Source: an uncultured Bacteroidota bacterium (lineage in GTDB: Bacteria > Bacteroidota > Rhodothermia > Rhodothermales > Salinibacteraceae). From it: DNA of 47,802 bases. The stretch is taken from positions 1 through 47,802 of the forward strand of contig CAJXLV010000030.1 in the NCBI GenBank assembly GCA_913056185.1, read 5' to 3'. The notes under the pieces are model-generated. The model worked only from the letters and a program-made list of their open reading frames with translations, ran no database searches and was not told where the DNA came from. A program made the position numbers and the translations under genes. This document shows positions 1 through 47,802 of the stretch, piece after piece (the first letter of the stretch is position 1; each line of letters starts with the position of its first letter).

Positions 1-330
1 CTATCCCCGCGTGTGCGGGGGCACCCCCTCGTTTCAGAGACGAACGAAGAAGATACAGGGTCTATCCCCGCGTGTGCGGGGGCACCCCTATCGGGGACCG
101 TCGATGAACGTGGGATATAGGTCTATCCCCGCGTGTGCGGGGCTACCGCCAGCGCCGGGAAGCAGGGTCGCCCTTTCGTGGGTCTATCCCCGCGTGTGCG
201 GGGCTACCTGCACTTCCTTATATCCCGTCCCCCGTATCCCGGGTCTATCCCCGCGTGTGCGGGGCTACCGACGAAGGTGTGATCGTCTGCTACGTACGTC
301 CGGGTCTATCCCCGCGTGTGCGGGGGCACC
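1..330 (-). CRISPR. CRISPR array, type I-E-like repeats (partial, continues left)
   Basis: Six 28-nt repeats occur at a fixed 61-bp period. Five are complete, starting at 59, 120, 181, 242 and 303; the first is cut by the window edge. Spacers are 33 nt, or 32 if the repeat is counted as 29 nt. On the minus strand each repeat holds a 6-bp stem CCCCGC/GCGGGG with loop ACAC, followed by ATAGACC. This closely resembles the type I-E repeat of E. coli, whose 5' crRNA handle is AUAAACCG, so transcription is inferred to run right to left with the newest spacer at 270-302. Two repeat variants are mixed: on the plus strand the tail reads GGGGGCACC (repeats 1, 2, 6) or GGGGCTACC (repeats 3, 4, 5). All five spacers differ. 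No cas gene lies in the window. Confidence 0.97.
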
Positions 331-430
331 CCTGCGGCATCTTGTCACGCAGAGGCGTCTACACAGTGCAAATATGACAGTCCGTCATCGGAAATGCAAA
401 TGTTTGCCGCTGTCCCCAGAGTCGTTGCGG
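331..430 (-). promoter_or_regulatory. Probable CRISPR leader
   Basis: If the array is transcribed on the minus strand, this sequence directly precedes the first repeat and should be the leader. It is less GC-rich than its surroundings. It contains two TGCAAAT words (367-373 and 395-401), and between them a hyphenated palindrome ATGAC-agtcc-GTCAT (374-388). No further repeat follows at the expected 61-bp distance, so the array does end here. No canonical IHF site was found. The boundary at 430 is approximate, and the orientation is inferred from the repeat only. Confidence 0.55.
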
Positions 431-559
431 CGCTTTGACACTGGACGGCCCTGTGTGGGCCTCACGAGGCCTTGAAGATGCGTATGCTGCGGGCTGTTGC
501 CTTCCACCCAGTGCCACGAGTGCGCTCAGGGGCGTTTTGGCCTTGCCTGTGCGGGTGCC

Positions 560-1129
560 TTACGGGGCGGCGGCATGGAGCACGCCGGTCACGCGAACTG
601 TGCGGGGGACGGCGGGGGCGCTGTGCCGACGACGCATCTCTACGCGGAGGCGAGCACCGACGGTTTCGGCATTCAGGCGGGTGACGGAAAGGTGCCCCTC
701 CGTCGCAATAAACTGGCCCCGATCGGTCGAGAGGACCACGAGGGCTTCGGCGGGACGGGACGAATCGGCGCGACGGCTCAGGGGATACAGGCCCGTATCC
801 ACCACCTCGTAGCGGCCGGGGCGCAGCTCGTTTGGGGCGCCTGGGAGGGGACCGGCCACGAGTTCGATGGATCCGCCCGGGCCGGTGCGGGAGCCCAGTT
901 CCAGGCCGGCATGCCCCTGTTTGCGGAACTGCAGACGAGCCGGTCCTCGCAGCGTATCGGTGAGGCCACCGGTCAGGTACAGCCGGTACCGGCCCGGAGA
1001 CACGTCCAGTCCGGCATCGGCCCCGCACCCAGGCAGCACAAGGAGGAGGGCGAGGAGCAGGCTCCAGAAGGAGGCGCGGCCGCACGGCAGCACTGCGCGG
1101 GAGAGAGCTGGCGGACGGGCGGGGAGCAC
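560..1129 (-). CDS. Predicted lipoprotein of unknown function
   Basis: I do not recognise the family. The N-terminus has a hydrophobic stretch (LLLALLLVL) ending in the lipobox LPGC, so the mature protein should be an acylated lipoprotein of about 150 residues. The rest is Gly/Arg/Leu-rich and probably beta, with a GRYRLYLTGG segment just after the lipobox and a similar GRYEVVDTG segment later, which may be an internal repeat. The start at 1129 is GTG; a second in-frame GTG at 1093 gives a more usual signal-peptide length and may be the true start. The gene begins about 35 bp downstream of the NADH dehydrogenase stop on the same strand, so cotranscription is likely. Confidence 0.7.
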   Translation of the reverse strand: MLPARPPALSRAVLPCGRASFWSLLLALLLVLPGCGADAGLDVSPGRYRLYLTGGLTDTLRGPARLQFRKQGHAGLELGSRTGPGGSIELVAGPLPGAPNELRPGRYEVVDTGLYPLSRRADSSRPAEALVVLSTDRGQFIATEGHLSVTRLNAETVGARLRVEMRRRHSAPAVPRTVRVTGVLHAAAP

Positions 1130-1163
1130 GATGTGAGCGGGTAGGGGAGAGGAGGAAGATCAG

Positions 1164-2525
1164 TCACCGAGACGACGCTTCCACCGCAGGCAGAGAGGGT
1201 TGTTCGGAGGCGGGCGTTTCCTCTGTGCCCATCGCCGGCGCTTCATCGGAGGGGGCGGACATTACATCCAGGATGAGGCGGGCGCTCCGGTTGTACGTGA
1301 AGTAGTTGTAGGCCCAGTTCACGAAGGCACTGAGGCGGTTCCGGAAGCCGACCAGCTTGGCGATGTGAATCACGACCCACAGGAACCAGGCGAAGGCACC
1401 CCGGAACGAGATGCCCCCGGCAAACTCGGCCACCGCTGCGTTGCGCCCAATCGTGGCCATCTGCCCGAGGTCCCAGTACGAAAACGATTCGCGCGTGCCG
1501 CTGCGGAGGTCGCGCTGGATTTGCCTGGCCGCGTGGCGTCCGCTCTGGAGGGCCACCTGCGCCAGCTGGGGCTCGTAGCCGTCCTGGCCCTCAATGGCCG
1601 CCATGTCGCCCACGGCGTACACGGTCGGGTGGCCGGGCACGCTCAGGTCAGGATTTACGATTACGCGCCCATCGCGGGCCTGCTCTGTGCCCACCATGCC
1701 GGCCACCGGGCTGGCCTCCACGCCGGCCGCCCACACCAGCGTTTGTGTCTTGATGGCGCCGCCGCTCTGCAGGTGCACCTGATTCGGGTCTACCCGTTCT
1801 ACAGCCGTGCCGGTGCGCACGTCCACCCCGCGGGCCTCCAGCACTGTTTCCGTGTAGCGCTGCTGCGGACGCTTGTAGGGCGGAAGCAGTCCGTCTTCCA
1901 TCTCCAGCAGGATGCAGCGGGCGTGCGTGCGGGTGTCGAACCTCGCAAAGTCGTCGTTCAGCGTGTCAAACAGTTCCACAAACGCCCCGGCCATTTCCAC
2001 TCCCGTGGGGCCGCCGCCCACGACGACGAAGGTGAGGGCTCCCTCGCCGGCGGCGTCGCGCTGCCGATCGTACCGCTCAAACTGCCGCAACACGCGATTG
2101 CGCAGGGCGACAGCGTCGGGGACATTTTTGAGAGGATAGCCGTGCTCCTCCACGCCCGGAATGCCGAAGTCGGTCGAGACCGCGCCTGCGGCCAGGATGA
2201 GGTGGTCGTACGAGAGGGGATCGCTATTGCGAAGGGACACGGTTTGCAGGGCGGGATTGATGCCAGTGACCGTGCCCAGGCGGAAGTGCACCGTTTCGTT
2301 GCCCTGGAAGATGTTGCGCACATTGTGCGCAATGTCGTCCGGCTCCAGCCCCGCCATGGCCACCTCGTACAGAAGCGGCTGAAACTTGTGGTAGTTGTTG
2401 CGATCGACGAGCGTGACGCGGACGGGGGCGTCGCGCAGGGTCTTGGCGGCTTCGAGGCCTGCAAAGCCGGCGCCTACAATGACGACGTGCGGGCGTTCGG
2501 CAGAAGACGGAGACGGAGGCGACAT
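1164..2525 (-). CDS. ndh: Type II NADH dehydrogenase (NDH-2)
   Basis: This single-subunit flavoprotein oxidises NADH and reduces membrane quinone without pumping protons. The 453-residue product has an FAD-binding dinucleotide fold at the N-terminus (GAGFAG, residues 18-23), a second NAD-binding motif VVGGGPTGVE (168-177), and the late FAD contact TVYAVGDMAA (301-310). The C-terminal part is hydrophobic and amphipathic (FLWVVIHIAKLVGF, then the WAYNYFTYNRSARLI segment), as in membrane-bound NDH-2. I chose the ATG at 2525 over an in-frame TTG two codons upstream. It is divergent from the Blh gene and lies upstream of a lipoprotein on its own strand. An electron-transferring quinone reductase of another NDH-2-like type cannot be excluded. 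Confidence 0.93.
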   Translation of the reverse strand: MSPPSPSSAERPHVVIVGAGFAGLEAAKTLRDAPVRVTLVDRNNYHKFQPLLYEVAMAGLEPDDIAHNVRNIFQGNETVHFRLGTVTGINPALQTVSLRNSDPLSYDHLILAAGAVSTDFGIPGVEEHGYPLKNVPDAVALRNRVLRQFERYDRQRDAAGEGALTFVVVGGGPTGVEMAGAFVELFDTLNDDFARFDTRTHARCILLEMEDGLLPPYKRPQQRYTETVLEARGVDVRTGTAVERVDPNQVHLQSGGAIKTQTLVWAAGVEASPVAGMVGTEQARDGRVIVNPDLSVPGHPTVYAVGDMAAIEGQDGYEPQLAQVALQSGRHAARQIQRDLRSGTRESFSYWDLGQMATIGRNAAVAEFAGGISFRGAFAWFLWVVIHIAKLVGFRNRLSAFVNWAYNYFTYNRSARLILDVMSAPSDEAPAMGTEETPASEQPSLPAVEASSR

Positions 2526-2603
2526 GACCAAAGGGCAAACATGGAGAGAATGGAGGAGGTGTAATACACGGACGTCCCCATAAATTTCCCAGCGGCGCCG
2601 TCA

Positions 2604-2619
2604 AGAAAAGCGCTTTTCT
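2604..2619. promoter_or_regulatory. 16-bp perfect palindrome, candidate operator
   Basis: AGAAAAGCGCTTTTCT is a perfect palindrome in the 200-bp gap between the divergent ndh and blh genes. It could bind a dimeric regulator controlling either promoter or both. No Bacteroidota-type -7 element was identified with confidence, so the distance to a promoter is not known. Confidence 0.4.
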
Positions 2620-2728
2620 CCCGATATGCCGGGCTGGGCTTGTCGGCATTGTTACAGGACGGGGGCGTTCGTGGGAGCCCTGTGCGCCTCTGGGCCCGGC
2701 GGGGAGGCGGTGGACCTCGAGCGGTCTG

Positions 2729-3742
2729 ATGGGTAGATTGGAAACACCCGGCTGTTCGTTCAACAACGTCTCCTGCTCCGTGCCTTCCCCTACCGCTACT
2801 CTCCGGTCGCCGCGCATCTACGCAGGCGTGCTCGCCTTTACGCTCATTTCCATCGCCGTAGGCGCCTGGGGGGGCGTTGCGCTCGGGCCCTGGGCCATCG
2901 CCATTCTGTTTGTGGCCGTCACGGTAACGGGCATCCCGCACGGTGCCATCGACCACCTGGTGGCGGCGCGCCTGTGGGGGCTTGGGGCGACCTGGGCCGA
3001 CCAGGCGAAGTTTTACGGCGGCTACCTGGCGGCGATGGCCTTGTACGGAGGGGCGTGGATCGTGGCGCCGGGCTGGAGCCTGGCCCTGTTTCTGGGGATG
3101 ACCATGTATCACTTCGGGCAGGCGGACCTGGCGTACTGGCGGCTCCCGCCGGGCCCGGCCCGCCTCCTCTACCTCTCGCGTGGGCTCTTTTTGATTGGGG
3201 CGCCCATCGCGGCCTTTCCCGGCATCGTCGATCCCATCTTTCAGGCCATCGGCGGGGTGCATCTGCTTGAGTGGCCGGGCATTGCCACGGTCCCCATGGT
3301 CCTGTTCGCCGGCCTCGTGGGGCAGCACACCGTGGCCCTCGGGCTCGCCGCGCCGTGGGCCTCTCCGCAGGTTCCGCGGGCCCTGGGCCGGGAGGCACTC
3401 AATGTGGCCGTGCTCACGGCCCTGTTCGGACTCGTGCACCCGCTGGTGGCCTTCTCGGTGTACTTTGGCGGGTGGCACGCGCTGGGCCACATCCTGGAGC
3501 TGCTCCGCTTCTTCCGGCGCCGGGGCGACGACATGTCCCTCCGTGACTTCTACCGCGAGGCGGCCCTCTTTACCGCAATCCCGTTTGTGGGGCTGGCCGG
3601 ACTGTACGCCGCCACGCAGTCGTTCGGCCTCGAAAACCAGATGATTGCTCTCCTCTTCATCCTCATTGCCATCATGACCCTTCCCCACATGGTGGTGGTC
3701 GAACGTCTCTATCAGGACCGTGAGGCGGCCCGTGCCACCTGA
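2729..3742 (+). CDS. blh: Brp/Blh family beta-carotene 15,15'-dioxygenase
   Basis: Brp/Blh proteins are integral-membrane iron oxygenases that split beta-carotene into two retinals, the chromophore of microbial rhodopsins. The 337-residue product is strongly hydrophobic with about seven to eight membrane segments. It carries the family's conserved histidines in IPHGAIDH, MYHFGQADL, FGGWHALGH and LPHMVVVERL. The ATG at 2729 gives a polar N-terminal extension of about 17 residues; a GTG at 2780 is an alternative start. No rhodopsin gene is in the window, so the opsin it serves must be elsewhere. It is transcribed away from ndh. Confidence 0.92.
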   Translation: MGRLETPGCSFNNVSCSVPSPTATLRSPRIYAGVLAFTLISIAVGAWGGVALGPWAIAILFVAVTVTGIPHGAIDHLVAARLWGLGATWADQAKFYGGYLAAMALYGGAWIVAPGWSLALFLGMTMYHFGQADLAYWRLPPGPARLLYLSRGLFLIGAPIAAFPGIVDPIFQAIGGVHLLEWPGIATVPMVLFAGLVGQHTVALGLAAPWASPQVPRALGREALNVAVLTALFGLVHPLVAFSVYFGGWHALGHILELLRFFRRRGDDMSLRDFYREAALFTAIPFVGLAGLYAATQSFGLENQMIALLFILIAIMTLPHMVVVERLYQDREAARAT

Positions 3743-3794
3743 GCGGCCCGGGCCCAGAAGGGGCTCGCCGCCGACAGCACGAACGAGGGGGAAC

Positions 3795-3826
3795 AACAAA
3801 AGGGCGTGGCCAAACGACCACGCCCT
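3795..3826 (-). terminator. Rho-independent terminator of the fasciclin gene
   Basis: AGGGCGTGG (3801-3809) and CCACGCCCT (3818-3826) form a perfect 9-bp stem with an 8-nt loop. Read on the minus strand, the stem is followed by TTTTGTTGTT, a good U-tract. It lies downstream of the minus-strand fasciclin gene. The plus side has no T-run, so it probably acts mainly on the minus strand. Confidence 0.8.
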
Positions 3827-3881
3827 CTGTTCAGGACAGGGCACATGTGAACAGAGCACACGTGAGAAAAAGGCACGAGGC

Positions 3882-4424
3882 CTACATGTCGCCCTCAGCG
3901 GGCTCCTCGGGGGGCAGCAGCACGGTGTCGATGACGTGGATGACGCCGTTCGACGCCTCAATGTCGGCCTGCGCAACGGTGGCGACATTCTGGCCCATCA
4001 CCTTCACGGTGCCGTCGTCCACCTGAAACTGCACAGAGCGCCCCTCAAGCGTGGGGGCAGCGTCCAGGCCGGTTACGTCCGACGCCATGGCCTTGCCGCT
4101 CACGACGTGATACTGCAGGATGGCCTGCAGCTGTGCCTTGTTCTCTTCCTTGAGCAGAGACTGAAGCTGGCCGTCCGGCAGGGCGGCGAAGGCCTCGTCC
4201 GTGGGCGCAAACACCGTGAACGGACCGTCGCCCTTAAGGGCCCCCACGAGGTCGGCTGCCTTCAAGGCCTGTACGAGGGTATCGAAGCCGTCGGCTTCAA
4301 CCGCTGTGTCAACAATGTCGGGCTGCTCCTCGCTCGCGCTGTAGTCCTGCGCCGCGACAGGGCCTGCGGCCAAAAGCACGAGGGCGGTGGCAACGAGGGC
4401 AGAGCGAAATACAGATCGGTACAT
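3882..4424 (-). CDS. Secreted fasciclin (FAS1) domain protein
   Basis: FAS1 domains are extracellular adhesion modules. The 180-residue product has a signal peptide ending in GPVAAQ, then a single FAS1 domain with both hallmark segments: FTVFAPTDEAFAALP (H1-like) and NGVIHVIDTVLLP (H2-like), plus the YHV motif between them. It ends in an acidic tail (EEPAEGDM). The ATG at 4424 was chosen because it starts the signal peptide; an upstream in-frame extension lacks one. A terminator hairpin follows at 3795-3826. Function beyond surface or periplasmic adhesion is not known. Confidence 0.92.
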   Translation of the reverse strand: MYRSVFRSALVATALVLLAAGPVAAQDYSASEEQPDIVDTAVEADGFDTLVQALKAADLVGALKGDGPFTVFAPTDEAFAALPDGQLQSLLKEENKAQLQAILQYHVVSGKAMASDVTGLDAAPTLEGRSVQFQVDDGTVKVMGQNVATVAQADIEASNGVIHVIDTVLLPPEEPAEGDM

Positions 4425-4776
4425 GGTGTGGAGTGGAGAAAAGACGGGAAAACAGTGTGCGCGTTCTAACTCCAAGGCCCCATGCGTTATTCTCCGCAAA
4501 GCGCGTGTCGACGCCATCGTTACGATTAAAGGTTGAAGACGGAGGGCGCAGAAAGCCGGTGATCTTTAGTCGGGGGAGCGCCAAAGGGCAAGGGGGATGT
4601 AGACAGATTCGCTGCATGCGTCAGCGCCGTCTCGGCACGGAGGGGCCTGTCCCGGACGTTCTTTCGGGAGCGTCGCGAAAAGAGACCCCGCCCGCCGAAC
4701 ACTGCTGCGGACGCTGCGTTGCAAGACATCGATTGTTGCTTTTCGCAACCCCCTTTGCAAAAGACAAGACAGCGTC
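4425..4776. other. Intergenic region upstream of fasciclin and FKBP genes
   Basis: About 350 bp without a supported gene, holding the divergent promoters of the fasciclin and FKBP genes. Just before the FKBP start lies an imperfect inverted repeat, CTTTTCGCAA (4739-4748) and TTGCAAAAG (4755-4763). The short open frames here lack codon bias or recognisable motifs. Confidence 0.5.
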
Positions 4777-5253
4777 GTGGCACAAGCGAATACAGGAGAT
4801 CAGGTTCAGGTCCACTACACCGGCAAGCTCGAAGACGGAACGGAGTTCGACTCCTCGGAGGAGGGAGAGCCGCTCAGCTTTACCATCGGGGAAAACCGGG
4901 TCATCCCGGGCTTCGAAGAGGCGGTGACGGGCATGGAGCCCGGCGACAAGAAAACGACCGAGGTAGAGCCGGAGCAGGCGTACGGCGAACACCGCGAGGA
5001 CATGGTGATGGAAATGGATCGGGGCCAAATTCCCGACGAGGTTGACCCGCAGGTGGGACAGCAGCTGCAGCTGCGGCTCGAGGACGGGCAGACGGTGCCG
5101 GTGCTGATTACGGCTCTGGGCGAAGACACGGTCACCATCGACGCCAACCACCCGCTGGCGGGGCGCACGCTCATTTTCGACATCGAGGTGGTCGATGTGG
5201 CCGAGGGAAGTGGTTCGCCGGGCGACACGGGCGGAAACATTGTCACCCCGTAA
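4777..5253 (+). CDS. FKBP-type peptidyl-prolyl isomerase, SlyD-like
   Basis: Catalyses cis-trans isomerisation of peptidyl-proline bonds and probably acts as a folding helper. The 158-residue product has no signal peptide, so it is cytoplasmic. The FKBP part carries VHYTGKLEDGTEFDSS (12-27) and IGENRVIPGFEEAV (37-50). It is interrupted by an insert-in-flap domain (about 72-125) and closes with DANHPLAGRTLIFDIEV, the arrangement of SlyD-type enzymes. There is no His-rich metal-binding tail; the C-terminus is Gly/Ser-rich instead. The protein is very acidic, as expected in a halophile. The start codon is GTG. Confidence 0.93.
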   Translation: MAQANTGDQVQVHYTGKLEDGTEFDSSEEGEPLSFTIGENRVIPGFEEAVTGMEPGDKKTTEVEPEQAYGEHREDMVMEMDRGQIPDEVDPQVGQQLQLRLEDGQTVPVLITALGEDTVTIDANHPLAGRTLIFDIEVVDVAEGSGSPGDTGGNIVTP

Positions 5254-5305
5254 CATCGGGCGTCGCAGCCCGGAATCCGAAATCGTTGCGTCTGAATCGC
5301 ATCTT

Positions 5306-5340
5306 CGCCCCTGCATGGGTTTCTGTGCAGGGGCGTTGCT
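5306..5340 (+). terminator. Probable terminator after the FKBP gene
   Basis: CGCCCCTGCA (5306-5315) and TGCAGGGGCG (5326-5335) form a perfect 10-bp stem with a 10-nt loop, 53 bp beyond the FKBP stop. The following TTGCT is a poor U-tract, so termination efficiency is uncertain. Confidence 0.6.
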
Positions 5341-5505
5341 ATGTGCGGCGGTGGCGACTGGGGAACTGCCGCGCGCACGTCGTTGCACGCCACGTTGCCG
5401 TTGTCTACATTACCACCCCGTTGCCTCGTTGCTGGGCTTCTTCCCGGCACGGCTTCGGGCCGCTTCTCGTCCGTGCGCTTGCTCCTCGCGAATCTCTCTC
5501 CCGCC

Positions 5506-6615
5506 ATGTCTGCCCCCCGGCCCTCTACTTCCGTGGATCGCAGCCAGCGCCAGTACAACTTCTCGGCCGGCCCCGCCACGCTTCCCGAGGAGGTGCTCCT
5601 CGAAGTGAAAGACGAACTGCCGGTGTACGACCACGTCGGCGCGTCGGTGCTGGAGATCAGTCACCGCTCCCCCACGTACGACGCCATCGAAGAGTCGGCC
5701 CGCGAACACCTGCGCGCCCTGCTCGGCCTCGGCGACGACTGGCACATCCTCTTCCTGCAGGGCGGGGCCCGGATGCAGTTTCACCAGGTGCCGCTCAACT
5801 TCTTGCCCGAAGACGGCTCGGCCGACTACGTGGTGACGGGCCGCTGGGGACGCATGGCGCTGGAGGAGGCCCAGATGATCGGGACGGCCCGGGCCGCGGC
5901 CTCCAGCGAGGACGACGACTACCGCCGCATCCCCGCGGTCGATACGTGGGATCTCGATCCGGACGCGGCTTACGTCCACACCACCACCAACGAGACGGTG
6001 AACGGCAACCAGCTGCGCAGCGACCCGGTGCTCGACGTGCCGGTGGTCACCGATGCGTCCAGCGAAATGCTGAGCCGCCCGATGGACCTGGATGGCTACG
6101 GCCTCATCTACGCCGGCGCCCAGAAAAACATCGGCCCCGCAGGCGTCACCCTCGTGCTCGTCCACGACGCGTTCCTGCAGCGGCGCACGCAGCCCCTGCC
6201 CACCATGCTCGACTATGGCACCCACGCCGAACGGCGCTACAACACCCCGCCGGTGTTTGCCATCTACATGGTCGAAAAGGTGTGCCGCTGGCTCCGCACC
6301 CGGGGCGGGCTCGATGCCATCCACGCCGTCAACAAGCGCAAGGCGCGCACGCTCTACAACAAGATTGACGAGACGGACTTCTACCGCGGGACGGTGGCGT
6401 CGGAGGACCGGTCGCTGATGAATGTGACGTTCCGCCTGCACGACCCCGATCTGGAACCGGTGTTTTTGAAGAAGGCCGAGGCGCACGGGCTGATGGGCCT
6501 GACGGGGCACCGCTCGGTGGGGGGCGTGCGGGCGTCTCTCTACAACGCCATGCCGGAAGAGGGCGTGGAGGCACTCGTGGCCTTCATGGACGCGTTTGAG
6601 CGCGCCCACGGCTGA
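5506..6615 (+). CDS. serC: Phosphoserine aminotransferase
   Basis: A PLP enzyme that converts 3-phosphohydroxypyruvate and glutamate to phosphoserine; it also serves pyridoxine synthesis in some bacteria. The 369-residue product has the SerC N-terminus YNFSAGPATLPEEVL (17-31), the substrate and PLP segments FLQGGARMQF and TTNETVNG, the PLP lysine in YAGAQKNIGPAG (Lys207), and the C-terminal GHRSVGGVRASLYNA. Length matches the family (about 360). The ATG at 5506 aligns with the family start; the open frame extends further upstream without homology. No serA or serB is adjacent. The transhydrogenase genes follow on the same strand after 81 bp. Confidence 0.96.
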   Translation: MSAPRPSTSVDRSQRQYNFSAGPATLPEEVLLEVKDELPVYDHVGASVLEISHRSPTYDAIEESAREHLRALLGLGDDWHILFLQGGARMQFHQVPLNFLPEDGSADYVVTGRWGRMALEEAQMIGTARAAASSEDDDYRRIPAVDTWDLDPDAAYVHTTTNETVNGNQLRSDPVLDVPVVTDASSEMLSRPMDLDGYGLIYAGAQKNIGPAGVTLVLVHDAFLQRRTQPLPTMLDYGTHAERRYNTPPVFAIYMVEKVCRWLRTRGGLDAIHAVNKRKARTLYNKIDETDFYRGTVASEDRSLMNVTFRLHDPDLEPVFLKKAEAHGLMGLTGHRSVGGVRASLYNAMPEEGVEALVAFMDAFERAHG

Positions 6616-6696
6616 GCGTAGGACGGAGGGCTCCGGGGGACACGACGAGGCTCCCCCCGCTTCTGATTGTACTCTGGAATTGACGATGATGGCGCA

Positions 6697-7851
6697 ATGG
6701 CTCTATCGATTGGCGTGCCGTGTGAGACCGACCCCGACGAGACCCGCGTGGCCCTGGTGCCCGACGTGGCCGACCGTCTGCTGGCGACGGCGGAGGGGCT
6801 GGAGATTCGCGTTGAAGAGGGCGCCGGCCGCGGGGCCTACTACGCCGATGCCGACTACGAAGCGGCCGGCTGCACCGTTGTGGACCGGGCGACGGCCCTC
6901 GAGGCCGACCTGGTGACCACCGTGGCGCCGCTCCCCCTCGACGACATCGCGACGCTTGGGGAGGGGCAAGGGGTGATCGGGTTTTTGCGTCCGCTGGAGC
7001 AGCCGGAGACGGCCCAGGCCCTCGCGGAGCGGGGCGTAACGGCCCTGGCGATGGAACTGGTGCCGCGCATCTCGCGGGCGCAGAAGCTGGACGCCCTCTC
7101 CGCAATGAGCTCGATTGGGGGCTACCGGGCCGCCCTGCGCGCCGCCGAGCGCCTGCCCAAGTTTTTTCCGCTGCTGACCACCGCCGCCGGCACAGTCCGC
7201 CCGGCCCGCGTGCTGGTGCTGGGGGCCGGGGTGGCGGGCCTGCAGGCCATTGCCACTGCCAAGCGCCTCGGTGCCAAGGTCTTCGGGTACGACATCCGCG
7301 AGCCGACCCGCGAGGAGGTGGAAAGCCTCGGGGCCTCGTTCGTGGACCTGGAGGTGGACATCGAGGCGGACCAGGACGAAAGTGGCTACGCCGAAGAGCT
7401 CGAGAAAGAGAAGCAGGAGCGCCAGCCCGAACTCCTCCAGCCGCATCTTGCGAAGGCCGACGTCGTGATCTCTACGGCCCTGATCCCCGGCCGCCCCGCC
7501 CCGCTCCTCATTAACGAGAACGCCGTGGAGGCCATGGATCCGGGCTCGGTCATTGTGGACCTGGCGGCGCCCAATGGGGGCAACTGCGCCTACACGGAGA
7601 CGGGCGAGGAGGTGGTGGCGCACGACGTACAGATTCTCGGGCCCACCAACCTGCCCGCCGAGATGCCGGTGCACGCAAGCGAGCTGTACGCCAAAACCGT
7701 GACGGCCCTCATCGAAGAAGGGCTGGCCGAGGGGGCGTTTGCTCCGGACTTTGAAGATCAGATCTTTGCGGAGTCCTGCCTCACGCGGGAGGGGAAGGTC
7801 CAAAACGAGCGGGTTCGGGGCCTTCTGGAGCCGGAAGAAAAGGATGCGTGA
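6697..7851 (+). CDS. pntAa: NAD(P) transhydrogenase subunit alpha, part 1 (dI)
   Basis: The NAD(H)-binding soluble domain of the proton-translocating transhydrogenase, which makes NADPH from NADH and NADP+ at the expense of the proton gradient. The 384-residue product matches dI: the RISRAQKLDALSAMSS loop (124-139), GYRAALRAA, then TTAAGTVRPARVLVLGAG and GAGVAGLQA (176-184). It ends before the membrane part, which is a separate gene, as in three-subunit enzymes of Rhodospirillum and Thermus. ATG at 6697 begins MALSIGVPCE, the usual dI start. Its stop codon lies within a short-word repeat element that separates it from pntAb. Confidence 0.95.
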   Translation: MALSIGVPCETDPDETRVALVPDVADRLLATAEGLEIRVEEGAGRGAYYADADYEAAGCTVVDRATALEADLVTTVAPLPLDDIATLGEGQGVIGFLRPLEQPETAQALAERGVTALAMELVPRISRAQKLDALSAMSSIGGYRAALRAAERLPKFFPLLTTAAGTVRPARVLVLGAGVAGLQAIATAKRLGAKVFGYDIREPTREEVESLGASFVDLEVDIEADQDESGYAEELEKEKQERQPELLQPHLAKADVVISTALIPGRPAPLLINENAVEAMDPGSVIVDLAAPNGGNCAYTETGEEVVAHDVQILGPTNLPAEMPVHASELYAKTVTALIEEGLAEGAFAPDFEDQIFAESCLTREGKVQNERVRGLLEPEEKDA

Positions 7852-7937
7852 CGCGTGAAGACGTGATGCATGAGAACGATGGTACGTGAAGACGTTCGCC
7901 CGCGAGCAGTCACGAATCACGCCTCACGTTTCACGTC
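7843..7937. repeat. GTGA-word inverted repeat element (A)
   Basis: The left arm contains GTGA words starting at 7848, 7855, 7863 and 7886. The right arm has TCAC words at 7910, 7917, 7924 and 7931, exactly 7 bp apart. The arms are loosely inverted copies, so RNA could fold into a long imperfect hairpin. The first word supplies the TGA stop of pntAa. It shares GATGCGTGA with elements B (25243) and C (38545). Confidence 0.75.
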
Positions 7938-8010
7938 CTCTCGTCGATCGGCACCGCCCAGCCGATTGGATTTCCCTTTCGACGAACGATTCCTCACCGC
8001 CGTAGACGCC

Positions 8011-8331
8011 ATGCTCGACAATCTGATTATCTTCGTCCTCGCCGCGTTCGTGGGCACCGAAATCCTGACGAAGGTGCCGCAGACGCTCCACACGCCTCTC
8101 ATGTCGGGGGCCAACGCCATCAGTGGCATCACCGTCGTGGGGGCGCTCGTGGCGGCCGGCATGACGCCGGACCCGTGGTCCACCTGGATCGGGTTCGGGG
8201 CGCTGGTGGTGGCCACAATCAACGTGGTCGGCGGCTTCCTCGTCACCGATCGCATGCTCAAGATGTTTGGCAAGAAGAAGGCCTCGCCCGCTTCGGTTGG
8301 GGCGGGCCAGACGAACGGCACGCCGGAGTGA
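8011..8331 (+). CDS. pntAb: NAD(P) transhydrogenase subunit alpha, part 2 (membrane dII part)
   Basis: A small membrane subunit that forms the proton channel together with the membrane part of PntB. The 106-residue product has three hydrophobic segments: residues 3-20, then the family signature LHTPLMSGANAISGI (26-40) leading into the second, and a third ending in GGFLVTDRMLKMF. His27 corresponds to the conserved channel histidine of this subunit. The C-terminus is a short polar tail. ATG at 8011 gives the standard start; the frame is open further upstream through repeat element A but has no homology. Confidence 0.95.
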   Translation: MLDNLIIFVLAAFVGTEILTKVPQTLHTPLMSGANAISGITVVGALVAAGMTPDPWSTWIGFGALVVATINVVGGFLVTDRMLKMFGKKKASPASVGAGQTNGTPE

Positions 8332-8340
8332 GCAGACGAA

Positions 8341-8415
8341 GTGCATGTTGCGTATTGCGTGCTCCGTGGTGCGCATTGCGATCGTGGGGCCGCCCCGACG
8401 CAATACGCAATACGA
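8341..8415. repeat. TTGCG-word inverted repeat element (D)
   Basis: TTGCGTATTGCGT (8348-8360) is perfectly repeated in inverse at 8398-8410, a 13-bp arm with a 37-nt interior. The interior contains GTGGTGCGCATTGCG (8366-8380), which occurs in inverse at 11581-11595 in element E. It sits between pntAb and pntB, inside what looks like one operon, 10 bp after the pntAb stop. Confidence 0.8.
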
Positions 8416-8464
8416 GACAAGAGGCAATTTCTCCCGATAGACTCTCCCCCGTACGGATTTGCCC

Positions 8465-9892
8465 ATGAAGACTGCAATCATCGACCTCACCTATCTGGCC
8501 TCGGCGATGCTGTTCATCTTCGGGCTCAAGCGAATGCAGTCGCCCGTGACGGCCCGGTCGGGGAATGCGCTCGCCGCCTCCGGCATGCTTGTGGCCGTGG
8601 TGGCAACCCTGTTCATCCAAGAGATTTTGTCGTGGCCCATGATCCTGGCCGGGCTGGCCCTCGGGGGGCTCATTGGGGTGGTGTTGGCCCGCACCGTGGA
8701 GATGACGGCGATGCCGGAGCTGGTGGCGGTCTTCAATGGCTTCGGCGGGCTCGCGTCGGCGTTGGTGTCGGGGGCGGAGCTGGCGCGCTACACCAGCGGC
8801 GATGCGGTCGGGTTCGGCGTGGTCTCGGCCGTCACGATTGCGCTGTCGGTCCTGATCGGGACGGTGACCTTCTCCGGCAGCGTGGTGGCCAACGGCAAGC
8901 TGAGTGGCTGGATTACGGGCAATCCCATTTCGTTTCCGGGCCTGCGCGTGCTCACGGGCCTCCTCCTGCTGGGGGCGGGCGGGGCGTTCGGCGTGATGGT
9001 GGCCAATGCCCCCGTCTTTCCCGAGGCGCCGGGCCTCATGATTCAGGGGGCCGTGGGGCTCGCCGGGGCGGCGCTGCTGCTCGGCATCTTGCTGGTGGTC
9101 CCTATCGGCGGGGCCGACATGCCGGTGGTGGTGTCGTTGCTGAACTCGTACTCGGGCCTGGCGGCGGCCGCCACCGGGTTTGTGCTCGACAACACGGCCC
9201 TCATTGTGAGTGGCACGCTCGTGGGCGCCGCGGGCATGATCCTAACGGTGCTCATGTGCGACGCCATGAACCGCTCGCTCGCAAACGTCATGCTTGGCGG
9301 CTTTGGGGGCGATGGGGGCGACGGCACGGGGCCGGATGTGCCGGAGGGCAAGACGGTCAATGAAACCTCGCCGGACGATACGGCCATCCTCGCGCGCTAC
9401 GCGGACAAGGTAGTCATCGCCCCCGGGTACGGCCTGGCCGTGGCGCAGGCGCAGCACGAGGTGCGCGAGCTGGCCGACCTGCTGGAGGCACAGGGCATCG
9501 ATGTGCGGTACGCGATCCATCCGGTGGCGGGCCGCATGCCGGGCCACATGAACGTGCTCCTGGCTGAGGCGAACGTCTCCTACGAAAAGCTCTACGAGCT
9601 GGAGGACATCAACCCAGAGTTTTCGAGCACGGACCTCGCAATTGTGGTCGGCGCCAATGACGTGGTAAACCCGGCCGCCCGCGACGATGAGGGCAGTCCC
9701 ATCTACGGCATGCCCATCCTCAACGTGGACGAGGCGGAGACGGTGGTCATGATCAAGCGCAGCCTCAGCCCGGGCTACTCGGGCGTGCCCAACGACCTCT
9801 TCTACGCCAACAACACCAAAATGCTGTTCAGCGACGCGAAGGAGGCTGTCGCCCAAATTGCCGACGCGGTGAAGGAGATGGAAGAGGCGTGA
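8465..9892 (+). CDS. pntB: NAD(P) transhydrogenase subunit beta
   Basis: Carries the rest of the proton channel (dII) and the NADP(H)-binding domain dIII. The 475-residue product has about eight to nine membrane segments up to residue 280, including GGADMPVVVSLLNSYSG, then a soluble domain with GYGLAVAQAQ (321-330), IHPVAGRMPGHMNVLLAEA, GANDVVNP (396-403) and KRSLSPGYSG (431-440). The channel histidine known as His91 in E. coli PntB is Asn here (VFNGFGG). ATG at 8465 was preferred to a TTG two codons upstream. It is the last gene of serC-pntAa-pntAb-pntB and converges on the esterase gene 40 bp later. Confidence 0.96.
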   Translation: MKTAIIDLTYLASAMLFIFGLKRMQSPVTARSGNALAASGMLVAVVATLFIQEILSWPMILAGLALGGLIGVVLARTVEMTAMPELVAVFNGFGGLASALVSGAELARYTSGDAVGFGVVSAVTIALSVLIGTVTFSGSVVANGKLSGWITGNPISFPGLRVLTGLLLLGAGGAFGVMVANAPVFPEAPGLMIQGAVGLAGAALLLGILLVVPIGGADMPVVVSLLNSYSGLAAAATGFVLDNTALIVSGTLVGAAGMILTVLMCDAMNRSLANVMLGGFGGDGGDGTGPDVPEGKTVNETSPDDTAILARYADKVVIAPGYGLAVAQAQHEVRELADLLEAQGIDVRYAIHPVAGRMPGHMNVLLAEANVSYEKLYELEDINPEFSSTDLAIVVGANDVVNPAARDDEGSPIYGMPILNVDEAETVVMIKRSLSPGYSGVPNDLFYANNTKMLFSDAKEAVAQIADAVKEMEEA

Positions 9893-9932
9893 CGACTTGA
9901 AGGAGGAACGTTGAGCGGTCCGGCGGAGAATG

Positions 9933-10700
9933 CTATGTCGGCTCCTGAGCGCGCATTTGTTTCAGAAGCGGCCGTAGCTGCGTCCACACGGTGCGGGCGA
10001 CGTAGCGGTGGCCCGCGGCGGTGGGATGGATGCCGTCGTCCTGCATGAGAGAGTCGACGCCCGCCACGTCCTGCAGAATGAAGGGGATGAGCGTAACGCG
10101 CCGGTAGGCCGCTGCCACCGCGGGGTACACCTGACGGAACTGGCGGGTGTACGCCTGGCCCAGGTTCGGCGGAATCTGCATGCCGGCCAGGAGCACGTGG
10201 GCCTCCGGATAGGTGGCGAGCGTGGTGTCAATGATGCCGCGCAGGTTTGCCTGGGTCACCGCCGGATCGATGCCGCGCAGGCCGTCGTTGCCGCCCAGCT
10301 CCAGCACCAGCACGTCGACGGAGTCCTGAAGCAGCCACCCGACGCGCTGCAGGCCGCCGGCGGTTGTCTCGCCGCTGACCCCGGCGTTTTGGACCGTCGC
10401 GCCCCACCCGAGTGAGTCAATTTTCTGCTGCAGGCGGGCCGGGAACGCCTCCTCGGGCGACACCCCCAGCCCGGCCGCAATGCTGTTGCCGAGGACAAGC
10501 ACGCGCGGCCCGTTCGGGGCGGGCGCATCGGGGGCGGTGTTGGGGGAAGGCGCGGCAGGGCCCGCGGCCGTTTCCGTGCCTGGATCGGGCGCTGAGGTGG
10601 TGGCCGCAGACGACGAGGCATAATTGGAACGATCTTGCCCACAGCCGAGCCCCAATAGGACCCCGACGAGCAACAACAGGTATAGGCGAACCGTCGTCAT
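9933..10700 (-). CDS. SGNH/GDSL-type esterase lipoprotein, TesA-like
   Basis: Probably an envelope esterase or lysophospholipase. The 255-residue product has a lipoprotein signal peptide with lipobox LGLGC (Cys20), an Ala/Pro/Thr-rich linker to about residue 63, then an SGNH hydrolase domain. Block I is LGNSIAAGLG with nucleophile Ser73 (GDS is changed to GNS), the Gly block is NAGVSGETTAGG, the Asn block LELGGNDGLRG, and the Asp/His block DDGIHPTAAGH. ATG at 10700 starts the signal peptide. It is divergent from a YbbA-like ATPase, the same layout as tesA-ybbA in E. coli. Confidence 0.9.
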   Translation of the reverse strand: MTTVRLYLLLLVGVLLGLGCGQDRSNYASSSAATTSAPDPGTETAAGPAAPSPNTAPDAPAPNGPRVLVLGNSIAAGLGVSPEEAFPARLQQKIDSLGWGATVQNAGVSGETTAGGLQRVGWLLQDSVDVLVLELGGNDGLRGIDPAVTQANLRGIIDTTLATYPEAHVLLAGMQIPPNLGQAYTRQFRQVYPAVAAAYRRVTLIPFILQDVAGVDSLMQDDGIHPTAAGHRYVARTVWTQLRPLLKQMRAQEPT

Positions 10701-10780
10701 AGACAGCAGATGCCATTCAAGAGCAGTGCGCGTCACGCCGAACCGGCATCGCGGCGACAGGGTTTCTGCGCCGCTCTTGC

Positions 10781-10810
10781 GTCTCCATTCCCAGCGTCTC
10801 CGTTCCCAGC
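10781..10810. repeat. 15-bp tandem duplication (I)
   Basis: GTCTCCATTCCCAGC (10781-10795) is followed directly by GTCTCCGTTCCCAGC (10796-10810), one mismatch, then a partial third copy GTCCCACTCC. It lies 22 bp before the start of the ABC ATPase, within its probable 5' leader. Confidence 0.7.
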
Positions 10811-10831
10811 GTCCCACTCCGCCTACAGCCT

Positions 10832-11545
10832 ATGAGCGACTCGCCCGTGCTTCGCGTTGAGACCCTGACCAAGACCTTTCCCAGTGGCGGGCGCACCCTC
10901 ACCGTCATCGACGACGTAAGCTTCTCGGTCGGCGCGGGCGATACGTGTGCCATCGTCGGGCCGTCGGGCAGTGGCAAGACCACGCTGCTTGGCCTGTGCG
11001 CCGGGCTCGACCAGCCCACGAGCGGGACCGTAGAGCTGTGCGGCGTGGACCTGTCCCCGCTCGACGAAGACGAGCGTGCGGAGGTGCGCAACCAGTACGT
11101 GGGGTTCGTCTTCCAGACGTTTCGTCTCTTGCCCACGCTTACGGCCCTGGAGAACGTGATGGTGCCGGCCGAGCTGCGGGGCGACACTGACCCGCAGGCC
11201 CGTGCGGCCGAGCTGCTGGACCAGGTGGGGCTGGGCGACCGGCTGGACCACTATCCCTCGCAGCTTTCGGGCGGGGAGCGCCAGCGAGTGGCCATGGCGC
11301 GCGCTTTCATCAACCGCCCCCGCGTGCTGTTTGCGGACGAGCCCACCGGCAACCTCGATGCCGAGACCGCCGATCGGATTGAGGACTTGCTCTTTGACCT
11401 AAACGAAACGGCGGACACCACCCTGGTCCTGGTCACCCACGACGAAGAACTGGCCGCCCAGACGGAGCGCGTGCTCCACCTCCGGGGCGGCCAGGTTGTG
11501 GGGGACGAGCGCGAAAATGTTGACGACGCGCAGGCGGTGGCGTAA
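10832..11545 (+). CDS. ABC transporter ATP-binding protein, YbbA/LolD type
   Basis: The ATPase of a MacB/LolCDE-type ABC system, which typically moves lipids or lipoproteins from the inner membrane. The 237-residue product has Walker A GPSGSGKT (43-50), Q-loop Gln95, signature LSGGERQ (145-151), Walker B VLFADE (165-170) and the H-loop THD. Like YbbA it is divergent from a TesA-like esterase. The permease that follows ybbA in E. coli is absent: the next gene is a phosphohexomutase on the other strand, so the membrane partner must be encoded elsewhere. Confidence 0.9.
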   Translation: MSDSPVLRVETLTKTFPSGGRTLTVIDDVSFSVGAGDTCAIVGPSGSGKTTLLGLCAGLDQPTSGTVELCGVDLSPLDEDERAEVRNQYVGFVFQTFRLLPTLTALENVMVPAELRGDTDPQARAAELLDQVGLGDRLDHYPSQLSGGERQRVAMARAFINRPRVLFADEPTGNLDAETADRIEDLLFDLNETADTTLVLVTHDEELAAQTERVLHLRGGQVVGDERENVDDAQAVA

Positions 11546-11550
11546 GGGGA

Positions 11551-11595
11551 GCGCAGTGCGCAGTGCGCAAGCGCCGACAGCGCAATGCGCACCAC
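11551..11595. repeat. GTGCGCA-word inverted element (E)
   Basis: Two or three head-to-tail GTGCGCA words are followed by an inverted CGCAATGCGCACCAC (11581-11595). The last 15 nt are the exact reverse complement of 8366-8380 in element D. It lies between the convergent ABC ATPase and phosphohexomutase genes and may work as a bidirectional terminator. Confidence 0.7.
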
Positions 11596-11658
11596 ACAAG
11601 ACCGCTCCGTGCGAGGCCACGCCTGCGCGGGGCCACAAACGCGTTGGTCAGGACGTCC

Positions 11659-13080
11659 TCAGTCGTCGAGCCCAAGCTGCCGGGACGCATCCTTCACCAG
11701 CGCCTCGGCGGCCTCCGGCGATTCGGCCTCCGAGTACACGCGTAGCACCGGCTCGGTGCCCGAGGGGCGGATGAGGAGCCAGCCGTGGTCCGTTACGTGC
11801 TTAAAGCCGTCGAGCGTATCGACGCGCTCCACCGCGTGTCCGTTGATTCCGTCGAGGCCGCCCTGGGTGTCCAGGCGGTCCAGGACATCGGCCTTCTGGT
11901 CCTCCCGAATGTGAATGTCGTCGCGGTAGTTGTAGTGCGGGCCGAACTCTTCGAGCAGCTCGTCCACGAGGGCCGAGAGCGGTCGGTCGCGCTTCACCAT
12001 CATCTCCACGATGAGGAGGCCGATGTAGATGCCATCGCGCTCCGGGATGTGGCCCGAGGCCGCGATGCCGCCAGACTCCTCGCCGCCCACGAGCACGTTG
12101 CCGTCGGCCATCTTCGTAGCGATGTGCTTGAACCCAATCGGGGTCGTCTCCACGGGCACGTCGTAGCGGGCGCCCATCTTGTCGAGCAGGTGAGTGGTGG
12201 AGAACGTCTTCACGATGGAGCCGGTGAGGCCGCGCTCCTCGTGGAGGTACTTTACGAGCAGCGCCAGGATGCGGTGCGAGCTCACAAAGGCGCCGGTCTC
12301 GTCCACCATCCCGATGCGGTCGGCGTCGCCATCGTTGGCCAGGCCCACGGACGCCTCGCCGGTGGCCACCGTCTCGGAGAGCGCGTGGAGGCGGTCCGCG
12401 ATGGGCTCCGGGGCCACGCCGTGGAAGCCGGGATTGTGGTCGTGGCGGAGCGGAATCACCTGATCGTCGCCGAGGAGAGCCTGCACGAGCCCCTGGCCGG
12501 CGCCGAACATGGCGTCGTGCGCCACCGTGAGGCCCGAGCCCTTGATCGCTTCGATGTCGAGGGCGTGGCGGAGGGCGTCGAGGTAGCCGGTGCGCACGTC
12601 GTCGGTCTGGATTGCCCCCTGGGCCGAGAGGGCCTCGAAGGGCGCCAGTGCGCCGCTTCGCGCCCCGTCGGGGACCGCCGCTTCTACCCTGTCGATCATT
12701 TCCGGAGGGGCAGGCCCGCCGAAGTGCGCCTTGATCTTGTAGCCGCTGTACGTGGGCGGGTTGTGGCTGGCCGTAATGACCACGCCCGCGTCCGCCTCGG
12801 CGGCCTGCGTGGCCCAGCTGATGGCCGGGGTGGAGACCACCGAGTCGGCGAGGGTAACGTCCACCCCGGCCTCCGCCAGCACACGCGCGGCGCGGCGGGC
12901 AAACTGCGGCCCCAGAAAGCGGGTGTCGTGGCCGAGGACAACCGCCGGCGTGTCGCCGTAGTCGTCGTGCAGCCACTCGGCGGTGGCCTGCGCCACGCGT
13001 TCGAGGTTCACGAAGGTGTAGTCGTCGGCGATAACGGCGCGCCAGCCGTCGGTGCCAAATTCGATGGGCGTGTTGGACAT
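11659..13080 (-). CDS. Phosphohexomutase (phosphoglucomutase/phosphomannomutase family)
   Basis: Interconverts sugar 1- and 6-phosphates; in this window it could supply mannose-1-P to ManC or glucose-1-P. The 473-residue product has all four active-site elements: TASHNP with the phosphoserine Ser105, the metal loop NDGDADRIG (249-257), the sugar loop GEESGGIAASGH, and the phosphate-binding RPSGTEPVLRVY near the C-terminus. The start at 13080 (MSNTPIEFGTDGWRAV) matches the usual family N-terminus; the upstream open frame is not conserved. The sequence does not settle glucose versus mannose preference. Confidence 0.93.
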   Translation of the reverse strand: MSNTPIEFGTDGWRAVIADDYTFVNLERVAQATAEWLHDDYGDTPAVVLGHDTRFLGPQFARRAARVLAEAGVDVTLADSVVSTPAISWATQAAEADAGVVITASHNPPTYSGYKIKAHFGGPAPPEMIDRVEAAVPDGARSGALAPFEALSAQGAIQTDDVRTGYLDALRHALDIEAIKGSGLTVAHDAMFGAGQGLVQALLGDDQVIPLRHDHNPGFHGVAPEPIADRLHALSETVATGEASVGLANDGDADRIGMVDETGAFVSSHRILALLVKYLHEERGLTGSIVKTFSTTHLLDKMGARYDVPVETTPIGFKHIATKMADGNVLVGGEESGGIAASGHIPERDGIYIGLLIVEMMVKRDRPLSALVDELLEEFGPHYNYRDDIHIREDQKADVLDRLDTQGGLDGINGHAVERVDTLDGFKHVTDHGWLLIRPSGTEPVLRVYSEAESPEAAEALVKDASRQLGLDD

Positions 13081-13327
13081 GAGCGAGGTGCGGTGAGTCG
13101 GAGAGTGGGCGAGAGGCTGCAAGCATCCCGGATTTTCGAGGGACAGTGTCAAGAAAAGGAGGGCCGGGGGGAAAAACCACCAGGACAGCCCGGTGCATCA
13201 GAATTGCATGCCCGGCCCACGGGGCCCCGAGTGGGCGCGGATGCGTCGCAGAGAACGAGCGGAGAGGCTTTGCGTTGAGACGATAGTATTCCCCTGCCCG
13301 CTCCTTCGTGCAGCGCCCCACCGCCCG

Positions 13328-14008
13328 ATGGATGTCCGCCCGCTTGCGCCCCTGCTCCTGTGCGCCCTTGTCGTGTTCGGCCTCTCCGCTCAGCACGCTG
13401 CACAGGCGCAATCCGTACGTGCAGAGGTGGGGGGCGGATGGGCCATCCCATCGTCGGAGATTGCCATGACGGTGGCGAATGGGGGACAGTCGCCCGCGCC
13501 CGAAGAGTTTAACCCCGGTCCCGGCCCCAACATATACGCCGCGGTGGGCCTCGTGTGGACGCTCTCGGACAACTTCGATCTGGAAGGGCGTCTCCGCGCG
13601 CAGCAGTCCCGAATGGCGGTGGACGGGGAAGACTTCGAAGGGACGCGGTGCGGAGGGGCATGCACCCTGCAGAACGACCCGGACGGGCGGGTGTGGGGCG
13701 CAACCATTGAGGGGCAGCTTACGCTCACGTCGGTGGGGCGTGTCAATCCCTACTTCCTCGTGGGGCTGGGCGTCTCGCAAACCACGGTGGACGCGGCAGA
13801 GGTGTTGCCGCCGGGCGACGCGGCGATTTCGCTGACGGAGGTAGACGTGACGGACGCGGGGGGCGACGTCGGGGTTGGGGCCACGACGCGGATCGTGGGC
13901 GGGCTTTTTGCAACCGCGGAGGCCCGCGTGACCGGCAGCCTGCCGGGGGCCAAGGAGAACGCCGTGACGACCTTTCCCTTTACGCTGGGGCTTTCGTACA
14001 CCTTTTAA
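13328..14008 (+). CDS. Predicted outer-membrane beta-barrel protein
   Basis: The 226-residue product has a signal peptide ending near AAQAQS. It then alternates Gly/aromatic-rich strands (VRAEVGGGWAIP, IYAAVGLVWTL, PYFLVGLGVSQ) and ends in FPFTLGLSYTF, a typical barrel closing strand with terminal Phe. A single Cys pair (RCGGAC) lies in a probable loop. The ATG at 13328 begins the signal peptide. The specific function is unknown; it resembles small OmpA/OmpW-like porin domains in general pattern only. A secreted protease gene follows 69 bp later. Confidence 0.8.
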   Translation: MDVRPLAPLLLCALVVFGLSAQHAAQAQSVRAEVGGGWAIPSSEIAMTVANGGQSPAPEEFNPGPGPNIYAAVGLVWTLSDNFDLEGRLRAQQSRMAVDGEDFEGTRCGGACTLQNDPDGRVWGATIEGQLTLTSVGRVNPYFLVGLGVSQTTVDAAEVLPPGDAAISLTEVDVTDAGGDVGVGATTRIVGGLFATAEARVTGSLPGAKENAVTTFPFTLGLSYTF

Positions 14009-14077
14009 CGTGGCGCACTCCTAAGGTGTGCCGGGGCGGGGCTCCCTGATTCAGTCCTTGATCATCCGACTTCTTTT

Positions 14078-16942
14078 GTGTTTGTGAACGTACACCCATC
14101 TCCCCAAAGTTCTGTATTTGCGCCGACTGCCTGGCGCCGAGCGTGCGTCGTTGCCTTGTGGTGTGTGGGCATGGTCGTAGCGGCGGGGCCAGCCGTTGCC
14201 CAGCAGGGGCTGCCCGCGCAGGCCGTGGGCATGCTGCAGGTTGGCGACGTGGCCCCACGCGTGAAGAGCCAAGCGCACGCCTCGATCGCAGGCCCGGATG
14301 GGCAGGGCAAAGACGGCCCGATGGCCAAGGTGGGCATGGAGCTGGCGCTCCTCTACCACCAAGCGCAGGCGGCGGGCGCTTCCGGCGTCCGCTCGCTGCG
14401 GGCCGCGACGCCCCGTCCCAAGGCCGCTGCTCCGTCGACGGACCGTCGCCGCCCCCGCAACCGCGTGCTCTCTCCGCTCACACCCGATGGGGAGGCGGTC
14501 TACATCAATGCCATTGCTGCCGAGGACCCCGCGCGCCTGCAGACAGAGCTCCGCGCGCTCGGCCTTACGAAGGACGCCACGGCGGGCGCTGTGGTGTCGG
14601 GCCGGTTCCCGATTGCAGAGCTGCGGGCGGCCGCCCAGCTCTCTGCCCTTCGCGGCATGATTCCGGCCTATGCACAGATCCATGTGGGCAGCGTCGACTC
14701 CGAGGCGGACACCTCTCATGCCACGGTGCAGGTGCGCGAGACGACGGGCCTCGACGGGAGTGGGCAAAAGATCTGCGCGCTGTCCGACAGCTACGACCAG
14801 AGCGACGTGGCGTCCACCACGGCCGCTGACGATGTAGCATCGGGCGACCTGCCGGGCGTTGACAACCCGCTCGGCAACACCGCGCCGGTGGATGTGGTGG
14901 AAGACGGGGCCGCGGGCAATACCGACGAGGGCCGCGCCATGCTGCAGCTGATTCACGATATCGCGCCTGGGGCCACGCTGGGCTTCCACACGGCGTTCGG
15001 GGGCATAGGGGTGTTCGCCCAGGGCATCCGGGACTTGGCCAATGCCGACTGTACGGTGATTGTGGACGATGTGGGGTACAACATCGAGCCCTTTTACCAG
15101 GATGGTCCTGTCTCGAACGCGGTGGACGATGTGGTGACCAACAGGGGCGTGCCGTACTTCTCTTCTGCCGGGAACGACGGGCAGAACTCCTACGAGGCCC
15201 CGTTCCGAGACTCCGGGGAGCCGGGCGTGATTAGCGGCACGTCCGTGGCGCACGACTTCGACCCGTCGGGCGCGACGGACACCCGCCAGGAGATTGCCCT
15301 GGAGGCGGGGGGCAACTTTCGGATCTTTGCCTTTCAGTGGACCGATCCGTCGTCCCTTGTGAGCGGATCGGAGGGGGCGAAGACCGACATCGACGTGGCG
15401 CTCATCGACGAGGCCGGCACCATTGTCGCGGAGTCGAGCAGCAACAACATTCAAAGCGGCGTGCCGGTGGAGAGCATTGACTACACGAACGAGACGGGCA
15501 GTGCCCAGACGCTCGACCTGGTGATTGAGAAGTTTGACGGGCCCGATCCGGAGGAGATCAAGTACGTGTACAGCGGCAGCGACTACGCCATTCAGGAGTA
15601 CGATACGCTCGGGCCCACCGTGTACGGCCATCCGATGGCAGAGGGGGCAATGGCGGTCGCCGCGGCGCCCTTCTTCAACACCGCTGCGTACAACCCAAAC
15701 GTATCGTCGGCCACCCTGGAGTCCTTTTCGTCAAAGGGGGGCATTCCGCTTCTCTTCGACCAGAGTGGCAAGCCTCTGCCGAATCCTGTGGTCCGGCAAA
15801 AGCCGGAGGTGACGGGCACGGACGGCATCGACAACACCTTTTTTGGAACCGACATTTCGGATACGGCCCTTGGCGGACTGGATTCCGACCCGCACCCCAA
15901 CTTTTTTGGAACCTCGGCGGCGGCGCCCAACGTGGCGGCCATTGCCACCCTCATCCGCCAGGCGCGCCCCGGCCTGTTGCCCGCGGGAATCTATGACCGT
16001 CTGCAGTCGACCGCTGCCGATGTGGTCTCGCGCCAGACCCGCGACGGCGAATTCGTGTCGATTCCGGAGGGGGAAGGCGTCGATCCGTGGAGTGGACACG
16101 GCTTCGTGCAGGGGCCCGAGGCGGTGCCGGAGCCCATCGTGGCAGATCTGCAGGCAACGGCCTCCAACCCGACCGATGGCGCAGTGACACTCAACTGGAC
16201 GCCCAGCCCCACGGCCAACATCGAAAGCTATGAGGTGCAGCGGCGCTACTTTAACGGCGCGTTTACGCCTGTGAAGGACGTATCGGGGCCGCCGGTGACG
16301 CTTGACAGCCTCGGCCTCGGGGTCTTTGCGTTTCGGGTGCGCTGGACCCGCGCGGATGGGACCCAGGGCACATCGGCGGCGGTCTCTACCACGTTCAATG
16401 TGCAGGACCTGTCCCTGAACCTCGGCGCGGAAGACGAGTCGGGACGCCGTTCGGTGGACCTCTCCTGGAGCGTGCCGGTGGGCACCGAGGGGTTTACGTA
16501 CCGCGTAGAGCGACGCGCCGGAGCGACGGGAAGCTTTGAGGTGGTCGATGAGCCGTCTCAGACATCGTACACTGCGCCGCGCCAGCTGCCGGGGACGTAT
16601 ACCTACCGCATTGTGTCGGTCAACGGCGAGGGAAATACGCTTTCGAGCCCCCCGGAAGAGGTGACGGTTGAGTTTGGGGGAGAAGTGGCAACTGTGGGGC
16701 CGTACCCCAACCCCGCTCAGGAATACGCTCAGTTCGATCTCACTGCGCGCGCAAGTCAGCCGGTGACCGTCGAGGTGTTTAATACGATCGGCGAACAGGT
16801 GTACACGGAGCGCCGACAGTTGCAGGCCCAGGCGCCCACCACGCTGCGGTTCGACACGTCGATGTGGAGCAGCGGGGTTTACTTCCTGCGTGTACAGGGG
16901 GAAGACTTCTCCAAGACCCGTCGCTTCGCGGTGGTGCAGTAG
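14078..16942 (+). CDS. Secreted subtilase-fold protease with T9SS C-terminal domain
   Basis: A 954-residue exported protein. Order: signal peptide ending AVAQQ (about 42), prodomain-like region, S8-like catalytic domain (about 225-670), two fibronectin type III-like domains (about 690-775, 780-865), and a type IX sorting domain (YPNPAQEYAQFDLTA to FLRVQGEDFSKTRRFAVVQ). Asp237 (LSDSYD), oxyanion Asn366 (SSAGND) and Ser613 (GTSAAAPN) fit subtilases. The position of the catalytic His is occupied by Glu284 in DEGRAMLQLIHDIAPGA, so the triad may be Ser-Glu-Asp as in sedolisins, or the enzyme may be inactive. The start is GTG (14078 or 14084). Its C-terminal module resembles that of the next gene. 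Confidence 0.88.
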   Translation: MFVNVHPSPQSSVFAPTAWRRACVVALWCVGMVVAAGPAVAQQGLPAQAVGMLQVGDVAPRVKSQAHASIAGPDGQGKDGPMAKVGMELALLYHQAQAAGASGVRSLRAATPRPKAAAPSTDRRRPRNRVLSPLTPDGEAVYINAIAAEDPARLQTELRALGLTKDATAGAVVSGRFPIAELRAAAQLSALRGMIPAYAQIHVGSVDSEADTSHATVQVRETTGLDGSGQKICALSDSYDQSDVASTTAADDVASGDLPGVDNPLGNTAPVDVVEDGAAGNTDEGRAMLQLIHDIAPGATLGFHTAFGGIGVFAQGIRDLANADCTVIVDDVGYNIEPFYQDGPVSNAVDDVVTNRGVPYFSSAGNDGQNSYEAPFRDSGEPGVISGTSVAHDFDPSGATDTRQEIALEAGGNFRIFAFQWTDPSSLVSGSEGAKTDIDVALIDEAGTIVAESSSNNIQSGVPVESIDYTNETGSAQTLDLVIEKFDGPDPEEIKYVYSGSDYAIQEYDTLGPTVYGHPMAEGAMAVAAAPFFNTAAYNPNVSSATLESFSSKGGIPLLFDQSGKPLPNPVVRQKPEVTGTDGIDNTFFGTDISDTALGGLDSDPHPNFFGTSAAAPNVAAIATLIRQARPGLLPAGIYDRLQSTAADVVSRQTRDGEFVSIPEGEGVDPWSGHGFVQGPEAVPEPIVADLQATASNPTDGAVTLNWTPSPTANIESYEVQRRYFNGAFTPVKDVSGPPVTLDSLGLGVFAFRVRWTRADGTQGTSAAVSTTFNVQDLSLNLGAEDESGRRSVDLSWSVPVGTEGFTYRVERRAGATGSFEVVDEPSQTSYTAPRQLPGTYTYRIVSVNGEGNTLSSPPEEVTVEFGGEVATVGPYPNPAQEYAQFDLTARASQPVTVEVFNTIGEQVYTERRQLQAQAPTTLRFDTSMWSSGVYFLRVQGEDFSKTRRFAVVQ

Positions 16943-17263
16943 GCGCGGGGGTGTGGCCCTGCGGACAGGCATGTGTGCCCCGCCGCCCTTGAAGAGAAGA
17001 AGGCGGCGGGCGCTTGGAATCCAGCGGCGTTGCGCCTCGCGTCTGTTTCCGCATCCCGTGCCCTCTCCCCACTGGACGAGGGCGATGAGTCCTCGACCGC
17101 GCCCTCCCGCCCGGCTGTGCGTGGGCTCCGAGAACATCGATCTTGGGGAGTGTGCGGGGGCGTGTCCGGCGGGTCGCCTACGGGCCCTGGCGGTCGAAGG
17201 GCAGCTCCCCCTCACCTTCATCGGGCGCATCCCTCCATACGTCCTGGTCACCTTCACGACGCT
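16943..17263. other. Intergenic region between the two secreted protease genes
   Basis: About 320 bp without a supported gene. A strong hairpin lies 36 bp after the protease stop: CCCGCCGCC (16979-16987) pairs with GGCGGCGGG (17002-17010) across a 14-nt loop, but no U-tract follows, so it is at best a weak terminator. The frame of the next gene is open upstream but lacks coding features before its signal peptide. Confidence 0.5.
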
Positions 17264-19198
17264 ATGATTCGCACGTCTTCCCTACTGGTCAGCATCTTTG
17301 TCTGTGCCTGGGGCCTCTTCTGGGGACCGGTCGTCTCCGCTCAGGAGACGCCTCGGATCATGGGGGAGCCCATCCCGCACGAGCAGGTCCTGAGCACGGA
17401 GCGGTACCAAGACTGCGGGCTTCGCAAGCGGGCGGTCAACGCCTTTGTGAGTCACCGCCCCGCGCCGAAACGGAGTCGGCAGACCGCCTCGACCATCGAG
17501 GTCAACTACGGCCCCAACTTCACGCCGGAGGCCCGCGAGGCCTTCGAGCGGGCCGTCGACATCTGGGAGAGCCACATCTCGTCCCCGGTGCCCATTCAGG
17601 TGGACGCGTCCTACGAGGCGCTCGGGGCCGGTGTGCTGGCCGCGGCCGGGCCGAACAATTTTTACGGGGTCGACGCGTCTGGCAACGGGAAAGTCGACGA
17701 CATTGTAGGGGATGCCCTTCGAGACGCGATTGTGGGGGAAGATCCCAGTCCACAAGAGACCGACATCATCGTGAACGTGAACAGCCAGCGGGACGACTGG
17801 CATTTTGGGCCGGGGGACGCGCCGTCCGGCACGATTGACTTCACGTCGGTCGCTCTGCATGAGCTTGGGCATGGACTCAACTACATCGGGTTGTTTTCCC
17901 TTGACCAGGGGCGGGGGGAATATTTCTCAGATACGGTGGAGGGGAATCGGGTCGTCGGGGTCTACGACCGGCAGGTGCTGGAAGAGCAGGGCAGCGGGAC
18001 GCTTCGGGCGCTGACGAATACGAGCATCTACCCGAACCCGTCGGAGGACTTGGGGGAGGCGCTGACGAGTGGGCAGCTGTTCTTTGGGGGGGCGGCCTCT
18101 GAGGCAACCGCCGCCCTGGGCGACGGGCCGCCTCGCCCAAAGCTCTACGCCCCCACTCCGTTCGCGGAGGGGTCGAGCATCGCCCATCTGGACGAGAGCG
18201 CGTACCCGTTCGAGACGCGGAACGCGCTCATGACGCCGCGCATCAATCAGGCGGAGACCAACCGCCAGCCCGGCCCCATCCTGTGTGGCCAGTTCCGAGA
18301 CATGGGCTGGCCCCTCGGCATGGGCTGTCAGCAGTATTTCCGGACTCTCTTTGCGGTATCTGTGGAAGAAGATCCGGGACAAAGCGGCAGCCGGACGCTC
18401 TCGTGGAGGGAGGCGAGCGACGCCAATATCCAGGAATACGTCGTGGACCGTCGCTACTTTGACGGGGCCTTTGAAGAAATCAAACGGGTCGACGCCTCCG
18501 AGGTCAGCGGCTCAAGCCTCACCGTGGAGAACCTGGGCATCGGGACGTTCACCTTTCGGCTGCGCTGGGTGCAGGGGGACTCGACGGTGATCTCCCCCGA
18601 GCGAGTGCGCGACACAATTGCTGTGCGGGACGTGGCCCCCCGCATCTCGAGCCGCGACGCTCAGGAGCGCGGGACAATCAACTTGTCCTGGACGGTCCCC
18701 CCGGGCACGTCCTCCGACTTCGTGTACCGGATCGAGCGGCGGGAGGGGCGCGATGGCCCGTTTGAGCCGGTGGCCTCCGTGCCTCAGGGGACCGACGCGG
18801 GAGAGGAGGAACGAAAGCGGTACACGGCGGAGCGCCAGACGCCGGGCCGCTACGAGTATCGTGTTCGGGCGGAGGACGAAGCCGGGAACGCCGTGACGAG
18901 TGCCGCCCGCGAGGTGGAGGTCGACTTTGAGGGCGACGTCTACGCGCTGGGGCCGTACCCGAACCCTGTGCGGGAGACGGCGTCGTTCGACCTGACGGCC
19001 CGCGAGTCTCAGAGCATGCAGGTGGAGGTCTACAATACGCTTGGGAAACGGGTGTACCGGGAGGAGCGTGAGGTCCGCCCGCAGGATCCCACGTTCCTTT
19101 CCATCGACGTCAGCCAGTGGGCCAGCGGCGTGTACTTCCTGCGCCTGCGGGGAGAGGGGAGCGTCGGGCAAACCAGGAAGATGGTCGTCGCTCATTGA
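17264..19198 (+). CDS. Secreted zincin metalloprotease with T9SS C-terminal domain
   Basis: A 644-residue exported protein. Signal peptide to VVSAQ (about 26); catalytic region with HELGHGLNYIG (His199, Glu200, His203); then SSIAHLDESAYPFETRNALMTP (301-324), which in related zincins follows the active site and may supply the third zinc ligand (His308), since the metzincin third His after HELGH is missing. Two fibronectin-like domains and a sorting domain (PYPNPVRETASFDLTA to the end) follow. The ATG at 17264 starts the signal peptide. The domain segments RRYFDGAFEEIKRV and LGIGTFTFRLRW match the same positions of the preceding protease, so the tail modules are duplicated. Confidence 0.88.
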   Translation: MIRTSSLLVSIFVCAWGLFWGPVVSAQETPRIMGEPIPHEQVLSTERYQDCGLRKRAVNAFVSHRPAPKRSRQTASTIEVNYGPNFTPEAREAFERAVDIWESHISSPVPIQVDASYEALGAGVLAAAGPNNFYGVDASGNGKVDDIVGDALRDAIVGEDPSPQETDIIVNVNSQRDDWHFGPGDAPSGTIDFTSVALHELGHGLNYIGLFSLDQGRGEYFSDTVEGNRVVGVYDRQVLEEQGSGTLRALTNTSIYPNPSEDLGEALTSGQLFFGGAASEATAALGDGPPRPKLYAPTPFAEGSSIAHLDESAYPFETRNALMTPRINQAETNRQPGPILCGQFRDMGWPLGMGCQQYFRTLFAVSVEEDPGQSGSRTLSWREASDANIQEYVVDRRYFDGAFEEIKRVDASEVSGSSLTVENLGIGTFTFRLRWVQGDSTVISPERVRDTIAVRDVAPRISSRDAQERGTINLSWTVPPGTSSDFVYRIERREGRDGPFEPVASVPQGTDAGEEERKRYTAERQTPGRYEYRVRAEDEAGNAVTSAAREVEVDFEGDVYALGPYPNPVRETASFDLTARESQSMQVEVYNTLGKRVYREEREVRPQDPTFLSIDVSQWASGVYFLRLRGEGSVGQTRKMVVAH

Positions 19199-19226
19199 TT
19201 TCTCCCCCGGCCGAAGCCGGGAGAAA
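19199..19226. terminator. Bidirectional hairpin between metalloprotease and gyrA
   Basis: TTTCTCCC-CC-GGC (19199-19211) pairs with GCCGGGAGAAA (19216-19226) in an 11-bp stem with a CC bulge. On the minus strand the loop is TTCG, a very stable tetraloop. It fills nearly all of the 30-bp gap between convergent genes and would block read-through from both sides. There is no long U-tract. Confidence 0.7.
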
Positions 19227-19228
19227 AG

Positions 19229-21934
19229 TCAAGAGGCGTCTTCCACGGCGTCGGAGGCCGCGTCGTCGTCCATTTCGCCGTTCGTCGCGGCGGCGGTATC
19301 GTCGGCCTCGTCCGCCGCCTCCGGCTCGTCGGTGTCGGCCACGCGGGTGACGTCCGCAATGTTGTCGCCGTCCCTGAGGTCGATCACGCGGACGCCCTGC
19401 GTGTTGCGGCCCATGGTGCTAATTTCCGCGACCCGCGTGCGAATCATAATGCCGTTTTCGGTGATGATCATGAGGTCCTCGTCGCCGTACACGCCGCGGA
19501 TGGCGACCAGGTCGCCGGTGCGGTCGGTGTGGTTGAGGGTGATGAGGCCCTTTCCGCCGCGGCTCTGCACGCGGTAGTCCGCGAGTGCCGTGCGCTTGCC
19601 GTAGCCGTGCTCGGCGATGGCCAGCACATCCATTGTGTCGTGCTCCTCAGGGGGCACACTGATCATGCCCACCATTTCTTGGTCGTCGGGCAGCGTCATG
19701 CCGCGGACGCCCCGGGTGTTGCGGCCCATGGGGCGGGCGTCGTTCTCGTTGAAGTGGACCGCCCGTCCGCCGGAGGAGGCCACCACCACGGTGTGGTCGC
19801 CGTTGGTGAGCGTGGCCTCCAGCAGCTCGTCGCCCTCGTCAATCTTGATGCCAATGATGCCGTTGGAGCGCGGGCGGCTGTAGGCGTCGAGGCTCGTTTT
19901 CTTCACCATGCCCTGCCGGGTGGCCGCGAGGACGTGGTGGTTGTTGAGAAACTCCTCGTCCTCGAAGTTTTCCTTCCTCACGCTGATGACGGCCCGCACG
20001 CGGTCGTCGGGGTCGATGTTGATGAGCTGGCGGATGGAGCGGCCCTTGGCCGTGCGGCTCCCTTCCGGAATCTCGAAGGGGCGCAGCCAGAAGCACTGGC
20101 CCTTGTCCGTGAAGACGAGGAGCACGTCGTGCGAGTGGCACACGTAGAGGTGCTCGATGAAGTCGTCCTCCCGCTTGCCCGTGCCGCGCATGCCCACGCC
20201 GCCGCGGCCCTGCGTGCGGTACGTGTCAATGGGCGTGCGCTTCGTCAAGCCCTGGTGCGTGATGGTGACCACCACCCGCTCCCGCTCGATGAGGTCCTCG
20301 ATGATGATGTCGTCGCCGCCGGTGTAGTCGATCTCGGTGCGGCGCTCGTCGTCGAACCGCTCCTTCACCGTCAGCAGTTCCTCCTTGATGATCTCCATCC
20401 GGCGCGCGCGGCTGGAGAGAATGCGCTTCAGCGCCTTGATTTTCTCGATGATGTCCTCGTACTCGCCGATGATTTTTTCGCGCTCCAGCCCGGTGAGGCG
20501 ACTGAGGCGGAGGCGCAGGATCGCGTTGGCCTGGGCTTCGGTGAGCCAGTGTCCCTCCTCAGGCTGGTCCACCAGCTCCGCGTACTCGTCGCCCAGCAGC
20601 GCCTGCACGGTGTCCTGGTCGCGGTCGGCCTCCACCGGCGGGGTGAGCGGGACGTTGAGTTGGCGCAGGGCGTCCTCCGACAGCGCATCGGGGTAGGTGC
20701 CGCGCCGGAGGTTGTGGCGGGCCGTGTCGGTATCGGGGGAGTGGCGAATGATGGCGATGACGGCGTCGAGGTGGTCGAGCGCCAGGGTCAGCCCCTCCAG
20801 AATGTGCGCCCGGTCCTGGGCCTTTTCCAGGTCATACTCCGTGCGGCGCACCACAATCTCGTGGCGGTGCTCGACGTAGTGCCGGAGGGCGTCCTTGAGG
20901 TCGACCACCTTCGGGCGCCCGTTCACCAGCGCCACCATGTTGACGCCGAAGGTGTCCTGCAGGCGCGAGTGCTTGTAAATCTGGTTCCTGACGATCTCGG
21001 CGTTGGCCCCCTGTTTCAGCTCAACGACGATGCGGAGGCCGTCGCGGTCGCTCTCGTCGCGCAGGTCGGCGATGCCTTCGATGCGCTCCTGGCGCACGCG
21101 GTCGGCGATGCGCTCCACCTCGCGGCTCTTGTTCACCTGGTACGGCAGCTCGGTCACGATGAGCGCGTCGCGCCCGCTGCGCACCTCCTCCTCGTGCATC
21201 TTGGCGCGCATCACGACCCGCCCGCGACCGGTGTGGTACGCCTCGTAGACGCCCGCGTAGCCGTAGATAATGCCGCCGGTGGGGAAGTCCGGCGCCGGCA
21301 GGTGCTCCATCAGGTCGTCGATCTCGATCTCCGGGTCGTCGATGTAGGCGACCGTGGCGTCGATCGTCTCGCCGAGGTTGTGGGGGGGGATCTTGGTGGC
21401 CATGCCCACGGCGATGCCGTCGGCCCCGTTCACCAGCATGTTGGGGAAGGCGGCCGGGAGCACGGTCGGCTCCTCCATCGTCCCGTCGAAGTTTTCCTGC
21501 GTGTTGACGGTCTCCTTGCCAATGTCCGTCAGCATCTGCTCGGCAACCCGCGTCATGCGAGCCTCTGTGTAGCGCATGGCCGCCGCCGAGTCGCCATCGA
21601 CCGAGCCGAAGTTGCCCTGCCCGTCGGCCAGCGGATAGCGCATGGAGAAGTGCTGAGCCATGCGCACGAGCGTGTCGTAGACCGACGAGTCGCCGTGCGG
21701 GTGATACTTGCCGAGCACCTCGCCCACGATGCGGGCGCTCTTTTTGTAGCTGGCCCCCTGGGTGAGGCCGAGCTCGTGCATGCCGTACAGGACGCGCCGG
21801 TGCACCGGCTTGAGGCCGTCGCGCACATCGGGGAGCGCCCGGCTCACAATCACCGACATGGAGTAGTCGATGTAGGAGGACTTCATCTCCTCCTCGATGT
21901 TGATGGGGATCACGCGGCTGTTGTCCGCTTCCAT
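19229..21934 (-). CDS. gyrA: DNA gyrase subunit A
   Basis: The DNA-cleaving subunit of gyrase, which introduces negative supercoils. The 901-residue product keeps E. coli numbering at the active site: Tyr122 in [10 protein letters not shown], and the quinolone-resistance region [18 protein letters not shown] with Ser83 and Asp87 but Ser at position 84, where E. coli has Ala. The C-terminal wrapping domain begins with QGRGGVG and contains a second QSRGGKG, both GyrA-box-like. The protein ends in a long Asp/Glu/Ala tail (about the last 45 residues), typical of halophile acidification. ATG at 21934 matches the family start. No gyrB is adjacent. Confidence 0.98.
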
Positions 21935-22060
21935 GTGTGGGGGGACTGCTGGTGCGGAAGGGGTTGCGACAAGGGAGGGGGCCGCCGAGGGCGGCGTGGC
22001 AAAAGTCTCTCTATTCGTTCCAACATACCCACACGGGGGGAGAAGTGCCACCTCCCGTTC

Positions 22061-22074
22061 CCCCCGAAAGGGGG
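22061..22074. other. GNRA-capped hairpin in the gyrA/GDPD divergent gap
   Basis: CCCCCGAAAGGGGG forms a 5-bp G-C stem with a GAAA tetraloop, between the divergent gyrA and glycerophosphodiesterase genes. It would be in the 5' untranslated RNA of one of them. Function unknown. Confidence 0.4.
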
Positions 22075-22227
22075 CTGCACCGGCTTTTGACAGGGCCCTA
22101 CGACGAAGCTCCGCAAGAGCCCTAAAGGGGTTGCCGCCCGACCCGAGTGGGGCCGAACCGCGCCTGTATGGAGACGTTTTGGAAGTGGAATTCTTCCCTC
22201 TTCCTTTTTGCTCCCCAGCCCGCTCCG

Positions 22228-23193
22228 ATGCATCCAGTGATTTGTGCTCTTGTTCTTGGGGCTGTGGGCCTCGCCGTGGCGGCCGGGCCTGGCGGGACCG
22301 AGGTGCGCGGCCCGGAACGGGGCCCGGCGGGCTTCGACCTCCAGGGCCATCGCGGCGCTCGCGGGCTCGCCCCCGAGAACACGATTCCCGCGTTCCGGCG
22401 GGCGCTGGAGATCGGCGTGACGACCCTGGAGATGGACGTCGTGATCGGTGGGGACGGGCGGGTCGTGGTCTCGCACGAGCCGTGGATGAACCCCAAGATT
22501 TGCAGCCTGCCCTCCGGCGCGCCCGTCCCCCCCGACGCGGCGAAGGAGCACGCCCTCTACCACATGCCCTACGCCGAGATCGAGCAGTACGACTGCGGCC
22601 GTCGGCAGCACCCCGACTTCCCCCGACAGGCGACGCAGCCCGCCGCAAAGCCGCGGCTCCGCGACGTAATCGGGAGGGCAGAGTCCTACGTCGCCGAGCA
22701 CGACCGCCCGCCCGTCTTCTACAACATCGAGATCAAGTCGTGGCCCGAGGGGGACGAGACGTTTCACCCCAGGCCCGAGACCTTCGCACGCCGGGTGCTC
22801 GGCGTGGTGCGCGAGGGCGGCGTGGCGGCCCGGACCACCATCCAGTCGTTCGACGAGCGGGCCCTCCGCGCCACGCAACAGCTGCGGGACGACGAGCCCC
22901 CCGAGACTGCGGTGCGGCTCGCTCTCCTTGTGGTCGACGGGACGGCGGCCCGTCTCCCCGAGCAGCTCGACGAACTCGGCTTCACGCCGGACCTCTACAG
23001 CCCGGCCCACGCGTCCGTGGACGAGGCCCTCGTGCACGCGGCCCACAAGCGAGGCCTACAGGTGGTGCCGTGGACGGTCAACAAGCGTGAGCAGATGCAC
23101 CGTCTCCTCCGCCTCGGGGTCGACGGTCTCATCACCGACCATCCGGACGTTGGCCGAGACGTCGTGGCGGCGATGGAGCCCGCAACGGAGTAG
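22228..23193 (+). CDS. Exported glycerophosphodiester phosphodiesterase
   Basis: Hydrolyses glycerophosphodiesters to glycerol-3-phosphate and an alcohol, in the periplasm judging from its signal peptide ([20 protein letters not shown]). The 321-residue product has the GDPD residues in order: [13 protein letters not shown] (His41, Arg42, Glu50, Asn51), LEMDV (Glu68, Asp70), VSHEP (His83), NIEIKS, and the C-terminal VPWTVNK and [11 protein letters not shown]. The stretch with Cys residues ([14 protein letters not shown]) follows the family of UgpQ-like periplasmic forms. ATG at 22228 starts the signal peptide. Confidence 0.92.
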
Positions 23194-23285
23194 GGGCGCA
23201 GCGGCACTGCCCGCTACGCTCCGAACCAGCACGTCCGTGAGCGCTTTCCAGACATGCATACACTCTGCACAATCTCTCACCTTCC

Positions 23286-23570
23286 ATGCCGCACACTGCC
23301 GCCACCACCGACGAGGCCGACACGCACTACCAACAGTGGAAGATGCTCGCCCCCCTCGGGCTTCTCGCCACCGGGCTTGGGGCCAGCGGGGTGGGGCAGT
23401 CGACCCTGATGAAGGGGCGGGGCGACGCGACCTGGAAATGGGTGGCGGCCGGCACGGCCAGTCTTGTGGCGCTCAATGCCGGGCTCAGCCTGTTCGGCGA
23501 TGCGGTGAAGCACCGCGCGCTCTACGAGTGGCACGCCGCCGAGGCCGATAGCGAGGCAGGCGGGAGGTAG
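23286..23570 (+). CDS. Small predicted membrane protein
   Basis: A 94-residue protein of unknown function. It has a polar N-terminus, two hydrophobic segments (LAPLGLLATGLGASGVG, about 21-37, and WVAAGTASLVALNAGLSLFG, about 52-71), and a polar C-terminus rich in Ala, Glu and His. The short loop between segments is basic (KGRGDATWK), so both ends are probably outside the cytoplasm. It follows the glycerophosphodiesterase by 92 bp on the same strand. The ATG at 23286 is good. No family recognised. Confidence 0.7.
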   Translation: MPHTAATTDEADTHYQQWKMLAPLGLLATGLGASGVGQSTLMKGRGDATWKWVAAGTASLVALNAGLSLFGDAVKHRALYEWHAAEADSEAGGR

Positions 23571-23882
23571 CCCATCCGGCCCCAGCAGGGGCTCCGGGCA
23601 CGTCGGGAACACGCCCAGTCCCGATTCCCCCCGAATGTACAGGGCCGTGCACGCCTCCCCTTCTTGCCTTCCTTCCCGGCCTCCGGTATTCTGGTACCCA
23701 CGGCTCTCGTTTCCGCGTCTAAAAGAGACCCCTTCAAAACGGACCGAGGGTTGGCAGGCGGACGCTGGGTCTCCGCCCCCATCCGCGGTCGTTTTCATCG
23801 GGGGGCGTGTCCCCGCCGCGTCGTCGAGGAGGGGGCGCGGGCGCACGACCGCACATTCTCTGATCATGGATCCCACAGCCCC
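23571..23882 (+). other. Leader region of otsA with a six-codon upstream frame
   Basis: About 310 bp without a supported gene. Near its end an ATG at 23866 opens a six-codon frame (MDPTAP) whose TGA stop (23884-23886) overlaps the probable TTG start of otsA (23883) as TTGA. This could be a coupled leader peptide, or a sign that the true otsA start is this ATG with a one-base error in the sequence. Confidence 0.4.
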
Positions 23883-25247
23883 TTGAGCCTGACCGTCGTC
23901 GCAAATCGCGTGCCCATTCGGAAAACCGAGGAAGGGTGGGAGACCTCCGTTGGAGGGCTCACTACGGCGCTCCTTCCCGTGCTCCAGGACCAGGGCGGCG
24001 TGTGGGTCGGCATGGGGGAGGACCCGGACCTGCCCCCGCGCCAGAACTACCCGGAAGACGATCCCGACTTTCTCGTGCGCCGCGTGCCGTTGAGCACAGA
24101 GGAACTTGACGGCTACTACTACGGCATGGCCAACCAGATTCTCTGGCCTCTGTCGCACTACCTGATCCAGCACCTCAACCTCCAGGATGACTTCATCGAG
24201 ACGTACCGGCACGTCAATCAGCGCTTTGCGGACGCGGTGCTGGAGGAAACGGAGAAAGGGGCCGGGGACGTAATCTGGATTCAGGACTACCACCAGATGC
24301 TCTCTCCCAACCTGATCCGACAGGAGCGCCCGGAGGCCACCATCGGCCATTTCTGGCACATTCCGTGGCCGGCCATGGAAATCTTTCGCATCCTGCCGTG
24401 GTCACGCGAGCTGCTGCGCGGCATGCTGGGGTGCGACCTGATCGGGTTTCACGTCGAAGAGTACGTCGACAATTTCATCGAGAGCGCCGATGTGCTGCTG
24501 GAGGCAGAGGTGGACGGCAACCGCGTCCGGTACGACGGGCAGGAGACGCGGGTGGAGGCCCATCCCATCGGGATTGATGTGGAGCGGTTCAAACGCATGT
24601 CCCGGGACCCCTCCATCGAGCAGGAGGCCCAGAAATTCCGGGAGCGCCTCGGCTCCGAGCACATCGTCATCGGCATCGACCGGCTCGACTACACGAAGGG
24701 CATTCGCTCCCGCATGCTCGCGTTCGAGCAGTTCCTGGAGAAGAACCCCGAGTACCACGGCCGGGTCAGCTTTTTCCAGATTGCCACGCCCAGTCGCACA
24801 GAATTGGAATCGTACCAGCAGATTCGCCGCGAGGTAGACGAGGTGGTAGGGCGCATCAACGGCCGCTTTGCCCAGGACAGCTGGGTGCCGGTCAACTATC
24901 GCTACCGCACCTACACCCAGTACGAGCTGTGCACCTTCTACCGGGCGGCCGACGCGGCGCTCATCACGCCCCTGCGCGACGGGATGAACGTGGTGACGCA
25001 GGAGTTTATCACCGCCTCGCAGGACGGGGTGCTCATCTTGTCGGAACTGACCGGCGCGGCCTACCTGCTGCCCGAGGCGGTCCAGGTAAACCCCTACGAC
25101 CACGGCGGCGTGGCCGACGCCATTCGCACGGCCCTCGAAATGCCGACCGACGAGCGAAAAGATCGCCTCCGCGGCCTCAAGGCCTCTATCGAGACGCTCG
25201 ACGTCCACAACTGGGCGGGCAATTTCCTGGGCTCGATTCAGGGGTGA
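23883..25247 (+). CDS. otsA: Trehalose-6-phosphate synthase (GT20)
   Basis: Transfers glucose from UDP-glucose to glucose-6-phosphate; with OtsB it makes the compatible solute trehalose. From the TTG at 23883 the product has 454 residues, close to E. coli OtsA. Family motifs: VVANRVP near the start, GGLTTALLPVL, WIQDYHQMLSPNLIR, HFWHIPWPAMEIFRILPW, IGIDRLDYTKGIRSRM and NPYDHGGVADAI. The frame is open for 73 codons further upstream, but that part has no family similarity. HFWHIPWP differs from the FFLHIPFP of E. coli, so a related GT20 substrate cannot be fully excluded; the adjacent phosphatase supports trehalose. Its stop lies in repeat element B. Confidence 0.9.
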   Translation: MSLTVVANRVPIRKTEEGWETSVGGLTTALLPVLQDQGGVWVGMGEDPDLPPRQNYPEDDPDFLVRRVPLSTEELDGYYYGMANQILWPLSHYLIQHLNLQDDFIETYRHVNQRFADAVLEETEKGAGDVIWIQDYHQMLSPNLIRQERPEATIGHFWHIPWPAMEIFRILPWSRELLRGMLGCDLIGFHVEEYVDNFIESADVLLEAEVDGNRVRYDGQETRVEAHPIGIDVERFKRMSRDPSIEQEAQKFRERLGSEHIVIGIDRLDYTKGIRSRMLAFEQFLEKNPEYHGRVSFFQIATPSRTELESYQQIRREVDEVVGRINGRFAQDSWVPVNYRYRTYTQYELCTFYRAADAALITPLRDGMNVVTQEFITASQDGVLILSELTGAAYLLPEAVQVNPYDHGGVADAIRTALEMPTDERKDRLRGLKASIETLDVHNWAGNFLGSIQG

Positions 25248-25320
25248 TGCGTGAGACGTGAGGAGTGATGCGTAAGGGCGGCTTCGACGCCAGTCCCGAG
25301 TCACGCATCGCGATTCACGC
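25243..25320. repeat. TGATGCGTGA inverted element (B)
   Basis: Left arm words TGATGCGTGA (25245-25254) and GTGATGCGTAA; right arm TCACGCATC (25301-25309) and TTCACGC. The first TGA is the stop codon of otsA. It lies between otsA and otsB and shares both arm words with element C at 38545-38641. Confidence 0.75.
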
Positions 25321-25380
25321 TGTCTGACAAGAGGGCAGTCCTCTCGCACTTTGACCGTACGCATCGATTCATCCAGCCCC

Positions 25381-26079
25381 ATGCCCCCGGTCGTTGAGAC
25401 TCCGCTCTTCTTCCTCGACTACGACGGCACGCTTGCGCCCATTGTGGACGACCCCGCAGCGGCGGTGCCGCACCCCGAGGCGCCCGATCTGCTGCGGCAG
25501 CTCGACGCGCGCTACCCCCTCTGGGTGGTGACGGGGCGCGACCTGCAGGCGCTCGCGTCGTTTCTGGACCGGCCCTACAAGGCCATCGGCCTGCACGGGG
25601 CGCAGGAGGGCGTGCTGGGGCGAGAGACGACCACCCTGATCCCAGAGGACGCCGCCGCTGCGCTCCGGCGCTTCCGCCAGTCGGTCCCTGCCATGGAGGG
25701 GCTGGAGGTGGAGGCAAAGGAGCAGTCGTTTGCGGTGCACTACCGGGCGGCGACGGACGCGGCGGCGGCCCGGGCCCGTCTTCGCGAGTGGCTGGCCGAC
25801 CTGCCGGACGCGCTCGATGCCCTCTGGGGAAAGAAGGTGGTGGAGCTGCGGCCGCAGGGCCTTACGAAAGGCACCGCTGTGCGCCGCATTGCAGACCGGC
25901 ACCCCGAGTGCGTGCCGGTATACCTCGGCGATGACGTGACGGACGAAGATGCGTTCGAGGCCCTGCAGGCCATGGGGCGGGAGACGGTCACCATCAAGGT
26001 GGGCGTGGGCGACACCCGGGCCGGGGCGCACCTCAGCGGCCCCGACGCCGTGATGGAGTACCTCCACCAGTACGTTTGA
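25381..26079 (+). CDS. otsB: Trehalose-6-phosphate phosphatase
   Basis: Dephosphorylates trehalose-6-phosphate to trehalose. The 232-residue HAD-family product has motif I FLDYDGTLAP (nucleophile and acid Asp), VTGRD (motif II), the lysine in GLTKGTAV, and motif IV YLGDDVTDEDAF. Length matches OtsB (about 230-270). The ATG at 25381 begins MPPVVETPLFFLDYDGT; a TTG ten codons upstream is possible but less likely. It lies 133 bp after otsA across a repeat element, and converges on manC. Confidence 0.95.
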   Translation: MPPVVETPLFFLDYDGTLAPIVDDPAAAVPHPEAPDLLRQLDARYPLWVVTGRDLQALASFLDRPYKAIGLHGAQEGVLGRETTTLIPEDAAAALRRFRQSVPAMEGLEVEAKEQSFAVHYRAATDAAAARARLREWLADLPDALDALWGKKVVELRPQGLTKGTAVRRIADRHPECVPVYLGDDVTDEDAFEALQAMGRETVTIKVGVGDTRAGAHLSGPDAVMEYLHQYV

Positions 26080-26102
26080 CGCCAGGGCTGCCGCACCGTT
26101 TT

Positions 26103-26126
26103 TGCGGTCCGCTGCGGTCTGCGGTC
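26103..26126. repeat. TGCGGTC heptamer repeats (F)
   Basis: TGCGGTC occurs at 26103-26109, 26113-26119 and 26120-26126, the last two in direct tandem, followed by CGCC. It occupies the 58-bp gap between convergent otsB and manC. Confidence 0.6.
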
Positions 26127-26137
26127 CGCCGTTCCGG

Positions 26138-27205
26138 TCAGACGTACTCCTCGAACTGGTGCGCATGGAGGTATTCGACGACCTGCTTCACCTGCTGGGC
26201 ATTTTCGCGGTCGCACACCAGGACCGCATCGCCAGTGTCCACCACCACCTGGTCGTGGATGCCCACGAGAACCACGAGGCGGTCTTCGGTCTGCACGTAG
26301 CACCGGCTGGAGTCCTGCATGATCACATCGCCCTCGATCACATTGCCGTGCTCGTCCTTCTCGCTGAGGTCGTAGACGGCGCGCCAGTCGCCCACGTCGT
26401 TCCAGTCGAAGGTGCCGGGCACCACGTACACCGTGTCCGCCTGCTCCATCACGCCGTAGTCGATGGAGATGTGCGGGCTGTCGCGAAAGGCCTCCGTAAG
26501 CGTCTCCGGGGCCACGTCCCCGTCGGCCGCACGGACCGGCGCGAAGGCCGCGTGGGCCTCCGGCAGGTGCGTCTCAATCTGGTCGAGAATTGTGTCGGCG
26601 CGCCAGATGAACATGCCGCTATTCCACAGAAAATCGCCCGCGTCGATAAAGCGCTCGGCAGTGGAGGGGTCCGGCTTTTCGGCGAACGTGCGCACGGGGT
26701 AGGCCTTCAGCTCGTCCTCGTCGTCGGCCCCGTTGTACTGAATATAGCCGTAGCCGGTGGCCGGGTAGGTGGGCTCGATGCCGATGGTCACCAGCGCCTC
26801 GTGGGCGTGGGCCGTCTCAAACGCCACATCGAGCGTTTTGTGGAACTGCTCGACGTTCCCAATCACATGGTCGGCCGGCAGGACCGCCATCGTGGCGTCG
26901 GGGTCGCGCTGGGCGAGCGTCGTGGCGGCGTAGGCGATGCAGGGGGCCGTGTTGCGGCTGATGGGCTCGGCGAGGATGTTCTCGTCGGGCACGGCCGGGA
27001 GCTGCTTTTGGGTCTTCTCCACGTACCGCTCGTGGGTCACGATGAGGCAGCGTTCCGGGGGCACAAGGCCCTGCAGCCGCGCGACGGTGTTTTGGATGAG
27101 CGTCCCGTCGCCGAACACGTCGAGAAATTGTTTGGGGTGCTCCTTGCGGCTGGCGGGCCAGAAGCGGGTGCCGATGCCTCCGGCCATAATGACGGCGTAC
27201 TTCAT
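26138..27205 (-). CDS. manC: Mannose-1-phosphate guanylyltransferase
   Basis: Makes GDP-mannose from mannose-1-phosphate and GTP, feeding glycan assembly. The 355-residue product starts MKYAVIMAGGIGTRFWPASR, the nucleotidyltransferase signature, followed by KEHPKQFL, FAEKPD, WNSGMFIWRAD and TFDWNDVGDW, which mark the GMP type. It lacks the C-terminal isomerase domain of long ManC/AlgA proteins. The ATG at 27205 is the family start. It is last of a minus-strand group flippase, GT2, manC, with a 100-bp gap before it. Confidence 0.95.
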   Translation of the reverse strand: MKYAVIMAGGIGTRFWPASRKEHPKQFLDVFGDGTLIQNTVARLQGLVPPERCLIVTHERYVEKTQKQLPAVPDENILAEPISRNTAPCIAYAATTLAQRDPDATMAVLPADHVIGNVEQFHKTLDVAFETAHAHEALVTIGIEPTYPATGYGYIQYNGADDEDELKAYPVRTFAEKPDPSTAERFIDAGDFLWNSGMFIWRADTILDQIETHLPEAHAAFAPVRAADGDVAPETLTEAFRDSPHISIDYGVMEQADTVYVVPGTFDWNDVGDWRAVYDLSEKDEHGNVIEGDVIMQDSSRCYVQTEDRLVVLVGIHDQVVVDTGDAVLVCDRENAQQVKQVVEYLHAHQFEEYV

Positions 27206-27305
27206 TACGGAGAGCAAGCTCGTGAAGGAAGGGTCAGCGAAGGCGTGTAGGGACCTTTCAACATAGGGGCTGGAGGGGGAAGAAGTGAAGCGTCGTGCCC
27301 GGAGA

Positions 27306-28256
27306 TCAGGAGCGCAGCAGCGGATGGTCGCGGCGCAGGACCGTGCGCAGGCCGCGGAGCAGGCCCTGGAGGGCCGCCGTGCGGTGAGGGTTTGAGGATG
27401 CAAGAAGAGCCAGGAGGCGGCCGACCTGGCTCCACCAGTACGCTCTGCGGGCCTGAGCGTCCCCGAAGTGCTTTTCTACGAACCAACGCCGGTGTACGGT
27501 TAGGGCGTGGCTGTAGCGTTCCGCATCGAATCGATTGCGGGCCGAGCGCCGGTGAGTGAGGCGGGCTGTCGGCACCACAACGAGGCGAGCGTCCTGGTGG
27601 ATGCGGTAAGAGAGGTCCAAGTCCTCAAGCATCGCGTAGCCGGTGAGGGCCGAATCGAACCGGTGCCGGTCGAGCAAAGTGCGACAGTAGGAAGAGGCGC
27701 AGCTGCTGAGCCACTCCGTCTCGCGGACGGACGAAGCGGCGTCGGGGGAGGGAGACTGGGCCGTCGTGGCGACCCCCGATCGCAGTACGCGTCCGGGGAC
27801 AGGGTGGGCCAACCCAAACAGGCGTCGGAGGCGCGCTCTGTAGGGCGAGGAAGATGGTCGTTCGGGCTCTTGAATGCATCCGCCCACGCCCCCCACGTCC
27901 GGCGCTGTCCGGAGCTTGCTGGCGAGTGCCTCGAAGTAGCCAGGGTGCACCGTTACGTCGTCGTCGATGAAGTGTACCACCTCGACGGAGCGGGGCAGGC
28001 GGTCGAGGGCGGCGTTTCGCTGGCGCGCCGAGGAGGGGGGCGGCGCATACGGCCAGTGCACACTCGGGCACGGCGCGAAGCGCTCCACGAGCGAACGGGT
28101 CCGCATCCGCTCCGCCCCATCGCTGGCGTCGACCACGACGAGCAGGCGATCGGCCGACGGGCAACACGCCTCGATGCTGCTGAGCGTTCGCCGCAGCTCG
28201 GCGGGGCGGTTCCGCGTGCACATCACAATCGCTTCGGAGACACTGGAGGGCGGCAT
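27306..28256 (-). CDS. Family 2 glycosyltransferase
   Basis: Transfers a sugar from a nucleotide donor to a growing glycan at the cytoplasmic membrane face. The 316-residue product has a GT-A fold start (AIVMCTRNRPAELRRTLSSI), the metal-binding region HFIDDDVTVHPGYFEAL, and GYAMLEDLDLSYRIHQDARL, which corresponds to the ED base motif. No membrane segments. It begins 11 bp after the flippase gene, so the two are cotranscribed. The acceptor and donor are not predictable. The upstream open frame on the same strand overlaps the flippase in another frame and is not coding. Confidence 0.9.
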   Translation of the reverse strand: MPPSSVSEAIVMCTRNRPAELRRTLSSIEACCPSADRLLVVVDASDGAERMRTRSLVERFAPCPSVHWPYAPPPSSARQRNAALDRLPRSVEVVHFIDDDVTVHPGYFEALASKLRTAPDVGGVGGCIQEPERPSSSPYRARLRRLFGLAHPVPGRVLRSGVATTAQSPSPDAASSVRETEWLSSCASSYCRTLLDRHRFDSALTGYAMLEDLDLSYRIHQDARLVVVPTARLTHRRSARNRFDAERYSHALTVHRRWFVEKHFGDAQARRAYWWSQVGRLLALLASSNPHRTAALQGLLRGLRTVLRRDHPLLRS

Positions 28257-28267
28257 GGCAGAGGGGA

Positions 28268-29581
28268 TTAGGAGCGGGGCGAGTGGAGGCGTAGGGCAGC
28301 CCAAATGGAGGGGCGGATGCCGGTCCTGCGGACGACGCGTCGGCGCACCCACAGGCTGCGGACAACGAGCGTCGTCGCGGTGGCCAGCGCCGCGCCCATT
28401 GGGCCGTAGAGCGTGATGCCGACGAGGTTCAGCCCTACGTTTCCGAGGGAGCAGACGCCGAAGATAAGCGCAGAGGAGCGCTCGTGGCCCGTTAGGCTCA
28501 GGAGGTAGAGCTGCGGTCCCATGGCGGCCCCGACGACCAGGGCGCCCATCAGCACCAACATGAGCGGCGCGCCGGCCGTGAAGGCTGTGCCAAAGAGGGA
28601 CAAGATGGGGGCGCCCAGCAGGGCCACGCCCCCAGCCGTGCCCAGCGTGGGCCAAAAGTACCAGTGCGCAAGGCGTGAGACTGTTGCTTGCAGTGGGGCA
28701 TCGTCGCGATGATAGCGGCGAGCAATCTCGGGGGCGGCAACCGCATCGACGGCAAACGAGACAAACGTGACAACCTGTGCCGTCCGCATCGCCGCAAAGT
28801 AAACGCCGACTTCCTCCGCCCCCACCAGCATCCCGATCAGGAACAGGTCCGTTTTCCGCAGGATGAGCTGGAAGCCACTCACGAGCAGGAGCGGCCCCGC
28901 GACGCGCAGCCAATGCCAGGGGGTTCGCTGCAGGGCAGCAGGGCGGGCGGGGAGTGCGCGCCGGACGCCCCACTGCTGCAGAAGGATCAAGAGCACAAAG
29001 ACGCCGCCCGTCCACAGCAGCACCGATTCTGCAGTCCCCACGCCGCCGGCCCAGAGCAGCCCCCCAGTGCCGCCCCCAATTGCGAGAGGGCGCAGCACAT
29101 AGTTGGGGGCATACGCCTCTCCGTATCGGTTCAGGGCACGAAGCACCTCCGTTTCGAACGAAAAGAGGCCCATCAAGGGCGCAAGGGCAATGCCGAGGAG
29201 GAGGGCCGTGAGGGGCCAGGGGCCCGTCGGCACGAGTAAGACCACCGCTATGCCGAGGGCCGCCAATCCGCTCGTGCCAGCAAGCACAAGGCGCCGGCCG
29301 GTCGAGAGAAAGCCGTACAGCCCCGCCCGCTCGTCGTTTGTGTGGTACGCCGGTACAAACCGGAGCGCAGCGCTGGGCAGGCCCATCTTGCCAAACTGCG
29401 CGAGCACGCTGGTCCAGCTGATGGCAAAGACGTACGTCCCATACTCCCCACTGCCCAACCACCGTGCGAGGGCGACGTGTAGCCCGTACAGAAGGCCCGT
29501 GCCCACCACACGGATGCCCAGGGAGAGGGCGGCTCCCCGGGACAGGCCGCCCCAGCACGGCGTTCGGAAGGCATCGAACAT
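28268..29581 (-). CDS. Polysaccharide flippase (MOP/Wzx-like)
   Basis: Probably flips lipid-linked glycan units across the inner membrane. The 437-residue product has about twelve to fourteen hydrophobic helices with the pattern of oligosaccharide flippases: LSRGAALSLGIRVVGTGLLYGLH at the N-terminus, then GEYGTYVFAISWTSVLAQFG, DLFLIGMLVGAEEVGVYFAA, and NVGLNLVGITLYGPMGAALATA near the end. No polymerase (Wzy) is recognisable in the window. ATG at 29581 starts the first helix region. It is divergent from a GT4 gene across a 441-bp gap. Confidence 0.9.
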   Translation of the reverse strand: MFDAFRTPCWGGLSRGAALSLGIRVVGTGLLYGLHVALARWLGSGEYGTYVFAISWTSVLAQFGKMGLPSAALRFVPAYHTNDERAGLYGFLSTGRRLVLAGTSGLAALGIAVVLLVPTGPWPLTALLLGIALAPLMGLFSFETEVLRALNRYGEAYAPNYVLRPLAIGGGTGGLLWAGGVGTAESVLLWTGGVFVLLILLQQWGVRRALPARPAALQRTPWHWLRVAGPLLLVSGFQLILRKTDLFLIGMLVGAEEVGVYFAAMRTAQVVTFVSFAVDAVAAPEIARRYHRDDAPLQATVSRLAHWYFWPTLGTAGGVALLGAPILSLFGTAFTAGAPLMLVLMGALVVGAAMGPQLYLLSLTGHERSSALIFGVCSLGNVGLNLVGITLYGPMGAALATATTLVVRSLWVRRRVVRRTGIRPSIWAALRLHSPRS

Positions 29582-30022
29582 GGAGCGTAGAGGATGCGTA
29601 GGGGAAAGCGCGCAGACTCGAGAGCAAGCGTACAATGTAGCTACGCAGCCCAAGAGGCGCACACTGTTGCGGTGAGGGTTGAGAAGCTGTTTGGCGGACG
29701 CTCTCCAGCCACCCCGGGGAGCACTTGGCCGCTCCGCTCCCAGCGCTACGACTTCGCGGATCTCGTGCAAAATGGCTTCTGCGTTCGCCTGGCAGACGCG
29801 CTACAAGGCTTCTTTGAGCGCCATTTTTCAACTTCGTCTACGTTGCCTCGGCTTCGCATCAAGCCACCAAACGGCTTCTGAGAGTTTTGGATTGGGCGTT
29901 TGAAAACGAAAAAAGAGGGGCCGTGCATGAGGCCGAAGTTCAAGCGTACGCATCACTCCTCTCGCACCACGCCGGCGGGACACGGCGTGAATCGAGCATT
30001 GCAAAAACGCATCCATCGGGGC
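29582..30022. other. 441-bp divergent intergenic region (flippase / GT4)
   Basis: No gene supported. It contains locally AT-richer stretches (about 29760-29930) where promoters for both sides probably lie. The minus strand has a stop-interrupted frame reading roughly ALKEAL-stop-RVCQANAEAILHEI, which may be a decayed gene but is too short to assign. Confidence 0.45.
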
Positions 30023-31159
30023 ATGCCCTCTACTGTGCCGCCGCGGGTTGTGCACGTGACGACGGTGCACCAGCCGTTCGATCCGCGCATCTTCTACAAG
30101 CAGCTCGCCTCCCTCCGCGACGCAGGGTTCGACGCGCATCTCATCGCGCCCCACGACCGCGACGAGCAGGAGCACGGCATCCCGATCCACGCCCTTCCCC
30201 CTCCCGAGACGCGGGCGCACCGCCTCTTGCTCCAACCGCAGGTCTTCCGGACGGCCCGGTCGCTCGACGCCGCGTTGTACCAGGTGCACGATCCCGAGCT
30301 CCTGCCCCTCGCCTTCCTGTTGAAGGCGGCAACAGGAGCGCGCATCGTCTACGACATGCACGAGAACTACCGGTCGAAGGGCGCGCTGCTGGGGCGGGCG
30401 CTTCGGGCGCTGGAGCGGTGGGCATTCCGGTGGCTCGACCACGTGCTGATCGCCGAGGAGAGCTATCGGTCGATTGTGGACGCGCACGCGGTGCCGCACG
30501 CGTACATCGCCAATTACTTCCGTCCCATTGGGGACGACGCACCGGTTGGGAACGGAGCGATTCGCGAGACGCCGACCCGGCTCCTCTACACCGGCACCCT
30601 CGCCAAGAGCCGGGGCCTGCGGACGATGGTCGAACTGGCTGCTGAGGTCCGACGGACCAGCCGTCCAGAGACCCTCGACCTGGTGGGCGTGTGTCACCAC
30701 CGCGACCAGCGCGCCTGGGCCGAGGAGCGGATCCGGACGGAGGATCTCGGCCGCGTCATCGAACGGGTGGGGTGGGACACGTACGTCCCGCCCTTGGCCA
30801 TGCCGCCGCACTACCGCCGTGCGGACGTCGGGCTGGCCCTCTTCGAGCCCCATTCCAATTATCGCTGTTCCCTCCCCACAAAGTTCTACGAGTACCTCTA
30901 CTACGGCCTGCCCATCATTTGCTCGGACGTTCCGCTGTGGCGGCGCTTCGTGGAGCAGCATCAGTGCGGGGCCGTCGTGCCGCCGGGCGAACCGGAGGCC
31001 GTCCTCGCTGTGCTCGACGACTGGCAGGCCCATCCGGATCAGTATCGGCAGTGCGCAGAGAACGCCCGAGCCGCCGCCCCGCAGTACCGGTGGGAGGCGA
31101 TGGGGCACCGTCTTGTGGACCGGTACCGGTCGCTCCTGGGGGCAGCCCGCGTCGCGTAG
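30023..31159 (+). CDS. Family 4 glycosyltransferase
   Basis: A GT-B fold glycosyltransferase. The 378-residue product starts RVVHVTTVHQPFDPRIFYKQ, has YQVHDPELLPLAFLLK and VYDMHENY in the N-terminal half, LLYTGTLAKSRGL at the start of the donor-binding half, and ends with PTKFYEYLYYGLPIICSD, which holds the Glu of the GT4 EX7E region. ATG at 30023 gives a conventional start; the frame is open for 41 more codons upstream. A sulfotransferase gene follows 177 bp later on the same strand. Donor and acceptor unknown. Confidence 0.9.
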   Translation: MPSTVPPRVVHVTTVHQPFDPRIFYKQLASLRDAGFDAHLIAPHDRDEQEHGIPIHALPPPETRAHRLLLQPQVFRTARSLDAALYQVHDPELLPLAFLLKAATGARIVYDMHENYRSKGALLGRALRALERWAFRWLDHVLIAEESYRSIVDAHAVPHAYIANYFRPIGDDAPVGNGAIRETPTRLLYTGTLAKSRGLRTMVELAAEVRRTSRPETLDLVGVCHHRDQRAWAEERIRTEDLGRVIERVGWDTYVPPLAMPPHYRRADVGLALFEPHSNYRCSLPTKFYEYLYYGLPIICSDVPLWRRFVEQHQCGAVVPPGEPEAVLAVLDDWQAHPDQYRQCAENARAAAPQYRWEAMGHRLVDRYRSLLGAARVA

Positions 31160-31336
31160 AACTTGGGTCAGCCCAAACCAGTTCAGACAGAAAGGGCTCG
31201 ATGCGCGAAGCCGCCCCATGTTCATTGTGCACTCGCATCCGGCCGGAGTGCCTCTGCCGGCATCAATGGGACTGCGCGTACGGCCTCCACGAGACGTTTC
31301 GCTTTGTTGTTCACTGGTCTACGTTCTGCCTTTTGT

Positions 31337-32155
31337 ATGCTCCCTACGTTTCTCGTCATCGGGGCCATGAAGGCCGGAACGACCAGCTTGTACTACTACC
31401 TCGCGGAGCACCCCGAGATTGGGATGTCGCGACGGAAGGAGACAGACTTTTTCATGTACGGCCACGGCAACTGGGCCCGCGGACGAGACTGGTATCGCCG
31501 ACAGTTTCCGGCCGATGCGCCAGTGCGCGGGGAGTGCTCGCCCAACTACACGAAGCGGCATCTGTTCGGGGGGGTGCCGGAGCGCATTGAAGCGGTGTGC
31601 CCGTCGGTAAAGCTTATCTACATGGTGCGGGACCCGATCGAGCGAACGGTGTCGCACTACCAGGCCAGCTGTCAGGCAGACCGGGAGGAGCGCCCGTTCG
31701 CCGCCGCGGTCGCCGACGCAGACGAGAGCAACTACGTCCTGACCAGCTGCTACCATACGCAGCTTCAGCCGTACCTGCATCACTTCCCGAAGGAGCGCCT
31801 GTTGGTGGTGTCCACCGAAGAGATGACGGCGGACCCGCAGGGCACGATGCGCACGCTGTATCGCTTCCTGGGCGTCGACGCGTCCTTCCAGAATGAGCAG
31901 GTAGGGCGGTCGTTCAACGTCTCGGCTGAGAAGAAACAACACAGCCCCTGGGTGCGCTGGGTCTCCGACTGGGTGCCGCAAGCCCTCAAGGATCGTCTGC
32001 GCCCGCACCTGTCGCTGAACTGGCTGCCGGGCACGGCGGTGCCCCGGCCGGCCCCATCCCCCGAGGTGGAAGCGCACCTGACGGCGGTCTTTCGCCCGGA
32101 GGTGGAGGCGCTCCGGACGCTGACGGGGCGCGACTTTGCAGGGTGGTGCGTGTGA
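31337..32155 (+). CDS. PAPS-dependent sulfotransferase
   Basis: Transfers sulfate from PAPS to an acceptor, here probably a glycan. The 272-residue product has the 5'-phosphosulfate loop VIGAMKAGTTSLYYYL (residues 7-22) at the N-terminus and the 3'-phosphate site YMVRDPIERTVSHY (Arg98, Ser106). Its spacing and length fit the heparan-sulfotransferase-like family (Sulfotransfer_1). ATG at 31337 is close to the P-loop as usual. The PAPS-making genes cysD and cysNC lie 12 kb away in the same window. It converges with the C25 peptidase gene. Confidence 0.92.
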   Translation: MLPTFLVIGAMKAGTTSLYYYLAEHPEIGMSRRKETDFFMYGHGNWARGRDWYRRQFPADAPVRGECSPNYTKRHLFGGVPERIEAVCPSVKLIYMVRDPIERTVSHYQASCQADREERPFAAAVADADESNYVLTSCYHTQLQPYLHHFPKERLLVVSTEEMTADPQGTMRTLYRFLGVDASFQNEQVGRSFNVSAEKKQHSPWVRWVSDWVPQALKDRLRPHLSLNWLPGTAVPRPAPSPEVEAHLTAVFRPEVEALRTLTGRDFAGWCV

Positions 32156-32162
32156 GGGCCGC

Positions 32163-32227
32163 GGCACGAGGAGGCGGCGTAGGGACGCGGCGTAGAGGCA
32201 CGGCGTAGGGACACGGCGCGGGGCAGC
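32163..32227. repeat. 13-bp tandem repeat, five units (H)
   Basis: Units start at 32163, 32176, 32189, 32202 and 32215, each 13 bp. Three share GGCGTAG at their start; the first and last are diverged. The array fills the gap between the convergent sulfotransferase and C25 peptidase genes. Confidence 0.75.
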
Positions 32228-32287
32228 ACCCCCCTGCGACCACTTGGGGCCCTCGTCCGGGGTTGCCCATGCCTTCGAAGACAGGGA

Positions 32288-35200
32288 TCAGCGAATCACG
32301 CTGATTTTTTCGATGTCGCCCCGAAAGGTCGTTTCTGCTCCCTCAATGCGGACGCGGTAGAGGTAGACGCCGGTCGCCACCCGGTCGCCGTCCTGGTCGC
32401 GTCCGTTCCAGCGCAGGGTATTCCAGCCCACGCGCAGTGGGGCGTCCAGGTGACGTTCTCCGAGCTCGCGCACAAGCCGTCCGGATAGTGTGTAGATGCG
32501 CAGCGAAAAGTCGTCGAGGCGTTCGTTCGCGCCCCCTTCCACCCGAAAGGCAAACGTGGTGCGGGCATTCATCGGGTTGGGATAAGGGTACACGTCGCGA
32601 ATGACCTGCTCTTGCTGCACCCGAAAGCTGCCCTGATACGGCTCCACCGAATTGCCACGGGCATCTTCGGCCTCCACCTTCAGGGTATAGGTCGAGTCGC
32701 GGAGGGGCAGGTCCGGCTCGTACAACAGCCGCAGCGGCTCGGAGCTGCCGGAATCGGGGGGGACAAACGTAAGGGCCTCGCTGGTGAAGGGGATGCGCTC
32801 AAAGAGGGAGCCGAGGGAGGGGGTGCGTACGGGGGCGCCTCCTTTGAGGAAGACCTCGACCTGGCTGGTATCGGTGAGGGGAAGAGGAGAGTTGGCATCG
32901 TCGACCAAAATCTCGAGGGTTGGCTCCGTGGACACAAACGGCAGGCGGGGCGCCTGGAGGCCGACGTTGTCCGGGGTGGCAGGCACTTCGCGGCCGTTGG
33001 CGAGCACGCGCACGGAGGGCGGGGTGTCGTCGCGAGTCACGTACAGGTTGCGGACTGCCGTATTGTTGCTGGGGAGGCGCTCGGGCGGCCCGTCGGCCTG
33101 TGCCTCGGCGGTGAGGACATTGCCCCCGGCCAGCTCCGTGCTCGACAGCGAGAACGTGGTGGTGTCGCGCCCGCCCTCCGGGGCCAGGGCCGAGAGGGTG
33201 TCGGACAGTACGGGGACGGTGGCATTGGCCGCATTGCGCACAGACACGCGAAGGCGGACGGGGGCGCTGGCCACGGGGCCGAAGTTGACCACCGAGACGG
33301 GGGCGGAAACGGAGGCGCCCTGGCGGACGGTATCGGGGAGGGCGGCCAGGCCCGCGGGGTCCACCGCCAGCTCGGGCACGCCCGTGTGCGAGACGCTCCA
33401 CTGCCTGAGCTGCGGCGCGGTGCGCGCAGTGGAGTCCGACAGGGTGGCGCGGAGGTAGAGGTAGGGGTGCGCGGCCGCATCAATGGCGGAGAGGTCCCGC
33501 GTGCCGGAAGGGCCGTTCAGGTTGTCAATGAGCACCGTCGAGTCCGCCGCGAGCACCTGGAGGGCGATGCGGTCACTGGGGTCGGGGGCAGTGCCGCTCC
33601 ATTGAAGAGTGTCCCACGCGCTGGCCGGCCCGATGCGTGTGGAGCGCGTCGTGCCGGAGGCATGCGAAAACCGTATGCGCTCCTGCTGGCCAATCTGGTT
33701 CGTATCGGCGCGGGCTCGTTCGACCGTAGCGGCGGGCTGCCCCTTGCGGGCCTTCAGGGTCCAGAGGTCGTTGTACGTCAACGTATCGATGGCCGTGGAG
33801 TGCGGGGCGTCCGCGGTCGAGCTGGAGCCGAGGGTTTTGAAAAGCGACTTGACGGCGTCGGGGATGTCCGCGGGGCCGCCCTGGCGGGCCAGGTGCCGGG
33901 TGCGCACAAAGACGTAGTCGCCCTGCTGGGCCGTGTTGTCCAGGAAGGCCTCCAGGGCATCGATGGCCGCCTGCCCATCCCCTACGTCATCTTCGTACTG
34001 GTCTTGCAGGTCGTAGGTGGGAAAGGACTCGCTGCCCTTCACGGTGCCGGTGCGCCCGTCCATCACCAGCACCCCAAAGCCAAACTGCAGGTACTCATAA
34101 TTTGCTGTGCCGTCGAGGGTAAAGCCGTGGACGAATGATGCGTTGCCCCGATTGGAGCGGATGCGGACGTTGCGTGGGAAGGTGCCAAAGGCCCAGTCGG
34201 AGGCCGTCCGTTGTAGGCGTGTGCGCGGATTGGCTTCAAACAGGCGGCGTTGCTGCAGCCACGTGGAGGGCGGTCGGGAGGGGGCGACCGTAAACTGAGC
34301 CTCCCTCCAGGCCGCCGCGTCGGCCTCGGCCAGGCGAGCGCGCCAGTAGTAGGTCTGGTTTGGGGACAGGGGGGACGGCGCCCACGTGCCCCGCAGGCCG
34401 CTTACGTCCCGCCGTACCTCGCGGCGGGCAGGGGACGAGAAGTCGGGCACGGTGTCGAGCTGAAGCACGACGGGCACCGCACGCGGGGAGGCGCCGGAGA
34501 TGCCAAATGTGAGGCGGGGGCGCTCCGTAGCCACCGTTCCGAAGGGGGGCGGGGTGAGGAGCGAGACGCCGGTGTCGAACACGACCTGGGTGCGCTCGGC
34601 GGTGTTGTCGGTCTCGTTGCCCTCGTCGTACTCGTTCTCGAGGTCGACAGCGACGCGGAACGTGTTGGGGCCGATTGTGCGCTCGTCCAGATCGAAGGAG
34701 AAAGAGAGGGTTTTTTCGAGCCGGAAGCGATCGAGGCGACGGGTGCGCCGGGTCACCGTGCCGTCCGGCTGTTGCCAAGTGAGGCGGGCCGTAACGCTGT
34801 CCCGCGGAATGAGGCCGCGGTTTTGGAGGCGCACCTCCACCGTAAGTTCGTCGGAGGGAACGGGCGTGGCGGGCGTCGTGGAGATGAGGCTGGGCGCGAC
34901 GTGGAAATCCGGGCGTGTGGGCAGGGCAATGTTTGTGGCCGGATCGCCCAGGAGGCCGTACTGCAGAAGGTGCTTTACGTAAAAGTCGCTGTTCCCAAAG
35001 TCATCATTGATCTCCGCTTTGGCCTCCTGGATGGCGGTGCCGAGCACGCGCATGGTGTCGACGAAGACCCGCTCCACGAGCGCATCGTTGATGCGGGCCG
35101 ACGGGATGAGGTTGCCGAGGGCCGATTCGCCGAAGTGCGCGATGCCGCCGTTGAGGGCGCCGTCGCGCGGGGTGCCATCGGGCCGCACGGAGCCGACCAC

Positions 35201-37321
35201 GATCTGCTCACCGAGCGACGGGGCGCTTTTTTGCTCGAAGCGCCCGCCGGCGAACGAGCCGGTGCGGCAGCCGAGAGAGATGGCGATGGGCAGGCGCCCG
35301 GAATTTTGCCATTCGGCCGGTGGGTCCGTCACGATTTCCCAGGTTTGAGCGGCGGAGTGGCCGAAGTAGTTGAGCCAGCCCGCGCCCTCTTCGAGGTCGA
35401 CGGCGAGAGAGTCCTGGAAGCTGGCATCGAGGGCATCGTTCACCTTCTTGTAATACTGAAGCGTATCGGCTCCGGTGTGCACCGGCACCGGGTCGCCGTC
35501 GATGTTGGCCACCGTATCCGCCGCAATTTCTCCCCAGCGGTCGGAGTAGAACTGAAGCTGGTTTTGCTCGCTCGCGTTGGTGCCACCAGCGAGGAGGAGC
35601 ATGCGCTTTGTCCAGCGGGCGGGCGGGGCGGTTTCGTACGCCTGCAGCTTGTCCACAAAGAGCTCGCCCTGCGCCACGGACCGCACCGGGATGCGCCCCA
35701 CGGCCAGCAGCTCCGACCAGTCGTTGGGCCCGTCGGCCTGCATGGCAAACCAGCCGTCCGAGGGCGCGTAGCCGAACGAGGGGACGCTCCACTCCGGAGA
35801 GAGCGTGTCGACCGAGCCGTCGCGGATCGGATACTGTGCGTCGGCAAAGATGGAGAGGAAGCGGGGAGCGGGGCTCCAGGCCTGCGTCGCCCGCACGAAG
35901 CGCCGGATGGCAATGGGAGTGGGGCGGCCGTAGTCAAATTCGTCGAAGACGTTCTGCACAAGGGCGACCTCCACCTGGTAGCCGTCGTGCGACCGCCGGT
36001 GGGCCGCCAGCTGCTGGGCCGCGGGCAGCAGCGCCTCGGTGGTGAGGAGCACGTAGTCGGCCCCGTGGGCGGTTGGGGTGGACCAGTTGCTCGGGGCGTC
36101 GGGCTCGATGGTGGCAGGGCTTCGGTATCCACTGCTCCCAACGGCCCAAAAGGGGGTTCCCGCGGTGGACGGATTCGCCGAGACGAGCGCCGTATCGTCC
36201 TCGATGGCGGCACTGTAGAGACGGGCGTCTTTCGGGCTGTACACGCGCACCGAGTCGCCTGCGTGGCCGGTCAGGGCAAAGGTCTGGGCTCCGGTGGTGG
36301 GCGCTACGAACCGTTGTCGGTTGTTTTGTGCGGAGAGGGTTCGCGTGTAAACCGCTTCTGCCCAATCGAACAGTACGTAGTTGGGCGTGCTGGCGGGGGC
36401 GCGGCAGTTGCGCGCCTCCGAAAAGTTGTCGTTATAGGAAGTAAGGCGGAGCGTGAGGTCCGTGCCTGGGAGCCGCGACTGAGAAAGAGAGACCGCAGCG
36501 GTGGTGCGGGTTGCATTGCGCCACCGTACGGTGGTGAGTGGCTCAAAGGCCTGGCCGCCCCCGGGTTGTTGGAGTTTGCCCTCCACCTCTACGCGGTGGC
36601 ACGAGTTGGTGGCAGCGTCGAAGCGGAGCCGGAGGGTGAGGGAATCATCGGTGGCCGTGCGCCGCCCCACCGGCAGGGCGTACGTGTCCGAGATGGGGGC
36701 GGTGTCGTTGTGGCGAAACCGGTGCCAGTAGTAGCCTTCCGACCGGGTGTAGAGCGGATTGCCCGTCTGCCCGGAGCGGCCGAAGTAGTAGTGCCGATCT
36801 TCTTCAATGCGGGCCGTATCGCGAAGGGCTGTGGTGGGGGGAGCCGTGGGCGCGGGGCCCTCGTCGTAGCGACGGCCGTCGGGCCCGCCCCACGTCATCC
36901 AGTAGTGGGTGGTGTCGCTGTAGAGGCTGCGGGCCGTGCTACTGGGCGCGTCCGCCTCCGCGTAGGCCCAGGCCTCGTCCGTGCCCCGGTTGCGGCGGCC
37001 TACGAACGCGATCGTGTCGGTGGGGTCGAGCGTGCCGTCCGCGGCGCCCTGTACCTCGATGGGCACCTCCGTGCCGTTCTCAATCAGCCGGAGCGTCCGG
37101 GGCTCGATGTCCGACAGGCGGGTGCCGCCCGGCAGGGCGGACTGAAGGCTGCTGGCCGAGACGCGGTAGACGCCGTCGCGGGTGACGTTGATTTTGACGT
37201 GAGGGGCGCCGGGCTCGTACCACGAGGCGTCGTAGCCGTCGCTGGGCTGTGCTGCCGCGGTAGGGCACAGCAGGACGCCGCACAGGAGAGCAATCCAGAA
37301 GGAGCGGGGGGAGGAGCGCAT
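32288..37321 (-). CDS. C25 gingipain/PorU-like peptidase with ILEI-like domain
   Basis: A 1677-residue exported protein. Signal peptide to TAAAQ (25); a PorU-like N-terminal region (WYEPGAPHVKINVTRDGVYRV); C25 catalytic domain (about 420-800) with His655 (NYFGHSA) and Cys685 (ISLGCRTGSF), spaced as in gingipains; two CARDB-like beta domains (about 815-915 and 1330-1440); between them a segment (about 1045-1170) resembling ILEI/FAM3 domains (GFGVLVMDGRTGTV, GDYVFVRTRHLA, AVKSLFKTLGSSS); and a C-terminal type IX sorting domain (YPYPNPMNARTTFAF to the end). PorU is the T9SS sortase that cleaves substrates and joins them to A-LPS; this protein is longer than usual PorU, so a paralogous substrate protease is the alternative. 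It lies 42 bp after a GT4 gene on the same strand. Confidence 0.88.
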   Translation of the reverse strand: MRSSPRSFWIALLCGVLLCPTAAAQPSDGYDASWYEPGAPHVKINVTRDGVYRVSASSLQSALPGGTRLSDIEPRTLRLIENGTEVPIEVQGAADGTLDPTDTIAFVGRRNRGTDEAWAYAEADAPSSTARSLYSDTTHYWMTWGGPDGRRYDEGPAPTAPPTTALRDTARIEEDRHYYFGRSGQTGNPLYTRSEGYYWHRFRHNDTAPISDTYALPVGRRTATDDSLTLRLRFDAATNSCHRVEVEGKLQQPGGGQAFEPLTTVRWRNATRTTAAVSLSQSRLPGTDLTLRLTSYNDNFSEARNCRAPASTPNYVLFDWAEAVYTRTLSAQNNRQRFVAPTTGAQTFALTGHAGDSVRVYSPKDARLYSAAIEDDTALVSANPSTAGTPFWAVGSSGYRSPATIEPDAPSNWSTPTAHGADYVLLTTEALLPAAQQLAAHRRSHDGYQVEVALVQNVFDEFDYGRPTPIAIRRFVRATQAWSPAPRFLSIFADAQYPIRDGSVDTLSPEWSVPSFGYAPSDGWFAMQADGPNDWSELLAVGRIPVRSVAQGELFVDKLQAYETAPPARWTKRMLLLAGGTNASEQNQLQFYSDRWGEIAADTVANIDGDPVPVHTGADTLQYYKKVNDALDASFQDSLAVDLEEGAGWLNYFGHSAAQTWEIVTDPPAEWQNSGRLPIAISLGCRTGSFAGGRFEQKSAPSLGEQIVVGSVRPDGTPRDGALNGGIAHFGESALGNLIPSARINDALVERVFVDTMRVLGTAIQEAKAEINDDFGNSDFYVKHLLQYGLLGDPATNIALPTRPDFHVAPSLISTTPATPVPSDELTVEVRLQNRGLIPRDSVTARLTWQQPDGTVTRRTRRLDRFRLEKTLSFSFDLDERTIGPNTFRVAVDLENEYDEGNETDNTAERTQVVFDTGVSLLTPPPFGTVATERPRLTFGISGASPRAVPVVLQLDTVPDFSSPARREVRRDVSGLRGTWAPSPLSPNQTYYWRARLAEADAAAWREAQFTVAPSRPPSTWLQQRRLFEANPRTRLQRTASDWAFGTFPRNVRIRSNRGNASFVHGFTLDGTANYEYLQFGFGVLVMDGRTGTVKGSESFPTYDLQDQYEDDVGDGQAAIDALEAFLDNTAQQGDYVFVRTRHLARQGGPADIPDAVKSLFKTLGSSSTADAPHSTAIDTLTYNDLWTLKARKGQPAATVERARADTNQIGQQERIRFSHASGTTRSTRIGPASAWDTLQWSGTAPDPSDRIALQVLAADSTVLIDNLNGPSGTRDLSAIDAAAHPYLYLRATLSDSTARTAPQLRQWSVSHTGVPELAVDPAGLAALPDTVRQGASVSAPVSVVNFGPVASAPVRLRVSVRNAANATVPVLSDTLSALAPEGGRDTTTFSLSSTELAGGNVLTAEAQADGPPERLPSNNTAVRNLYVTRDDTPPSVRVLANGREVPATPDNVGLQAPRLPFVSTEPTLEILVDDANSPLPLTDTSQVEVFLKGGAPVRTPSLGSLFERIPFTSEALTFVPPDSGSSEPLRLLYEPDLPLRDSTYTLKVEAEDARGNSVEPYQGSFRVQQEQVIRDVYPYPNPMNARTTFAFRVEGGANERLDDFSLRIYTLSGRLVRELGERHLDAPLRVGWNTLRWNGRDQDGDRVATGVYLYRVRIEGAETTFRGDIEKISVIR

Positions 37322-37363
37322 AGAAGGCCAGAACGAAGGGCTGCGACGACGTTGGGGGCATGG

Positions 37364-38536
37364 TCAGGCGTCCGCGCGTGCCCGACGGTAGAATGATCGC
37401 GTGCGCTGAACGAAAGGTTCCGGTCCGTACTCGTCCAGCACGTAGGCCCGAATCCGGTCCGGATCGTATTCCGACCATCGATCTCGCATTGTGCGGAGGG
37501 CCTCGGCGAGCGCCGCTGGGGCATTGGGGGGCACGAGGCACCCTGTCGCCTCCGTGACAATGTCCTCGGGGCCGCCGCACCGCGTAGCCACCACGGGCAG
37601 GCCAGTTGCCATGGCTTCCACGAGTACCACCCCAAAGGTCTCGTGGCGACTGGCCAACACGAACGCGTGGGCGTTCCACAGCGCCTCGCGGACCCCCCTG
37701 CGTGGCTGAGCGCCCAGAAACGAGACCTTCGCCCCCAGCCCCAGCCGGTCCGCCTGCCGAGTGAGGGCAGCGCGCCGGGGTCCGTCTCCCACAATCGTCA
37801 GCAGCACGTCCGGCGCCCCGTTGAAGGCAGCCCGAAACGCCTCCAGCAGAGCCGAGAGGTTTTTTCGGGCATTTAGGTGGGCCACGGTGACGAGCCGAAA
37901 CGGAGGCGGGGAGGGGCGCGGACGGTCGGGCAGGGAAAACTGGGCGGGACAGACGGGGTTCGGGATCACATCGATGGAGGCAGGGTCCGCGAGTGCCCGG
38001 CGGGCCATCGTATCTCGCAGGGCCGTGCTGACCGCCGCAAGGCCGGCCGCGTGCCGGACGCCCTCTTCCACCAGGGGCCACCGCCAGGCGGTCACCGCAT
38101 CGCGCTGCAGCCCCGAGTAGTGCTCCGTAAGCACGTACGGAACGGCGAGAGCGTCCCCAATCCGTGCGGCAGCGGCCCCGGCCCAGCGGGCGCTGTGTGC
38201 GTGAATCAGGTCGGGGACGCCGCGGCGGTCGGCGTAGCGACGGGCCAGGCGCACCGCACTGCGAATGCGGAGACGCACGCCGGGCGGAAAGCGCCACCAC
38301 ACGTTCCACCCGTGGCGGCGAAGGGTTGGGAGGGCCTCCCCGGTCGTCCACTCCGTCTGAAAGTGATTTCGGCGGAGGGCCGCCACGGAGAGGCGACGCA
38401 GGCTTTGGTGTTCGGGGTAGACCACGCCCATCGTCAGGCCGTGTTCGTGGAGCATCCGGGCCTGCTCAGCGAAGTAGATGCCCTGCCGCGGGGCCTCCGT
38501 CGTTGGGTACCAGGAGGGAACCACGAGGACGTGCAT
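37364..38536 (-). CDS. Family 4 glycosyltransferase
   Basis: The 390-residue product has a GT-B layout: VLVVPSWYPTTEAPRQGIYF at the start, LIHAHSARWAG, the acceptor-domain TEHYSG, VTVAHLNARKNLSALLEAF entering the donor domain, and HETFGVVLVEAMATGLPVVA with the GT4 glutamates. The start MHVLVV at 38536 is standard. It lies between the dehydratase and C25 peptidase genes, same strand, with repeat element C just upstream. Donor and acceptor unknown. Confidence 0.92.
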   Translation of the reverse strand: MHVLVVPSWYPTTEAPRQGIYFAEQARMLHEHGLTMGVVYPEHQSLRRLSVAALRRNHFQTEWTTGEALPTLRRHGWNVWWRFPPGVRLRIRSAVRLARRYADRRGVPDLIHAHSARWAGAAAARIGDALAVPYVLTEHYSGLQRDAVTAWRWPLVEEGVRHAAGLAAVSTALRDTMARRALADPASIDVIPNPVCPAQFSLPDRPRPSPPPFRLVTVAHLNARKNLSALLEAFRAAFNGAPDVLLTIVGDGPRRAALTRQADRLGLGAKVSFLGAQPRRGVREALWNAHAFVLASRHETFGVVLVEAMATGLPVVATRCGGPEDIVTEATGCLVPPNAPAALAEALRTMRDRWSEYDPDRIRAYVLDEYGPEPFVQRTRSFYRRARADA

Positions 38537-38544
38537 GGGAAGAT

Positions 38545-38641
38545 TGATGCGTGAAAAGTGATGCCTGAGAGATGGTGCGTGCGGGGGATGCTCTTCAACC
38601 CACGCGCTCGGTTCGAATCACGATTTACGGATCACGCATCA
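38545..38641. repeat. TGATGCGTGA inverted element (C)
   Basis: TGATGCGTGA (38545-38554) has a perfect inverted copy TCACGCATCA (38632-38641). Between them are further GTGATGC and ATCACG words. The final TCA is the minus-strand TGA stop of the dehydratase gene. It shares both arm words with element B. Confidence 0.8.
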
Positions 38642-40225
38642 TCCACGGTTGATCGAAGAAGGGGGCGGCGAGGGAGCGTCCGCCCTTTCACGGCCGTCAG
38701 GCTGTGTGTTGAGCAGCAGCGTTCGCAGCTGCTCGCGCGAGGCGCGGGTGGGGCCCGATGCCGACTGGAGGCGCTGCAGAAACGCGTCCAGCTGCGTGCG
38801 CGAGAATGGAGAGGGGCCGCCAAGCCCGAGGATGCTCGGATGGGAGGTGTCGTGGAGCGTCTCCGCGGTGCGCACCAGCTCCTCTCGGAGCTTCTCGCCC
38901 GGGCGTCGCCCCACATACTCGATCATGGCCTTGGGGTCGGCATGCGGGTACCACCGGGTGATCAGTTGCTCGGCCAGCCACTGGATGCGGATCGGGTCGC
39001 CCATCCGGAAGATATAGGCCGGATGTTCGTCCAGCAACAGGGTGTGCAGGATGAGCCCGCAGGCCTCCTCCGGGCTCATGAAGTAGCGCTCCATGTCGGG
39101 GTGTGTGACCGGAAGCGGCTCTCCGGCGGCGAGTTTTTTTTCGAACCGGGGGACCACGCTGCCGTGCGACCCAAAGACATTGCCGAAGCGGACCGTGGTG
39201 CAGTGGGGCGGAGCGTCGGCGGTGCGCACGTACCACTCCGCCAACCGTTTGGTGGCACCCATCACGTTGACCGGGCGCACCGCCTTGTCGGTGGAGACAA
39301 AGACGAACCGGTCTACGCTGTGCGTTGCGCAGAGATGGAGCAGATGGACGGTGGCCATGGTATTGTTGCGGAACGCCTCCGCTGGGTGGCGCTCCATAAG
39401 GGGGACGTGCTTGTAGGCCGCTGCGTGGAGCACCACATCCGGCTGCAGGCGGCGGAAGAGGTCGTCCATGAGGGCGGCATCGCGCACGTCGGCAATGCAA
39501 AACTCGAGGTCGCCGTCGTAAGAGAGGGGACGGACCGCCGTTTCGAGGCGGTAGAGGTGATGCTCGCTCACGTCCACCAGTGCCAGCCGAAACGGGTTGA
39601 GGGCAACGAGCTGGCGGCTCAGCTCAGCACCGATGGACCCTCCGGCGCCGGTGACCAGCACCGTGCGGTCCGACAGCGTGTGGCGCAGAGAATCGCGATC
39701 GATGTCTGCGGGCGGACGGGGGACGAGGTCGCTGAGGTGGACGGCCGGGGTAGTTTGGCCGAAGGACTCCGTGCGGGGGGGAGGGGAAAGGGATTCCAGG
39801 AGGTAGCGGGCGAGTGCACGCAGGCCCAGCACGCCCACCAGGGCCACGAGGCCGAGCACAGCCATCACGCCCCGGGGCGGGACGTCCGCCGGGGCGATTG
39901 CATAGCTCAAAAGAATGGACGTTGCCCAGGCCCCAACCAGCCACAGGCCGACCCGCAGAAACGCAGACAGGTGCATGAGGCGGGGCGACTGGCGGTAGAG
40001 GCCACTGGCTGCCAGCGCGAGGCCGTGAACACCCACCGCAAGAACGGACGCAGTGCCCCACTCCGTCGTATGAGGCAGCGCCCACTGCCCGAGACGAATG
40101 CGGTAGCCCAGCAGGAGCCCCCCGTAGAGCACGAAGAGATCCGGCCCTGCCAGCAAGAGAGACAGTCGTCCCCGCCTTCTGAGCCAAGAAGCAGCGCTGC
40201 GCACGGCTGTCGAAAGCGAGGACAT
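38639..40225 (-). CDS. UDP-sugar 4,6-dehydratase, PglF/WbpM type, short form
   Basis: Probably converts UDP-GlcNAc to the 4-keto-6-deoxy sugar, the first step of bacillosamine-type synthesis. The 528-residue product has four N-terminal membrane helices (about 25-140), then the SDR domain: TGAGGSIGAE (192-201), AAAYKHVPLME, STDKAV (311-316) and VMGATK (321-326), where Met replaces the usual catalytic Tyr as in WbpM and PglF. Normally about 120 residues of a CoA-binding-like Rossmann domain lie between helices and SDR; here only about 45 residues do. The ATG at 40225 starts MSSLSTAVRS. Next genes on the strand are GT4s. Confidence 0.9.
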   Translation of the reverse strand: MSSLSTAVRSAASWLRRRGRLSLLLAGPDLFVLYGGLLLGYRIRLGQWALPHTTEWGTASVLAVGVHGLALAASGLYRQSPRLMHLSAFLRVGLWLVGAWATSILLSYAIAPADVPPRGVMAVLGLVALVGVLGLRALARYLLESLSPPPRTESFGQTTPAVHLSDLVPRPPADIDRDSLRHTLSDRTVLVTGAGGSIGAELSRQLVALNPFRLALVDVSEHHLYRLETAVRPLSYDGDLEFCIADVRDAALMDDLFRRLQPDVVLHAAAYKHVPLMERHPAEAFRNNTMATVHLLHLCATHSVDRFVFVSTDKAVRPVNVMGATKRLAEWYVRTADAPPHCTTVRFGNVFGSHGSVVPRFEKKLAAGEPLPVTHPDMERYFMSPEEACGLILHTLLLDEHPAYIFRMGDPIRIQWLAEQLITRWYPHADPKAMIEYVGRRPGEKLREELVRTAETLHDTSHPSILGLGGPSPFSRTQLDAFLQRLQSASGPTRASREQLRTLLLNTQPDGRERADAPSPPPSSINRG

Positions 40226-40275
40226 GAGGCAGAAAGGGTAGGCAAAAGAATACCAGTTGGGCGGTGGCGTGCACG

Positions 40276-41478
40276 TCAGGCGGTCGCAGCGGTGCGCTCG
40301 ATCAGCGCAGCGTACCGGTCCATGAGGCGCGAGCGGTCGAACCGTCGGTGAGCGACAGTTCGAGCGGCACGGCCCGCGGCCGCGAGTGACGGGGGCGATG
40401 CAAGGATTGCGTGCAGCGCACTGGCAAGGTGCCCGGGGGACTCGGGCGGCACGAACCATCCGCAGTCGTGCTCTTTCACAAACCGCTTCGTCCACCCGGG
40501 GTTCGTCACCACCACGGGGGTGCCGGTGGCGAGGCTGTCGAAGAACTTGCCGGGGGCATTGGCGGCCAGCACCGGGCGATCGAGGAAGGAGACGAGCGAG
40601 AGGTCGGCGCGTGCGAACAGGGCGAGCGTCTTCGGGTGGGGGAGCGGAGGGAGCCGTCGAATCGCGGTGTGCTGCTGCGCCGCACGCTGTACCGTAGAGG
40701 CATGATAGCCATCGCCCGCGAAGGCCACAAGCACGTCTGAGCGCCGGGCAAGGAGGCGCCGGGCCGCCGCCACGAGTGTAGGAAGAGCGTTGGCCCGGCC
40801 GAAGGAGCCGGCGTAAAGCACCAGAAAGCGGCGGTCGAGGGCGAAGCGTTCTTCGATTTCGGTTTGCGCCTCCACGCCCACGTCGCCGAGGAGGTCGAAG
40901 TCGGTCCCGTACTCGATCGTGCGGACAGCCGTAGACGGGGCCCGTGCGCGAACATGCCGTTCCATATCGGGCGAGAGCGTGACCACCTGCGCTGCGCTCC
41001 GGTACAGCGCCGCTTCGGCCCACCGCAGGAGCGTGTGCAGGCCATAGTCCGGCACTGCGCCCATCTGGATGGGGAAGGCGGGCCAGAGGTCGCGCACCTC
41101 AAAGACCCAGGGAATGCCGCGAAGACGCGCCACCGCCCCGGCCGCCGCGGCGGCCGTTAGGGGCGTCGACGAACCCACGATGAGGTCGGGGCGGGGCATC
41201 TGTAGGCCGTGCCGGAGGGCACGGGCGGCGTATTGAAAAAAAGACGCCAATCGTTCTGGGGCCGACATCGAATTGTCATAGGGCACGTCGAAGCGCACAA
41301 GCTCCACGCCCGGCGGCGCCCACGGAAAGCGGTGCGCCTGTCGCGTTTCCTCCCACGCCCGGGTGGTCACCACCGTCACGTCGTGGTCCCGTCCCAGCCG
41401 GCGCGCCAGTGCGTAGGGCCGCGCCGCGGTGGGGCAGTCGGGCGTGTGGTAATGTTGGAGGAAGAGGGCAATACGCAC
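40276..41478 (-). CDS. Family 4 glycosyltransferase, WbuB-like
   Basis: The 400-residue product begins VRIALFLQHYHTPDCPTAAR and contains VTVVTTRAWEETRQ, VFEVRDLWPAFPIQMG, FLVLYAGSFGRANALPTLV and APGKFFDSLATGTPVVVTNPG, typical of GT4 enzymes acting on lipid-linked acetamido sugars (WbuB/fucosamine type). GTG at 41478 was chosen because the upstream frame is not conserved. It lies 50 bp upstream of the dehydratase gene on its strand and 56 bp after the acetyltransferase. Substrate by analogy only. Confidence 0.9.
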   Translation of the reverse strand: MRIALFLQHYHTPDCPTAARPYALARRLGRDHDVTVVTTRAWEETRQAHRFPWAPPGVELVRFDVPYDNSMSAPERLASFFQYAARALRHGLQMPRPDLIVGSSTPLTAAAAAGAVARLRGIPWVFEVRDLWPAFPIQMGAVPDYGLHTLLRWAEAALYRSAAQVVTLSPDMERHVRARAPSTAVRTIEYGTDFDLLGDVGVEAQTEIEERFALDRRFLVLYAGSFGRANALPTLVAAARRLLARRSDVLVAFAGDGYHASTVQRAAQQHTAIRRLPPLPHPKTLALFARADLSLVSFLDRPVLAANAPGKFFDSLATGTPVVVTNPGWTKRFVKEHDCGWFVPPESPGHLASALHAILASPPSLAAAGRAARTVAHRRFDRSRLMDRYAALIERTAATA

Positions 41479-41534
41479 AGGATGCGCAGGAGCCGGGGAA
41501 GGGCAGGACAGGTGCGGAGACGGGCCGGGCGGGC

Positions 41535-42176
41535 CTACGACTGGGGACGAGCCGGCGTCCCGACGGCGGTGCAGTGGGGCGGCAGGTCGTCTGTAACCAC
41601 CGCGCCAGCCCCGACGGTTGTATGCGCGCCGATCTGTACGCCGGGGAGCACAACGGCTCCGGTTCCCAGCGTGACCCCGTCCGCAAGATGAACGGCCCCG
41701 GAGACGTGCACGCCAGGATGCAGCGTGACAAACGCCCCGAGCACGCTGTCGTGCCCGATCGTACAATTGAGGTTGAGAAGGGCGTGCGGCCCGACCTCGA
41801 ACTGAACAGTTGAGGCCACCCCACGACACACGATGGCCCCCGGGGCCACCTCCGCGGTGCGGTGCAGAGACACGGACGGGTGCACGAGGGAGGTAGCACG
41901 CGGGGCGGACGGCCGGAGCGTCTCGGCGATGTGGCGGCGGGCCGTGCCGTTCCCAACGGCAATGACAAAGCGCAGGTCTGCCTGTTGGGCCAACCAGTGG
42001 ACGTCGCCCAGCACAGAATATCCCATCACCGTGTCTCCGTGGCGCGATGGGTCATCGTCCACAAATCCGGCGAGCGCCCCCGAGGGAGGCGGGGGGTGAA
42101 GGGCTTCTACCAGGGCCGCCACTTCCCGGCCAAGCCCCCCGGCTCCAACGATCACGAGAGAGGGACGATCAGGCAT
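41535..42176 (-). CDS. PglD/NeuD-type sugar O- or N-acetyltransferase
   Basis: Likely acetylates the 4-amino group of a UDP-amino sugar, the third step of bacillosamine synthesis. The 213-residue product has an N-terminal nucleotide-sugar-binding fold (LVIVGAGGLGREVAALVEAL), then left-handed beta-helix hexapeptide repeats with the catalytic-type His in NCTIGHDSVLG, ending VVTDDLPPHCTAVGTPARP. The start ATG at 42176 overlaps the end of the phosphoglycosyl transferase gene by 8 bp, so the two are translationally coupled. Confidence 0.92.
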   Translation of the reverse strand: MPDRPSLVIVGAGGLGREVAALVEALHPPPPSGALAGFVDDDPSRHGDTVMGYSVLGDVHWLAQQADLRFVIAVGNGTARRHIAETLRPSAPRATSLVHPSVSLHRTAEVAPGAIVCRGVASTVQFEVGPHALLNLNCTIGHDSVLGAFVTLHPGVHVSGAVHLADGVTLGTGAVVLPGVQIGAHTTVGAGAVVTDDLPPHCTAVGTPARPQS

Positions 42177-42798
42177 CGGGGGAGGGGGGCGTGGAGGGAG
42201 TAGAGAACGACGGGTTCTGGCCGTCGGGGCCGTAGACGCCTGTGCCACGAATCAGAACGACCGGCGTGCGGAGCAAAATGCGGAGGTCGAGCCAGACGCT
42301 CCAGTTGCGCACGTACCACACGTCCAGGTCGATCCGCTGGGGCCATGAGAGGGCGTTGCGCCCGTGGATCTGCGCCCAGCCGGTGAGGCCCGGCGGCACC
42401 TGGAGGCGTGTCTGCTCGTGGGGGCCGTACTGGGCCACCTGTGTCGGCAGCGTAGGGCGGGGGCCGACGAGGCTCATCTCGCCGCGCAGGACATTCCACA
42501 GCTGCGGCACTTCGTCGAGCGCCCATCGTCGCAGGATTGCCCCAACGCGTGTCGTGTGGGCGGCGGGGCGCGTCGGGGCTGCCGGGGGGCGCGTCAGCGT
42601 ACGGAACTTGATAATGCGGAACGGCGCTCCCTCGCATCCCGCCCGCGTCTGCGTGAAGAACAGTGGTCGCCCGTCGTCCAGCCAGATACAGACCGCCACG
42701 AGGGCGAGCACGGGAGCCAGAGCGACCAGCAGCCCCGTCGCTCCCACGAGGTCGAGGAGGCGTTTGGCCGTAGAACGGGCGCAGTCGGAACCGAGCAT
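42169..42798 (-). CDS. Phosphoglycosyl transferase, PglC type
   Basis: A monotopic membrane enzyme that transfers phosphosugar from a UDP-sugar to undecaprenyl phosphate, starting glycan assembly. The 209-residue product has the re-entrant helix after KRLLDLVGATGLLVALAPVL, then RPLFFTQTRAG, FRIIKFRTL, the catalytic Asp-Glu in WALDEVPQLWNVLRGEMS, VGPRPTLP and PGLTGWAQIHGRN. Length fits the small PglC form, without the extra N-terminal domains of WbaP. It begins 5 bp after the aminotransferase stop and overlaps the acetyltransferase start. Confidence 0.94.
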   Translation of the reverse strand: MLGSDCARSTAKRLLDLVGATGLLVALAPVLALVAVCIWLDDGRPLFFTQTRAGCEGAPFRIIKFRTLTRPPAAPTRPAAHTTRVGAILRRWALDEVPQLWNVLRGEMSLVGPRPTLPTQVAQYGPHEQTRLQVPPGLTGWAQIHGRNALSWPQRIDLDVWYVRNWSVWLDLRILLRTPVVLIRGTGVYGPDGQNPSFSTPSTPPSPDA

Positions 42799-42803
42799 GG
42801 CTG

Positions 42804-43958
42804 TTAGCGACGGGGGAGGGAGGGGAGCGCCTCGGTGAGTGCGTGGGCCACGCGGTCCACGTCCGCGCGGGTCATCGAGCCATAGAACGGCAGCGCGAGG
42901 GTCCGTGCCGAGACAGACTCGCACCCCGGAAAGTCGCCCGGCGAGAAGCCAAACCGCTCCCGGTAGTACGGCTGCAGATGGATGGCGGGAAAGTACGGCG
43001 CGCAGCCGATGCCTGCCTCCTGGAGGCGGCCCAGGAGGGCCTCCCGGGCCGACCGAGCAAAATGATCGCGCAGTCGGACGACATACACAAACCAACTCCG
43101 CTGAGCATCTGTGGGGCGGGCGGGGAGCACGAGGGCGTCGGAGAGCGGAGCCAGGGCCTCCCGGTACAGGTCCGCGACGGCGGCGCGGCGGTGGAGCAGC
43201 GCATCGAGGCGGTCGAGCTGGGCCACCCCGAGTGCGGCCGACATCTCGTCGAGCCGGTAGTTGTACCCGAGGCGGTCGTGCTGCATGCGACCGGAGGCGT
43301 GCGGGGAGCGTCCCTGGTTGCGGAGGGCGCGGCAGCGGCGGGCCAGAGCGTCATCGTCGGTGGTGATGCAGCCGCCCTCGCCCGTCGTGATCTGTTTGTT
43401 CGGGTAGAACCCAAAGCTGGCGGCGTCTCCCCAGGCTCCGATGGGCGTATCCTGCACGAAGGCCCCAATCGCCTCGCAGGCGTCGTCGATGAGCGCCAGG
43501 CCGTGCGTGTCCGCCAGGTCGGTGAGCGTGGGCCAGTCGGCCGGCACGCCGAACACGTCGACCGCGAGGAGGGCCTCCGTCTTTGGCCCAATCGCGTCTT
43601 CCACGCGGTTGGCATCGAGGTTGTACGTCGAGGGATCAATGTCCACGAAGCGAGGCCGGAGGTTTTCGTACAGCAGCGCGTTGGAGGAGGCCACGAAGCT
43701 GAACGGGGTGGTGATCACCTCGGCGCCCTCTGGCAGACCGAGCGCCCGCACGATGCAGTGGAGCGCGCCCGTGCCGCTGCTCACCGCCACGGCGTGTTCG
43801 GTGCCGCACCGGGCCGCCATGGCATCCTCGAAGGCTGCCAGGTAGGGCCCTCGGGACAACTGCTGCGACTGGAGTACGGCGTTTACGTGCGAGCGCTCGG
43901 CGTCTGTGAGGCTGGGGCGGGCCAGCGGCAGGGAATCGTCTGCGGAGGGGGATGGCAT
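42804..43958 (-). CDS. DegT/DnrJ/EryC1 (PglE-type) sugar aminotransferase
   Basis: A PLP enzyme that aminates the 4-keto group of a UDP-sugar, the second step of bacillosamine-type synthesis. The 384-residue product starts LPLARPSLTDAERSHVN, has AVSSGTGALHCIVRAL, DDACEAIGAF, the PLP lysine in FGFYPNKQITTGEGG, and GYNYRLDEMSAALGVAQLDRL. The ATG at 43958 begins MPSPSADDS. It is the first gene of the minus-strand series that runs to the C25 peptidase, and it is divergent from cysD. Confidence 0.95.
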   Translation of the reverse strand: MPSPSADDSLPLARPSLTDAERSHVNAVLQSQQLSRGPYLAAFEDAMAARCGTEHAVAVSSGTGALHCIVRALGLPEGAEVITTPFSFVASSNALLYENLRPRFVDIDPSTYNLDANRVEDAIGPKTEALLAVDVFGVPADWPTLTDLADTHGLALIDDACEAIGAFVQDTPIGAWGDAASFGFYPNKQITTGEGGCITTDDDALARRCRALRNQGRSPHASGRMQHDRLGYNYRLDEMSAALGVAQLDRLDALLHRRAAVADLYREALAPLSDALVLPARPTDAQRSWFVYVVRLRDHFARSAREALLGRLQEAGIGCAPYFPAIHLQPYYRERFGFSPGDFPGCESVSARTLALPFYGSMTRADVDRVAHALTEALPSLPRR

Positions 43959-44470
43959 GGGCGCGCGGGACAGGGGGCGAGAATGGGCATGGCTGTCTCC
44001 CGGTTCATCGAGGCGTTTCAGGGCGGTCGGGGCATCGAGCTTCGGCAGCACGGGCCCTGGTAACGTAGGAAGGAAGCAGGGAAAGTGGAAACCGCGGGGC
44101 GATCGGTCAGAACATCGGACCGGGCCCGTCGTGCGGGCTGTGCGGGGAGCGTCCCGAAGCATACGGACGGGAAGGGGGCGGCCTTGGTCGCGAGACGATG
44201 TGAAGATTGGTCGATCCCCGAACGCGCTCCGCATTTGTGGAGGGAAAAACGAGCAGCGCCGGGAACAGTCGTTGTTTTTCTTAATGCCGTACCCGAAGTT
44301 CACGCACCTTTCAGCCTCCATTGGTGACATCTCCCAGGCTGCACCGTCTGCATGTGCCCACGCCCTGCTGGAGGGGCGGACCCTCACGGGGGGCATTGTA
44401 GTCTCATCTTGTTGCAGTCCGGCGGGCTCGGTTCCATCGTGACTCCTGCTCAACCTCTTTGTTCTGTGCT
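43959..44470. other. 512-bp divergent intergenic region (glycan operon / cysD)
   Basis: The longest gap in the window. No gene is supported on either strand. It has an AT-rich patch around 44245-44285 including GTTGTTTTTCTTAATG, likely within promoter territory. Both the aminotransferase and the PAPS-synthesis genes start here, so shared control is possible. Confidence 0.5.
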
Positions 44471-45382
44471 ATGACCGCTTCGAGACGAACCTCTGAGCAT
44501 CTCAACTGGCTGGAATCGGAAGCCATCCATGTGATGCGAGAGACCGTCGCCCAGTTCGACAATCCAGTGCTCATGTTCAGTGGGGGAAAGGACTCGTTGA
44601 CCATGGTGCACCTGGCCCGCAAGGCCTTCCATCCGGCCAACGTGCCGTTTCCGATCCTGCACGTGGACACGGGGCACAACTTCCCGGAGACCATTAAATT
44701 CCGGGACGACCTGATGGAGCGGCACGGCCTTAACCTGATCGTAGGAAGTGTCGAAGAGACCATTGCCTCCGGCCGCGCGAAAGAAGAGCAGGGCCCGGAT
44801 GCGAGCCGCAACCGGCTGCAAATTGTAACCCTGCTCGACACGATTGAGGAGCACGGGTTTGATGCGGCCCTCGGCGGGGCGCGCCGCGACGAGGAGAAGG
44901 CCCGTGCCAAGGAGCGCTTCTTTTCGCACCGCGACCGGTTTGGGAACTGGGACCCAAAGAACCAGCGCCCGGAGCTGTGGTCTCTCTACAACGGCCGGAG
45001 CCGGAAGGGGGAGCACTTCCGCGTCTTTCCGCTTAGCAACTGGACGGAGCTGGACGTGTGGCAGTACATTCGGCAAGAGGGCATCGAGATTCCGAGCCTG
45101 TACCTCGCCCACGAGCGAACGATGTTCGAGCGCGACGGGGTGCTCCTGCCCAAATCGCCCTACAACGACCTCCGCGACGGCGAGAAGTACGTGGAGAAGA
45201 TGGTCCGCTTCCGCACGATCGGAGACATGACGTGCACCGGCGCCGTGGAGTCCACAGCGACGACGCTGGACGAGGTGGTGGCGGAGGTGGCGACGACGCA
45301 GCGGGCGGAGCGCGGAGCGCGGGCGGACGACCAGCGCGCCGAGGCGGCCATGGAGGAGCGGAAGCGGGACGGGTATTTTTAG
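44471..45382 (+). CDS. cysD: Sulfate adenylyltransferase subunit 2
   Basis: With CysN it makes APS from sulfate and ATP. The 303-residue product has the PP-loop FSGGKDSLTMVHLARKAF (residues 36-53), HVDTGHNFPETI, LGGARRDEEKARAKER, and the long C-terminal part with FPLSNWTELDVWQYI and MTCTGAVESTA, all typical of CysD. The ATG at 44471 was chosen over a TTG four codons upstream. cysNC follows 101 bp later. No cysH, cysI or cysJ lies nearby. Confidence 0.97.
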   Translation: MTASRRTSEHLNWLESEAIHVMRETVAQFDNPVLMFSGGKDSLTMVHLARKAFHPANVPFPILHVDTGHNFPETIKFRDDLMERHGLNLIVGSVEETIASGRAKEEQGPDASRNRLQIVTLLDTIEEHGFDAALGGARRDEEKARAKERFFSHRDRFGNWDPKNQRPELWSLYNGRSRKGEHFRVFPLSNWTELDVWQYIRQEGIEIPSLYLAHERTMFERDGVLLPKSPYNDLRDGEKYVEKMVRFRTIGDMTCTGAVESTATTLDEVVAEVATTQRAERGARADDQRAEAAMEERKRDGYF

Positions 45383-45448
45383 GCATTGGGGCACTGGTCG
45401 GCAGGGGGGCTGGTCGGTTCGCGCGACCCGTAGAGGCAAACCCACAAT

Positions 45449-45477
45449 TCGACACTCGCACTTCGAAAATCGACACT
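45449..45477. repeat. TCGACACT short direct repeat
   Basis: TCGACACT occurs at 45449-45456 and 45470-45477, just before the cysNC start, with ATTCG words around. It resembles the other short-word intergenic repeats of the window but has no inverted arm. Confidence 0.4.
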
Positions 45478-45483
45478 GATTCG

Positions 45484-47403
45484 ATGGAGGCGTCTTCGAT
45501 GGACCCGCAAGAGATGGACGTGCTGCGCTTTACGACCGCCGGAAGCGTGGACGACGGCAAAAGCACGCTCATCGGGCGGCTGATGTACGACACGCAGGAG
45601 ATCTTTGAGGAGAAGATGGAAGAGATCGAGCGTAACACCCAGCGCGACGACGAAGAGCTGGAGCTGGCGCTCCTGACCGACGGCCTGCGGGCGGAGCGGG
45701 AGCAGGGGATCACGATCGATGTGGCCTACCGCTACTTCTCGACCCCGAATCGCAAGTTCATCATTGCGGACACCCCCGGCCACGAGCAGTACACCCGCAA
45801 CATGGTGACGGGAGCTTCGACGGCGGAGCTGGCGGTGGAGCTCATTGACGCCCGCAATGGCGTGCTTGAGCAGACGCGGCGACACGGCTTCATTGCGTCG
45901 CTCCTCCAGATCCCGCACGTCATTGTGGCGGTCAACAAGATGGACCTGGTGGGCTACAGCGAGTCGCGCTTTCGCGAAATCGTGGCGCAGTACGAGCACT
46001 TTGCCGAGAACCTGGACATTCAGGACATTACGTTTATTCCCATCTCCGCCCTGAAGGGAGACAACGTGGTGCACCACTCCGACAACATGCCCTGGTACGA
46101 GGGATCGACGCTGCTGCACCGCCTGGAAACCGTGCAGGCAGAGTCGACTCGTAATCAGGTAGACTTTCGGTTTCCGGTGCAGACGACCATCCGTCCGCAC
46201 CAGGACTTCCGGGGGTTTGCGGGGCAGGTAGCGTCCGGCACGGTGCGGCCCGGCGAGGAGGTGACGATTCTTCCGTCCCAGCACACCTCACAGATCGATG
46301 CCATTACCACCCTTGATGGAGACCTGGACGAGGCCGGGCCGAGCGAATCGGTGGTCTTGACCCTCGAGGATGAGATCGACGTGAGCCGGGGGTCGATGAT
46401 TGTGCGGAGTCGCAACAAGCCGGACGTCACGCGGCAGCTCGACGCGGACCTTTGCTGGATGCACGAGGAGGCCATGCGCCAAGACCGCCCCTACGTCCTG
46501 CAGCACACCACGCGCCGCACGCAGGCATACGTCTCGAAGATCGTCTACCGGACCAACGTCGAGACCTTCCACCGCGAGGAGGCCGACGCCTTTGTACTGA
46601 ACGACATTGGGCGCGTGGAGCTGGAAACGGCGGACCCGCTGTTTGTGGACCCCTACAAGCTCAACCGCTCGACGGGCAGCTTTATCCTGATTGACCCGGA
46701 CACCAACGAGACGATGGCCGCCGGGATGATTCGCGGCGTGGCCACGGACGTGACCCCCTTCGGGCAACGCGCGCAGGAGCAGCCGGACGAGGAGACGGAC
46801 ACCTCCCCGAATGTGGTATGGGAAGGGCTGCAGATTCCCCGCGAAGAGCGCGAGGACCGCAATGACCACAAGGCAGGCGTCGTGTGGCTGACGGGCCTCT
46901 CCGGCGCCGGCAAGTCCACCATTGCGAAGGCCGTGGAGGAGCGCCTCTTTGATAAGGGCGTGCAGACGATGATGCTCGACGGGGACAACGTGCGGCACGG
47001 CTTGAGCGGAGACCTCGGCTTCACGCCCGCCGACCGAAAGGAAAACATCCGCCGGGTGAGCGAGGTGGCGCGCCTTTTCTTTGAGCAGGGCAACGTGACG
47101 CTCTGCTCGTTCGTCTCCCCCTACCAGGACGACCGAGACCGCGCCAGGGAGTTGCTCCCGGCGGACGTGCGCGAGCGGTTCCTGGAGGTCCACGTGGAGT
47201 GCCCACTGGAGGTGTGCAAGGAGCGGGACACGAAGGGCCTCTACGCAAAGGCCGAGGCCGGCGAGATCGCCAACTTTACCGGCGTCTCCGCGCCGTACGA
47301 AGAGCCGGCGGACCCGGACGTGGTGGTGAATACCGACGAGGACGACGTGGAGGCGTGCGCCGATCAGATCGTCGAGGCCCTCGAAGCGCGGGGCATTGTG
47401 TAG
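45484..47403 (+). CDS. cysNC: Bifunctional sulfate adenylyltransferase subunit 1 / APS kinase
   Basis: CysN is the GTPase that drives APS formation; CysC phosphorylates APS to PAPS. The 639-residue fusion has G1 GSVDDGKS (20-27), G3 DTPGH (96-100) and G4 NKMD (151-154), then the beta-barrel domains, and from about residue 455 an APS kinase: GLSGAGKST (471-479), DGDNVRHGL (499-507), FVSPY, and FTGVSAPYEEP near the end. Such fusions channel APS to PAPS, the donor for sulfotransferases. The ATG at 45484 or 45499 is the start. Confidence 0.97.
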   Translation: MEASSMDPQEMDVLRFTTAGSVDDGKSTLIGRLMYDTQEIFEEKMEEIERNTQRDDEELELALLTDGLRAEREQGITIDVAYRYFSTPNRKFIIADTPGHEQYTRNMVTGASTAELAVELIDARNGVLEQTRRHGFIASLLQIPHVIVAVNKMDLVGYSESRFREIVAQYEHFAENLDIQDITFIPISALKGDNVVHHSDNMPWYEGSTLLHRLETVQAESTRNQVDFRFPVQTTIRPHQDFRGFAGQVASGTVRPGEEVTILPSQHTSQIDAITTLDGDLDEAGPSESVVLTLEDEIDVSRGSMIVRSRNKPDVTRQLDADLCWMHEEAMRQDRPYVLQHTTRRTQAYVSKIVYRTNVETFHREEADAFVLNDIGRVELETADPLFVDPYKLNRSTGSFILIDPDTNETMAAGMIRGVATDVTPFGQRAQEQPDEETDTSPNVVWEGLQIPREEREDRNDHKAGVVWLTGLSGAGKSTIAKAVEERLFDKGVQTMMLDGDNVRHGLSGDLGFTPADRKENIRRVSEVARLFFEQGNVTLCSFVSPYQDDRDRARELLPADVRERFLEVHVECPLEVCKERDTKGLYAKAEAGEIANFTGVSAPYEEPADPDVVVNTDEDDVEACADQIVEALEARGIV

Positions 47404-47493
47404 CTCATCGGACGGGACGGACGGGGGGGATTTTTCTTGGGGATGTGCCGTTTGGGTCGGCACTGCTTGCATCGTCCCAGATGTCGTGTTGTC
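47404..47493 (+). terminator. Possible terminator after cysNC
   Basis: The gap holds a run ATTTTTC (about 47430-47436) and a short hairpin GTGCCG (47445-47450) / CGGCAC (47458-47463) with a 7-nt loop. The T-run precedes the hairpin, so this is weak evidence only. Confidence 0.25.
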
Positions 47494-47802
47494 ATGCTTT
47501 CCGAGGCCACTGAGGATCGGCTCCGAAACGTCTTTGCGAATCACCCTGCTGTGCGGGCGGTGTACGTCTTTGGGTCCGTCGCGGCCGATCGCGAACGGGA
47601 CCGCAGCGACCTTGATCTCGGCATCGTCGTCGATCCCGATCGGTGGGAGCCCACCGACGACAAGGTCCCGCTCATCACCGACTGCATGGAGGCGGCGGAG
47701 CGAGACTGGATCGACCTCATCGTGCTCAACGGCGCTCCCCAGGCTTCCCGAAAGGGCAGCGCTCAATGCCAATCGTGCAAACGGCTTCTCCTTCAGGTGC
47801 AG
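47494..47802 (+). CDS. MNT-type nucleotidyltransferase domain protein (partial)
   Basis: The first 103 codons of a protein cut by the window edge. It has VYVFGSVAADRERDRSDLDLGIVVD (about residues 23-47), the GSx10DxD signature of minimal nucleotidyltransferases, which often act as antitoxins with a HEPN partner by AMPylating the toxin. It is acidic up to LIVLNGAP; the last 20 residues are basic and Cys/Gln-rich, unlike the family, while another frame from about 47745 reads more normally, so a frameshift is possible. The partner gene, if any, would be to the right. Confidence 0.75.
   Translation, partial: MLSEATEDRLRNVFANHPAVRAVYVFGSVAADRERDRSDLDLGIVVDPDRWEPTDDKVPLITDCMEAAERDWIDLIVLNGAPQASRKGSAQCQSCKRLLLQVQ

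Follow-up and report, generated by a model that had tools for sequence, protein, structure and literature searches.

Why a gene for a candidate type IX sortase should close a run of sugar-building genes is the question raised by one locus in the contig analysed here, a stretch of 47,802 nucleotides from an uncultured Salinibacteraceae bacterium of the order Rhodothermales (hereafter, the window). A first-pass annotation had suggested that the locus may make the glycan to which the sortase attaches secreted proteins, coupling synthesis and anchoring, and this reading is partly supported by the results that follow. The gene order and spacing it described are borne out: seven genes on the minus strand succeed one another at intervals of 5, -8, 56, 50, 102 and 42 bp.

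42804..43958, minus strand: DegT-family sugar 4-aminotransferase, gene 1 of the block (PF01041, E 3e-115)
42169..42798, minus strand: small PglC-type phosphoglycosyl transferase, 209 aa (nearest structure 8e37, E 2e-39)
41535..42176, minus strand: PglD/NeuD-type sugar N-acyltransferase (TIGR03570, 188 bits, above cut-off)
40276..41478, minus strand: GT4 glycosyltransferase a, WcaI-like, GTG start (PF13579/PF00534)
38639..40225, minus strand: short PglF-like 4,6-dehydratase, 528 aa (nearest structure 5bju, E 6e-61)
37364..38536, minus strand: GT4 glycosyltransferase b (PF00534, E 5e-34)
32288..37321, minus strand: PorU2-like C25 peptidase, type IX sortase candidate, 1677 aa (NF052324, 379.7 bits)

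Because both flanking neighbours lie on the plus strand, with a sulfotransferase gene ending at 32155 and a CysD-type gene starting at 44471, the block forms a directon of its own, and since the arrangement recurs in many relatives it is beyond chance. The seven genes are probably transcribed as one unit. A site scan found no TANNTTTG site in the gap before the C25 gene, and sigma-70-like sites between 31900 and 44700 numbered 0 against 0.7 in shuffled sequence, both results being uninformative on a single transcript.

The sugar enzymes had been assigned to a PglF/E/D/C-type pathway, which their nearest relatives bear out in part. The dehydratase, which comprises a membrane part and a catalytic SDR domain with little space for a Rossmann domain in an intermediate position, has an STDK stretch in common with WlaL (5bju), which we take to be the Campylobacter PglF. 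Similarly, 8e37, the structure nearest to the phosphoglycosyl transferase, is a diacetylbacillosaminyl-1-phosphate transferase, and the acyltransferase falls within the NeuD/PglB/VioB subfamily, its solved relatives being VioB, perosamine N-acetyltransferase and a pilin glycosylation protein. The aminotransferase does not conform, its closest solved structures being perosamine synthase and ArnB. Models matched below their cut-offs were TIGR03588 (PseC) by the aminotransferase at 316 bits, TIGR03025 by the phosphoglycosyl transferase at 247 bits and PRK10307 by GT4 a at 85 bits, and family scans recognised no VimA/VimE-type or uronic-acid enzymes among the seven genes. A 2,4-diamino-trideoxy sugar linked to undecaprenyl is consistent with these enzymes as the predicted product. 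A sugar acetylated at position 4 would have no free amine there.

The description of the last gene as PorU-like holds insofar as it encodes a C25 peptidase, but the PorU2 paralogue family is closer to it than canonical PorU. The best PorU-type model is NCBIfam NF052324 (PorU2), matched over model positions 4-879 of 879 at 379.7 bits (cut-off 450), against 241.1 bits for NF033707 (PorU; cut-off 420), with both scores below cut-off and PorU matched at N-terminal and C-terminal parts alike. With the PorU model, a true PorU found in this order reaches 994.5 bits, while the PorU2 model gives 377-428 bits in three Rhodothermales relatives, 373 in one member of the Ignavibacteria and 1049 in one Algoriphagus. 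Nor does another gene appear to be the true PorU: the genome, which is 93.9% complete, yielded no second C25 peptidase, and beyond the C25 protein the PorU model found two weak matches only, to its C-terminal part. Canonical PorU is ruled out as the identity of the C25 protein by the scores and by the porU-porV neighbourhood described below.

The gene order is conserved across several Rhodothermales families. The series aminotransferase, phosphoglycosyl transferase, acyltransferase, GT4, dehydratase and C25 is kept down to 46% C25 identity (locus L049), and at 39% identity (L052) the same order persists with the acyltransferase not detected. Longimonas halophila KCTC 42399 (L101) also carries the complete series. 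Dehydratases of the window's kind, defined by a score of at least 329 bits (the next match being at 258), occur in 24 of the 32 genomes of the order with a long C25 and in 0 of 62 without one, or, counted by genus, in 14/19 against 0/21 (Fisher test, 7e-16 by genome and 5e-7 by genus, phylogeny ignored). These counts refer to the 94 genomes common to both searches, four present only on the C25 side and five only on the dehydratase side having been dropped; four members of the short-dehydratase set (G032, G053, G095 and G128) are encoded by frames of 378-395 aa in which the membrane part is small or missing. When both genes lie on one contig, the dehydratase is on the same strand and within 5 kb of C25 in 18 of 21 genomes; three further genomes have them on separate contigs, and eight of the 32 have a long C25 without the dehydratase. 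In three Salinibacter genomes, the five-gene unit lies on the strand opposite to C25, some 18 kb away; Salinibacter altiplanensis AN15 shows this distance between its sugar genes and C25. Besides the window, at least one polysaccharide gene is found near the long C25 in 14/14 Salinibacteraceae genomes, in one case a flippase only, and one genome lacking C25 is without the entire block, its flanks being retained. This conserved linkage suggests that the sortase and the sugar pathway act together. The name PorU2 was not found in the literature searched, and among the matches listed no title or opening of an abstract concerned its linkage to sugar genes, most subscription journals lying outside the scope of either search.

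Further support comes from a paralogue control, in which 18 genomes possessing both PorU2 and PorU were searched with the same 16 queries (E<=1e-4). Glycan genes were matched in 15/18 stretches around PorU2 (12 of them with a match above 100 bits), as against 0/18 around canonical PorU. Outside Rhodothermales, any glycan match was found at 9/50 PorU2 loci and two or more at 2/50; PorU2 there being mostly without glycan neighbours, dependence on this glycan is therefore not general. A PorV2-like gene immediately precedes PorU2 in 13 of the 25 such loci compared.

The window's genome encodes type IX components, namely SprA (1657 bits), PorV (298 bits) and 20 sorting-tail matches. Canonical PorU was not found in the sampled Salinibacteraceae genomes. 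Whereas porV adjoins porU at 17/18 canonical PorU loci, the remaining one being a 4.8 kb contig without porV, it stands without porU in 4/4 Salinibacteraceae loci read, and no PorU match lies in the 16 kb around the porV of the window's genome (G000:C9). In other sampled families, a PorU2-like paralogue coexists with true PorU. C25 itself is absent from 5/20 Salinibacteraceae genomes; because the four of these that were searched keep SprA and 15-23 sorting-tail matches each, the sortase seems dispensable for having cargo. A PorV2-like gene is also present, on a different contig from PorU2, its best stretch scoring 206 bits against a cut-off of 325 for NF052325. Matches to this PorV2-like protein (E<=1e-15) occur in 89/99 genomes of the order, many without a long C25, and are absent from two genomes with one (G162 and G192), a distribution that does not support PorU2 and PorV2 as a co-travelling pair in the order.

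One alternative explanation is that PorU2 replaces PorU as the family's general type IX signal peptidase or sortase, with ordinary LPS or water as the acceptor, and that the operon is its neighbour only through their shared membership of a surface-structure island gained and lost in one piece. This would accommodate the retention of PorV and SprA in sampled family genomes without canonical PorU, the absence of the whole block from one relative and the scarcity of glycan neighbours around PorU2 outside Rhodothermales. However, the linkage also exists in families with a true PorU elsewhere, and transfer of an island alone leaves unexplained why C25 should so regularly lie on the same strand, close downstream; we consider this alternative rather unlikely.

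Three regions of the C25 protein can be delimited:

34931..36055, minus strand: C25 catalytic domain with His655 and Cys685 (PF01364)
33710..34165, minus strand: FAM3/ILEI/POMGnT1-stem-like domain (PF15711, 27.2 bits, cut-off 27)
32291..32644, minus strand: type IX sorting-like C-terminal domain, start approximate (PorU positions 963-1093, 64.6 bits)

The catalytic His and Cys are kept in 45/46 aligned PorU2 proteins and lie in the region aligned with PorU 6za2. A structure model of the domain matches both 6za2 and gingipain R (1cvr), the latter being the best fold match. Gingipains, true proteases, belong to C25, so the protein might instead be a surface processing protease without transpeptidase activity, which matures surface proteins or enzymes dependent on this polysaccharide. 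Scores that fall short of the curated cut-off in each of the two sortase models, and the sorting-tail proteins retained by the C25-less family genomes searched, are in keeping with such a role. Against it stand the almost end-to-end match to the PorU2 model, the PorU matches at the N-terminal and C-terminal parts and the position of PorU2 directly after PorV2-like genes elsewhere, which make a plain protease improbable.

The assignment of the second domain is clear at the level of fold, as FAM3 and POMGnT1 structures fill Foldseek ranks 1-20 and the profile match to the POMGnT1 stem has E 1.5e-15. The sugar-binding residues Arg129, Asp179 and Arg207 given for POMGnT1 in a passage of PMC9802357 correspond, as mapped by spacing, to Phe, His and Asn in the window's PorU2, and the full triad is kept in 1/25 aligned proteins; with the triad absent, this ILEI-like domain was rejected as a proven GlcNAc binder. 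In the C-terminal domain, a YPYPNPM motif is kept in the PorU2 alignment, the FlgD_ig match (20.6 bits) is below cut-off and similarity to the 6za2 C-terminus amounts to only 12 bits.

Genes on either side of the block, and two possible clients of the sortase, are as follows:

45484..47403, plus strand: CysN-CysC-type protein with GTP_EFTU and APS_kinase domains, PAPS supply
44471..45382, plus strand: CysD-type sulfate adenylyltransferase subunit with PAPS_reduct domain, divergent neighbour (PF01507, E 4e-47)
31337..32155, plus strand: sulfotransferase, convergent neighbour (PF00685, E 5e-19)
30023..31159, plus strand: GT4 glycosyltransferase c (PF00534), convergent to C25 across many relatives
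28268..29581, minus strand: Wzx-type flippase (PF01943, E 5e-12)
16973..19198, plus strand: fn3 protein with type IX sorting tail, possible client (PF18962, E 3e-12)
14078..16942, plus strand: subtilase with type IX sorting tail, possible client (PF00082, PF18962)

The CysD-type protein is so named because it is encoded beside CysN, and both of these neighbours are kept in relatives. The possible clients had been put forward as two secreted proteases. Both do bear type IX tails, and the product of 14078-16942 has a protease domain (S8); that of 16973-19198 gave no match to a Pfam protease family at E<=0.001. Least probable among the readings is that the operon is no more than a usual initiation locus for EPS or capsule, at whose end C25 has come to sit through chance and vertical descent: homologous regions do contain Wzz/Wzc-type, polysaccharide export, UDP-glucose dehydrogenase-type and sulfotransferase genes, and C25 distances are correlated with those of its neighbours (r 0.55-0.93), as expected of any vertically inherited genes and, without a control gene, not counted as evidence of coupling, but the complete absence of the dehydratase from genomes of the order without a long C25, and of glycan genes from the canonical PorU control loci, tells against it.

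The preferred reading treats the directon as a compact cassette of glycan genes and sortase, in which PorU2 links type IX cargo to its amino-deoxy-sugar glycan; we give this an even chance of being right. The dehydratase, aminotransferase and acyltransferase would produce a UDP-2-acetamido-4-amino(or acylamino)-2,4,6-trideoxyhexose, which the PglC-type transferase would load onto undecaprenyl phosphate, the two GT4 enzymes would lengthen and a flippase and export genes would carry outwards. PorU2, presumably itself a type IX substrate, would at the cell surface remove the sorting tail of type IX cargo and couple the new C-terminus to an amine of the glycan. The acceptor would be the 4-amino group, free or later amino-acylated, and the product a linker or surface glycan with an amino-deoxy sugar. 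Transpeptidation, the acceptor amine and the identity of the clients are all predicted from gene content. A bolder version, held tentatively and with the balance somewhat against it, sees a self-contained anchoring cassette of Rhodothermales with a new type of linking sugar and a dedicated PorU2, constituting a second route beside PorU in the other sampled families and the sole one in Salinibacteraceae; the nucleophile would then be the 4-amine of a 2,4-diamino-2,4,6-trideoxyhexose or an amino-acyl group on that amine.

The proposed cassette resembles several known systems in part. WbpE/PorR of Porphyromonas gingivalis belongs to the DegT family. Like PorU and the Wbp/Vim enzymes of that species, the window combines a C25 His-Cys sortase fold with a sugar aminotransferase and an N-acyltransferase; unlike the 2,3-diamino uronic acid of P. 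gingivalis, its product would be a 4-amino-6-deoxy sugar, and its sugar genes share one directon with a sortase that is PorU2-like. Passages of two papers (PMC7468200, PMC13086638) have WbpE/PorR and an N-acyltransferase yielding an N-acyl amino sugar and WbaP as the proposed initiating transferase, and the linker is proposed, in part of the latter, to be a separate Und-PP oligosaccharide with its own initiating transferase and glycosyltransferases, a scheme paralleled by the initiating transferase and glycosyltransferases here. For Prevotella intermedia, a section of PMC11969387 describes cargo bearing an N-alanyl deoxyhexose linker, an amino-deoxy sugar with an N-acyl group that is made by an unknown pathway; compared by description only, cargo here would likewise end on an N-acylated amino-deoxy sugar, with a 2,4-diamino sugar in place of a single N substituent.

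The likeness to the Campylobacter Pgl pathway for di-N-acetyl bacillosamine lies in the nearest relatives of the dehydratase and phosphoglycosyl transferase and in the acyltransferase subfamily. The differences are the short dehydratase, the aminotransferase nearest perosamine synthase and ArnB, and the proposed use in C-terminal joining rather than N-glycosylation. With the putative type IX sorting proteins PorU2/PorV2 of NCBIfam, the window shares a full-length PorU2 match and a PorV2-like gene, but scores below both cut-offs and has the latter on another contig. The exosortase enzyme is unrelated to C25. The exosortase/PEP-CTERM system, described in part of PMC1569441 as the coupling of exopolysaccharide genes with a sorting enzyme resembling a transpeptidase, is a comparable association, although the proposed substrates of the C25 protein are type IX cargo, handled at the cell surface.

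For type IX cargo, linking sugars have been reported, in the portions of the literature consulted, from P. gingivalis, T. forsythia and P. intermedia; they and their pathways vary between species, and further ones are anticipated by the P. intermedia authors (passages of PMC11969387). A conserved operon in which a sortase-type protein accompanies an initiating transferase and candidate enzymes for a linking sugar offers a specific, testable case in bacteria that are harmless and can be cultivated, and its linkage suggests a function to go with the PorU2 name. For the Salinibacteraceae, it would concern a lineage in which PorU seems to have been lost while PorV and cargo have been kept.

All seven genes of the block (32288-43958) were recovered by gene calls and family scans in the order, with the gaps (-8 to 102 bp) and on the minus strand that the first-pass annotation had given, and plus-strand genes flank them on both sides. 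The source genome (3.27 Mb, 79 contigs, 93.9% complete) holds the window as contig 30, which also carries a flippase gene and a mannose-1-phosphate guanylyltransferase-type gene. A sorting-tail protein encoded at 16973-19198, originally called a protease, matched no protease family (Pfam, E ≤ 0.001). The C25 gene and the genes bounding the block are:

31337-32155, plus strand, sulfotransferase, bounding the block on the C25 side
32288-37321, minus strand, C25 gene (1677 aa)
44471-47403, plus strand, PAPS-supply pair (CysD-type and CysN-CysC-type), bounding the block on the aminotransferase side

The closest solved structure to the dehydratase is 5bju (WlaL, the Campylobacter PglF). At 528 aa the protein is short for its kind, consisting of a membrane part followed by a catalytic domain from around residue 162; its remoter matches in the order Rhodothermales are mostly open frames of around 640-690 aa. 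The small phosphoglycosyl transferase (PGT) is closest to diacetylbacillosaminyl-phosphate transferase, the acyltransferase exceeds the cut-off of the NeuD/PglB/VioB family, and the aminotransferase belongs to the DegT family, being closest to perosamine synthase and ArnB.

The C25 protein, first described as PorU-like, is not canonical PorU: it scores 379.7 against the PorU2 model and 241.1 against that of PorU, both under the cut-offs, and is PorU2-like by the higher PorU2 score. Among the matches listed in a PF01364 survey of 195 genomes of the class Rhodothermia, two main sorts of C25 protein were evident, one of ~1300-1450 aa at ~290-360 bits and a long sort of ~1560-1820 aa at ~200-240 bits; shorter frames lay mostly close to contig ends, and a few genomes showed additional weaker matches. 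A protein of the first, canonical sort scores 994.5 against the PorU model, and porV adjoins the canonical gene in 17 of the 18 genomes with both sorts, the remaining case being a 4.8 kb contig. The canonical sort was found in none of the 20 sampled Salinibacteraceae genomes. The long C25 is present in 15 (14 by Pfam and G192, where it lies in pieces on two contigs, by protein search), and no C25 match was obtained in five (one 99% complete, the others 83-90%). All four loci of the family that were read have porV without porU.

The expectation that the gene order would recur in relatives was borne out. Among 35 stretches fetched around the long C25 in 33 genomes, several of which end at contig ends, 16 have a dehydratase homologue upstream of the C25 gene and in the same orientation, and in one more genome it adjoins a C25 piece on another contig. 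The full order aminotransferase-PGT-acyltransferase-GT4-dehydratase-GT4-C25 occurs in several genera of the family (loci L036, L044, L046 and L058), and lacks just the second GT4 gene in L041 and in L049, from another family. Three Salinibacter genomes have the five-gene unit ~18 kb off in the same region. The acyltransferase was undetected in four of the 14 genomes with a recovered aminotransferase, so a sugar with an unacylated 4-amine is possible; two of these four have a sulfotransferase gene between aminotransferase and PGT (L037, L043).

Across 94 genomes of the order examined for both genes, 24 of the 32 that have the long C25 also carry the block-type dehydratase, against 0 of the 62 that lack it, a test that ignores phylogeny; by genus, the figures are 14 of 19 and 0 of 21. 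In G026, a genome of the same genus, flank markers from both sides (manC and trehalose-phosphate genes on one, cysD on the other) lie in one 20 kb stretch (C1 745200-765199, L178). Neither this stretch nor the next 20 kb contains a block gene, and the genome has no C25 match and no block-type dehydratase; it retains SprA, PorV and 15 sorting-tail matches.

As a paralogue control, the same 16 glycan queries (E ≤ 1e-4) were run against the PorU2 and canonical PorU stretches of 18 genomes, seventeen from the order and one from the class. At least one glycan match was found in 15 of the PorU2 stretches, whereas the canonical stretches gave none. Matches exceeded 100 bits in 12 PorU2 stretches and were weak only in G020, G053 and G095; those of G084, G128 and G178 had none of the 16 at this threshold. 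In a named collection of 76 loci, many from genomes already sampled, at least one glycan match was found in 21 of the 22 nearest loci (L095-L116, taken as Rhodothermales by title or similarity) and two in 20, while of 50 loci outside Rhodothermales nine gave any match and two gave two or more; four Rhodothermales fragments were excluded from both counts, and the comparison is biased toward this order, since the queries were taken from the window and related loci. Of 25 loci compared outside Rhodothermales, 13 have a PorV2-like gene immediately before PorU2 and in the same orientation (for example, L121 8931-10007), and in L152 such a gene lies 1.6 kb upstream; that of Algoriphagus is PorV2 by NCBIfam (578 bits). 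Homologues of the aminotransferase and the PGT also lie upstream of PorU2 in an Ignavibacteriales locus (L169 5517-7245), possibly a separate instance of the linkage.

Of 46 aligned PorU2 proteins, spanning Rhodothermales and Ignavibacteria, 45 conserve His655 and Cys685. An Ignavibacteriaceae homologue (L165 8527-12825) aligns serine at both catalytic positions, and looks as if it were inactive. A structure model of C25 residues 400-1400 (mean pLDDT 89, pTM 0.63) has gingipain R and PorU as its top matches. The 20 best solved matches to a domain at residues ~1018-1215 (pLDDT 87) are all FAM3 proteins or POMGnT1, and a profile from 25 PorU2 proteins retrieves the POMGnT1 stem (E 1.5e-15). The Pfam ILEI score is 27.2 bits in the window (cut-off 27), 49.4 in an Ignavibacteria PorU2 and 22.1, under the cut-off, in another Rhodothermales PorU2; ILEI is absent by Pfam from the Algoriphagus PorU2 and three canonical PorU proteins. 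The POMGnT1 stem binds GlcNAc via Arg129, Asp179 and Arg207 (PMC9802357). The corresponding positions in the window are Phe, His and Asn, so that sugar binding by the ILEI-like domain of PorU2 is suggested only by the modelled fold. Just one of the 25 aligned PorU2 proteins (L120 12944-13330) has all three POMGnT1-type residues.

Homologous regions encode Wzz/Wzc-type proteins (L049, L060) and, in L059, a protein for polysaccharide export; genes of the UDP-glucose dehydrogenase and epimerase/decarboxylase types also occur in such regions. In several relatives, sulfotransferase genes and the PAPS-supply pair lie beside the block or within it, which points to a sulfated glycan. The product is likely an exported, possibly sulfated polysaccharide, with LPS and capsule both candidates. 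Linking sugars are described for other species: the Porphyromonas gingivalis cargo C-terminus carries a 2-N-seryl, 3-N-acetylglucuronamide, with the Wbp/Vim pathway as proposed source (PMC7468200); its linker is proposed to be an oligosaccharide on Und-PP, for which WbaP would serve as a separate initiating transferase alongside dedicated glycosyltransferases (PMC13086638); and Prevotella intermedia has an N-alanyl deoxyhexose link of unknown pathway (PMC11969387). The window's block brings together parts of these kinds: an initiating transferase, two glycosyltransferases, amino-deoxysugar enzymes and a sortase-type C25 protein. For this reason we regard functional coupling of the sugar genes and C25 as the best reading, held with evenly balanced confidence: weighing against it, PorU2 exists without the operon elsewhere, and the four C25-less genomes of the family searched retain SprA and 15-23 sorting-tail matches.

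PorU2 and PorV2 are NCBIfam names, and the family is therefore already known to curators; the literature searched yielded neither the name PorU2, nor this conserved operon, nor the absence of PorU in Salinibacteraceae. Judged by the predicted functions of its parts, the block may represent a novel form of C-terminal anchoring in the type IX system.
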